Part shown: positions 1 through 64,000 of the stretch, piece by piece
Numbering within the stretch: position 1 is the stretch's first letter
How the letters are laid out: every line of letters begins with the position of its first letter
Source: Ascidia mentula
Taxonomy: Eukaryota > Chordata > Ascidiacea > Phlebobranchia > Ascidiidae
Assembly (NCBI GenBank): GCA_947561715.1
Contig: OX387199.1
Location: 2,423,001-2,487,000, forward strand
Direction of reading: 5' to 3'
DNA length: 64,000 bases
Notes under the pieces: model-generated
Told to the model about the DNA's origin: nothing
Databases searched by the model: none
The model's input: the letters and a program-made list of their open reading frames with translations, nothing else
Program-made: the position numbers and the translations under genes

Positions 1-471
1 ACAGAAGTGATGAGACGTATTAATAGTGACCATGCCTGTCGCTCTCTATTAAATATTTCTGTCTACTTCGTCAACAAAAGGTTTTGCTCAGGCTACGTAA
101 CTTTTATCACTAAGAAACATCGGCGCGATATGACGAATAATCCACGGTAACATCAGCGAGATCGGTGATGACGCAAAACCCTGCTAACAGAACCTTTAGA
201 ATGACGATCCTCCTTCTCGTCAAATTGTTTCTTAGTTTTCCAAATAAAGTATGCTGTATATATGTTACATATACTTATGTGTTAATATTAGCTAAAAAAA
301 TCCACCATCTAAGCTTTCTACAGATCGCTAATTTTAACATATAAGCATATCGATACGGAGTGCGATCGACAACCTGCCAGAGGGCCTTTGGTTTAAATAG
401 ATTGAGTTTTTTTTTTCATTTGTAATTACATATTGCGAACAAATTGAACGGGTGTAAAAACAGAATCTCAC

Positions 472-3400
472 CTCCTGTAGAGAAGTTGCCATGTCTGCAA
501 GACTCGACACCAGAGTCCGATCGCTTTCCATCCACGTCATGAGGTTCGCGCTTCGCGTAGATTGTTCGGTAAGTCGCGCGCTGATGTTATTGAGGGATTC
601 GACGATTTCGTAATTCAAACGGTCGAATTCGTGCAGGGATCGGTCGTGGCTGGAAAACAGCAATAGGTTGAGAAATTTCAAGGTCAGAACCAAACCAAAA
701 ACGTCCTTGACTTGTTGATAAATTCAGAACAGACGTGTGACCACCAAATGCCATCTTTGCGCTCACGACATTGTATATCATTTGAGAGAAATATTCCGGA
801 CACACATTAATTTTTTTGTGCAATATTCCGGACACATACACAATTATTTAATCTTCAACCGAAAAGTTGCCACACTTATTTGGAGAAATTTAAGCTATAG
901 GTGACATATACACTAATTATTGACACGTGCCAACAGGTTACAATTCATACATACAGGTGAGAAACGGTGAAAAGTAAGTGACAGTGCAAATTTGTACGAA
1001 GCGCTGTGCAAACAGAAAATGAACGCAAGGGACGTGAGAGCGTGCCAAGTTCGACCGTGCGATGATAACATCTCAAGTCGCGAAAGTAGCGAGGAAATGC
1101 CGGGAGACCACTGAATTTCACAGTTAAAGAAGTCTGTTTCAACACAATTTCAAAAGATTTAAAGCACAAAAACAATTTCGAGACATTTTCAAGGACACAC
1201 ATATTTTTTTACCTCTTCTGTCCTCTGCATTCTTTTTAAAGACATGCAAAATTGTCATTAAATATGTTGCAGTGCTTGAAAAAAAAACATATCAGCTGGT
1301 CCACAAATGTTTGTACATTATCATAACTTGCAATTAATCCTGTACACTTTGGCATGGAGTGGACGTGTTTGCGCGTTTGAAATTTCGCAGGACACATTCC
1401 ACACTTATTGCTGCAGACTTATTGTCCCTTACTTCCTGTCTGCAGTTGTACCACCGAGTTGGAAAAAGCGTGGGAATTTCCCACAGAACGAACAAGAAAA
1501 CCAATCATGCAAGGAATTACAGAAAAATATTGGGAATAAAATCTCTGTCGAATTATGCTTTCGACAAGAAAAATTATACAAAATTTAATGCGCATTTTTT
1601 CAAATAACTATGCAGTTTTCGCACAATTGCCAACGTGAGTAAGCACTAACAAAAGTGCTGCATTATCCGACAGTCACTTAGCTAAGTTGATTTGCCGCAA
1701 ATTTATTTAATTGCAGCATATTTATTGCTAGTATTAAGCCAGCTGTGACTAACAGGTGCAAAATGCAAATCCACAATCTAGTTAATGCAAATAGCAGAAG
1801 AGCGCGACGCTGTTGGACGCGTGCCAAGTCCCGAGCAAACACAGCGGGCTGGGAAAGTTTGAGGGAAACACTGGCGCACGCCCCGGGAAGGCGCTAGCGG
1901 ATTCGGAAGTCAACGTAACAATCGGTCATTATGGCGTAATTGCCAAAGACGCAAACTTGAACTAGATGAGGTAACTGAAAATACGTCTCTGTCTAACGAA
2001 GTTGCAATCTGCATAATTTTCACTTTTTTGAAATTTTTGTTTTTTAGACTGTTTTACCATTTAAAAATTTTTTAAATTTATATCAACAAATTATTTCCCA
2101 AATATTAACTCTTCCATAAACACAAAACTACCTGCAAGCAAATGTTTACAACAGGCGGTCGACAAACCCAAATAAAAACATGAAGGGACGTACGTATATG
2201 CAAAACATTTTAAACTGAAAACAATCCAAACTCGGATGCTGAACGACAGCAAAAAAACACCACCAAGCCAGCACTCCACAGGCTTATTGTCCTGGGGTCA
2301 TTGCCACATTTTCTCTGCAACGTTTAAGGTTTAATCCCGATGGAATTACATTCTGATGAATGAGCAAATATACATTCAAGTTCTCGTCCCACAAAACAAA
2401 ACAAAACTTAATGTTTAGTGTGGCCTTGCAACTTTACTTTTTGACAACTGATGAAATGCCTGTATGTTCACAAAATGCATTTCTTTTGACACAAGTTTAG
2501 ACAATTTAGATATAATATGTAAATCTTACAATATATCGTATATGCATTATATCGTATATCAATTAATTGACTTCCAATAAAGAATTATACAACGTGGTTT
2601 TACGGTTACTTTTAGTGCCTGGTTAGTACCAACGTCATACACGATATGACATCTCCTGGTGACCTTGCAGACGTATTGTTAGTGCGCAATTACCCCGCTT
2701 CCTGTTCGCATTTATAGTCCAAAATTTGTAACGATCATGGAAACGGAAATGATCTAAATACGAATTTTAATTGACAGAAAATTCAAGGTTCAGAGCTTCG
2801 TTAAGGCTCGATTAAAAAAATTGAGATACATTTGAAAAAGAAGACCAGGTTAATAACAAACAAGCAAGGGTTTCCACATTAACGGCTTTGAAAAACTTTC
2901 AAATGGAATATATTCACATTCGGTTCCAACAAAAAATATTCCTAACAAAATTCAAAAACGTTCGCGATATTCCAGTTACAGAATTGTCCTGGTAATTTTC
3001 ATGGGTTCACAACAACATGTTTATTGACACCACGTAGTTGGAAAGTTGCAAGGTGCAAGTTCCAAAGCAAATTTGACCAGGCGTTCGGCAAACACAGGGC
3101 GCGCACGTCGCCGCTGGACGCGTGCCAAACCACGATCGCGACGTTCCACGACCTGGGAAAAGTGGGGAAGGAGATAATCGACGTCGCGCGCCGCGGGAAG
3201 GCGACAATGGAATCGGAAACGAACGTAACAATAGGTCATTACGACGTAATTACGAGCGCAGTGAACTTGGGAAAAAAGTTTCTGGTTTAAATACCCTCGC
3301 CCTGGCTGGAAGTTCATCAATTCAGCATTCAATCATCTATCTTCCAAGTAAGCAAAGCTATCAGAGAAAACGATGCATTCTATTCTTGCCGACCGTCCGT

Positions 3401-6400
3401 ATGCTGCCTATGATCCAAGGGCCAGTTTGGCGCCTCACACCGGGTACCTCGGGCATCAGGGCACGTTGGAGAACCAGCATTTCGCTTTTGCCGCCCCACA
3501 GCCAACGTCGTACTACTCGGGGTACGGGGTATTCCCCCAATTACCCCAACAGCTGCACCCCAGCTCAGGAAACATTTATCATCGGGAACCACAAAAACCG
3601 ACCAACTGCCTTCAAGAACCTGTCGCCTGCAAGTGGAAATCTCCGGACCAGAACATTTGCGGTATCGTCTTCCACGACCTCAATGACCTTGTGGGCCACG
3701 TGACCCACGACCACGTGGGCGGCATTGAGCAAACCGACCATACTTGCTATTGGGAAGGATGTTCCCGAACCGGCAAATCGTTTAAGGCCAAGTACAAGTT
3801 GGTGAACCACCTTCGCGTCCACACCGGCGAGAAACCTTTCGTCTGCAACTTCCCTGGATGCGGGAAAATGTTCGGAAGAAGCGAAAACCTCAAGATCCAC
3901 CTTCGAGTTCACACAGGTGAGAATGGTGGAATGCTCATGTGTATCTACATTGTGGTGAATGGTTTGAACTGAATATGTTTCGCAGAACATGTTTTTAAAT
4001 GTTATGTTCTGTTTCAGGAGAGAAACCATTTCCTTGCAAGTTTCCTGGCTGCGACAGAAGATTTGCAAACAGCTCGGATCGCAAGAAGCACAGCTACATG
4101 CACAACACCGAAAAACTCTACGTCTGCAAGGTAAATTGTGATTCTTCAACCCCAGTGTGTCGTTTTGACGAACTTTGTAAAGAGTCCGAAACAATTACAC
4201 GAACTACATTTTTCATATGCTTTAAACGATTATTTCCTCATTGCAGTACGAAGGATGCGACAGAAGCTACACTCACCCAAGCTCACTGCGCAAACACATC
4301 AAGATGCATGAAGCCAACGGTGACGTCATGATTGCGTCACCGTCTTCTTCATCAAACGCGTCAATCGAAGCCCTCTCACCCATTCCAAGCCCACAAACCG
4401 GCAACGAAGCTGTAACCGTCAAGTCGTCCAGCCCCAAAAATGATGACGTCAATCCATCTTTCCCGACGTCATCACCCATAAAAGAAATCGGCCACTGGGA
4501 TCAGCAGAGAGGGGACTTGTACATGCCATACAACCACCGCCAACAACACCCACATCAATACCAGCAGCCCATGGCTACTTTTCAACCATCTTTCAACCAG
4601 TTTTCCGCAGACAGTTGGTCCAACCCCAGTTTCGTTTTGGGAAATGGTTTCGGGCATTGACCTTCAACACAGTTCTTTGACCCCAGCTTGTGCCTATAAC
4701 TCTCGTTTTCCGATACAATCATATATAATTTGTGAATACCTTGACAGTTTTTTTGCAGTTTTCCCTCGCATTTTTTACGATTATTTTGTGGCTTGTTCTA
4801 ATAAACAGCAAAATTAAAGATTTCGTTTTCGAAGAAATTTTCATCAAAGCAGAATAAAACTTATAATCTAATTGAAATTTTTTTGTTTTCGATTTGTATG
4901 AGTCACTTTAAAAGATTTTTGATTTGAATATTAATAGTTTTGTGGCCAATAGTTTATTGTCTAGAAAAGAAAATATTGCCCGAACCAGGAATTTATGTTT
5001 CGCACCGTGTAAAAAATTAAATGTCATTCCTCTGCTTGCACGAGGACGTACAGAAAGTATAATAAGACAATTAAACGTTCTTAATCGTTCAATCAAACAA
5101 TACGACAGACGCTTAATCTCATAGTGACGGAACAATGCATTTACGAAACCGGGGAAACGCAGGTGAACGTCAGGGAATTCGGATGCAGTCGATAATGACG
5201 TAACAATGAAGTAATTAAAAGCTGGAAATAGCTCGATGTGAGGCCTTTGTTTGCACAATTACTTTGGCTTGTGCGACAATATGAATTGACAATTGTCTGT
5301 GGCGTATTGAATATACGCGTAGTTTTTTTGTTTTGCCACACGGAGGTACTAAATAGACAGGTTTTGTTTAATGCTGTTGGCGCTATATTATACACAAGAA
5401 AGCGTTTGCTTGAGAACTTTTCTAAATACACACATGTTGGAATACTAATTTTTGAAACAGTCCATTTGCTTTCGCTATATCAATTCGTAAACCACCACTC
5501 AATCAGAATTCCATACATGAGTTATAGATAGACATAAATATATTAATTCTGTATACAGAAAAAAATGATTAGATTACCTTCTGGATAGCCAATGTTAAAT
5601 ACACTTGTTCAAGACACGAAATTATTTTTTATTTTCTTTCTTGTGTGAAACCAAGTTGCAACTTTTGGTACCACCGAAGGCGAGAAGGAAAATAAAAGAA
5701 GTAAATATTGGAGCACCATGGCTGAGAAAAATTAACCAAAGCCCGTAGAACAGAACAGGAAAAATACAACTAAAGTTTAAAAAGCAATGGAATAAATAAC
5801 ATCAAATTTTGTTTAAACACCTTCAAGTACTGCAGTTTAAAATATTGCTTGCAGAATAATTTCACACCAACTTGCGAAAAAAGATTGTTTCCAAATAATT
5901 GGATTCCATAAATTAATTTGATTCCGACGCAGCTGCGAAATCGCGTGTTTTTTCCCAACAATCCAGCAGTGGAACCCGAACATCGGCGCGAAAATTCGAC
6001 GATTCCCGTCGCTCGAGGAGCGAAAGTCAAGTTTGTCGATTGACCGCGTCCTGGCGCGTGTCCGTTCGGTCAACAATCGTCGTAGTGACGTAACAATGGT
6101 CGCGTGTCGCGAACGATAAGCGTCCGGCGCGCGAGGAAGCGACGGAAGTCAGGTAATGGCAGTTATTACGGTAATGACATTGGGGCTGGGAAGCGGATGA
6201 AATGAATTTACGTCGAACAAAAGGCGTCTGGATCAACTTGTGGGAATTTCATAAACGCGACGTTGATGCGACTGAAATAAGAAACCTCCAGATTTCCGAT
6301 CATGGCCTTGGTTAAACACGTGGCGTTAATAGGTGATATTTTTCATACATAATTTAAACGAAAATTATGGGGTAAACTGTATGTTTGTGGAGTCTAGAAA

Positions 6401-9400
6401 CCAGCGATGAACGCACAGAATTATCGTCTTTGTTTCCCACACGACCGTTTTTTTGGACACGTCGTTCAAACAATCAAAATATTACAAAAAACTCCTAATT
6501 TTTAAACCAATTTGTATCCCATAAACGGTAAGCGCAAAAGTTCCTGCTGACCCAAGAAACGAAACGAAGAAATTTTGACAAGAAACGATTCGAAAAATTC
6601 ATAAACTTCGTGAAACGACAACTTGTTTTGACCGCAAAATTCGCACGAGAATTGAAACTCGCAAAAACTCGCATGGAAAGTGCAAATAAACAACACGGTC
6701 AAGTGCAAACACGAGCAGCAGTGTGCTGGCCAACACCTCTCACCAACCCGCTACGCGCGCGCCAAGTCGCGTGCCGAGCTGGGGGTAATTAGTGAACAAT
6801 GCAAACAGCGTTAGGCGCGTAGCGGGTTTGCGGAAGGGCGTAATTGGAGGTGAATGTTAAGAAGAAGGGAAGAGGAGACAGTGGGACGCGGGTATATAAC
6901 GGTGAACAGCATGGTGTGAAGTCATCAGCTGTGGCTCTTAGTGGGCAGTCACAGCTTCCAGCCTATGTACGTTCATAGGAACGTTCAGTTTCATTTTGAT
7001 TTTGTTCCGTCGTAATTCCGTTTAGAATTTTCAATGTTTATTTTTTTTCTCTCGGCACGAATTTACAAAAACATTTTTTCCAACATCTTCAATACTTTTC
7101 AACAGGCGCACCGCTAAACTAATTTTTCTATTTTGCAGATAACGTTGATCTTTATTACAAAGCAACTATCAAATCACTATGATGCAATCTTCAGTTGTTG
7201 CTGACCGTCCGTACGCTGCGTACGACCCACGAGCTACTTTCCCTGCTGCTCACGGGGCGTTTTTCCCGCAGCAAACAACTTACGAACCATCAGTGGTATT
7301 TCCCAGCCATCCGGCTATGTCTTACTACTCCGGCTACGGAATGTTGCCACAAATGGCCCAGAACTTGCCCCAAGCACCACAGGGGGGTTATTACACTCCA
7401 CAGCAAATGCATACGGAAGGGCAAAGCACGGTTCTGCAAGAGCCAGTCGCCTGCAAGTGGAAAACAGCCAACCAGAACGGTGGTCATGTTTGCGGCATCG
7501 TCTTCCACGACCTTAATGACCTTGTGAACCACGTGACCCGAGACCACGTAGGCGGCATCGAACAGAGCGACCACTCCTGTTACTGGGATGGTTGTTCTCG
7601 CAATGGCTCAGCTTTTAAAGCCAAGTACAAGTTGGTGAACCACCTTCGCGTCCACACCGGCGAGAAACCTTTCGTCTGCAACTTCCCTGGATGCGGAAAA
7701 ATGTTCGGCAGAAGCGAAAATCTCAAGATCCATAAGAGAACGCACACAGGTAAGGATCGCTTTTCCCCCCTGCTCATTAAAACGACGTGGTTGCTTTCTA
7801 TGGAACATTAAGTTGTGACGTGCTTGAAAAAATCTAATTTCTCGTTTGTTTCAGGAGAGAAACCATTTCCTTGTAAGTTTCCTGGCTGCAACAGAAGATT
7901 TGCAAACAGCTCGGACCGCAAGAAGCACAGCTACATGCACAACACCGAAAAACTCTACGCTTGCAATGTAAGTATTTGAACCGTCTTTTGTTTAAGATCT
8001 AAACTGTTTTCAATTCTTTTAATTTTCCCGCCAAGCTAAAATATTCACAAACAATTCATTCTTGTTTATGTTCTCACAGTACGAAGGTTGCGACCGCACC
8101 TATTCCCATCCCAGTTCCCTACGCAAGCACATCAAAATGCACGAAAGTAACGGTGACGTCATCAGCACCAACAGCGATACGTCACCGTCTACGTCACCAA
8201 GCTCATCATGCGGCTCCCCTGACAACGTCCTGACATCTCTACCCCATCCCGCACACCAAGTAAACGAAAGTGCGTCGTCACCAATCATGGCGTCACCACC
8301 GATTATGGCGTCGTCGCCGATTATGACGTCATCGCCAACGTCAATCGCTCCCAAGAATGGGTGGCAGGATATTAATGGCTATGCAGCATATTCCAGTGAA
8401 CAAAACGAGAATTCAACCCCGAACACGATGAACCAAATGTTTCCATATCAATCAGTGCAACCGCAATACGTGGAACCTTACTTTAATTTCTCATCTGCTG
8501 TGTCGGGATTCAATGAATATCGTTAACTCTGCCAGCGAGCGTTAATTTTTGTCCTTTTTGTGTTTATCTACATATTTATGACAATACAGCGAAGCACGAA
8601 AAGTTGGTGGTTGTGGTTGATGGCTCACTATTAGAAACAATAAACAACATAGAGACAATAATACAACAACAGTCGTATAACTGTATAGTGTTTGTGCTGA
8701 TTTGCAGCGAATTTGGAAACGCTTTACAGGGTGTAACTTGTGAACTTTTAAATAATAGCAGCTATTGATAAATTATAAATTAGAAACTTGATCGCACAAG
8801 CATTGAATGCCCGCATACAAGAATCCATTGGAATGAACGTGTGACTCCAAAGTCAAACAGAAACATACCTCCGCAAGTGCATGTCCAAGGTTCCGATCCG
8901 TCTCGTGTTCTCCTCCGCAACCACCTCCGCTGACGTCACCGACGCTCTTATTCTGGCTGTGTCTTGGTTGAGGCGGGAGATGGAGGCGGTGTGGCTGTCG
9001 ATGGATTCCATCAAGCCGCGTTGATTAATTTGAACCGATGCCATGGTAACGCCCTGGAGAGTGGTGAAACTTGGGTGAATCCAAACTTGACTTTATACAA
9101 CATGCGTTTATGTAAAAATGGAATAGCGTGCAGTTATGTTGGGATAATGTCGCTTATAGAACAAAAACATCACGAGTATGGCCTACGAGAGGCCCCAAAA
9201 CACCAACTTTGTAAATGTAAGGCCCCACGAACACCAACGTTGCCAATGTAGGGCCCCACGAAAAGGAAAAGAACACGAATGTTTGTCTAAAAATCTAGGG
9301 ATTTGTATCTTAAAGGCCAGGTTCCAGACAAAGCTTATTATCTCAAAAAGAAAAACGTGCAATGGCATATTATTTCTCTCAAGGGCACGGGACATAATTT

Positions 9401-12400
9401 AGTTTGGGTTTCATACAGGGAAGGTAATTTTATTCATTTGAGCACATTTAGAAAGGAGAAACAGGTTTAGGCAACGGCGGACTTTTTTTTCAAGGACGTG
9501 GACAATGATATCACAAAATATCACAACATTCGCGGTAATTAACATCCCTATTCTTGAACACAGGCGCCTTTGGCAGTCTTAAAACTCTCCGAAACACATT
9601 TTTTCGTGTAGCCAATCAGACCATTACCTGGTTAATTCTGTCGCTTAGCACACGTTGTATGATGTCTGTGAAGTTTCTCATGATGAACCGCAAACCTCTC
9701 ACTTCACGCAGATGTCTTTCGATCTGCGTCGAGATCGCATCGTCTATGTGTTCCTTTCCCTCTGTCAGTGATTCGTTCAACTGCACCACAACATTACGCA
9801 CTGTGTCCAGCGCCTCGCCCTGTTCGTTGATGACGTTGTACACCTGCGGGTGACGTCATGATCACAGATTGTTTGGAACTAACCATAGAGATTTAACTGG
9901 CATGGAAACCAATGTATATAAAATAAGAATACGGAGTATGTATATAACACGTAGCTTTGCATCTTTAAACTGGTTTAAAATACAATGTAAACGGCTAATT
10001 AATTTATCTGGAACTTAAAAGCTCACACTATCGGACAATGTTGTTATATTTCGGTGCAGTTTGCGGTGTTCTGTTAAAGCTCTCGTGTTAAGCTCGATCG
10101 TATCCCGGAGATTCGAATCCGCTCGATGAAGATCCGATATCCAATCTAAGGTAAAGTTTTTTTTCTTTAAGCATTAAATACAAAGGAGTCATCAATGCAA
10201 TTTCAAAACAATGCAACATTTTGCGCAAAAATCGTTAACTCTTCATTACTTTCTGCTTGATGAAGTTCATCGGACCAAACAAGGATTTCTGCTCTCAGGG
10301 TGGCATTGAGACTCTCTACCGCCATTAAGCGGGCGTCCTGTGATTGGTGATGTTGTCGAGCCGTAGCCTGAAAGTCTGTTAACTAAAAGCACAACAAAAC
10401 GAAACACATTTAAATTTTAATTCCACGAATTTCTTGATACGATCCTAACCTGTGACGTCACGCGCCCTATCTTACGGTTGAGTTCATTTCGTGTGTGATG
10501 ATGCGTGTCCCTCATTTCGTCGTGGTCGGTTCTCAACATTTTTATTGCGCCACGAGTGGAATTCCGGTTGCTTGCGTAAGCTGCGATATAATTTCTTGTT
10601 GCAGAAAGAAATGATACGACTACACAGCTTATCCAGCAAACACGTTAATGATTTGGTCACCTATGTTGAATGTTTGTCTATAACGCGAGACACAAAAATG
10701 AGTGAGTAGAACGGCCAATGAAGGCATACAAACCTGTTCTGTCGCTTTCCAGCGCTTGAGATAAGATCCCAAGTCTCATCTTGTTCCCGACAATCTGTTG
10801 TCCGTATTCTCTTAGGCTGGAATCAACCGCATTTAGTCTGGAAAGAGGTTAGATATGAGTAATAAAGTCTGCGATTACGTCATGTCGTATCTGGTTTTTC
10901 TAGGCCTCAATTTATAAAAATAAAAAAAAATGCGTGCCAAATACTTTTGGCGTATTATCTTAAATATAAATTCCAAAGCTAAGAATTTGCAGATTATCAT
11001 GTCACTAATGCTGACGTTTCAAACATTCAATAAACTATGTTCATCACCATCAGTGCGACTAAAAAAAAGTTATTCAAATTCTGTGTCAGTGTCAATTTAA
11101 TGAAACCCACAGACATATATTTCCTTTTCCTTAAGCAGACGAGTGTTTTATGCCCAACCAGAACCGTCATATGCTGACTTACTGATTAAAAAAAAAACTT
11201 TTCCATGGAACAAGTGCAATCATTACATTCAAACCTGCCGTTGGTGATGATATGCATTTCCCTGTTCTCAGCAATTTCCATTTCCAGCGTTCCGAGTCGA
11301 TTGTCTATTACCAGTACCGTGGATCTCGTATTGCCGATGTTCCGTTGTAATCGACCAGCTCGCCGTTGAAGGTGAATCAGTGTGTCTTTGTGATCAGTGG
11401 CGTTCTTCTCCAACACCGAAGTCCTGTTTCAAACCGAAGTAAAGGAGTTTTGTTACGAGAACATTCTGCGCCACCTGACGATTACTCTGCGACATTGGTC
11501 GGCAACCCATTCCCAGGAGTGTTCGGTTTACAAATTATATCACGATGTGAATTTTTGTGCGTAGAATTAAACCTAAAAGTGCTGTAAAATTAAATCACTA
11601 TGTTTTTAGTGTTTAACTTAGATTAAACCCTCGCACCCCCAAAAACTCAGCTTCAAAGATTGTTTCGCAATTTCTGTAAACTTTTTAAATAGTTACCTCA
11701 ACTTTAAGAGACCTATTTGATTTTGAAGATGTTCATCCAAGGCAGTGATCTCCTCAACACGATCGAGAAACAGTTCGGATATACTCATGTTCACAGATAG
11801 AAGAATACCATTAAGTCTGTTAGTCAACGAGGTTTGGCCTTCTTGAAACTTTCCCTATGAACAACCAGATACAGACTCACACCAAATTATTTTAGTTTTG
11901 CGCTTACGACTGCAACCTAAATTAACAATACATGCTCTCTTTGAAGTGGGCACCGATAAAACCTGGAGGTTATAAAGTCAAGACAACAGTTGAAAGCGAT
12001 TTCCTCACGGAGAATCACACGCTGACAATACGATCGCAAGCACAAGTAAAATTAACCTGACAATGTCATTATTCTGTGCAAAATGAACAGAAATAAGTCG
12101 CAGTTCGACCAGGATTGGACTTAAACTCTCTGGCAACAAGAGTAAACCACAAAACACCGAAGAAAACAGCTCCAAACTCCCACCTGATCATCAGCAACTC
12201 TGTTTAACTTGTTGTTAATCTCCACAAATGCTGCCTCGTTGTTGAGAAGATAACTTGTGATGGTTTGGGAAAGCAACTCCTGGTCTGACGTCACCTTTTC
12301 GTACGATGACGTCAGATCGCCAAGGTTGCGAACCAGTGACTGAAAGCGTGACGCTACGATGCGACGTAAAGAGCTCAAGTCTGACGTCACGGTGTGACGT

Positions 12401-15400
12401 AACGACATCGATGCGTTGTTGATTCGAAAATTGTGATCGTCAATATTTTCTTGCAAACGCTTTGAAAGAATTCGTTTTAAATTGTGGTTTTTAATTGAAT
12501 TTAATAGGAGGCCCAAGCGCATGCATGTGAATTCAACAATCGTTGTTGTTTTGAAACTTGCTGTTAACAAAGTTGGATTAAAATTAAAATATCGTGTTTT
12601 GTCATTTTTCGTCACATAAAATGTAATTTAGCTAGTTCAGTGCCCTCGTAACCTCAAGTAATATACGCTCTTGACTCTCTGTACCATAAAGATATCGGTG
12701 AACTAAAATTAAGAATTTAAAAACCTAATATTCATACTGTAAGTCTCTCCCATAGCCTTCCCTCGGCTTGATTTAACCTCGCTACGTAGGAATTGAGCGT
12801 AGCGTATCTGTTGGACTGACGCGATACAGCCGATCTTAGTTGGTGGTAGGAACTGTTCAGGAAGATGACTGACTCGTAGATGGAATCACGCTGACCTGGG
12901 ATTCCATTGCTTAAATGTAAAAAAATGTAAAATGAACGCTTTGTATTGTTACGGACAGGTTTATTAACATTTTTATGCTACTTGAACCCTTGTGCGTATA
13001 TGGTCGCTAGTTTACTGGAGCTACAGTTATTATCATTTCTGATTAATTAGTTATTATCATGTATGTTAACATTCTTTTGTCATTAACAAGCTGTTTTTGT
13101 TTACACTTATTTGTGGGCATCGTCAGCGTTAAATAGAAAAAGAACTACTAAAGCAATCGACCATGAGTAGTGCATTGCATGTAAACTGGTTACAACATAA
13201 CATATATGAATACAAAGAGTAGTTCAACTGATTTAAAAAGGTTTGGTCGTCTAAGCCAGTGCTGCCCTACTTGTGGGTTGCGAAGCATTTCTAAATGTTA
13301 CAGTTTTCTATTAGATCACGAAATTATTGCACTATCATTACGTAACATTTATGCAACAATTGTTTTTTATTCGTTTGGTCATATCTCATTGTGAGTCGCA
13401 CAATAAAACTTGCATTAAAAGTGGGTCGCGAACTGAAAAAGGTTGGGAAGCACTGGTCTAAGCAATCATACCTAGTACGACAAGCTTAATTTATGTCAAC
13501 CAACCGCATGCTTTCTTCTAAATTCCGGATATTCCCTTCAACCGAATCAACTCTGTTTTCTACAGCGTTGGTGCGAGCAAAACAATCTTGTCTCGTTGAG
13601 CCAGCAAGTGTCCTTACGTCAGTCATGATATTGTTAAGTCTGTCAAATTAAAGCTTTTTTTTTAATATACGGCGCGGTCAATATTAGGAATATTTTGTTT
13701 AAATATGTTATTAAAATATTTGTTTTTGAATGTTTATTATTAGGATGACTCTAAAAGAACTGAACTGATATTTAAAATGTATGCAATGACGAAAAACATA
13801 AACGAATCTTGAATCTTAAATCTTAACATTTTTTTGTGACAATGTGATTACAGGACCAAATTAAACCAAAGGTCGTTTTTTGTGATAAAATTTAATTTGC
13901 TGATCAATATTTTGGTAAAAAAAATTATTTTGGTAAAAATTTTGAACATTGAAACCAAATTTTGTGGCTAACTGTGTTTCATTGACCGCAGTTGTGGTCA
14001 CGTGATCTCTGAGCTCCTGTTGAAGATTTTCGACGTCGAATCGAGTCGACACCAGTTGTTGGATTTGCTTGGCGACGAATTCGGTCGTGGCTTGGAGGTT
14101 GTTCGTGTTGTCGGTCACCGAAGCCTGCAGTCGAGCCAACTCGGCCGCGTCCAACTGGCGAAGTTCATCAACTCGGGTTTGTAAATGATGGAAGAGGGTT
14201 GAATTGATGGCCGATGCGTGGCTCCGAATGCTTTCTGCAAAAAGAGCGTTGATGTTTAGGAGTAAGACAGAACTATGATTATCTTAAGTAAATGTCGTTT
14301 TTAACAAAGCGTTGTTTTGTTTAACTTTCAAATAACGTTTTGGACGAAACACCCTAGCAAGATGAAGATATAAACAAACATTACAATAATTTGAGAAAAA
14401 GGTCGCACAAGAAATTGAATCAATTATTTTTAGTCATATTTTACCGTGGATGTTTCGGTTCATGCGACTCGCCGATCTCTGGTGGTTAATGATTGTTTGC
14501 TGCAGACGTTTGATGACCAACCGCTGCATATCCATTTTGTGGGTCATCTCGTCAACTTTCCTGTTGTTCACCCTCACAGCTAACGCACTTTCATCAGCTC
14601 TGTTTCGAGCCTTTGAAAAAAACAAACAATAAACTGCACAGTGATTTTCGACATTTTAAAATTGTTTTTTCTTATATATTTTTTCAAGGTATATATTTTG
14701 AAGAGTATATTTGTTTTTCCAACGGAAAGAATCAAATGTACACAAAAAGTAACGCATAACGTGTTTAAATACTGGATGACATTTCCCAAGTGAATAGGTT
14801 TTCAAAAACTAAGTTTCTCACAAATATTTTGGAAACACTGCCGGCGTGAAATTCTCACAAGACCGCCTTTGAGTTTTAATTTCACCACTCGGAAACGGTA
14901 AAAACAACTATCGGTGACGCTATTCTTGGCCGGTAAAATTCCCAACAATCCTCAATCACATTTGTTACCTCGTGTATGCGTTCGCTCATCATGTCTGTTT
15001 TGCTGGAGAGAACAGCCACCGTTTCACAACACGTTCCTGCTTCATCCAGGATCCTCTGCAAGCCATCTATCTTCACATTTTGTGCCGCCACCACGTCCTT
15101 GACTCGTTTCAGTTCGGCTGCTTCACGAGCCGAAGACACGTCAAAAACCACATTCTTCGATCCGCTGTTTGGTGACTGGTTTGGAAAAAAATGATTATAT
15201 GTATACATGTTTACGTTTTTTTTTTGTATGTTTAAATTAATACAAAACCAATTTAAATAAAGTTTCTCAAAAGAGGAAAAATTAAAAGTCAATGCCAAAG
15301 ACGAAAGCTTTTCTACATGTAGTTAGATTGGCTTGAGTAAAACGCTAGGATTTACCAAGAACGCATTTCGTGTTGAAAACTAGTTTATCTATTGCTCTGC

Positions 15401-18400
15401 AGGCTATAGGTAATGAAAATTAGAAATATTGCAGAAAAACACCTGCCTTACTGAACCTGTTTTTATGTGCAGTAAAATGTTATGTAATTTACAACATTAA
15501 ACAAAGTATATGCTGTCAGCAAAGTCGTCTGAAAGTCACACCAGCTGTCTGCAGCTTACACAAAATATATGCTGTTCAGACGCCCCAGAAACGCTACCAC
15601 ATGCAAACACTACGTTTACCCTTGCGGCAACTGCTGAAGAGTTCGTGCAAATAGTTTGGAGAAAACGAATCGATGCATCCTGGCGCTGATTCTTGGTGAT
15701 GATCCTCATCAGATGATGCTGGAGGCTCGTGATGTCGATTGAACTCTTCCTCAGCATCACGTCGTGGGAGTCGAGTCTCGCTGCTTGGTTTCTCACCTCG
15801 TCCATCACATCGATAGGATGGCCTCCTAATTAGCAGCAGAAGGTAGAAACGTTTATCTTTTTTAAGAAGCTTTAACATTACATAATATAAAGGCGATTTT
15901 GAGTACAAAAATGGCGAAAACTTTTGCACTGTCCAAGAGGACCGGATTAAAGTCAATGGCGAATCTAAAAATTTTGCAAATATTATATTGCTGTTGCTAC
16001 CAGGTATATTGTGTTTGAATTAATCTGTTCTTCTGGCACGCTTGAAGATTATACTTTTGTTCACCGACGTCGGCTCATCAAAGTAAAAATTTTGCTACTA
16101 TCGTAAGTTGAAAGAAAGTATATAGGATCGCGATACAAATGTTATCCTTACTTTTGGAGCACTCTCAATTCATTTCCTTCAAACGAATAAGAAAATACTC
16201 AATTGGGTAAAAAGGATCTCTGGCTCATTACATACAATTTAACCACCGAAATCTACGTTTTATTACACATAAAAATCCATGTGGAACTGTCACTGGATGT
16301 TGAGGTAAACGAACAAAGAAAATACCTCTCAAGTTTTGTTGCCTCACCGACGAAACGTCGAGCTGCGGACGGAGCAAGGACTGAAGACTTGGAACAACTT
16401 CAAGAAAACTTGAACTTACTTCTCAATTAAACTTGTATAATAATTAAGTACAGCTATGTCAAACCGTTTAATTCGTTCGATGAGGTAACGCGTTCCACAG
16501 CAACCTGCATATCGTTCAGATCTCGCTGAAGCTGTGATACAGAACCCTGGATTGTGTCGATTTGGTCTCGGGTCTCTCGGTCTCTCTGTTGTCTGGCTGA
16601 GGCGTGATTATGCTCTGCGGACATTTTGAGCTTTTGTTGAAACTTTTTGAGCAATCAAAATTAATTCAGTCAATAAATGCAATCCATTTTGATAGGCCTT
16701 TGTATTTGTTTGCATACACGTATCGCAACAAAAATAATCTACAAATGTAAGTGCAATTGAAAGTTAATGTGATACACTAATTAGGGATATTAGTGGTACG
16801 GTTTCATGTACTCAAACTGCCTGTGAATGTAAGTTTCGTTTTGCAGACCGTCTATTTTAATGACAAGGTTATTTTTCGGCGGATATTTTAATAGTCGAGA
16901 AACATGTGTTTCAAGATTTAACCGGGGTTAAATTGAAAAATTAAAAAAAAAAATTAAAAAAAAAAATATATTTTAACCTGAAATTCGTCTGCTGGTTCCA
17001 CTCAACGCAGCTTCAATTCTTTCCAGTCTCAGTTCGGTCGTTGATTTCCAGTTAGAAAGGGTTTGTACGTTCTGACTGAGTGTGTCTATTGTGGTTGCAA
17101 GATGCTGCATGGTTCGTTGCACGTAACGGACGGGATCCGACTGAAATTGCTGGGCCTGTCCGTTGAACAGCTGGACAAAATGAAAAGATTAAGCCACAGG
17201 TTCGGAAACCGTTAAAAGAGAAGTCTAACAGGGAACAGGCTACCGCTGCACATAATGGTATTGGCCAACTCAGTCGAATAAAGCAACTAGACCCAAAAAA
17301 TATACACTTAAACTTATATTTAAAACTACTGTGGTTTGATTGGGTAAAAAAAAACTAGTTTCCATGAAATTGTTTGAACAAACCGGGTTGTTGTTGTTGG
17401 ATGGTGGGGTCCATCTTGGTCGCCTCACCAACTTCGTAAGCTCGCTTTTAAGTTTGTTCTAAACACAAGGTAAGTTTGACTGCCAAAAAAATTCCAGTCC
17501 AAAAACTCAATACTGCTTCAAATAATGGCCATCCTACATAATCGTTAAGCGTTTATGGCAGAAGAACTCTGTCCAATAGTTAAATTTGAATTTTTAATGA
17601 ATTGTCAATTTACCTCTGTTTGCAATTGGGCGTCCGTCAAACGTCTTCTACTGCGTTCACTATCATAAGAACGGTGTGAATACTTCCGACCCCTTAACAT
17701 CCTTTGTCTACGAATGAACACGTGACTCGGATTCTATGTGAGCAAAGATAAATTTTAAGAATGTAAACATCTTCTTTGACCAGAGTTCCACAAGGGGATT
17801 TTCGGAAAGCTACAAATACCGAAAGGAAGTTCTCCTCGTAATAAGTACTAAATTTAAAGTTATCGTTGCATAGCTTAGGTCAATAGCTTGGGTCTTAGGA
17901 ATCTTGCAAATAAATTTATAGAATTATATCACCCTCCGGAAATAAATGAATTTATTTCAGACGTTTCAGCAGATACTTAAGCTCGTTCGTTTGTTATTAA
18001 AGTTAGAACATTTCAGAATTCCGTTAAATGTGTGTCCCAATTTTTCTGCGTGGTCAAAATGAAATGATCAAAATCACGAAATACCCGTCCAAGTGGCTCG
18101 AGAAAGTTAAAGTTCATACAATGCAGCTACAGTTGGTTTATGGTTTGCGATAGCTTAACCCAAGTATTTCTTGGCAGAAACAAGCATGTGAACAGCGTGA
18201 ACAGATTCGTTTGGAGACACAATTGTGACACTTCCATTTGACAATGACCTTGTCAGGCGAGACAGGCATCAAAATGATTCAATCAAATATACATTCACTA
18301 GTTTACGCTCGGCTACCAACAATCTTGTTTTTTCGCTGTCTCTGCCAAATTTATAACAAAGCATTACCTTGCGCTGTAACCGATACGAAGTATCACTTCC

Positions 18401-18484
18401 TTGTACGAGGCTGTTCGCTTGAAAGTGACACACGGCGATTACGAGTAACAGCAATATTCCGGGTAATTTCGAGTTCAATTGCAT
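472..18484 (-). CDS. Secreted long coiled-coil protein, multi-exon, 3' end outside window
   Basis: I do not recognise the family. The first coding exon (18484-18368) starts with ATG and encodes a signal peptide ([20 protein letters not shown]). Further exons read on the minus strand with GT-AG sites: 17733-17614, 17458-17429 (30 nt), 17170-16978, about 16640-16461, 15825-15620, 15175-14969, 14610-14445, 14234 to about 13970, 13639-13505, 12909-12738, 12459-12184, 11854-11697, 11423-11235, 10837-10734, 10580-10450, 10382-10250, 10145-10027, 9843-9628, 9053-8869 and 649-472. Phases chain except around 16978/16640 and near 13970, where a short exon or another splice site is unresolved. The product is over 1,100 residues of amphipathic heptad-like helix with few Pro or Gly and several N-glycosylation sequons (NSS, NMS, NNS), so it is probably extracellular or luminal. 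The last exon seen ends in phase 0 at a GTGAGA donor, so the gene continues leftward. Its 8.2 kb intron contains both ZicL genes. Confidence 0.75.
650..3104. other. Non-coding region left of the ZicL pair
   Basis: This lies within the large intron of the antisense coiled-coil gene. Apart from the block at 1815-1950 it shows only AT-rich sequence with no exon-like or repeat-like signal I can support. Confidence 0.4.
1815..1950 (+). promoter_or_regulatory. Diverged copy of the ZicL-1 proximal upstream block
   Basis: GGACGCGTGCCAA, then CGGGAAGGCG, ATTCGGAA, AACGTAACAAT and GGTCATTA with CGTAATT follow in the same order and spacing as in the block at 3105-3265 directly before ZicL copy 1. No coding exon follows here. 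This looks like a duplicated cis-regulatory module or the promoter remnant of a lost ZicL copy. Confidence 0.55.
3105..3265 (+). promoter_or_regulatory. Proximal upstream block of ZicL copy 1
   Basis: A GC-rich stretch directly upstream of the TATA-like box. It holds GGACGCGTGCCAA, GGAA (Ets-type) cores, ACGTAACAAT (ending in a Sox-type ACAAT core) and GGTCATTACG. The same order recurs at 1815-1950, and its ACGTAACAAT core at 5200 and 6090. Factor assignments are inference from short motifs. Confidence 0.45.
3286..3293 (+). promoter_or_regulatory. TATA-like box of ZicL copy 1
   Basis: TTTAAATA lies about 80 bp before the start codon at 3373, at the end of a GC-rich block. No other TATA-like sequence is equally close. 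Confidence 0.5.
3373..4660 (+). CDS. ZicL: Zic-family zinc-finger transcription factor, ZicL copy 1
   Basis: Exons 3373-3916, 4018-4130 and 4247-4660 give 356 residues. Five C2H2 fingers lie at about residues 86-114, 125-150, 158-180, 188-210 and 218-240. Finger 1 has the long Zic-type form ending HVTHDHVGG, and the linkers include HTGEKP between fingers 2-3 and 3-4. The N-terminus ([19 protein letters not shown]) is shared with the second copy at 7179. The C-terminal exon is Ser/Pro-rich, then His/Gln-rich. Ascidian ZicL (Zic-r.b) is a nuclear activator needed for notochord Brachyury expression and for neural and muscle fates in early embryos; that role is family knowledge, not visible here. 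Introns interrupt between fingers 3 and 4 and between CK and YEGC of finger 5, identically in both copies. A TTTAAATA box lies about 80 bp before the start codon. The gene sits antisense inside an intron of the coiled-coil gene. Confidence 0.93.
4853..4858 (+). terminator. Poly(A) signal of ZicL copy 1
   Basis: AATAAA lies about 190 bp after the stop codon; another AATAAA lies at 4800. Either could serve. Confidence 0.5.
4861..6890. other. ZicL intergenic spacer with further GACGTAACAAT blocks
   Basis: No coding exon was seen. The spacer has AT-rich parts and two GC-richer islands (about 5085-5225 and 6000-6190), each centred on GACGTAACAAT (5197 and 6087), and a CpG-rich stretch at 6740-6860 leading to the TATA box of copy 2. 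It probably carries the distal enhancers of the second ZicL gene. Confidence 0.4.
6893..6899 (+). promoter_or_regulatory. TATA box of ZicL copy 2
   Basis: TATATAA precedes a short presumed 5'-UTR exon (about 6920-6964), followed by an intron ending at TTTTGCAG (7139). The 5'-UTR intron donor, GTACGT near 6966, is a plausible but unproven reading. Confidence 0.6.
7179..8526 (+). CDS. ZicL: Zic-family zinc-finger transcription factor, ZicL copy 2
   Basis: Exons 7179-7749, 7855-7967 and 8080-8526 give 376 residues with the same five-finger plan and the same intron positions as the copy at 3373; finger 1 starts at about residue 92 (ACKWK). ATG at 7179 follows a probable 5'-UTR intron acceptor (TATTTTGCAG ending at 7139), and a TATATAA box lies at 6893. 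The fingers are almost identical to copy 1, including long stretches of identical DNA, while the N-terminal and C-terminal regions have diverged. The C-terminal tail carries a short degenerate repeat of the form SPIMAS. The product should bind the same GC-rich Zic sites as copy 1, so the pair is probably partly redundant in notochord and neural specification. That is inference from the family. An AATAAA at 8639 fits the 3' end. Confidence 0.93.
8639..8644 (+). terminator. Poly(A) signal of ZicL copy 2
   Basis: AATAAA about 113 bp after the stop codon at 8526, in an otherwise non-coding stretch. Confidence 0.55.
9190..9260. repeat. Short tandem repeat, about 31 bp unit, 2.5 copies
   Basis: The unit AGGCCCCACGAACACCAACG followed by TTGCCAATGTA occurs as two nearly full copies and a partial third, in an intron of the coiled-coil gene. 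Confidence 0.7.
11946..12030. repeat. Dispersed repeat copy, also at 34986-35064
   Basis: GGGCACCGATAAAACC, then GGTTAT, AGTCA, CTCACGGA and AATCAC recur in the same order at 34986-35064. The element is about 80 bp and non-coding. It lies in introns of two unrelated genes, which suggests a small interspersed element. Confidence 0.5.
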
Positions 18485-19104
18485 GGCGGCTTGTGGGAGT
18501 TACGTCATGCGAAGTAACGGATTCTGTTCCAAAGCAAAAGTATTTAAAATCTACAGATTGGAAATAGATTCCATTTTACCGCCAACGCAAGCTGTTCTGT
18601 AAAACATAATTGTGCTCAATTTATGGCTTAAAATGTCTCCTTGTTTACGTGATCTCGCTTTTCGCTGATAAGAACAAGGAAACACTTTCGGATACATTTT
18701 CAAACTTTAATCGCGACCGTAAAGTCTGTTCTTTCACTGGGGCCGAAATGTTTCGCGTAAACAGCCTTTCCACTGGTGTTGAAATGCAACACAAGTTTCA
18801 TTTAAAATAATGTTATGAATAGCTTCGAATGTGACTGCCTGTAGGAGTGTATTTCACCGTTCGAGGAGGGCCTCTGAAAATTGTTTTGCTGGAAGCTATT
18901 TCGACAAAGACCGCACTCCCTTTGTTATTTTTCGAATAAGAGTCGTACCTATTCAGTTAAATCGGTCATCTTTTTATTACATTCCATATATGGTTCCTAT
19001 ATACTGGTCGGTCAAACAAACTTCACGAAATTAGAACATATTATGTCCTTGCAACAAAATTCTTGTGACATTTGACAGCCATCGTGGCGGACTGGTTGTA
19101 TGAA

Positions 19105-19260
19105 TTATTTGCCGGTTCTGATGTACTCGCGTAGAGCTGAAATGTTTTGATAGTGCGCAAATCGAATGTGTTTGGCGTGTGTGCCCAGCAAATAGGACAG
19201 CCGACATACGGGGCAACGCAATAAGGATGTATTGAATTCTACCTGTATTGTGTACAGCAT
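19105..19260 (-). CDS. Small reading frame with a zinc-finger-like Cys/His pattern
   Basis: An ATG at 19260 opens 51 codons. The product contains LLRCPVCRLSYLLGTHAKHI followed by RFAHYQN: C-x2-C-x8-H-x2-H-x4-H, close to a C2H2 finger in spacing. An acceptor-like TTCTTTAG lies about 12 bp before the ATG, so this may instead be the last exon of a spliced gene. No partner exon was identified, and it may be a chance frame. It lies upstream of the coiled-coil gene's first exon on the same strand. Confidence 0.25.
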   Translation of the reverse strand: MLYTIQVEFNTSLLRCPVCRLSYLLGTHAKHIRFAHYQNISALREYIRTGK

Positions 19261-21561
19261 TGTGATGGGTCTAAAGAACAGAAAATGCCCGAAATTAAAA
19301 TTGCTGGATTCCCGTAAGTCGGGCACTCGTACTTTCCGACATACGTTTTGATATGAGAATTTAACATTTTTTACCGACTGGTGTCGAAAGTAAACCCCAA
19401 TTGAATGAGAAAAGAAAACGTGGTAATTGCAACGCAAAGCAGAATTTATTCACAAACCGAGAGTCAAAGTGGACAGAGCGTTTCGCGGGCATCGTTGGAA
19501 AGCAGTTAGCAATTAGGCTATCGCGATAACAAGCTTGAATGTATTTGCGCAGTGCGACGGAAAGCATATCGCGTCGCTCTTTTATTGTCGCTCGGCAAAC
19601 GAGGCCGCAAAACCAACACTCACCGTCCGTCGAGACCAGCCCTAAACGCCCGGCGTTGGGTTACCAGCCATTGAGAGGCAGCGCAAGCCAAAACTTGTCG
19701 GGCCGCGCCTTTGTACACAATAGTAGCGAGAGTGTATTCAAGCCAGGTACTACGGCAACCGAGCGGCAGTAACGAGCACGCTTGCTTGAGCCGTTCGCTC
19801 TGGATAATCATACAAAAGTCTCGGCACTCGGATGGCTATAACTGCGGACTGCGGCAAAGGCCTATTTAATAATTAACTAAATCTGACTTTAAACTGCAGT
19901 ACCTTCTGCGTACATTTGGCTAGTGAACTGAGCTACAAGCAAGGCAGTTAACTCTGTCAACCAAGTCAGGCCGAGCAGACGCGGTAATCATGAGCAAGTT
20001 GCCTGCGAATGAACAAGCCCCCGGCAGTTGTTCAGTCCCCTAGGCGGGGTTCGCAATTAAACACTGTTGCGGCGTTGCTCCAGTAAATGTAGCTGGGCCC
20101 TAAAACAGGCGGCAATGTCAGGTAATTGGTGAACGATTGGCGCTGTTGCCTTCCTGCTTGTCCACTTTTGGAGGCATGTTTTCGTGGTCGACCCAACTGT
20201 TGTTTCACGAGCAGCTTTGGTCCCGGCGAATTTGGCATTATTAAAAGCTCCTTGGCTTGCATTTCAAAGCGGGCCCCTGGGAGGAAAAGTGTGGGAAAAT
20301 ACAGTAAATGGGGCGTCTTGCTATGAATAGCCTACGTCAACTGGGCAGAGGCAAATTGCGTTACAAACGTGACGGATATTGCTATATAAGCACATTACAT
20401 GCAAATTTGGCTTGAAATTGCCTTGATTCAAAAATGATGCACATAAGTGTAATTAAAGTTACGTCTGAATTACTTTGGTGTCTGTCAAGCTTGATATTTA
20501 GTATCTAGTTATCAACACATTTTGTAGAATGGTAAGATACAAACTCGTACATTTTACTTTGTGGCCACATCGTAACAAAGGTTCAAATTAAGTGGTAATG
20601 TAAATTTATTCTATGTGGATAGTGCGGTGTGTGTTTCTTTGCATTGTGAAAAATCACACCACCACCGCTGCGAAATATTCAAGCTGCGTTGCCATGACAA
20701 CAGTTCGCCGCCGCCAGTGTCGCCGTTGAGCTCTGTGTTTGCGCGAAACTATCGACTCGCCCGTCGCCTTTTGTGTAGAAACACTCGCGCGCAGCAGCAT
20801 TCCTCTCAAACCAAGAGTGGCTTGGATTATATGTGAAGGGTTGCGCTTTCCTTGTGCTTCTACTTGGCGATCGCGGGTTCAAGTGGCCACTAATGCCACA
20901 TTAGAAATGGGAAAATTGGCCTTTTGTTGTTGTTCGGATCGTTGTGACTAACTCTGCTAACCTATGTATACGTGTTGTGCATGCTTTCCTTTGTCAATGC
21001 GCCACTGATTGATTAAACCACGTTTGATCCACCAAGCGACCGAATCATTATTACGTTGAGAGCACAATGTAGATATTGCGCAATAGGTGGTCAGTGCCAA
21101 ATGAGATGCAAACGTAAACAATTAGGGCGTCTCATAGTCTGATACGTCGGCTCGAAACAAAATACAACGACAAGCCAATAAAGTGATCAATACAGGAACG
21201 TTCCAAACAAATAAACGCCCTAATTAACGGCGATATTGACGATATAGATTCTTGTTTTGTTCTGGAGCCTCTACAGCCCAATTTTGAGTGTGTTCGGAAC
21301 ATTGAATATACGGAACGGATTGTTGTGGGTTGCCATGGTGACTTTATCATGAGATAATGTTTGACCTGACATACGAAATAGTAGGAGAAATTATTGAATG
21401 GTAAGTGGGCAGCATATGGTGCCGCACCGACCAACATTAATTTGATGTATGCGTAAGGCGATATCGCAATCATCCTCTTTATTTTTGTGGGGCATCTAGA
21501 AACTATAGCACAGTTGGGTTAACACGAATGCTACAACAATCGATTTTCAGTATTTACTCAA

Positions 21562-21766
21562 GTTTGTGCGGTTTACAATCGAAGGCGACATACAGTTTTT
21601 AATGTTACGCCGATATGTTGTCCGCGGTTCTGTGTTTCAATTAAATTCACCTTCACTCACTCCTTGGTATCGATAAGATTTTATCGCACAAGCTTATCAG
21701 CGTATCTGATAGTTAGTTGACATTATTGTTGTAGGGCACCTAACATCGCCTTTAACATTACCTTAG
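21562..21766. mobile_element. MITE-like dispersed repeat, internally related to 44333-44640
   Basis: GTTTGTGCGGTTTACAATCG at one end and TCAGCGTATCTGA plus GTTGTAGGGCACCTAA toward the other match the copy near 44.4 kb in order and spacing. No reading frame. This copy has lost or diverged at its outer ends. Confidence 0.55.
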
Positions 21767-22505
21767 GGTTATTGAGGTCAAGTAACTTACAATCAAGTAA
21801 ATACGTTATTGCGATAAGATAAAGCCCATGACATCTGAGGCAAGGCCTCGCAAACTGGAAGTAGAAACCCCGCAAAGGGTTGCCCGCCGGCTGTTGTGGG
21901 TCGTTAAAATTCCTTGTAACACAAGTACAACATCTAGTTATAGTATTTCATACAGTATTCAAGACTGTCGTTTATTTAAAGTGTTGCCCAAATGGTTGCT
22001 TGGTGTTTTTCGGAAAAATACTGTTTATTTTTCACGTAACACGCACAGCATTAAATCACTTTTGCTATGGAGCGCTTGAATTTTTTGTAAATCTTTGTTT
22101 GAATGTTCACAAACGTACACGGATCCAATTTCCTACACTCAAACCAACATCGCACAACAAAACATTATACGCTCGGGCGAGGTTTGTTAAAACAGATGCA
22201 AAGGCAGATTCCTGGGTACACAAAGCGCTGTTGTTTCAATGCGACGACAATGACGCTTTTAATCCCAAGCGGGAGACAACTATTGTGGAATTATTGGACG
22301 CGATACGACCGCGCGAATGCTTCTTCACTAACCTCACGCCTTTGTTGTTCATATATCCTTTACAGGGAATACCGATATAATACCTTAAGGCCGCGGTGAG
22401 CCACGAGCTCTTCGGAGAGGCTTTTGTACTGTAACACCCACTGTGGGCCGACAAACAAAGACCAACGCCCCATTCTCGACTTATCTGAAGTCGCGTAGGC
22501 GCATT

Positions 22506-25500
22506 ATGACGTCACAATCATCATCGTCGAATTCGTCGTCCTCGTCGGCGGGGAGTGACAGCGACGGACGCGGTACACGCGAGCGACGATCGACAAGGAA
22601 AGGTAATTTTTTTGTCGCTTCAAGTGGTCGTTGAAGTTTGGGTGATGAGTAGGGGCGACGTTGAACGCTGAAAGATGCCGTGATATAAGTGTGCGATGAT
22701 TTGTGGAAGGACCCAGTGTAATGATAAGGTTGCACAAAGATGCCTAGAGTGCAGTGCAGCATATTATAATGTGATTGCTTTTAACCGCTGAGAGTTGAGG
22801 TACCAATTTTAGAGCGTTGCTTGAAATTGATATCTGTGATTTATATTGCAATTTTGTACGTGAAGTTACAGCGAGTTCATGCATATGAAAAAAATCTTAA
22901 AGCTGCTCGTGATTAGCAACTGGCAAGTGTGCGTGGTTAACGTGAGGGATACTAATCATGATGAATATACATATACCAGTTATAAGTGCGTGTATCCTGC
23001 AAGACCATACCCGTTATTACTTGGACTTTGATAAGCTTTGGCGGCTAGTTGCTATGGCAACGAACAAGCCGAGTGTTAGTCAATTATTCACCTTATCCAC
23101 TCGATTCACTGCACAAGACACCAATGTAGGTGGTGGTTGGTTTTACAGATCGGCAGATAAAAATGGCTGCAGCACTGGTGTTTTCGGTAGTGAAAAACTG
23201 ATATGTTGTTAGTCAGCAGGCATTATATCGCGGGACTATCTCGTTGTTTTACGTCAAGTAACATTAACGCGGATAATTTATGGAATTTACAACGCAACAG
23301 TTTCGACAACCTTTAACACGCAGCGGTTTGTATATTTTCAGTAAAGCATTCCTCAAAATCAAAAGCAGCTGAACCGGTTACGTCATCAAGTGACAGCAGT
23401 GACGACAGCCATAGCGGAGAAAACAGCGTAACTCTTCTCGAATCTATCCTAAACGACAGCGCACCTACCACACAGGAAAGCGCCAACGCTCAGTCGTCGG
23501 CTAAGACCCCGAGCAAAGAATCTGAATACTATATTTCTGTAAGAAGCCCAAAAGAAAAGCCCCGACCGCAATCGGCTACAAATAAGTCGGCGCAGGCACC
23601 CGTTGAAATAGGGGAGAGGCATCCGCAACGGCCAAAATCAGCCAAGTACAAAACACGTCGATTGCAAAGAGGCGGCGAGAAGCACAGACCGTTCGTTTCA
23701 TCCTCGAGTGCCTCATCTTTGTCGACCTTCGATGACGATTCAACTAGCCGAAGCGAAAGAGATTTTGGTATGAATTTCTTTATTTTTAGACACACAATAT
23801 CTGTTGTAACTGTGTCTACAGCAAAGGGTAAGGATAATTAGGAATAACCCGTGTTTTGCGCAGTGTAATATAAACAAAAAAACCTGACGAAAAATAGTTA
23901 ATCAGAAAAACATGTGGTTCTGACTTTTTTAGTCTTGTTTACGATGTAAAAGGCGGCTAATATTTTCGAACCCGCTTATTGGGTTTAGAAACGGATGCAA
24001 TTTGACCCGGTCGGAAAAATGTTCTCATTCCGGCTTGTGTTGCGTGGGTTTTTCATCTTCGCTCGTGATAGGCAAATAGCACAGCTCTCGCATCCTACAA
24101 CATGAATTGATTCAATGCGTTTTATTTTCAACAGATCAACTCAACAAACAGGAACAGATAGAATATCGAGCCAGGTTGTTACGGGAACTTCTTCTTCATC
24201 GCTACCTGGACTTTCGGCACAACCAGAGTCTGAATCACTACGGGAAATACTTTGAACGTCACAACAAAAAATCTCGCTCCCTTCAAGCTCCTCCTCGTCA
24301 AGGTAACAGGAGGAAGCACTTGGAAACGAGAGCTCTCTACGCATCCGGAAAACGTGCTCCGAAACCCCGACGGGAGGCTGCAGAGGAGTACGAGGAATCA
24401 ATCAGGAGGGCGGCAAGAAGACTCGCGGGGGATCTAATCCGCACATACCAGGAACGTCAACTGGAGGAGGAAGAGAAGATGGAGGTGAAGAAAGCGCCGC
24501 GGCCTAAATCCGGAAGAGACGGAAAAAGAGGCAACGACGAAGAGAAGATATCGGATGAATCTGATAAGTCGACAAAGTCATTGGAGGAAAGCAAGCAGGA
24601 GGGTTCGAAACACGTGACAGTGGTTGCTCCTTGCGAGGAAGATCAAATCCCCACCGAAAAATCACCCCGCCGTAAAAAGGAGCAGAAATCTCCTATCTCA
24701 GAGCGCAAAAGCATTTTGAAACAAGATAAAACGACGCCGAAGAAGCCACCACGTCCATACACAGCTGTGATGGTTTCCTCACAAAAACGCAAAGGACGAC
24801 GAACTCCCTACATCGCCCCTAGCGTGTATGATAAGCGTCATGAACCGTTGTACGACGAACAATTCACCTACTCCTACCTCACCGCTCTTCTTCACACTTT
24901 ACGCTGTGACGACATACCGATTACGTCATATCCCGATGAAGCTCGGGAAAAACCCTCGAGACCCAAAACAGTCCCGACCCGACCGAGTACGGCTCATCCA
25001 GGGAGGAGGATGCGGAGAGTTGCTGGGAGTGGGGAAGAGGAGAAGAAGGGCGATGAGAAGAAGAAGGATGAAGAGCCCGGCGAGGAAGAACATCCACAAA
25101 ATGGTTCTGAAACGAAAGAACAGAAAAAGGAAAGAGTAAAATCTGCACCTCAGGTCAGACCCGGATCTCATCCGATCAAGTGCAGCTGGAAACAAAGCAA
25201 AGACAATGGTCCAAAGAAACCTGAACCCAAGGTACTAGCTAATCTCAAATTCTAATTAAATTAGTCATACCGATGATGCCTGTAAATACAGGCGAAATAT
25301 ATATATACATAGACAACTTCAAACAAACGACTTAGGATTACTTAAAGGAATTGTTAAATCGGTTGCCAAGTCTTTGTTGGCTATAAAGAAAACAGGTGAT
25401 TCAAAGTATACAAACTTTCATTTGTTTATAACTTTAATGCGAAAATACTCAGCCAATTCGCATCGCTTTAGTAAAAAATAAACTAGCGTAAGTGGAATGG

Positions 25501-27394
25501 AAAAGAAGGTGACAATGGGGATGAAGAGGGTGCTGAATGTTTCAACCATACAGATCCCATTAACAGCGGGTGACTTCTGACCATAGGCGATGTGGCTGCT
25601 GGCTGACCGAGGAAAACGATTCCACGTTGTTGTGACTTGGAACGTTATTGTGTCGAAAACAAGCAATAGTTGAAACCCGTGCACTGTCTGGTGTTCGTTT
25701 ATCATAATTTAATTATTGATTAAAAATGACGTCATTTTTTTCTTTCCGCAGTATTCAGACCACCAGCTGAAGAGTACGGACAATCCTGTCGTTGCCGACT
25801 GGCTAAAGCGCAAGAACGCCCTCGCGCGGCGACAAAAATTCTATGCGACGCGACAGAATCGTGAAAAGCGTGAGAAGCTGATGGATGAATACAACCAGCG
25901 GGAAGACAAAAGAGAGTTGGCGCTTGTGGAGTATGAACGATGGAAAAAGAAGAAAAATAGGTTGGATAAGCAGTTATTGGTTATTCCAGACATGACCATC
26001 AAAGTTTTTAGTAAACTGTAGGTGTGAAATAAAAACTTTCCTCCATCGCAATATATTTCATGGTTCAGTTGCTTAGCAAACAACTTAAAAATACAAGTTT
26101 CATTTATGCTTTTCAAATTTCCATTAGTCTCTGTAAAGCGACTTAGATGGTATTATTTTAATTTTAAATATGAAAGAGAAAAATCCATTGCAGGGACATC
26201 CTACTTCGGCGCCGAAGGGAAATAGCGGTGACAAACGTTCAAACAGAAAAATCTTCATCTGATCTGAAACCTGGAACTGGTAGATTATTTATGTATGAGC
26301 GCTTGACGTTTTCCTGTGTCCTAATGCTGCGCCATTAGTAATTTTGTATCAGAAATCTTACGAACATGTAGTTACATCACCTTCTATCTACTCAAACTTT
26401 TTATTATCCAAACATTCCTTTTCACATTGATTCAGGTATGGCGTCATCGGAGGATCAACGTGACGCAACCGCAAAAACTAACGTGACGTCATTCTCCGAC
26501 CTGCGAAGTTCGGCTGCTGCGGAGGTTGCCATGCCAACGCCCGCCGCCAAGACCCTCCGCACACCTGGAAAACCCCGCCCAAAATCGGCGCCAACAAACG
26601 TGTCGTTCAGTACCCCCGAGGCTACCTACGCGCGTAGGCCGTCACCTAGCAACGGCGCGAACCTGGTTCCGGTGAAATTCGACCTCACGAATGGGGGAGT
26701 GGAGGTTCTGGGTCACGTGGACGCGGGAAGTTCGAACTTGTCGGCGCGCGAGCCCCTCATCGGGAACAAGAAAAGTCCGACTGAGCGAAAGAGCGAGAAT
26801 TTTCTGGAACAATTTATGGAGGTTATGTCCCCGAAATCGATGTTCGACGTACCTCCGCCGGGTACGTTTAATTCCCAAGAAAGCGACCCCATGGAAAAGA
26901 AGGAATCTTCCAAAACTGCGAAGAGGGACCAATACAATGACTGGGTGCGGCAGAAAACGAAGGGGAAAGAAAGAAGTTCGTCCTCCAAGAAATCGTTTCC
27001 GTCGGGCCGCAGGTCTCCGGATAAATCCCGAGACCTTCCTCAGCACGATCCACTTGATAATGAGTTGATTTCGGATCTCGCCAAACGGCGAATTAAGAAA
27101 ATTTTGGACAGCAAAAAGGAGGTGGACACAGGGTTAGGCGAAAAGCGTCCTAGAACTGCTTCCGCTGTACCTGTGCAGTCGAAATCCACTAACAGCGAGG
27201 AGTTCAAGAAATGGCGATTGCGTGATGATTTAACCAAGGATCAAGTTAGCTCCTCGGCGCCAGTGCCAAAGACTAGGAAGTCACGGCGTCGAGACGCAGA
27301 AAGACCCGTGTTTTCTTATGATCGCAAGACGGAGTCGAAATCAGTGTTTTTCGAACGAAATCCAGTTGTACGTCGAGCTCTAAATCAGACTTAA
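22506..27394 (+). CDS. Large basic Ser/Lys-rich protein with RPKSA motifs and charged coiled coil
   Basis: Six exons chain in phase: 22506-22602, 23342-23767, 24135-25231, 25752-26017, 26194-26279 and 26436-27394, giving about 976 residues. The start is MTSQSSSSNSSSSS. Exon 2 has no Met of its own but stays open throughout. Short RP(K/Q/Y)(S/T)A motifs recur (RPQSAT, RPKSA, RPKSG, RPYTAV, RPSTA). Exon 3 opens with a helical stretch (ARLLRELLLHRYLDFRH) and continues Lys/Glu-rich. Exon 4 is a strongly charged helix (VADWLKRKNALARRQK and YERWKKKKNR) of the kind seen in microtubule- or cilium-associated proteins such as CCDC181 and MAP9; I find no domain that settles the identity. No signal peptide or membrane segment is present, so it is probably cytoplasmic or ciliary. 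Read-through at the exon 4 donor would end the protein at 26021 next to an AATAAA, so a shorter form is possible. Confidence 0.75.
26028..26033 (+). terminator. Possible alternative poly(A) signal inside the RPKSA-motif gene
   Basis: AATAAA seven bases after an in-frame TAG (26019-26021) reached if the exon 4 donor CT|GTAGGT is not used. It would give a form of about 629 residues lacking the last two exons. Confidence 0.4.
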
Positions 27395-28085
27395 TCTTCA
27401 GCGTTTTTTTCTAAAGATTGTCAAAGTTTATACGGTTAACTATCAAATGCGAATATGTATTTTAAAGGTTTTCTCTCCCTTGTGATTTGTTTTTCAAATA
27501 TAATTCGTAGATCACTCGTTTCAGTGTTTTTCTAGTTTGCTGGTACACTGTAATTTTGTTAAAATGTGTTGTTTCCATGAGTATTTTGATGACATTGTTG
27601 CTATTTTTTGTGTTTATTGTTCGATTGAAAGACCCATAGTGTAACGTTGTTCTGCTGGTTGCAGTCGGGGAATATAAGCGATGCATGGAAACCTTTTTTT
27701 GGCGCTGTTGTAAGTGGTTCTAAATGTATAATATGGATCTCATTCTCAGTGTAATTTAAAGGTCAAATACATTCCTCTTAATATAAGCTTCGTATTATGT
27801 CATATGAGCTTGTCATTTCAAACTTTCGTAAACGCACTTTATTAAACGTAATCCCGCAGCTACTTCTTGTATTCCATTTCCAGTGCTCTACGGCGCCACT
27901 GACGGAGACTTAATAAGATGAAGCGTTGTAAGACTTCTCAGTGCGTTTCAGAAGCAGGACTTAAATGAGCCTGTCCAATGTCTGTAATAACTCCACACAA
28001 TAAGTCGTGTTCCAAAGCGCTTTATTACTCGAAACAGAAAAATAAGGGAAACGCAAACGCATGAGCATCAGAAAATGTGAAAATA
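27395..28085. other. Convergent intergenic spacer
   Basis: An AT-rich spacer between the 3' ends of the RPKSA-motif gene and the EF-hand gene. It holds the EF-hand gene's poly(A) signal at 28021-28026 (minus) and nothing else I can support. Confidence 0.5.
28021..28026 (-). terminator. Poly(A) signal of the EF-hand gene
   Basis: AATAAA on the minus strand about 60 bp after the TGA stop. Confidence 0.65.
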
Positions 28086-29339
28086 TCAACAGGTAATGTG
28101 TCCGTCAAGCTCCTTCATCATGTTGATCCATTCTGTTTTAGACAAATGAAACATTATGCAAAGGTTTTACTGCAATATAATAAATAAGGATAATGTTGTT
28201 ACCATCAAAATCAATCACTTTGTCGAAGTTCTCATCGCCGTCACGCATGAGTTCATCCACTTCCCAGTCTTCGACTTTCTCACCCGTGTTTTGGAGCGCC
28301 ACCTAGCGAGAAAACGTCTTAATCAGGTGTTTCTTTGACAAAGCAAGATTATTTCTTGCCTATACTTCACTTTATGAATGTGTGAAATATATTGTCATAA
28401 GTAAAGACTCCAGTCTGATTTTTACCTGTACTTTCGCGAGTTAAAACATAAATCAATTGGCGTACACAAAGTAATCCGTTCTTATTGGCCTATGGTTTCT
28501 ACACAACGGTTTTCCTACTTTCATTTCATTCCAGCTAATGATGCCATCCGCGTCCTTGTCGTACCACCGGAAAGTTTCCTTGAGCAAATTTTTGAAATCT
28601 TTGCTCAGATCTTCCTCCCGTTTATCCTGGTTGCCATTCAGCTGCCTTGCCATGAAGTCGAGGAACTCATCAAGCGCCAAGTTGTCACCTGGCATTCAAG
28701 TAAATATTCCCGTGCGCTTTTTCCCATTAAATTAATATTGGAGTTTTGTTTCATGCCACAATAAGGCTGTGATTTTGGTCGCCTCAAACTATTTTGCCAG
28801 ACCAAACCAAATGGCACGAAAATATTTATCTCGAGGCCTAATATATCGAAACAGTGACCGTCCGACTGCAGCTCATATTATTGGGTCTATATTGCTTGAA
28901 TATTTATAACTTTACGTTACCTTCTGCGAAATCTCGAATAATTTCAGCTACCTCCTCGTCACTGGGACTTTGACCCAACATTCTCAACACCTTGCCGAGC
29001 TCCTCTGGACCCAACTTCCCATCAGGACTCTCATTGGTGAAAATTTCGAAAGCGCCAGTGCATTCTAACAACGCAGAGAAACAATATAATTGTTTGGAAC
29101 AGTTCATGCCCTAAAAAATCATCACGTACCGTCCTTGAGCTGTTCAGGAAGCGACTAAAACAAAATACGCGAACAATAAGCATAGTTAGAAAATGTTGTA
29201 CCTGTGTTTTAAGGTTTGACAACGTTTTTATCCAACTTACATTACTCATTAGTCATAAGTAATCACCAAACACCCCAAGGGAGTGCCTGATTATTGGCAC
29301 GATTGCAAAATTAGCACCAACAAAACCCTTGCTTACCAT
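28086..29339 (-). CDS. Troponin C/calmodulin-like EF-hand protein
   Basis: Exons on the minus strand are 29339-29337 (ATG only), 29154-29130, 29064-28921, 28688-28519, 28302-28203 and 28132-28086, all in phase, giving 162 residues. The Met-only first exon followed by GTAAGC is typical of calmodulin and troponin C genes. EELGKVLRMLGQSP matches the first helix-loop-helix of the family. EF-hand 3 is canonical (DKDADGIISWNE) and EF-hand 4 is probably functional (DENFDKVIDFDE, Lys at the usual Gly). EF-hand 1 starts with Thr instead of Asp (TNESPDGKLGPE), and EF-hand 2 (DFAEGDNLALDE) lacks ligands, so calcium probably binds only in the C-terminal lobe. A role as the thin-filament calcium sensor in muscle is likely from the family and from the CRE-containing promoter, but another troponin C-like role cannot be excluded. 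Confidence 0.85.
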
Positions 29340-29423
29340 TTTGTTGCTGGGCTGCCGGTATAGTCAGGTTTTCCAACGAAGTATACTTTTCCAATCTGTG
29401 CTGCCTTACCTGGCCGTCGCCGG

Positions 29424-29431
29424 CTTAAATA
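29424..29431 (-). promoter_or_regulatory. TATA-like box of the EF-hand gene
   Basis: On the minus strand the sequence reads TATTTAAG, about 85 bp before the Met exon. Confidence 0.55.
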
Positions 29432-29507
29432 CACCACAGTGCAAGCAGCAGACGAAAAAGGCGCTTAACGAGGTGCCAAGGTCATTTCGGACACGCGTAC
29501 ACGTCAG

Positions 29508-29515
29508 TGACGTCA
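29508..29515. promoter_or_regulatory. Consensus CRE upstream of the EF-hand gene
   Basis: The palindrome TGACGTCA lies about 77 bp upstream of the TATA-like box. CREs together with E-boxes are known from Ciona tail-muscle promoters, so this supports muscle expression. The site itself is directly visible; function is inferred. Confidence 0.6.
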
Positions 29516-30529
29516 CGAGCATGTAGTGGTGACACTTTTAACATCTTGATCCGCAGTCGAGACTTACAGGAATGTTTTTCTCATTGTCCACTTGCAAATG
29601 GATAAAGCAATACATGGCGCGTAGTTTAGAGGTCCATAACCTTTGCCATACATCCCATGCAGTGATGCACTAAACCGGAACATCCACGTTGCCTTCATAC
29701 CTATAACTTGTCTGGGATTCTACTGACAATTCACCACGCGCGAAACTAACCACGTGTTTCTTTTAAGTTTTTAGCACCGCATTGAAAGTCTGGTCGAGCG
29801 TGCATGAAGAGCCTAGCGCATAGAAAGTGGTAAATGTTATATCTTAATGTACAATCTGTCCAATTGCAAGCACGCATTTCTGCAGCGAATAAATTTGTTT
29901 GATCGACACCAACCCTTTTACATCACATGGCTTTAACCGAGCATTTGATTGGGTTAATCGTTTAACAGAGGAAGTGCGTAGGTCTGTGAGTGCTGGTTTT
30001 GTTCAAGTTTAGTTTATCGATGTGATACGGTTTGGTAATAGTTTGCTACAGCTTTACCGTCATGTTTTTCAAAAAATGAACAGCGTAGCCACAACTTACA
30101 AAATGTCTGTACAATTTCTTAGACACGAGTACAGGCACACAAAGATGCTTAGCGGTACGAAACGGCTAATTTAGGATGTCTACCTTGGTTACCCAGTAGC
30201 GCAAAATGATATCATGCTTTATGTTCCCTATGGTACTGAGCTATTGTGCCATAGATCAAGTACTACAGGCAGTACTGCTCTCAACCTTGAATTTTATGTT
30301 GTAATGTAAGTCGTAATGAAGTGTTGTGTAAGTGGGCGATCTGGCAGGAGTTTTGTAGACGTGTTTTCGCCCGGTACAAAACAGTTGCATTTTGCATGCC
30401 GCGAACCACCTCCTCTAAAACTACCGATTATCGCACAGAATTATATCAAAGCGGTTTTATAGTAGCCCGGGGGAAATATTGCAGGAAACTAGACCACGCA
30501 TTTTGCCTGTGAAGCATCAAACAGTATAT
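29516..30529. other. Intergenic spacer with no recognised gene
   Basis: Divergent spacer between the EF-hand gene and the first acetyltransferase. I see no exon, repeat or RNA gene in it beyond the CRE at its left edge. Confidence 0.45.
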
Positions 30530-32484
30530 ATGGCAGAGTTACTGAACGTAAGAGTTGTCCCAGCATGTTTTGCCGATTGGAAGGATATAAAACAACTTTT
30601 AATTGATCGAAGATGGGAGGAATTCAACCCCATGTTCCGTTGCGCAGTTTTTAGGAATGTTTATTTTCACGTAAGTCAAAAGTTATTGCAGCGCAAAAAG
30701 TCAGCAATCGCCTGATGCATATGATCATTTAATTAGCTAATATGCCCATGGCGTTAAAATTGCACTAAAAATATACACATTCGTGTTGAAAGCGTCTGTA
30801 TATATTTTGCTATGATATGTTGTGTGATGACACAGAAACTGCACTTCTTTAGTTGTAACTCGTGTATCAGGGTTTTGCATTTACTCTGAGCGGCGTGTGT
30901 GCGACCGCAAGCTGCAGCGCTTGGACGAATTACTGCGCTTACATCCTACTTACGTATGCAACCTTTCTGCTAGCAACATACACGGCAGGTAGGCTTTATA
31001 ACGAGGTTTTGATGTGCTGTTGAAAGTTTTTTTGTAAATGGGTGTTTAACCTAAATCGTTATATTAAACTCATGTTGGTTATTGGTGTCAAAAATATGTA
31101 TGTTACTTGTCCTTAGTTAATAATTACTTTTTGTTCGTGTAATTGTATGTGGGAGTCTGTTCTTGTCAATCTTTCTAGGTATTGTGTAAGCTGCAGATGG
31201 CCACTGTTTTCACCTAAAAGGTCTCATCAGTGCAGCTGGTGTGACTATAAGACGACTTTGCTGACCAAACGGCCAAGCAAAGACATCCACTCTGTGGTGA
31301 CTATACAATCACCTCCATCCGTTGGGCAGCTTACACAATTCATATTATTGGCTCCACTTTGCTTTCTAGATACGTTCCAACACATTAAGAATCGATTGTA
31401 TGAACACACAACACTTTAAATTGTATAGTTTCTTACTATTCTTGTTGAAGACTCTAACGTTTTACAAGATCGCCAAACTATTTTACGTTGTAGCTGCCGT
31501 CTACTTTCACTTTGTGTGGATTCCGTGTAATCTGGGCGACGTGGAAAACGGAAAAGCGTTGCAGAGGAACTTCCTAGATCCCGAACGATGTGGAATGTGG
31601 ATGGCAGTGGCGGACAAATCAAATGGAGGCAAGGAATTACTTGGAATAACTGGGATCGGATCAATCGGCGATCGTGTGCATTCTGTTATTGGGAAAGACA
31701 GTTCAGCATCAAAAGGAATCGAGCTGCAGGTTTGTTTCACTTAAAGGCTTTGTGTTCAAGTTATGTTTTAAATAATTATTTTGTCTAAGAAACAGAATTC
31801 TCTTGGTTTGCAACTCATCAAGAAGACTGACTTTTGTAGTATCCCGTTTTGTGCTTGTTTTTTTTTTGTATCGCATTGTGAAGAGAGAGGAAACTCGCGA
31901 AAAGTTAGTGTACTTTAGAATACAAAAGTCAGTCTTCTTAAAGAGTGCAACACCAAGAGAATTCAGTTCGTTTGAATATATTAACCGATAGCTTCGATGT
32001 CTGTCCGGACAGCTACCGATACAAAATGTCGATCCTCTTTTTTTCTTCAGCTATGAATTAAAAGTACTTTTACCCATAATGCTGTTTATTCTAATATGAT
32101 GCATTTTCCTTTTGGTCGATAACATGACGAGATAACGTTGTGTTGTCCCATTACAATTGACCGAATTGTATCGTTAACCACTTTTCCGAAGACTATTAAA
32201 AATGTAAACTTGTATCGTCTATGTACCAGGCAGTGATGGTGAAACGGCAATACCGTGAGAAGGGGATTTTCAAATTGCTGATGAAAGCTGCATTGACGTG
32301 GGTAGAAGAACTGCAAAGAAAAGGGATGGACATTGGGTATTGTGGGCTCATGGTATTTAGTGAGCTCAAGGCTGCAAGAAGTGTTTACCTTAAGTATGAC
32401 TTTGTCGAAGTCGGACGAACGAGCTTGCCTGCGCTCGGGGGGATTTTTAACATACCTTATGTAGTTTATATGAAACGGTTGTGA
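30530..32484 (+). CDS. NAT8/camello-like membrane N-acetyltransferase, copy 1
   Basis: Exons 30530-30670, 30871-30988, 31494-31729 and 32230-32484 chain in phase to 249 residues. Exon 2 encodes a hydrophobic membrane segment (AYILLTYATFLLATYTA, about residues 70-86), extended into exon 3 (VYFHFVWIPC). Exon 3 carries the first GNAT strands (MWMAVADKSNGGKELLGITG), and exon 4 the acetyl-CoA-binding motif (AVMVKRQYREKGIFKLLMKA) and the final helix and strand (AARSVYLKYDFVEVGRT). The order, an N-terminal helix, a membrane anchor, then GNAT, is that of vertebrate NAT8/camello enzymes, which act at the ER/Golgi and acetylate cysteine conjugates or lysines; the substrate here is unknown. A paralogue with the same exon plan follows at 34780. 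Intron 2 holds a hammerhead-bearing repeat and intron 3 a foldback element. Confidence 0.8.
31181..31339. mobile_element. Short TIR element carrying hammerhead copy A
   Basis: The ends read ATTGTGTAAGCTGC (31181-31194) and its exact reverse complement (31326-31339). No reading frame. It lies in intron 2 of acetyltransferase copy 1. A related sequence at 50671-50885 shares the interior and also the flank ATTATTGGCTCCACTTTGCT, so the mobile unit may be larger than the inverted repeats. I see no clear target-site duplication. Confidence 0.65.
31189..31237 (-). ncRNA. Hammerhead ribozyme motif, type I, copy A
   Basis: On the minus strand: stem I strand AGCTGCA, core CTGATGAG, stem II ACC-TTTT-GGT with one extra A, then T-GAAAAC, a short stem III/loop region, cleavage triplet ATC (31198-31196) and the fully complementary stem I strand TGCAGCT. 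All seven stem I pairs match, including pair 1.1/2.1. The base before GAAA is U where C is usual (a G-U pair) and stem III is weak, so self-cleavage is uncertain. Confidence 0.6.
31795..31964. mobile_element. Foldback (long-TIR) element in an intron
   Basis: An arm of about 44 bp starting GAATTCTCTTGG (31795-31838) is repeated inverted at 31921-31964, ending CCAAGAGAATTC, with about 90% identity, around an 82 bp loop. No coding capacity. It lies in intron 3 of acetyltransferase copy 1 and is probably a MITE. Confidence 0.7.
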
Positions 32485-34779
32485 CAATTGCGTTGTTTGT
32501 AACAGTGATTCTTGACCATTATGTTGCCGAAGCCCATTTGAAATAACCAACTGGTTCACCCAATCCCAACGCTTTCCACGACGAATATACAGTTATAAAA
32601 AAATAAGAAACGAACACCAATGATTCACTAGAACTGATATCGTAGAAAATGTTGCTGCAATGCGGTAACAACGACCATTTGGTGTGACTTATACACGTTT
32701 CACTTGTCTAGGCAATAATTTGAATGTGTGGTTACCCACAGAAAGCATACATCGTCACATAGAAACAACATGCCATATCTAGTATGTATGTACGTAGGCC
32801 TACGCTCATTTATATCCAAATTTATGTTAGGAAAGTTGTGACGGTTGTGTTATTACGAAATGACCCACAAACTGCGCCAATTACTGTAGATTAAATTTCG
32901 CTGTTAGATAAAAAAAATAGTTACAATCTTATAGTGCATGCGCGATATTTTGAGATTGTGGTAGTAGGTCCTATTTTGTCATTTAAGAAAGATATTTTCC
33001 CATGTTTTCCAGAAGGGATTTTCGGTAAATAAGAGAGTAACCACAAGGATGATATCTTAGTTGGCACTTATGGTGAACACAGTACTGTATTTGTGCTTCG
33101 TCGATGTTTACCAGCAGATTTATAGCTTTGACTTTCCTCAAATCATGCACTTGACGATTATGCAATTGATTTTGTATTCAAACATTTCTTTACTGATACT
33201 GCCAGGTATATATCAACAAAAAGGCTCTTCTGGAAAAAGTTATCGTAAATATTAACGTTGCGGTTGCCATGCAGCAGCCTCATGTAGGAAGTACTCGTAT
33301 ACATGTGTAAAACAGCGCGGTCAAAAGCCGGGGTGCATTGTAGCGAACACAGTGTAATATTAATATGGAAAATGTGGTTTTAGCATTGTTTATATCTGTG
33401 ACCGGTTTCCCACGTAGAAAAGGACAACACAAACGTGATGCAATAATAATTACAGGCCGACCTGACTCCAAACCAATAACCTCTACTCTCCACTATTGTA
33501 ACTTGCTGATCCGCATTGACATTTTTCGAGGGTGCCTTTGACCAGTGCCACTGTATGTTTGCGGGTTGAATCCAACCATCCTGTGGTGATTCCACACGAT
33601 TCTATTACTTGTGGTTTCATTTGGAATGCTGCCGTAAGTTTAGACACCTCAATAAAAGATTGTTTACCTGATTGGTGTTGGATATACGGAATTTATAGAA
33701 GAACAAGCATTAAACGCAACAGCATAAACTGAAGAAGGATAGAAAAAACGATAAAATAAAGAATGATGGTGAATGGCGGGAAGGACACTAATAAGATTTA
33801 AGTAATCATCAACCACAAAAAGGTTGATGTGGTTAAAGTATTTTTCAGCTGAATTAATAACTGTGGCGTATTTCTATGTTAATTCCAATACAGTAATCTT
33901 GGTATAAATGGGTGCACTGACCCGGGACTGGGGCGTAGTACAAAAATATAACACTGCCGTATATCTGACTCCTGCTCTACTGTTTAAACAAAATCTGCAG
34001 ACCTTTAAGATTTACCCTCCAATTTAATTCATTAAAACAACAAAACACATCGACAACTTACAAACATCGCATAGAAACTGGTCCCAAACAATAGCTCGTA
34101 TAGTTAGGCGACAAACAACCCCTTTTTGCCTTGTCTCTATCTTGGTATTTTACTTGTCTCTGTGTGTCTCCCTCTCTCTTCCCCTTTACATGATGAATTT
34201 AAACGGGATATATAGCCAGAGTGAGTGTAGTTAATTGGGTTTAGGTTAAAGGAACACTACTTTAAAAAATGACGTTAGTGTTAAAGGTTATGACAAGATT
34301 GGTGCAGAACGTTTTAATGAGGTGGACGGAGCGCTACTTATGTCATCTAGCATGAATGATGAATTTTCGTTCGTTCTAATCGAGTTGACGTGAGTTTGGA
34401 AAGTGCCCGTGGCTAATTGTAACAGGTTGGTGTCGGGACAAAGCAATTGCGTGTTAAACAATAGCATCACGATACAGGGAACTGTTCTTTAATATGGCAC
34501 GATAGATGCATGGGGCAATCAGTTACGAAGCGACTGCAACGAAGAACGCTGTCCCGTGCTGCAAGGTATGGAGAAAAAGACACTTATATCGCCATGCAGT
34601 TTTCTCCTGTTTGCAGATAGCATGTCTACAACAGGATCTGTCCACGGGCCTTTCTAATCGGATATACGTGCATTTGTTGAGAAAAATTACTGCATTTGCT
34701 TGTTGCTGATTTTCTTACTTAGATTTTTGATTGATAAATAAACAGTATTTAAATAAACTCTACTGCTGATAAAGCAAGA
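32485..34779. other. Spacer between the two acetyltransferase genes
   Basis: No exon, RNA gene or clear repeat was found. Composition is AT-rich throughout. Confidence 0.4.
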
Positions 34780-36763
34780 ATGGTCGAACTGAAGGAGATA
34801 AAAGTTGTAACAGCGAGTGGTGGAGACTGGGAGGAGGTCAGACGAATTCTCGTTGCCCGGAATTGGGAGGAATTTCCTTTGCTGTACTCGCACACAGTCC
34901 TGGAAAATATTCCACTTCAGGTGATTTTCTGGGTTTTAGCAAGACTTAAAAATCATGTTTAATTTAACACAAAATAAGTAAATGGCATGGGCACCGTTAA
35001 AACCATAAAGGTTATCGAGTCAGGCGCCCATGTTTAAGGTGATCTCATCACGGAATATCACCGTCTGTCGAAGAAACTCAGCCAGTAATACTAGGGGTTG
35101 ATGTAAGCTTACGACAGGTTGCATTTGATGGTAGATGGTCACCGGGCGGGATAGGTGGATTCCATCCTAACAAATTCTCGACTTATACTATAAGTAGGCT
35201 ACAGAAGACCTACAATAACTTACATGATGAACTTCTCATTTCTCACCATTGTGTTGTAGTGTCTTCTCATCACCATAAGTTGTGGTGTCGCTTCCTACTT
35301 CACTCTCTGGAAGACCGTTTTGGCTTTTGCTATACTGACCTACGCTACTTTGCTTACAGCACTGTACTTGGCGGGTATGTATCTACACTAGGAATGAGGG
35401 ATGTTAGCATATTATTTTACACTATCATGTACAATAAAATGATATTTATTGCCTTGATAACGTTATCAAGACTGTAAACAGAATTGTATTCGTAAGGGTA
35501 TTATGGGCACTCTAGCACTGCAAGGTTAAAGCACTTTGCACGCGTTTGGCAAGTTAATAATTAAATTGAAAACGTAAGGGGCACGAAATGACAAAGCTCA
35601 AGTGCCAACAGGGTATGTTGGTAAAATCTCCACTCCAGAGAGTGAAGAGACTCATTTACCCAACCGCTTAACTCGTTGAAGTGACTACACCTGCAATGGC
35701 ATAGGGGAAGTACACCCGCACACATTGCTGCCTGTTTAAGATGGCTCGTTAGGATTTACTTTTTGTGTTATGCCTAAATTTACTCTGTTTCCTTTGCCAT
35801 ATCATCACGACTCTTTCCCTGCTTTAATGCAACTGTTCAATTTTGGCTCGTCAGTCGCAAAGTTTCCCTCTCCTGCTGCAGATTAATGAACTCTTTTAGG
35901 AACGAAAAGCACTAGAAACGACGTGCAGCGCTGGTCTCATAAACAGATAATCTTGTTTCAGCAATGCTGTACATGCAATTCATTTGGATCCCATATGTCT
36001 TGAAGAAGTTTGGCAACGAAACTGCCTTTAGGAATATCTACGTTGACCCCAGACACTGTGATATGTGGTTGGCGGTCAGGCAGAAGACGGGTGAAGCTAG
36101 AGAAGTGGTTGGAATAGCTGGCATTGGTTTCATAGTCAAGGATATTGCCCGAATTCTTGGGGAAGAAAACGTTTCGAAAGGAATAGAATTGCAGGTGAGG
36201 AGTCACAAAAACATCATTGTGTTTTTCAGTCATCGACACTAGTACACCAACCATGGTTATTAATTTGTGATCTAGGCGTAATAGGCGATAGTTATAATTA
36301 TACACGAATCTAGGTGTTGTTGTAAATATAACAGTGTTATGTATAACTGTTGTTACCACTGTTTCAATTAACAACAATAAATCCACAAGAATGATACCTT
36401 AGTACAATCACATATATATAGTTCGTCGTGTTTTAAAAAGATCCGACATGAAAATAAGAATTTGTTTCCAAACCTCATTATTCTACTATAGTAGATATAC
36501 CCTTGCAGGCTGTGATGGTGAAAAAAAATTATCGTCGTTTCGGTGTGTTTCGGTTGCTCTTTGAATCAGCCATGGAACGACTGAAACAACTAAACAAGGA
36601 AGGAATGGACATCAGGTTTTGTGTACTCATGGTCTGGGCAAAACTTGAGGCTGCGATAAACATTTATCCCACATACGGGTTCACTGAGATTGATAGAATT
36701 TATTATTCTTTTTTCGTTGGACCCTCCCAACTTCCGTATATTGTTTATCTGAAACAATTATAG
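34780..36763 (+). CDS. NAT8/camello-like membrane N-acetyltransferase, copy 2
   Basis: Exons 34780-34920, 35260-35374, 35962-36194 and 36509-36763 chain in phase to 247 residues. Exons 1 and 4 have exactly the same lengths as in the copy at 30530, and all splice phases agree, so the two arose by tandem duplication. Exon 2 encodes a membrane segment (VLAFAILTYATLLTALYLA). The GNAT core is conserved (MWLAVRQKTGEAREVVGIAG, AVMVKKNYRRFGVFRLL, YGFTEIDRIYY), as is the C-terminal PYIVYLKQL. The protein has diverged clearly from copy 1 in the loops, so the duplication is not recent. Both copies should face the same compartment; substrate unknown. Confidence 0.8.
34986..35064. repeat. Dispersed repeat copy, also at 11946-12030
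   Basis: GGGCACCGTTAAAACC through ATCACGGAATATCAC matches the copy at 11946 with small gaps. It sits in intron 1 of the second acetyltransferase gene. Confidence 0.5.
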
Positions 36764-36842
36764 AGGACTATTTTCAGAAACAGAAATGTATGTAGGAATG
36801 TGCTTGCTAGTCTAAAAGGTATAGCTCAGTGCCACAGTCACC

Positions 36843-36887
36843 AGCTGCACTGATGAGACCTTACAGGTCAAAACACTGTCTAAAGCT
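36843..36887 (+). ncRNA. Hammerhead ribozyme motif, copy B, decayed
   Basis: AGCTGCA, CTGATGAG, ACC-TTACA-GGT, then CAAAAC in place of CGAAAC, a very short stem III (AC...GT), the GTC site and a partly complementary stem I strand (TAAAGCT). The altered GAAA box suggests no activity. Confidence 0.5.
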
Positions 36888-37027
36888 CCCATTGAATATT
36901 ATGGCTTTTTCACACATATAGAAATGCATGTTTTTCAAGTATAATACGAAGGTGATCGTTTTATTCATTTACATGTAATATTTATAAATATAGCAAGTAT
37001 AACTTGAAGTCAAAAAGTCAGTTAATG

Positions 37028-37082
37028 AGCTGCGGACGGTTGCAAACACTTTTTCCACCTATGATGTCTCTCCAGTGCAGCT
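37028..37082 (-). ncRNA. Hammerhead-like motif, copy E, decayed
   Basis: On the minus strand: AGCTGCA, CTGGAGAG (core changed), ACATCATAGGT hairpin, GGAAAAA, then GTC followed by CGCAGCT. Order and spacing match the other copies, but the core is altered. Confidence 0.4.
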
Positions 37083-37834
37083 GGTGATCGACTTCGATCT
37101 TGACGGAAGGTAAATAGTCAGAAAGAGACCATGCCACTGGATTGCAGTCAAGCTTTACGGCACAGTGGAAGCCAATGAGAACTTACGGTGTGTAGCGAGC
37201 AACACAACCAAAGTAACTGTCTGACTGGAGTGTTGTTTTCTAATGCCTTAGACACACTCATCATTATACTCGACAATATACAGACACTTTCCGGTGGACA
37301 TAACGTTACGCATGCATTTTGTTTTACCAACGTCATGGTAATCTCTGTCTTAATCAACATGTTGATAGACATGATGCCAAAGAGCTTTGACAAAACAAGC
37401 AGCAACGCTTAAGTGAAATAGGAGTAACTGCGCGCATTCTTCTTGAGAGACGCGAAAAACTGGAGTCTCATATAAACGAAACATGCGGACTGATAGCTAC
37501 GATATAATGCATAATGCTAATGTTTAAAAGTTCCACTTCACAGCTGCTAGTCTTGAAATAAGTAAAGAGATGCTAAGTAGTATTCGTTATTACTTTATTG
37601 CGGACACTAAATATAAGTTCTCATACCAAATTTGCTCATATCTTTAGGCACTCTGGACGACGGGCCAAGATTGGTTGTTTTGAATCACGTGATTTAAAAA
37701 TTTGTGTCATACAAAACTATTAGCGACGATACGTTTTGTTGGCTACCAGCGACGATACAGGATATTGCAAAAATTAGATATACAAAGAATTGGGTACAAT
37801 ACGTTGGGGGGGGGTCCGTGAACGCGAGGGAATT

Positions 37835-39493
37835 TTATCCTGTTGGATGGTGGCATGCCGGAGCATGGTGAGCATGGTGAGCTGGGGTTGGTTGGTGATG
37901 GTGGGTTGGTTGGTGGTGGTGGTGGGTTGGTTGGTGGTGGTGGTTGTCATGGTGGTGGTGGTTGTCATGGTGATTGTCATGGTGATGATGTGCCTCCTTG
38001 TGGTGGTGTTGATCGTGAATGGCATCGTAGGAAGGCGGGGCGTGAGAATAAGATCCCTCCCTGTACAACTGAAACCACAAAAATCGTATAAGGTTCTGTG
38101 AAGAACAAAACGTTACAGGTTCAACTCTTACGCACGTCAAAAAAGACAAACAAAAAATTCAAGTTGTTTGTGAACCTGGACTCTCGTTTGGCACAATTTA
38201 ATGGCAGTTCTTGCTATGCCAACCACTGACAATTGTTGGAAACTATGAATAAATTATACGAAGGATCGAGAAAATAAACATGTCAGATATGTGCAGCAAA
38301 TTTTGTTACTTGGAACTGGAATTACTAAAGGTGGAAACGAATTGTACCGCACTAACAGAGCATTTGTCGTACCGGGTTTACAACTCCATTGTCGTCGGTT
38401 GCCACAGTGGTGACAGTTACGGTCCTGGGTGTGCGTCTCGAAGGTTGTTGCCGGCTTCGTCGTCTACAGTATGCGCCACAACTTGCAAGGAGCATCAGAG
38501 AGACGACGATTGCGGTCCAAACCCCTATGCAATATATCAGTCCATTGTACACACCACATACTTAAAGTAATAGTTGAACTCAACTTGCCAAGCAATGTAA
38601 CATATTTAACATGTAAACATGCTCTAGCATGGCAAAGGAGGGTTGCTTCACTACGAAAGACAGGCTTTACTTGGTGATATCAATTATCACATATAAATAT
38701 TTATAAAGTTTTCAGAAAGATCTTCTTCTAAGGACAACATGTCTGGCAGCATCAGTAACAAATTTGGAAGGAGAATTTTAATCTTAAATGAGAAAAATAC
38801 TGTTGGTACTTACACCACCATGTGTACCAAGCTGTGTAGGTGCAACAAAGTGCCACGCTTCCGTACCAACCGCAACAGTATCCAACCTCATCACCTTGAT
38901 CTGCCATACGAATATAAAAAACGTTTTAGGGGTGACAATAAGTGAACAAATGTTTGGGCATACCTGGACAATAGTAGTTGTTGCCACAGTTCTCAAAGCC
39001 CTGAGGAACACACATAGTTGTTAGTTGTAATGTTGTTTACTTTAAGAACGTAAATCATTGCAGACATACGATTGATGCGTTTGTATTAGGCTATATGCGC
39101 AAAAGAGCCATAATAATCAATGAGAGCTGCAGACATCTGTGTGCCTGCTAGTCTACCAGCTAGCACAGTGCCACTTCAACAGCTGCACTGATGAGACCTT
39201 ACAGGTCGAAAAAGTGCGTGTATACACCATGTCCCCAGCTCTCATTGTTTACATAGGCTATATTGTTTATCCGAAAGTTTATCAAACACTTCGCGAACGC
39301 TTGTAAGTTGTTGACGTGTTCTTGTGTGCAGGTTAGTTTTAACAAACGTGTGTAAGCAGTATTACAATGAACCTCGGGAGAACAGACATTTATCGTTTTA
39401 TGAGTTTGTTTTTACTTGACCAAATTGGCCACTCACCGCGACAGCATTTATACAGACCAGAAGTACAAAGGTGATTAATCCGCGTTTGATCAT
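37835..39493 (-). CDS. Shisa-like (STMC6-type) membrane protein with His-rich tail and PPSY motif
   Basis: Exons 39493-39437, 39000-38964, 38900-38814, 38560-38382 and 38068-37835 chain in phase to 197 residues. There is a signal peptide (MIKRGLITFVLLVCINAVA) and a short Cys-rich ectodomain (ENCGNNYYC, then YCCGWYGSVALCC) ending in WYTWW. One membrane segment (VWTAIVVSLMLLASCGAYC) is followed by CRRRSR and a cytoplasmic tail. The tail has a PPSY motif, which binds WW domains of NEDD4-type ligases, followed by about 50 residues that are mostly His with Asn, Gln, Pro and Thr. Signal peptide, CC pairs, one membrane helix and PPxY is the plan of the Shisa/WBP1-VOPP1/CYYR1 superfamily of adaptor proteins. 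A poly-His tail is unusual and might bind metal; that is speculation. Two paralogues lie upstream at 40528 and 45379. Confidence 0.75.
39118..39247. mobile_element. 130 bp short-TIR element carrying hammerhead copy C
   Basis: The ends are CAATGAGAGCTG (39118-39129) and its perfect reverse complement (39236-39247). The interior carries the hammerhead copy at 39181-39240. It lies in intron 1 of the first Shisa-like gene. No reading frame and no clear target-site duplication. Confidence 0.65.
39181..39240 (+). ncRNA. Hammerhead ribozyme motif, type I, copy C
   Basis: AGCTGCA, CTGATGAG, stem II ACC-TTACA-GGT, CGAAA, a region with a GTGTATACAC palindrome that could form stem III, then GTC and CCCAGCT. 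The catalytic core is intact. Stem I pairs over five bases (AGCTG with CAGCT) but the two pairs next to the core are mismatched. Confidence 0.6.
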
Positions 39494-40527
39494 CGCTATA
39501 AATTCTTGGTATCCAGTATAACCTTATAACTACCCTATGATGTACGAGGAAAATATTTTTACATGTACACCTCCAACACGAGGCTATTTCGTATTATTAT
39601 TATCATTACATTTTCCTTCATCTGTTGTACAGTGCAACACCAACCTAAACTTTTGCCTGTGGTAAATGAATGACTTGCAATCAAGACTCATGATCAGACT
39701 CGTGACGGGTCCATAGTGATGTTAATGTTTAAACGTGTTTTTGTTCGACTTGCGTGAGGCCACATGAATAGGAACTTATGTGTGTGTCAGACATTTTGAC
39801 TGAACACATTTCAAGCTCAAATACTGATATTCACAAAAATGGTGTAAAATAACGCTGGAAAGAGAATAACAACCAAGTTATTTCAAACACATCTTCAAAA
39901 ATGTTCAACGAGAAAACGCGACGAATACTTTCAGTGACCATTGCTTAAATATTCACCGAAGCTGAAAAGCGTTGCATAAATTTCTTAAAAAAACGTACGG
40001 TGAAACATTGTGTGCTTTGGTGCATTGTCAACGATACACGGATAAACGAACTGGCAAAATAGCGTGCGGCAGTTATTTGAAGAGAAAAACGAAAATCCAT
40101 CAACCCAGACACAATTGGTTGTGCATTGCGTAATCAGCAGAAAAAAAGTAGTACATAGTACGAGTACCCAATAAAACGACGTTTACTGCAAAAACATAGT
40201 AGACGAACATCTTCCGTGGTTTGTTACAACCAGACAAGTGATCAGACCTCGCATGTCGAGTGTGCAATGCAGCTCGCAAAAACAACGTTCTATTTAACAG
40301 TATTTGCATAACTTCGGCCACATTTGAGTCATGCAGAATAGTTTAAAACATCTTTATAAAACGCTTAAAAAGTGCTTCCAAAGGCGAGCGAGTTTCCGAT
40401 GCAAGAATTTTTAATTGGAGGGAAGGATCTTTAATCGCCAGGTGTCGCCCTGGAGCACGCCTCTCTCACGAAACCACGTTACATTGTGGTTGGAGCAATC
40501 TCAACTTCACTTGTTGACGTGCTTGTG
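39494..40527. other. Spacer between Shisa-like genes 1 and 2
   Basis: No exon or repeat recognised. It should hold the promoter of the first Shisa-like gene, but no TATA-like box stands out. Confidence 0.35.
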
Positions 40528-41259
40528 TTACAGATTGGTGATTGGTTTGTATTTCTTTGCCTTCCATGCGCATTTGGCCAGTTTGTAAAACTCGTAGCAT
40601 CCGAAGCAGGCGAGACAGGACAGAGCAATACTCACCCAGAAAACTGCAAATGCAAAATACGTCACTACATAAAGATAATACGCTATTGAAACCAAACAGT
40701 TTAACGATGAACAGCTTTGTAGTAAAATAGTACAAAAGTTGGTGATGATGAACATAGTTGTGTCGAAACGTTTTGCTTTGACTTTCTTATTCAAAGAGTA
40801 ATGTTAACCTTTCAATTGTACTCAATGAAAAGTTAAACCAGAACGATTATCATGAACTAATTTAACTTTTTAATAATCAAGTGGACGAATGCTTACACCA
40901 TCTTGCGAACCACGGTGCACAACAAACAGGAAACTGGTTATCCAACACCGATCCGCAGCAGTAATTCCACCCTGCAAAACACACGTGTTTTGTTGCTAAA
41001 AGGTATTATGGACATACTAACTTTACTGTAAACGTTAGCTTACAACATGAAAACAAAAACTTGTATCTTATTGGTTTGGTCATTTTAAACAAACAATGCA
41101 ATTGGCGCACAATTACTGTGTCGAGGAATATTGCATGCACGCTTTATTGACTAAGAAAGGTGTTGTGGGAATTGGCCTTATAGTCCAATAATTCTCTATT
41201 GGAGATAAAACGACAGTCTTACCTTCACATACATAACCATAGCCACAATCTTGCGATGC
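40528..41259 (-). CDS. Shisa-like membrane protein, short-tailed paralogue, first exon not found
   Basis: Exons 41259-41223, 40971-40897 and 40643-40528 chain in phase and encode SQDCGYGYVC, then NYCCGSVLDNQFPVCC and WFARW, a membrane segment (FFWVSIALSCLACFGC) and a short basic tail (KCAWKAKKYKPITNL) ending at a stop. Exon sizes and splice phases match the paralogues at 37835 and 45379 (37 nt ectodomain exon; the next exon ends TGG T|GTAAG). The tail lacks any PPxY motif. I could not find a signal-peptide exon upstream, so the 5' end is missing from this call; it should lie between 41260 and about 42600. It could be a functional gene or a partly degenerate copy. Confidence 0.6.
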
Positions 41260-43654
41260 CTGAAAAAAAACAAGCACATTTAGAATAAGTTAAGCACTAT
41301 ACAGTAACAAATTACGGCAATATATTGTTTCAACACTAGAGACAAAATAAGGTTCATCATGTCCAAATTTTCCAAAGTTTCAAATGTTCTTGTATGTATT
41401 CAAACGGGATGTCTCAGGTAGCAGAATTTCGATTATATTCAACTACTTTTTCTATTCTACTCACGTCTGTTAAAGATGGCATGCATGTGATGACAGAGAA
41501 ATGAAGAAAATTGTAAATCAAATCCATACAAGCAGATCTTGAAAAACTTCTTCAATCGCCTATCAACAAACTTCCTACACCTGTTGGCAACACAAGATAT
41601 TGAATCAGAATACGCAGCGTCCAGAAAAAAACCTACATTAACAACCGTCTCATTCCGCACATGTGGATTCAAAATACACTAGATCCGACGCAAATGATGC
41701 CTAGGGCGCTGAAAGGCTTACTGAAAGGCTTGTTGCACGTTTTATGTGAAGACACTGAATTCCTGTTTAAGGAACGCGCAGAGAGCAATGGAAAAGTCCA
41801 ATGTCCTTGGGCAGTTTCTAATATGTTCCAATAACTGACTTACGCCAGGCTCAGGGCGGCAACTAGTGGTATCTGTTCCTCATCCACAGTTTAGCGATAA
41901 GCGCTTCAAATTTTACCTGCTGTATTTATTTAAAATTATACTAAATTTTTCATAAGGTTACACTTTTGACCTTTCGCCTACTTACAAACTTGCTAGGTGA
42001 AGAACTAACGGTCGTATTTTAATTTTATTGACATGGTGCGTCATTTACGATATTTGTCAGACCGATTGCAAGGCGACGTCATTCATCAACTAAATACATG
42101 AAACAATTACACCGTTTGGGTTATAACCGAAATATTCCGATCACTTAAGGGCTGATGCCTGCTTTTACTCCGTAAGTTTTATTTTCATATTTCCATCATC
42201 TTCTGAGAAAACAAGTTTACGTCGCAAACAATCCCGGCAAACTTTTGTACACAACACAAATACTTTTGAAACAAAATCCGGAAGACCATGCAGTACGGGC
42301 TTAGAAACGCACACGTTTTGTGATACAAGTCACACCAATCACGTCTATATTTAGAATGGCGGGATCATAATTTCCCGGCAAGCCAGACATTCCCAATAAT
42401 CTGTAAACTGTCTCGCTAGAAGAACATTTGACATTGAACACGTTTAGGCGTGCGTGTGCAAAGATTATATATAATAAGTACGCGACCAAACCACATTAAA
42501 AAAACCTCGATCTCAAACTGTCGAGATATCCAACACGGTTTCAGCGCGTTCCGCTGAAGTAGGTTTTCAAATCCCACACATTAAAAGCATTACGAGCAAC
42601 GGTCGGTTTTGGTGGCTTGCAATCGCCCCGAGCTGCCTTGTATTTACGTTCAGCAGAGCGCGATTTGATATGCGTGCTTAAATATTATGCTTATCTTTTT
42701 TATATTAACTGCCCTGCACGCCGTAGTGCTGCTTTCTGCGAACATGTCACTACTAAAACGGTCGAGGAACGCGTTACTACTTCCTGTGATAGGATGTTTC
42801 ATTATAAGGCAATATGGTGGGCACTGTGTTCAGCACTACTGGTTTTGAAACGAGCATTTCCTCTTTTCTGTGGTATATTATTATGGTACATTTGCTTGGC
42901 ACATTCGTCATATTATTCCACAACTGAAAACCGAAATAAGCTATCAGGGCAAAAGTGTTTTTAGCGAGCTGTAAACGTAACGTCAGCTATTTGTGAAAAA
43001 TTATTTAACAACTCTTTATATTCAACAAGGAATGACCTCTACCCATATATCATGCAAACATTTTGATACCTGGAACAGGCTACCTTGATTCTTTAAGACT
43101 GTCCAGGACCCTTGCTCAAACGCATAAACTGCCTATCTTTAAAAACCAGAGTGTATTAATTCCACCCATTTAGTTGTCAGTCAAAAGCTCTGAACCAAGC
43201 CAGTACTACTCCCGCAAGTTTCCTGGCGATTCCAACGCACACGTGCCTTCTAGAACCTTTTTATCCACTGACTTGGAGACCTCATATTGAAAGAAGGTTT
43301 GTCAAACATTGGCTGTTTGTTCTGCGTGAGACGTTACTGCTAACCATCGTCACACGCCGTCACTACAACCACCACTAACCGCCGTCTTTAGAGTAAAGTT
43401 CACAACGTGAGAAACGAACCGTTCTGGCACACTGACTGCAATACTTGCTTGGTATGACTTCGTCGTAGCTGTAAGGGCCGTCAGCGTTGGCGTCTTTAAC
43501 GTACATACCCTCAAACGAGCTTGTCACGTTTAGCTCTGAAGCTTACGTCTCGTCACGCAAAGAGAAATTCTTGTTTTGTCCAACTCACATACCAAACCCC
43601 GGTAAAGGGCGTGTCGTCAAACACTACTGTCGTTTTTACTCATTTTAGGACCGC

Positions 43655-43658
43655 ATAC

Positions 43659-43697
<39 letters not shown>
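43655..43697. repeat. (TA)n microsatellite
   Basis: Roughly 20 TA dinucleotides, starting with a short ATACAT variant. Confidence 0.9.
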
Positions 43698-43699
<2 letters not shown>

Positions 43700-44332
43700 T
43701 TTTTAAATCTCGAGGCAACACACTCTAATGATCCACCTTCACTATCTTTCACAGACTGTCAAGTCCACTGCAAGTGACCTGTTTGTTTCTGCCCTTACCA
43801 CCAGCAAGAAGATCACGTGCACGAGATTTTGTGCAATCACATCCTTTGTTTGTCGTTGTATACAACAGTAACTATGGTTACCCTTGCCGAGGAGATACAT
43901 TTACACGCTAAAAAAACGCCTAACTTCTATTCTCCAAACGACGTTTGTTGACAAGCACTAAAGCGTGACGGTTTCAGAGGTCACATGACGTTATTCTCGC
44001 CCAACAAACCGTGACGCTATTTTCAGAAAATTTAGGCACCTGACTGCTACTCACGTGAGTGCTATTGGTCGGCGGATTGATGACGAAAATTTTCGTCGCC
44101 ACCGAATGAAGCAAGGGTGTAGTTTTATTTGAATGAGGTTTGGCAGTTATAGTCATGTGAGTGTTTTGTCATAATGACGATGGTGCACCAGGAAACGCGT
44201 TCGATAGCTTTTACAAATTTACGCGGCGTATCCAATGTGTGACGGTTTCTGCAACATTTATTTGCGATTCTGACCAAATGTAACGGCCAGAAGCAATTAA
44301 CAAAGCGTACCACCATGCTTTTGAAAAACTTA

Positions 44333-44640
44333 TCGTATTTACTCCATTGTAAGCCGCGACTTGTTAAATTTTTTAACCTACCGTTTGTGCGGCTTACAAT
44401 CGAGGACGGCTTACATTAATTAATGTCGCGCCGCTATTTTGTCTGCGCTCTGTACTTTAATGAAATTTACCATCAACTCGCTCCATCGTACCAATACGTT
44501 TTATCCCCCAAGGTTGTCAGCGTATCTGACTATTTTAAACGACAGATTTCTTGACAATATTGTTGTAGGGCACCTAAGTTTGCCTTTAACATTTACGTGT
44601 GGTTCGTCCGGGGGCGGCTTAAAATCGAGGAAACACGGTA
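44333..44640. mobile_element. MITE-like element, about 308 bp
   Basis: The left end (CGTATTTACTCCATTGTAAG then CCGC) is an imperfect inverted copy of the right end (GCGGCTTAAAATCGAGGAAA then CACGG). The interior matches the copy at 21562-21766. Non-coding and probably non-autonomous. Confidence 0.6.
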
Positions 44641-44729
44641 ATCAATAACAACAACATACATCTGTTTTTAAAAGATTTGGTTATTGGCTGACTTATCATC
44701 ACTAACGCTGCGTTGTTTTGCCGAAACAT

Positions 44730-44836
44730 ACAATATAGTACCACTGCCATACAGCTATTATAATAACGCACTGATAAGACCTTATTTTTAAAGTATAGGT
44801 CGAAACAGTGGGCATCTATATGCAGTTTACACTATT
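44730..44836 (+). repeat. Short inverted-end repeat with decayed hammerhead, copy D
   Basis: Ends ACAATATAGT and ACTATTGT. The interior has CTGATAAG (core changed), an ACC...GGT hairpin enlarged by inserted bases, CGAAAC, then CAGTGGGCATC and TGCAGTTTACAC as in copy A. The order is that of the hammerhead family, but the core is altered. Confidence 0.5.
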
Positions 44837-45378
44837 GTAATATTGTTAAAACACAAACCAAAAGTACATCAGTTTGTAATAAAACCTGCTTTAAAAACCA
44901 GAAACGGTATGAAGCAGTCTGTAATTGATGAAGGAACAAGCATTGTATACATTTATGGACAAACAGCGCACTGAAAAGGCAAATTACTTTGAAAACGAAC
45001 ATGTTTTTGTACATTTGTACGCATAAAAAGCATGCTTCCTACACATGTAAGTGCACAATCAACCAACATATGTACATATGACACGAAAAAGCGGAAAAGC
45101 TGGCGGGTAAATGATGATGCGACGGACAGAGGTGTAATAAAAATGACAGGACAAACACAAATTGTTTAAGATTATTATTTATCGTGTATTTCGTTCGGGA
45201 TCCTTGCAACACAGAAGAGACAGAGGGCCGGTTTTTTAAACAGAAACTCATAATCCATGTCGATAATTTGGACAAAAGTCCAACGGAAACACGTAAAGCA
45301 CTTTGAAGGATAAAAACAGATAAAAATAATCGCCTACAGTGAAAAAAATTAATTTTTGTTTTGTCCCAGTCAGTTGAG

Positions 45379-48300
45379 CTAAGTTGGGCGGTAAGTCGTG
45401 TAGGGGGGTGGGGCGGTTGCGGGCGCTTCGTAAGGCAGATACATATTCTTGAACGCTCCTGTCTTGCTGTAGTCCTGCGAATTCGCTATTTCTTGATACG
45501 TGGGCGGAAAATCGGGTGGGTGAACTGGCTGCAATGACAACGACGACAAAAGTTGAGGCAAAGTGTTCACGTTAGATAACAATTTGCTGCAGAAATATTT
45601 AAATATCAACATGACGAAATCGCCTAGTTAATTTTTGAGAATGGAAATTGCCTCCACAAGCTAACAGTCCAGAGTTTTTTTCGTAGCAAGAGTCGAAATG
45701 GGTGTGCAGAGAATGCGCAGGTTTTTGATATTTGGATAGAAGAACGCTTGTTTAAACATCACAAGACAAAGCGCTTCTCGGAACCAAAGCGAATATTTGT
45801 TTACAGGAACTTAGTTTCGTATTACAACCGCATTTCACCCGAGGCAACATTTAATACTTTCACCTGGGGGTGTGGTGGGTAGTGCAGACCTTCAGAAGCG
45901 CCGTGTTGATTGTTTGTGGTTGTTGTTGTCATCGCGATCGCTGTTTGTCTGTTTGTTCTGGAGGTTGCTCCAACCCTTCTGTTGTGCTTGACCTTTGACC
46001 TCTTGCACCAGTAGGTTATGCACCCGCTCACCAACATGATCGAAACAGCCAGGATAAACCAGAAGTCTACAAGGAACGCACAAAAGATTTGAAGTTTTGT
46101 TACATATTTTGACCGCAATCTCCTTACCGCCTCTAGCGTCCGCTAATATGTTATCTATGACCGCTTCTGGGTGTAGTGACCTGAGACCATGCATGCGTGG
46201 AAGTAACGCGAAGGACATGTGGTGTGAAGCGCTCGTTTGTTTTGGCCGTTTTTACGTTTTGAATAAAGGCATTTGTACCCTACTGGTTTTAAGCAGGTCC
46301 TACGAGCCTTGTAAAAGATAAACGTTATACAATTTAAACATTTTACACAACCGCCGCTTGTTGTTAATCAGATCTCGGTTGGAATAATTCCTGTGTGTTC
46401 CACTTTGTGTGAACGGCACTACGGTGGTGCCCAGCGTGTGTCATGTTTTATGCAAGTGTCGTAACCGCGAAACATGTCGGTCCTGCTACGCTCCATGACC
46501 GATTTCAAATAGGAATAATATATAGGAACGATTTAAAAGGGAAGATATGACGTTATTCACCACATCACACTCACGTATTTTACGCCAATTGCTCTCAATA
46601 TAAATAAACATGATCAAACTTTAAGAGCGTCGTTAAGCCGCGGGGACATAGAAGCTATTCTGAACCATTAATAATTGAGAGGCGCAGCGTTTATAATTGT
46701 GAAATTTCATAGCGCTCGGTGATAAGTTGTCACACAGGGTTGGTCTCCCATTAAATTTACACGAGCCAACAGTCGGTGCCCGCTTGTTATTACCCCGCAA
46801 AATAACTTTCTATTTTTACGGCATATTTCTCGTTATTCCGTACGCTGGTTTCTAAAGTCACGATGACTGAGAGTTAGTTGTTAAACCCACAACTATGCTG
46901 CAGCACGCGTGATAACGCCTGACTCAATGGTGGTCGTGTTGGTTTTACCGATGCCATGACTCAGAATTTTGAAGTTATTGTTGATATGCTTCTCTTTTTT
47001 TAGGCTATTTTTTGTCATCTACATTGGTCACGAAAACATTTGAAACTAAACACAGCGTTCTGTAACATAAGTTACTACGTTATTTTAAGCACGTTCTTGT
47101 TGCTTTTTGCACATCATTTATTTTGCATAAACACTACTGATAATTGCGCAATTTATCGTTATAAGGGTGACTTAGGGTTAACTGCGACTTACACCATCTT
47201 GCGTACCACCTCCAGTAGTAACAGCACTTATCTCCGCAGCAGTATGCAACCTGGGTGAAGAAATCTGAAAACAGGAAAACACGTTAAATACCATTCAGTT
47301 GGGATTGGGTCGTATGGGAATTACCTCGGCAACGATCATCATCGCATCGACGGTTATTGCGGAAAGCCTAAACAACACAGAACCTGTTTAGTCGAACTTA
47401 TGGCAATAGTTATAGATATAATTTTTTTACACATCAAAACTACATAAAAAAACTACATATTGGAGTTTTCTTAACGATATGTTGCATTCAGCTAACCAAG
47501 TAAAGCCAACGATACCAAGTCATGTGTTTTAGGTTAGAGACTGCTGTTAACACATTATTCTACAGTTCAGTGACTTAAAGCATTTCTTTGAAATCTATAC
47601 TTCTTATGTTTCCGGACGAGTTGTTAAGATTTGAAGATTTGAAGATTTTGTAAAAGGTGACGCGCCCGAAGGAGGTTGGATTTAATTATTTGGCAGGGAA
47701 TTGCTCTAATACTTTCTTTGTCAAAAATTCCCACTCAAAATAGGTGGCCTATCGGACAATGCGAATGATCACAAACTTCACAATGAGAACGAAGGGCTGA
47801 GCACATAGATACGGCTTTTGTGTGGGTAAAGTGGATGTTTTGATGTCTGAGCAACCGTTTGCCTAGCGAACACGGATCCCGATATTACAAAAGTACGTTG
47901 TTTTGTTCCCGGCTGTCTTTCAGCGTAGCGCTCCATTATACTAAGCGGTTTTCTGCGACTGAAAAACGAGTTTATTGTCCGTTATATGCTGTTACTCCTT
48001 TACATGTTTACGTTGTCAACGCTTTCCGTATGAAGCGCATAACCATGTGGTTCCCGTGTTTGTTTTGTTGTTGTTGTTGTTTTTGTTGTTTTAAGTCATA
48101 AGCTTATCGGTGAAAACGAGTAAAAACGTCACGTTTGTTGAAACAATACTAAACGTTGCATGTAATACAGTATCACCACACATTGATGCTACCTTATATA
48201 TCCTTCTTGCAATTTAGGAGAAAGTTTTGACAAAGGTTTGGTTTCTGATATCTTGTGTACAAACTGGCAGTCAGTTTACTGTTGTTAGCAGTTCTTTACA

Positions 48301-48404
48301 ACAAAGCTAATTACTAATTTGGCTTAAAAAATTAACTAATTTTAACTTACCAAAGCAGTACCAGCCTGGTATAGTAAGCCCACAACCAGATACCAGCTCA
48401 TCAT
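45379..48404 (-). CDS. Shisa-like membrane protein with PPTY and PPPY motifs
   Basis: Exons 48404-48351, 47367-47325, 47264-47193, 46066-45864 and 45528-45379 chain in phase to 173 residues. There is a signal peptide (MMSWYLVVGLLYQAGTAL), a Cys-rich ectodomain (RRCDDDRC, then YCCGDKCCYYWRWYARW) and one membrane segment (FWFILAVSIMLVSGCITYWC) followed by KRSKVK. The tail carries PPTY in FPPTYQEIA and PPPY in APPPYTTY near the C-terminus, two candidate WW-domain ligands. ATG at 48404 is used because it gives the full signal peptide; a second ATG follows directly. Superfamily role (trafficking or ubiquitin-ligase adaptor) is inferred from the plan, not shown. Confidence 0.75.
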
Positions 48405-49292
48405 AAATCTATCGGCCAAGTAATTAAGTACAGTTCAAACTTAATCAGCAGTGTAGTTGTAACGATACGTAACCCACTGTTAAACGCTGCAACGAAAACA
48501 TGCTGGATGTGATAAAATCGCAAAATGTAACAACTGGGGTACAAAAAAACACGCACAGCAGTTACTACTCAACGAATCGCACTGCCTTTAACTGAATACA
48601 TTGACAAATGACCTTCCACTGCTAAAACTACCTCATGTTTGTCTGGTGCGGGTCCAATTGCGTACTTTTGCAACGTTTGAATTGTGCTGGTGTCAGGTAA
48701 CGCACTGCGATCTCTTTTATGTTTATAGGGCCGCTGTAAAACCAGGCCAGAATAATGTTACGTGTCTGCTTTAGGCTGTTGATTGTTACGCAGTTCAACT
48801 GGCGTAAAACCAAACAAGTTATAATACTTGACAAGCTAAACTTACATATCGTACGTACACAGAACATATTCGCATATTCGCACTTACACTACTCACATTT
48901 GAACTTGCTAAACTCCCGAATACTCTGTCACAAATTACACAGCATGCACAAACTGTTTGACAGCTTTGTAACATTTGGCTCGCATTTAAAAAGCTGCAAC
49001 TATTTTTTACGTAGTTGCCTTTCATTCGAACATCCTGCGTTTCACACATTGGAACTAAACTGGTAGCTGCTATGTGACTTAATAAGTAACGGTCCACGTA
49101 GTACCTGGGCTTGTGTTCGCTTACGCTCGACTGTGCGTAAAAAATGCGTGTCCTCACCTGCTATTTTCGTCTGCAGAAATGGAGCGTCCGCGTTGTCGTA
49201 AGCCACCATGATTTGGCGAATTCTGGGGAGTCTGTATTGTGGCAGGACAATAGGCTTTTCCCCATTGTACTGCGAGAACAAACCACCGTGGT

Positions 49293-49440
49293 GTTGTTTG
49301 GTCTCGGGAGCCAAACCAAAGTCACATTAGAGTTTCGTGTGCCTTTGTTCCTCAGCGCAAATGCTTTATGAGGTTGTTACGATACGCATGACTGAACAAA
49401 GAAAGTCATCTTTTCCTGTATACGCGCCCATATGTAATGT
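49293..49440. repeat. Direct repeat, copy 1 (about 148 bp)
   Basis: TTGTTTGGTCTCGGGAGCCA through TATACGCGCCCATATGTAA is repeated almost exactly at 51203-51346, with only a few differences. Flanking sequence is unrelated. No coding frame is shared convincingly. Confidence 0.8.
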
Positions 49441-50670
49441 ACTTTGAAAAATGGACGGTTTATTACATTGCTTTGAAACTTTCGATTTAAAATTGCCGCA
49501 TTGGACGAGGTTTGCCAATCATAAACTTAGTAGTTCAGTTAGAATCGTTGTAGTGCTTTGCTTTGCGGTTGCAGCGAAATGTAATCAACACCACGGATTA
49601 CACATGATTTGGTCGCAATTACCCGCTCTAATGGGCACTATAAATATACTGTACGTACGTGGATGGTCAAAATAAACCTGCCCTGAAACCGTTTACTACA
49701 TATCACCATTATATCTTTTTGTCGGGTTCTGATTCAATAAACCTCCGTTTTTTCATTAATTATTGTGTATAAAATGAACGGAAACAGTTTATTGTGGTAA
49801 GGACTTCAAGCACACAATTAATTTATTTATATTTTTCTGTGGCCCGGCTCCAAAATAAAATTTGAATGGAAATCCTTCACGCGATCCATAAAGATCTTTT
49901 AAACCCCTTCGGAGTGTACAAATATATTTTTTGCCAATTTAATTATGATTTGTGAGTTGCAGAGGCTCTTTCGGTCAACAACGTTGGTCGAGGGTGTAAT
50001 ATAATAACAATATGGTACACAGGCGATATGACAATATAACGTTCAATATAACGATATGACAAAACGTATGGGATTTGCACTACTATAGCCTCAGTCAACA
50101 CTTGCGTCATGAAAGTACGCATGCTTATTATCATCTGAATGACACCATTGACGAGTCGAAAAAAATAAACAACTTTCTTTTTCTCAATGCTGAAACTGAA
50201 AGTTGGCTGTTTCGGTAAAATAATTCTAACCGGAGGGTCGTACCGGCTGGTGTGCGCAAATATAGTTTTGTGAAACTTGAATTTAGTGAATTTATTCACT
50301 TACCTATAGTATACGAAGACGTAATGGTTTATTTTTTCCAGTAAATTCAATCGTTTCGGTCAGAATATTTTTTCCTTCAACTTATCTTCATATTGATTTG
50401 GATTGTAGGCGAAAATCAATTAAATAATGAAATAGCATTGAATGTGGGACAACGATGTTTGATGAGTCCAGTCAGCGACGGGAAGAATAAAGGACTTTTC
50501 AGATCAAAGCAAATTGTCCCACTAATATTTTCATTATTTTCTCCATAACCACAACTCAGGACACAGCGATCTTATCGTTGAATTAAACAACGTTTCAACA
50601 CGTGGCTTAATCAGGTTTCGGGTGAGCGAAAACCAACAAATTTGATAACACAAGTGGACTACCAAAACCA

Positions 50671-50885
50671 ATTGTGTAAGCTGCAGACAGATGGCCACTG
50701 TTTCGACCTAAAAGGTCTCACCAGTGCATCTGGTGTGACCTTCAGACGACTTTGCTGACCAAACGGCCAAGCAAAGACTTCCACTTTGTTGTGACTATAC
50801 AATCACCGTCATCCGTTGGGCTCCAAACTAGGTGCAACCTCACGGAGAAAAAAATTATTGGCTCCACTTTGCTAACAAAAATCAA
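50671..50885 (-). repeat. Hammerhead-bearing repeat, copy F, relative of copy A
   Basis: It starts with ATTGTGTAAGCTGC like copy A and shares its interior (ACTTTGCTGACCAAACGGCC) and outer flank (ATTATTGGCTCCACTTTGCT). On the minus strand it has CTGGTGAG, ACC-TTTTA-GGT and CGAAAC. One core base differs, four bases are inserted in stem I, and the right inverted end is missing, so it is probably inactive. Confidence 0.55.
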
Positions 50886-51202
50886 GACAACAAAACCCCA
50901 TCTTTCTAACCGACGGAGAATCCAGACGTAATTAAGTTCGGATAAATGACATGGAAATACTTGAATGCTATAACCGTTAGATGGAGGTAGAGCGTCAGTA
51001 CTTGCCAAATGGGAAAAAAAATTTGGAAGAAAGTGCAGTAGACAAACTTGCATTGTATTTTTACAGCCCACCGGTAGTGTAAGTAAACCGAAATGGTTCT
51101 AGTAAATTGTGTGGTGTTCTGGTGAGAATCTAACGGCTGGCGCAGTTATTTTTTGGTTGTGTTTTCCACTCACTGCAAGAATCTTACAAGTATACGAAAT
51201 AT

Positions 51203-51346
51203 TGTTTGGTCTCGGGAGCCAAACCAAAGTCACATTAGAGTTTCGTGTGCCTGTTCCTCAGCGCAAATGCTTTATGAGGTTGTTACGATACGCATGACTG
51301 AACAAAGAAAGTCATCTTCTCCTGTATACGCGCCCATATGTAAAGT
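51203..51346. repeat. Direct repeat, copy 2
   Basis: Near-identical to 49293-49440; it differs by a small deletion (TTTGTTCC versus TGTTCC) and a few substitutions. The high identity points to recent mobility or duplication. Confidence 0.8.
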
Positions 51347-54300
51347 TCTCAATTGAGAACTGAAACGTGTTTTGTTCATAACGACAGAAAAAAGCTTGAC
51401 AGACGAACTTTCAGGCCAAAAAAAAATGCTCAAATAGTCGCCGTACGCGTACATTACACACAAAAATCACAGAAAGGTCGGTCTCCAGCGCAGTTCACAC
51501 ATATACTGGTTGGTCTACAGTGATTGACACGTTTACAGGGGGCGGATCAAGTATCTCCAGGGGTGGTGGTTATTATCCAATTCTGATTGTTACGCAATAA
51601 AAGCAATTTTGGTCTCTTGACCATTAAAATGCCAAGCATGCGTCAGACAAATCATGCCAGTGATGGACAAAAATCAATCTTAAGACAACCCTTTTGTGTG
51701 CCACATTTCAGGGGGGGGTCGATCGCCGCATTCGACTTCTCCTGGATCTACCCCTACATGTTTATTAAAGTCGTTTCAACAGAAACTAATGCAATGGTGA
51801 ACTGATTTTACCTAAAAGGCCTAAATTTTCTACCGATTAAATGTGACAAACCAAAGTTCTTTGGGCTGTCCCGGTTTGTTCTCATGACTGTAAGTCAGTA
51901 ACAAGCAGTACAACAAACGCGTTTAGCGCTTGACCGAAACTTTGTTTAACAAGTCAATGTTTACAAGTGAAATTATAATTACATTCCTAGAGGTGGAAGA
52001 GGTCCAAGGAGTATTAGGAAAACTATTTTACGAACAAACTTGTTCGCATCTTGCGTTCGATACAGAAACCAACGATTCTGTTACAGGTGTCGCGAACCAA
52101 TAGAGAAAATCCAACACCCTTGAGCTTGTTTCCGTTTATGTTGCGCAAGGAAACAATCCAAACTTGCATGCAAATTGTATAGTATTGCATAGCGGCGCGC
52201 TACAGCGGCGGGCTGCATGCTTGCTGCAAACACACCGAGCGGGTTGTGACACGGCGTGTCGCGTGACTCACCCTGACTGAGAGCGGAAGAATCTCGAATG
52301 ATAAAACCGCAAACAATCCGTGAACTCGCGCAACCTTTACACTGTTATGACTCGAAATCATTCTGGTCGTGGCGAAAGCTTGAAATGTGAAAGGTGACTC
52401 AAGTGCAGTGTGGTGATTGTGGAATACCGAAACACGGAATCGTGTGGAGGTTTGTCATGCCGAATACGCTAGGGGGATTTCTGGACATTGAGTTGTCTGC
52501 ACTTTGCAGCTATAGTTCTTTTGTATCGTGATTAGGCTCATGCTATTGTAAAGTTCATTTGAATAAAAATGAGTTTGGGTAAATGGAGTTGGTTTACCAA
52601 ATAAAAGCGCACATACTGCCTCTATTGATGGGACCGCAAGGGTGTTGGTAAAGCAGCTAGGATCCAATGATTGGTTGCATCCGCAAAAACTGTTTCCAAT
52701 CCTTCTCATATGCTAAAAAAAGTTTAAATTAGACAAAGGAAGAGTGTCAAAATAATAGAGCACTAAGTGTGTCCAAAGCTCCCAGGGTTGGAATGAAGCT
52801 GTTATAGGATCCAATATTTAATGGCTCCGCTGCAACACTTGCTGTCCTGCAAAAATCTCCTTGTATAGTTTAATTGGGTTCGCTCGCGAATAATAATAAT
52901 CGTTATACCTATTGTCACGCATATCGTGTGAAGAGGTAACAGATTTCTACTTTTCTATGCACGATCAAATCTCCCAGCAAATTTATTGGGCGCCAAAATC
53001 ACATCGGGCCCGAATGAACCGAATGTGACGTACGGATGTGACGAAGGCTATTTGCATTTTACCTGCTTGGAAATGAAATGACCTTGCAGAATTAAGCACT
53101 CGGGTCCTATTTGGAGCCAATTTTGTAGCAAAGGAGAAAGATTGTTTTGGAGTGTTTGGCAGCCTATATAGATTTAAACCTTCTTCAAATCGCCATGCAA
53201 ATAAAATCACCATTCAATATAAATAAACCCATACTTTTCCGCAAGGAAGTCAAAAAGTTGGTTCGTAAAGTAAACAAACATTTAAACTGAATAACTTCAC
53301 AAAGATCCAAATACATTCGTGACCACTAAATATAACACAGGGTTATTTATAAGCGTGGCTTCCTACGACCCCGTAACCAGGCACTTTTTCATAAACAACA
53401 ACGCGGCTTTTGCTGAAAACCCAAGTACAATGCAAAATGCAGATTATGACAAAATTCTTGTTGTGTTCGTGCAAGGGGTCCATGCTTACTTTGGCATCTG
53501 GGGCAAGTTTGAATGTAAAAAAAGAGAACCTATCTAAGTCACTTTGACCAATGGAGTGGCAATCCCTTTAAAAAAGGACGTCACAAAAATATTTTCAGCT
53601 TCAAAACTATAGGATAACTATGTTCAGCTATCACAGATGGAACGATTGCCTTATGACAATGGGTTCCCCCTCGTTTATCTTTCAACAAAAACAACCGCGC
53701 ACTCAGATGCTGCAAACAGCCGACAGATTGCTGCAAAAACAATCGGCATGAACCGAGCATACCCGCGAGCCTAGCGCCTAACTATATCCTCTATAGAGGG
53801 GATTGCCACTACCGACCGTACATACCCTTCCGGTATAGAGGCAGCCTCAAACGATTGTACGCTTCAAACGACCAGCGGCTACGCGGGGTAGAACGGGTGC
53901 AAACACTGCAAGCCTAAATAGCGCGGACACAAAAATATCTACTCATATTTACAGCAGACAGCTGTTGGTAAGAGGGCGTGCATTTCCAACGTATGAGCTG
54001 ATGTCATTCATCGGTCGAAAGAAACTCGGTTCAACCCCATCACTCGAAACCGCGCGAACCAATTTTTTCTCCCTCCACCACGTGACGCTGGACGTTTCCT
54101 TGGATGTGACAGATGTTGGGGTAATATGGAGTCAAGCGCAAAACCGCCTCATTTCGGGGAAATTTTTGGGTTCAACAAGTGCGTGTTAAAGGGGCACCCT
54201 GAGTTCTATTGTATTTTCGGATTTTCTACGAAAAGAAATTTCTTCCAAGTACGCAATCAAGTATAGGCTATGACTAAATGATTTTTACATCACTTTCGAT

Positions 54301-57300
54301 ATCAGTTCTTGGAAGTCACGAACATGTTCTAAAACGTTTGCCAATTTAAATGAGACGCATAATGACGTGGAATATGGCCATATGGACCGCTTTTTGTGTT
54401 TACCAGCTAGTGAAAGAATATGCTTAACGTTTGCTGCTTTAAACTAGAATCAGTAACCAATTTTGTGATTACGCCTTGGCGTTGCAGAGGTTTGGATGTT
54501 TCCAACCTTTAAGTCAATGCTTGAATCGCGTAAATAATTAATGTGCAATTCGCCAATCTGCTGCACAATATGCAAGGAGAAGGGCCGCGGTTTTTAGTGG
54601 AATACCTTCAGTATTTCTCTGTGTGTCAGACGAAAATACCAAGCAGTGTATGGTGTCAATTTTCGGTCACAACACTTTAACAGAAATTATATTGTAATAA
54701 TTTAGCACGCTAACCAAATTTTGCTGATGAAGATGCTCCGGTATTTCCATTACCTTGTGACTGATCCATTTTTGAGACGGCCATTGGAAAAACCCGCAAG
54801 ATAGCCACAGAGTTACACCAGCGGCTGTGTTTTTTTGTCGGGGTCTTCTGAACGCTCAAAATCATTTCCTGCAGTGCAACCATTTCGCCAAATTCTGATG
54901 CCGTGGAGATTTGAGGTTGAAGAGTTCAACATTCGGTTTAAGCCGGCACAGGAGCAACAATACGCTGTCACCTCGTCATGTGTCGCTTGCGCACTAAGGA
55001 AGTGCCAACAATACTGTAGATGCGAAACTCAAACGATCCCAAGTGTGGATTGAGTCTTGCAAACACCAACGGAAGCTGCAAGAAGCTTGCAGCTCAATAA
55101 CCCGTTGCTCATGTTGTTGATTATCTTCGCAACGCGACCGCAAACGACAGCTGTGTTATCATGTGGATTGGGTTCATCAGATGCCCACTTTGAAGGGTTA
55201 TTTGTTTTGAGAAGAATAAAATGGAAATATTATTTGTAAACTTTGCAACGCAGATGATTGAACTTAGCCCCCCCCCAACTTCCAAATTAATTGAAGCACA
55301 AAAGTTTTACTGCGTCAAGTTGGGAGTTCTGAAATATGGGTTTCCAGCAAATGTCTAAAAGTATACGAGAAAAAGTATTCCGAAAGACACTTTACAGTTA
55401 TAATGTTACCTATGGCGTAAATGAAAGTTATGGGCTACAATCAGACTTAACAATGCGTCGACCCACTTTCTGTATCTCTAAGATACGAAGCAGGCGATTC
55501 ACGTCTGGCATCTTTCCAAACCTCACACCCCCGGTCACGTCTTAAGTATAAGCAAGATCTACAGCCTCAACAAGTGGCAACAAGATATTTAGCCTGACAA
55601 GCGCCGTAACGAAGCCTTCCGGTATCATGGGCATGTAGGAACACGTGACACCAGCGCAGGGTAAAATGACGCGCTGGTTCGCGCGTGCAACGTCATTTCC
55701 GCTCACGTAGCGGCGCTGAACTGGTTCGACCGCAAATGCCTCTCTGCCCGCTCTGCTTCTGTTGCCAATCGCTCAAATAGGGCTCGGCGAACGTCTGAGC
55801 GATGAAGGGAGGTTTTTGACCGAGTCACGAGCCGGGGGAAGTTTTTTAGTGTCTTAGGCCAATTTGTGTTCCTTAGGTATCAGTTCCAGTTGTGGTTGAG
55901 CTATACAATAACTCAGACAAGTAACTGTTTAGACTCTGGTTGGCTAGAGATCATTGGAGTGCGTTATGCATAAGGAGAACCTCCCGTTGTATCGCGCTTA
56001 AGTGACGTGGGGTGTAAACAAAACAACGCAGAGAGTGTTAATTTAAAAGGCGTTCGATAAGTTATGAGGTTCGCGCTGCTTCGCCACTTTAACACCCGGC
56101 ATTCCATATTTCCAGGTAATATCGTGACAACGCTTGTCGTTTGATCTTGGTTGGCGCTCGTCGCATAAAGACAGCCTTAATTGCCGGTTTGGTCGCAATA
56201 ACTTTGGGCTTTGCGTCCGCGGGATCTCACACAACGTTCGAACTTGAGACCGCCCGCTAACGAAACATGTGCCCCAGGCTTGCGTTGCCAACGGCAGCAG
56301 CGAAAACAACACGGATTCCTGAAATATCGTCAGGGCCAGGCGAGTCCAAACCGCATTCAAACGAAATCTCCCTGTAGCCTGGTCTGGGCCTGTTCGTCTG
56401 CCATCGACCGGTCGGCCGGACTCAAATACTTTCAATGTGCGACTGAATTGCCCGTGCTTGCTCTCGAGTTGATTTGGGTACGTACGGTTTATCGGAACCG
56501 GTTTTTCACGGCAGGTTTAGATAAGTACCAGGTTTTTGAGAGCTTTGGCGTTTCGACCCATCAACGCGGTTACTAGTATGCAAATTAACTTTCAAGATTA
56601 ATAATGCATTGCTGTGAAACATCAATGCAACCTTCGCAGAAGTAAGGTCATGAACACCTGTGTTTTATTGCTTTTTCTCATACAGATTACATTTCACAAA
56701 GGCAATGGAAAATATAACTTGTGTTGTGTATTTGCGTGGAAATTAACTTATCAGTGTCTGGATTCGTGAAGAGGGACTTTAATGTAATCACGTAGCGCGA
56801 CCTTTGTCTACCGATCCCGCAGCATTTTGGCAAAGGTCAGATAAATAGTGACTGCAGCGGAACGTACAACCCCGCTAAACGCGCGTGCCTATATCAGCCT
56901 GCGTATATTACCACAGCAATTAATAGCCGCACGATGAGTGTAGAGCATATAGGAACTGTGCATGGACGTGCTAGCTATGGGCGTGAACTCACTGCGGGTT
57001 GCAACTGTTTTTAGCGTGGTATAATTAGGGAAATTTATTTCTCATTCACGTTACGCTTTTTGAGGAACGTTCAGGTCACAATTTGTCTAATTGCTTGAAT
57101 GTGCTGTACATGTCTATAGGAGCAACGCGACCACTTGTTGTTGTCTTATATTAACTGCGGTGTGTTGTTTCCCAGTGCCCGGGCAAATATTTGTATTCGT
57201 GCCAGGCTCTTAGGCGACCTTACGACCTTGCGCAAAGGTCATCCCGGGTTACAAGAATTCCTGAAAGGCTGTGTACCTTGTAGTTTCTTCAGTCGTGGCG

Positions 57301-60080
57301 GATTTAACGAAGATCGGTTTGTTGGTTTGTTTAATATTTATTTTTATTGAAATTCAGGCTCGGTACAAGAAGTCTTGAATAGAAATGCGTTACATGCGTT
57401 TTACTTAGAAACGTGACAGATTTCAGTTTCGGTTACACATACAGGAGTCATACGGGTACGTGATTAAACTTGTGTTAAATCCAGGCGATGGTTCACAGCG
57501 GTGACGGCAAGTCACTCTGATCCGGTTTAAGCGTAAACTTAGTTTCACGCACTGTTAATATAGCGTAGTGCGACTGACTCTGTGTTAATTAATATTCGCG
57601 GTATAGCGGACATTTGTGTGACAAGTACCAGCAGCGTACGGCGAAGCTCATTTTGCCAGAACAGCAGCCAAACGAGGTTGGCGCGGACGCTTCCAAAACC
57701 CATCGAAAGGCTAAACTCCGTTGACCCGCCAGGCTAATGAAGAAACGACCCTCGCATAATTTTCGCCTTTAGCTTTAGCCTGGGCCGACTCGTCTGAATG
57801 CAGATGTGGAATTTCTCCTGTAGAGACGACTGGCGTTTCGCCTCTCTACCCTTTTTTTCTTTTCAGCCTCGCGTTCGGCAACTTCAAAAGCTGCGCGCTT
57901 AGGCTATCGTTTAGCAGAGCGGCGCAGCAAACTGTAGCAGTGGGGCATCGACTATTATTTTACAAGGTCGGCTTTGTTTGCATTTTACAGAGGAAAGGTG
58001 CATTTTGGTTCCGATTAGAATTTACAACTTTCATGACGCTCGTGAAACGGAAAAGATGCATCCGGTAATTTAAAGTTCAATGGGTTTGCGCCAAATCTTA
58101 CTGGAAAAGAAGAAAGCATTTTAGACATTAGCGCGTTTAACTGCATTGCGCCACTCACAAAACCGCTGCTGGTGTAGCAGGAATACCTGTGCGTCACTGC
58201 GGAGGGAAGGTGGGACAGTGACCTTAGATGCGCGGTTTTCGCCATGTGAAACATCTTGCAGTGCTGGCAAAACGTTGCATCAACCAATGCACAAACAGGT
58301 AGATAAGTGGCGGGTTTCGCGGCTATTTAATGGGCCCACGACCCCACGTATTTGTCACGTATTTACTTACATTTAGTTGCAGCTGATGTGTATTAGTTGC
58401 GTGCACCACTTCAAACTGTAAGTAAAACAAACTATAGCAACCAAAATGTAAGCATAGAAAAAGTAATGAAATACAATAGAGGCTTTGCAATAGGACGTTA
58501 CATAGAATGACGAAAGAATACCCAAATTTATTGATTTAACTTTGGTGTGCGGACATTTTGAAGCACATTCAACGACACTCAGGGGGTTCACGAACCCCGG
58601 GTTATGAAACCCTTTTATAGGGGAATAATACGCAAAATTCGGGTCGATACAGTTTGTTTAGTTGTATCAACTGAGTGGTTGTTTAATTAGGCGTTGTTCA
58701 CCACTGCGGAAGTGCCAGGGATTTGTTTATGCTCGTTGTGCGTGCGCCGAACTTCCTCAAAAAGGCCAAAGCAGGTCGCCGAGTTCGAATGAAGTACCTC
58801 GGAACGAATCAGATACGCGCGCACGTACGCAGGTAAACTTTCACAATTCCCTGCCCAGCAAACCATGCGTGGACTGACTGCAGTTCAGCGAGGTTTGTTA
58901 AAGTTCGAACGCGAAGGCGTGCGTCATGGATTTGGAACGAGCTTACACGGGGATTCCTGTTTGGTTTCGTTGAAATTTTTACTTTGGAGACTGCAACATG
59001 ATTTGACTTCTTCAGTGCCGAGTGTAAAGCGGAATTATTTTGTCGACAAGCCGCATTGACCTTTAACTGTTCTTTCCGTTCAAAGGCTAAGCCGCTGGTC
59101 GTGTAATGTCGTAGCCTTCCTTTAGAAATCGCGGTAACTGTGGCCCGCTACCGCCTGTTTCAACAGCCGTGTATACTGTATACACATAATTTAATGCGTC
59201 AAGGACAGGTAATGGTCTTGTATTTGCTCTAGTATAAGATGTGGCTCTCTTGAAATAAAATATATTCGACTATAAACGATAGTGGAATATATTTTGAATC
59301 GACGATTTTGTGAGACTTAGATCTTTCACAATCAAAGCGTCCGCAAGAATAATTTGTTGAAGTTACACCAGGAAAGCTTGAGATAATGCCGCCAACCATG
59401 TATTACAGAGTAGTAAAGATAATAAGGATCTGCAAAACAGTACCAAGGTATGTACCTTGGCAGGTATCGCACACTATATATTGATGTGTGTTTCCAAATG
59501 TATTGCAGAGTCCACAGAAATACAGACGCTTACAGCCATATTGCTTTACATTGTAGGCCTTCATAAAAAATCACTACAAGTTTTTTCAAAAACAAAATTG
59601 GCATTGTGTTTTTAGAAACAAAAACTAATGTCCAGGAACTGTCTACGGCACGCTGCAGTTCTTCATATGCATTTCGGTGCAGCCATTTTGCTGGTTTAGC
59701 GACAGAACCTAATTAAACCACAAGTTAGCGAGTCATGACAAGCAGGATCGAAAATAGTTGATTTCGGCGCAGGCTCGGCTAATCGTGATTGCACCGAACC
59801 GCTTCCGCTATTGCATCTTGGCGCTACTGCTTGCCACAGACTTGCTGAGTTTGCAGTTTTCGAAATGGTTAATCGTTAAATCCAGCTGAAACAGTGGTGA
59901 AAAATGTTGTTAGTTTTCAATTATGCAGTTAAGGTGTGCTTGGAGTAAAGCTTCAATTGCAACATTAAAGAAGTCTTTATAAAGTAACAACAAATCGCTA
60001 ATCTCTTTTTCATATTTAGGAGCTGTGCAATAGGAAATAATCTGTATTTTGCAAAAGAAAAAATACCCCCAGAAAACACC

Positions 60081-63000
60081 ATGAAGATCGTTGTGGCGGG
60101 AATGCCGAAGACAGGAACAAAATCAATCAAAGCGGCGTTGACGATGCTCGGTTACACAGTGTACGACGCTGAGGAGAATTTCGAGTACCTCCATGCGGAT
60201 TGGACCAAGATAATGACCGTAGGTGGATCCACAGAGGACTTCCAGAGGATGTACGCGGATGTTGACGCCACTTGTGACGTTCCTGCGTGCTACTACTGGG
60301 AGGAGATGCATAAAGCGTTCCCGGACGCTAAGGTATTACGCGTTCTGTGCAATGTAAGACTGTTCCCTTGTTCTAGAGGTTAAGCTTTAATTAGAGACCG
60401 ATTTGGTCATGTGAAAGTATCCAGGTTGTTGTGCATGATTTCTATGTCGCTTGTTGTGATTCGAGTCTGTTTTGTCAGCTTGGCGTATTTTTGTCATGCA
60501 GTCTGACATTTCGCTCTAAAAAATTGTTTGTGTTATCCCCGACAGCGCGTTCCATGCCAGGCATTTGAAAAGCGTTCGCGTGGAATCGGAATAGGCCAGC
60601 ACTAAAAATAGTACAGGCCCAAGCAGGACAGAAAGCGGCAGTGGAAGTTATAAATAGACCTGTTATGTTTGCGCTACGGTAAGGTATCGCGGAATGTTAA
60701 ACAAACCACGACGAACGCCTTCCCCGCGAACTACATCCATGGTGGTAGCAAACAAACCTCTTGTGACGGTAATTACGACATCCCTTATTATCTGGTAATT
60801 ACCGATAACGTTTATTGACTTGTGGGGGTAACCTGTGTTTTTGTAGGGTCGATCTTAATCCTTGTCAAGATATATTTTGACCACAACTCTTGTCGCCAAA
60901 GACTTGTTTATATGAGCATAGGTCCAGTGTGATTTGGGTCCATTAGAAGCTGCCCCAGCTTATGATGCAATAAGCGTGCGCTGCATTCGTGGTGGTGGGT
61001 GGTTGAGCGCCAGGCTCCAAGAAAAAGCGATTCGTGATTTGCGTCGGTTAGGGTGAAATAAACATGTCTGCACAGGAAGAAAAAACAAGGATAGATAATG
61101 AAGGGTGTCGTGGGCTGTGTCATGTGTCACGTGTCAGGCCATTAGATTACATACAATATTTTATTGCATTGCTGGGGATGCAACAGGCTGCCAAAAATCA
61201 AGTACGGGTAACGGGGAACAAATCAGCAGCTCCAAGGGAGCAGGTTTGTTCAAAATATTAAGGCATTTGTCGTCTTACACCAACATCTCCGGTGCGGCAA
61301 GCCTCCAATCATCCTATAGACAGAGCCTCTGCCTTCCCGCACAAAGGCGCGCGGGTCTTCCGCTTCATAAAATAAATACATAACACAAGGGCCCTCGCGG
61401 AAGATTTACCTGTAGGCAGAGTTTCGCCTCATGCTTCCGTTTATCGGCGATGTTGGAGAAATAACAGAAGCACTCCTCTTATGCTTAACTGCACAAGGTG
61501 GGCGGTTACAGGAATAGTTTAGTTCTGTGGTTCGAGCGTGTGGGTGGTTACCTGTGTCAAGCGGTGAATGGCAGCTCTCTAATGCGGTTGCCTTTCGTTG
61601 TTAGGCTTGGCTTCATATTGCATTTATACCGCGGAGATTTTGTGCGGTTTTTCACTTGTTCTTTTCCTGGCGGAATCCTAGTTTTTTTTCTAGTTTTTTT
61701 TTGATAAAGTTTCCTTCCAATTCCTTTGTCGTGACAGTTTATCCCATATATTGCTTGACAACCAAGCAAAGCTGCTGATGCCGGCAAATTGCACCGCGTA
61801 TGGTTTTGCCGCATACCTGATTCGCTACGGTCATACGGGTCCTTCCTGGAAATTTGCGTAAGACTTGACAGACGGTTAGGCGCCTTCGGGCAAAACCACA
61901 TTGGCTTCTTGGAAATGACTTGAATTGTAGATCAGCTATCCAATGCGACCGGATGTTCAGCCAGGGCATATAATCACACTTGCCTCGTGTTTTCGAAAAT
62001 CTTTAACTTTATTTAAAGATTTTTCGGTATGCAGAACTGTATTGGTGTCCATAACTCGGCTTCTAGTGGTTGTAGCATGGTATTGGCCAGGTAGACCCGT
62101 GATACTTATAGCAGATAGCATGTGTGCTTGACTTTACCAGTATCGCTGTGTGCTTATGCACTCGGAATTACTTGGGATTGAAGAACTATTGGCTCATTCG
62201 CCAGGTTCTACCAAACAAACCAATTTTAATTTTTGCTTCAACAGACACAATTAGACCATATCGCCCAACACAAAGCTTGCATGCAACATTGACATTCAAT
62301 TCGACCATAGCGCCATCTATTGGTGTTGTTTTTAAAAAATCGTTTTTCCAACAGATCCTCCTGATGATTCGGGACTCGGAGGAGGAATGGTGGCAGAGTA
62401 TGGATCGACAACTGAGGATGTTGGCGAACTGTGGACTCTATAGTCGCATGAGCACTCTATCCCCACACTGCGCCCGACTTCAGCGTTTCCTCAACACAGC
62501 AAGTAAGTTTCGATTTGCCTGATGGCAGTCATTTCCATTAGAGTGCCACTTTAGCTTTGTTGTAATATGAGGTATTAGATTGCCGTTTGGCTTTCGAGTC
62601 GCTGCACACAACGATTTGTGGCGTTCTTGATGAATTTCTTATGTTTACCGAGGGAAGAAAGCAAAAACATAGACGGGGGCCCACTTCCAGACCTCTCATC
62701 TTGTCGCATCTATCAAATAGCTGGGCTTGCAAAACATTCCCGTTTTCCTTAGGTAGGCAGAAAGTGTATTTTTATCCCAGCGACGAAAGACTTCCGTCAG
62801 CGAAAAACGTATACAGAGGAATGCGAACCTGGAGCAGGTCAAAGTTACGTCTGTTGTTTTGCTCGCAACTGACTTGTAAACATTAGGCACGATCGCAAGT
62901 GTCACCTCACAGCAGACTTTGACTTGCGTAACCTCCGGTAGAAGGTCGGCGGCTTACCATGCACACCTACACCACATTATGGTTAACACCAGTCACAGAA

Positions 63001-64000
63001 CGCTTTCGAGGTTTACTCGGCAAACAAGACCCTCCCCCGTCGGTATTCGGGATTTAGGCTTCTAGTAATTATGTTACGACCTAGACTAACCCCGCATGGA
63101 TAGCAGCCAATCAGCGCACAGCTGCCACCTCGCGTGACCAATGAAGCTTGAGACTAAAACTTGTAAACAAACTCGTACAAAAAAGTGCGCCTTTCATTGG
63201 CAATGTTGTTGTGTTGTCTGAGCCAGTTTATATGGTTTGTCGTTAACCTACCCGCTGTGGCGTGAGATGTGTTGACGAGAATGCAAGAGGCAAGGCACCC
63301 TGTAACTCGATCACGTATACGTTACAAACAGGCGCCATGAGTGACAGAACAAACTAACACAACGGGTAGCAGCAAACGTCAGTGACACTCAAAGTGAAGG
63401 AATGCGTGATAACAAGGAGGATGTAGCTCTGCTATTCCTTGAAAGGAATATACCAATGTCATGTTCATTTTCAACATGGGACTGTGTTGTTAGGGAAGTT
63501 GAACTCATCTTTTCCTAATCTTTTTTCCTGAAACAAATGAAGAAATAAGGCATTGGCAATAAACGAATCAAAGTCAAGGATGTGTAGTGTAGCTTGTTTA
63601 CCAACAACGCGGTACAATCGAGTGCAATGCGTGGGGTCACTGTTGAACAACCACAACATGCCCAACCTGTTATGCAACGTATATATCCTCCATGCACTTC
63701 GTTCAGCACGCCCAACCTGTTATGCAACGTGTTTCCCGGAACAATGTTCCGCCATGTACTTCACATGACTTTCATTCGCTCAGTCTTGTTGTAAAGCAAA
63801 AGTCAAATATTGCTGTTTTGAAATGCGGCTTTGCAGACTCCACGAATAGTCTGCAGTCAAGCTTTTTCCTATGTTTGTTGCTTTACAGGGTTTTTAATTA
63901 TAAAACCTTATGCTGTAACGAATGTAGGTGGATCTACAAAGTAAGTTTTTTGTTAGACTCTTATCATTTTTTTTATATTTTTGTAGTTCGCATTGCCTTT
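60081..64000 (+). CDS. P-loop sulfotransferase-like protein, 5' part
   Basis: Exon 1 (60081-60332) and exon 2 (62355-62502) chain in phase. The N-terminus KIVVAGMPKTGTKSIKAAL is the P-loop that binds the 5'-phosphate of PAPS in sulfotransferases (PKTGT). It continues with LGYTVYDAEENFEYLHADW, CDVPACYYWEEM and, across the splice, FPDAK|ILLMIRDSEEEWW, matching the second core strand and the conserved Arg-Asp of the family. The closest family I recognise is Sulfotransfer_4, common as expanded sets in invertebrates; the acceptor is unknown. A possible third exon lies at 63889-63939, and an acceptor (TTTTTGTAG) sits at 63986 next to the window edge, so the rest of the gene lies to the right and this end is nominal. 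Confidence 0.7.
61324..61432. repeat. Imperfect inverted repeat in intron 1 of the sulfotransferase-like gene
   Basis: AGCCTCTGCC...GTCTTCCGC (61324-61363) is opposed by GCGGAAGAT...GGCAGAGTTT (61397-61432), giving a potential hairpin with a loop of about 33 bases. Possibly a small foldback element. Confidence 0.45.
63659..63731. repeat. Short direct repeat, 21 bp, two copies
   Basis: GCCCAACCTGTTATGCAACG followed by T occurs at about 63659 and 63711, 52 bp apart. Confidence 0.7.

Follow-up and report, generated by a model that had tools for sequence, protein, structure and literature searches.

The window analysed here is a stretch of 64,000 nt from the ascidian Ascidia mentula (contig OX387199.1, positions 2,423,001 to 2,487,000), in which an earlier note placed six short repeats with a type I hammerhead ribozyme. 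This raises the question of what kind of element carries the ribozyme and which enzyme inserts it. As the enzyme that spreads animal retrozymes, the ascidian repeats hint at the protein of Penelope-like elements (PLEs). The repeats are non-autonomous retroelements of the metazoan retrozyme kind and form two related families, probably spread by PLE machinery through priming at two sites. The kind of element is known; a PLE-type insertion signature on a retrozyme seems to be new.

Hammerhead copies in the window and the genome

A covariance model of the type I hammerhead (R1; 65 positions and 15 pairs; its 26 training copies include copy F of the window) matches all six loci at E values of 7.6e-25 to 5.9e-9, in agreement with the earlier note. 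Three further, weaker window matches, with E from 0.066 to 0.5, appear to be chance matches. The copies are listed below. S and L denote the two positions of the unit at which elements end; S lies about 14 nt beyond the cleavage site and L about 32 nt after S (about nt 46), both assigned by eye; TSD is the target-site duplication.

Copy A, 31179 to 31361, minus strand: family 1, two arms head-to-head; the hammerhead sits in the antisense arm (about 150 nt), which ends on the left at S, and the sense arm (about 33 nt) ends on the right at L; TSD CTTTCTAG at 31171-31178 and 31362-31369
Copy A hammerhead, 31182 to 31242, minus strand: 59.3 bits, E 1.4e-16; a 4-nt deletion in the R1 alignment takes out the GTC site and some of stem III; probably inactive
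Copy B, 36794 to 36919, plus strand: family 2, single-armed, L end; TSD at 36782-36793 and 36920-36931, read by eye and imperfect (one mismatch)
Copy B hammerhead, 36838 to 36894, plus strand: 47.2 bits; decayed: an A replaces the G of GAAA, and the stem III region is missing
Copy C hammerhead, 37021 to 37087, minus strand: 35.7 bits, E 5.9e-9; decayed, CTGGAGA core
Copy D, 39097 to 39253, plus strand: family 2, two-armed, left antisense arm with L end, right sense arm with S end and the hammerhead; TSD TAGGCTATAT at 39087-39096 and 39254-39263
Copy D hammerhead, 39176 to 39247, plus strand: 47.0 bits; undamaged in core and stem II, with some mispairing in stems I and III
Copy E hammerhead, 44760 to 44834, plus strand: 44.1 bits; decayed, CTGATAA core, expanded loop II
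Copy F, 50673 to 50873, minus strand: family 1, two-armed, long antisense S arm of about 182 nt, sense L arm of 20 nt (50854-50873); TSD imperfect, judged by eye
Copy F hammerhead, 50672 to 50736, minus strand: 85.0 bits, E 7.6e-25 (R1 training sequence); best kept in the window, CTGGTGA core, a single stem I mismatch
Seventh copy, 15517 to 15565, plus strand: 49 bp, S end, 17.1 bits, E 0.0059; absent from the earlier note, no ribozyme core between the stem I strands; exact 10-bp TSD TATATGCTGT at 15507-15516 and 15566-15575

A descriptor scan for intact-like hammerheads found one in the window (copy F) versus one in total across 20 order-1 Markov random windows; the other five copies are therefore decayed and recognised by homology to the family. 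In the 196-Mb genome the exact canonical pattern has 1,215 matches (611 and 604 on the two strands) and a looser core 913 and 923, whereas the reversed controls have none on either strand. The family is thus dispersed across the genome and is not limited to one 20-kb segment, as had been proposed. Intact copies have an open stem I and stems of 7, 4 and 4 bp, a GUC site and a core of CUGANGA and GAAA. Their stem III has four pairs (A-U, C-G, A-U, G-C) and is not the minimal stem III suggested previously. Likewise, of the ATC or GTC triplet claimed for the site, GTC, not ATC, is the form in intact copies; copy A has its 4-nt deletion at this place. Judged by sequence, the repeats qualify as putative type I hammerhead ribozymes, with the window copies damaged and F the least so.

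In the window, nothing reaches an Rfam gathering cut-off; the best score of Hammerhead_3 (RF00008) is a sub-threshold 19.9 bits (E 5.7) at copy D. Genome-wide, RF00008 has no match and RF00163 reaches at best 26.7 bits against its cut-off of 34 bits, with 73 of 27,659 first-look candidates scored. As Rfam gave no usable match at gathering or relaxed thresholds, a family-specific model was needed. The Rfam cut-off is itself a score and not a mechanistic feature, and by the Rfam models the repeats would not be called type I hammerheads.

The many copies expected from the earlier note were found, but the covarying stems were not: 81 of 500 shuffles were as good as the real alignment. The stems are nearly invariant (95.9% of cells paired), which accounts for the undetectable covariation, and covariation was for that reason dropped as proof of a hammerhead. 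For the isolated RNA an alternative fold is predicted to be more stable than the ribozyme fold (-18.0 versus -15.7 kcal/mol), which counts against the latter. We infer that the repeat RNA can cleave itself.

Unit, ends and orientation of the copies

The unit of family 1 is 284 nt and that of family 2 is 291 nt long, each with one hammerhead; both lie within the range of metazoan retrozymes (about 170-400 nt). In an alignment of one family-1 with one family-2 copy, the hammerhead part is identical at 40 of 49 positions, though loop III differs, and the other three parts at 32 of 50, 49 of 85 and 60 of 90. The TG adjoining stem III is kept in both families. Direct tandems occur with spacings of 285/286 and 294 nt, among them:

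C1:3332455-3334219: spacing 285/286 nt, one antisense and six sense units
C1:17581349-17582694: spacing 285/286 nt, two antisense and four sense units

Such direct multimers suggest that the 284-nt unit is amplified as a unit. Two matches 4.8 kb apart on C1 were considered as a PLE with two pLTRs and rejected: the region is a 2.9-kb duplication, 95.6% identical, with one copy carried twice and no long ORF.

Two arms joined head-to-head make up 20 of the 29 scored copies of family 1, and in all 20 one outer end is S and the other L. The remaining nine are single-armed (eight S, one L). L033 and L047 (nested or rearranged) and L050 (the same locus as L049) were left out of this count. In family 2 the three two-armed copies with a TSD (L015, L017 and copy D) all have one S and one L end; against the rule, L002 looks two-armed, has a left end that is neither S nor L, and lacks a TSD. 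Exact TSDs of at least 8 bp flank 20 of 31 copies, the longest measuring 16 bp; A+T makes up 78% of the 19 that are 9-16 bp long. At L042 a match of 8 bp lies apart from the ends and was not taken as a TSD. Among 100 listed of the 1,215 exact hammerheads, neighbours closer than 1.2 kb comprise 11 minus-plus and no plus-minus pairs, together with eight plus-plus and two minus-minus pairs.

The earlier note had placed stem I inside inverted repeats at the element ends, which is confirmed, and had called these ends MITE-like, which the differing stops at S and L, the variable TSD length, the one-armed copies and the direct multimers contradict.

Penelope-like elements in the same genome and competing readings

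PLEs are abundant in this genome, with 134 GIY-YIG matches; two PLE ORFs examined (892 and 876 aa) both contain RVT_1 and GIY-YIG. Cervera and de la Pena are said to have reported PLEs with a hammerhead in 2014. GIY-YIG pairs within 6 kb comprise 19 minus-plus, no plus-minus, five plus-plus and one minus-minus, so that all 19 close pairs on opposite strands are head-to-head. Inverted arms were seen in 16 rows, of which nine, or seven independent loci (L063 merged with L064; one TSD is common to L071 and L080), have a TSD of at least 11 bp and carry the claim. In all seven, two of them checked by eye, one end is flush to within 8 bp, and the opposite end extends further, by 33, 35, 35, 36, 24, 84 and 83 bp. 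Three rows with matches of 8-10 bp only (L075, L085 and one of L084) break this rule, and four rows have no TSD. Matches of 8-10 bp are expected by chance in this comparison.

A unit of 284-291 nt is too short for an ORF with reverse transcriptase and GIY-YIG, so the repeats are not autonomous PLEs. The unit was compared with 33 PLE loci (L053-L085; 30 of the 134 PLE hits were retrieved), and no autonomous PLE sharing the retrozyme unit or tail was recognised among them. Unit nt 1-60 match one of the 33, L072, there inside an old retrozyme copy. Decayed hammerheads detected by R1 lie no more than 1.5 kb from GIY-YIG at L072, L082 and L054/L061/L084, the last three loci being duplicates of a single region. 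These hammerheads are read as retrozyme copies; that of L054 may instead belong to a PLE. At L054 and L061 the hammerhead lies in a 98%-identical duplication spanning both stretches and therefore counts as one event, not two. On C1 below 18.9 Mb, none of the 12 PLE hits lies within 30 kb of any exact hammerhead among the matches listed.

These observations bear on whether the repeats are an independent retrozyme lineage or pLTR-only remnants (solo pseudo-LTRs) of one autonomous hammerhead PLE. The latter is unlikely, although it would account for the insertion grammar common to repeats and PLEs, for the decayed hammerheads near GIY-YIG at L054/L061, L072 and L082, and for the weak hammerhead-like motif upstream of the own ends of the PLE family L078 and L081 (R1 16.3 bits, E 0.019); none of the 33 loci was recognised as carrying the unit, and the direct 284-nt multimers point to amplification as a unit. 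Mobilisation of the retrozymes by a LINE is much less probable. Twin priming also yields inverted segments, but in LINE copies made this way the 3' end is fixed and the inverted 5' part varies, whereas both outer ends of the two-armed copies lie at fixed sites, as in PLEs.

Hardly credible is the reading as MITEs, short DNA transposons whose terminal inverted repeats happen to hold a hammerhead. Many copies do show inverted outer sequence and flanking duplications, but two equal ends and a TSD of fixed length are not what the repeats have: the two ends differ in every two-armed copy (20 of 20), nine of 29 copies lack an inverted end, the exact TSD varies from 8 to 16 bp, and units occur in direct multimers at 285-nt spacing. 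It is also quite improbable that the sequence is conserved for a role other than a ribozyme, for example as a protein-binding hairpin (CACTG:CAGTG plus GACC:GGTC). The hairpin is paired in 96.6% of cells and belongs to the fold predicted to be more stable, and the TG adjoining stem III is kept in both families; yet the hairpin has no need of stem I, while a 7-bp stem I recurs in hammerhead register together with CTGATGA, GAAA and the GUC site, and related animal retrozymes cleave in vitro (PMC7229834).

Proposed route of insertion and comparison with known systems

The retrozyme copies combine head-to-head arms, one longer end and a TSD, the features expected to mark insertion by a PLE. Most likely, a PLE protein uses both strands of the target to prime the reverse transcription of retrozyme RNA, which starts at two internal sites. 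A transcript of several units would cut itself at GUC, and a ligase of the host may then circularise the monomer, as has been suggested for other animal retrozymes. The RNA would be copied into the genome by the PLE reverse transcriptase/GIY-YIG endonuclease, which would cut the two target strands about 12 bp apart, so that each target 3' end could prime cDNA synthesis at S (about nt 14) or L (about nt 46). Once joined, the two first-strand cDNAs would form a head-to-head insert that ends at S on one side and at L on the other; extension of one strand alone would give a single-armed, 5'-truncated copy. Both sites follow closely downstream of the cleavage site, and the S arms cross it, so that a linear self-cut monomer would not have been the template of these arms; a re-closed circle or an uncut multimer would have served instead. 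That both cDNAs stem from one circle is unsupported: the anticorrelation of arm lengths predicted from it is not significant (Spearman -0.14, p 0.56; -0.34, p 0.16 leaving out L041).

A fuller reading is tentative and falls just short of an even chance as a whole: a PLE protein would copy a small circular ribozyme RNA on both strands of one target break, from two fixed starts about 32 nt apart, the outward-facing cDNAs of one or several rounds would be joined, and the hammerhead just upstream of the priming sites would ensure that only uncut or re-closed templates are mobilised. If true, retrozymes would be SINE-like partners of PLEs.

The earlier suggestion of a relation to animal retrozymes and PLEs is supported. 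Metazoan non-LTR retrozymes have a type I hammerhead in units of 170-400 nt and share with the ascidian repeats direct tandems and TSDs of more than 4 bp (Cervera and de la Pena 2020, PMC7229834). The ascidian repeats differ in the predominance of head-to-head copies and in two distinct fixed ends; the main text of that paper does not mention inverted, head-to-head, tail, tunicate, ascidian or Ciona. Metazoan retrozymes are also expressed as circRNA; for the ascidian repeats a circular RNA is proposed. Plant LTR retrozymes are likewise non-autonomous, hammerhead-bearing retroelements (PMC4918200), but with LTRs, type III hammerheads and 4-bp TSDs (all three according to PMC7229834) they are unlike the ascidian repeats.

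The discussion of PMC7229834 names PLEs as a strong candidate for the enzyme of animal retrozymes, based on common type I hammerheads, tandem occurrence and coexistence, and PMC11722881 is similar. A search of titles and abstract openings, with thin coverage of the subscription literature, found no published report of a PLE-type signature on a retrozyme. With this signature the question of the enzyme becomes testable by an existing assay, and S and L ends together with head-to-head orientation offer a simple genomic test for other animals with retrozymes.

Purified PLE protein of Anolis elongates both strands of the target, and its reverse transcription begins at two internal positions that correspond to the 30-40 bp tail seen in the genome (PMC11167929). 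Rotifer PLEs have inverted pLTRs, TSDs of 8-10 bp and a 31-bp tail at one inverted pLTR (PMC3846280). The 4-bp stem III of the ascidian hammerhead differs from the minimal form reported for PLEs (PMC7761336). PLEs and the ascidian repeats are alike in head-to-head inverted copies, in TSDs, in a hammerhead near the ends and in having one end that is longer by about 30-40 bp. In this genome a retrozyme bears the signature that in vitro work ascribes to a PLE protein, and so do the PLEs that occur alongside it.

Hammerhead ribozymes in the window and in the genome

The six hammerheads (copies A to F) described in the earlier note were all recovered with R1, a covariance model of this hammerhead, at E-values of 7.6e-25 to 5.9e-9. 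R1 was trained on 26 copies, 25 from elsewhere in the genome plus copy F. The assembly comprises 196 Mb in 79 contigs, with the window on contig C52. Standard Rfam models remained below their cut-offs for this hammerhead. Several of the six sites have stretches of 40-134 nt in common, repeated in direct or inverted orientation. In the R1 alignment all hammerheads of the window are damaged, copy F least. The next-best R1 match in the window (15517-15565, E 0.0059) is a seventh copy without ribozyme core:

Window 15507-15575 including the target-site duplication (TSD): seventh copy, 49 bp, core absent between the two stem I strands, exact 10-bp TSD

This copy looks as if reverse transcriptase had jumped over the ribozyme hairpin, or as if a short segment had been deleted at a CTG repeat. 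A direct repeat of approximately 150 bp (49294-49443 and 51202-51349; 97-100% identical, 1.9 kb apart) flanks copy F and is either an unrelated element or a small duplication. The window also contains two neighbouring Zic-like zinc finger genes:

Window 3352-4660: Zic-like zinc finger gene, reading frame
Window 7149-8526: Zic-like zinc finger gene, reading frame; closest to ascidian ZicL, best match Phallusia mammillata (67% identity), which makes a Phallusia-related ascidian the probable source of the DNA

Intact copies follow the order AGCTGCA / CTGATGA / GACC-loop-GGTC / GAAA / CAG-loop-CTG / TC / TGCAGCT, with 7 bp in stem I, 4 bp in stem II, 4 bp in stem III (closing A-U included) and the cleavage site GUC. 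The minimal stem III proposed earlier does not apply to these copies, and ATC, previously taken for a cleavage triplet, belongs to loop III of family 1. Genome-wide, the exact architecture pattern has 611+604 matches and a looser core pattern 913+923, with 0+0 in the reversed control of each.

The copies belong to two related families of retrozymes (non-autonomous ribozyme-bearing retroelements), which are told apart by loop III and by their units of 284 and 291 nt. When one copy of each was aligned, 40/49 positions were identical in the hammerhead and 32/50, 49/85 and 60/90 outside of it; both families have kept the hammerhead despite the differences in loop III and length. No stem covariation is detectable in the hammerhead alignment because the stems scarcely vary. 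A competing hairpin, CACTG:CAGTG with GACC:GGTC, rivals the hammerhead fold in silico; in the alignment it joins columns 11-15 to 39-43, with 96.6% of its cells paired. This conserved hairpin would block the hammerhead core and may serve to switch the ribozyme on or off in circular RNA; that it might guard closed circles against cutting is speculation.

Ends and orientation of the retrozyme copies

The 284-nt family-1 unit extends from cleavage site to next cleavage site (L041, L047), position 1 being the first base after GUC. Family-1 ends were surveyed in 29 loci (L021-L049, of which L021 is copy A) and in window copies F and 7. The family-1 loci are those most similar to copy A, and the survey of both families covered some tens of the hammerhead copies, which number over 1,200; L033 and L047, nested or rearranged, were left out of end scoring. 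Outer ends, assigned by eye, lie at two positions, S (~14) and L (~46). Among the 29 scored copies 20 are two-armed, with an antisense left arm joined head-to-head to a sense right arm, and nine are single-armed (8 S, 1 L). Every two-armed copy (20/20, by eye) has one S and one L end, the L arm being very short in L039 (~10 nt) and copy F (~20 nt); arms longer than one unit occur in L040, L041 and L048. An exact TSD of at least 8 bp is present in 20/31 copies, and the 19 exact TSDs of 9-16 bp are 78% A+T.

In family 2, S and L ends with TSDs were found in L015, L017 and window copy D. L011, L014, L082 and copy B apparently have a single arm that ends at L, and L010 apparently one that ends at S; L002 is an exception to the S+L pattern. 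Among 100 listed of the 1,215 exact hammerheads, opposite-strand neighbours within 1.2 kb are arranged minus-plus in 11 cases and plus-minus in none. Two direct multimers are located on contig C1:

C1:3332455-3334219: direct multimer, one antisense and six sense units
C1:17581349-17582694: direct multimer, two antisense and four sense units

Penelope-like elements of the same genome

A genome search for GIY-YIG listed 134 matches at E up to 0.01, and both ORFs tested contain RVT_1 and GIY-YIG, the domain pair of Penelope-like elements (PLEs). Opposite-strand GIY-YIG neighbours within 6 kb are minus-plus in 19 cases and plus-minus in none; direct PLE tandems with 2,870 bp spacing are also present. 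One tandem array of this period (L083, C67:6133000-6139000; ORF of 892 aa) shows 99.96% identity across a compared stretch of 2,416 bp and represents a recent insertion or amplification.

The PLE loci compared (L053-L085) derive from 30 of the 134 matches. Seven independent loci among them have inverted arms and a TSD of at least 11 bp, and in 7/7 a flush end (within 8 bp) is combined with a longer one, the excess being 33, 35, 35, 36, 24, 84 and 83 bp. In four of the seven this extra length is 33-36 bp, near the 32 nt separating S from L; the L078/L081 family has a longer tail, ~84 bp instead of ~35 bp. With the orientation rule and the one-end-longer pattern in common, retrozymes and PLEs of this genome follow a single insertion grammar. 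No PLE partner sharing the retrozyme tail was found among L053-L085 (30/134 matches). A weak hammerhead-like motif (R1 E 0.019; CTGAAGA, GAAA, stem I ACAGAAA/TTTCTGT) is located upstream of the L078/L081 ends. Decayed hammerheads near GIY-YIG at L054/L061, L072 and L082 are read as neighbouring retrozyme copies; for L054/L061 this reading is tentative, and the hammerhead there may instead belong to a PLE.

L078 953-1007 and 2029-2083: hammerhead-like motif
L081 1086-1140 and 2141-2195: hammerhead-like motif
L054 and L061, each at 937-999 on the minus strand: decayed hammerhead ~0.5 kb downstream of a GIY-YIG match; it lies in a duplication of 98% identity

Insertion mechanism and known systems

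The simplest account of the inserts would be target-primed reverse transcription by a PLE protein, which would prime cDNA on both target strands, one using S and the other L, before both cDNAs are joined into one insert. S and L are positioned downstream of the hammerhead cut, and S arms read across the cut site and on into hammerhead sequence. Their template was therefore not a linear self-cut monomer; it was either a multimer left uncut or a circle closed again, and the DNA sequence fits both. Many S arms terminate around positions 37-87, judged by eye to be roughly one full turn beyond where they began, which would fit a circular template; a test for anticorrelation of arm lengths failed.

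A tunicate with type I hammerheads was already known: nine loci are reported for Didemnum vexillum (PMC8704543). Metazoan retrozymes were defined in PMC7229834, where PLEs are named a strong candidate for their mobilisation; the terms inverted, head-to-head, tail and tunicate do not occur in its main text. PMC11167929 shows for a purified PLE protein of Anolis that it cuts the two target strands and extends each, and that reverse transcription begins at two internal sites that correspond to the genomic 30-40 bp tail. For rotifer PLEs, PMC3846280 describes inverted pLTRs, most often head-to-head; the TSDs measure 8-10 bp, and one inverted pLTR bears a tail of 31 bp.
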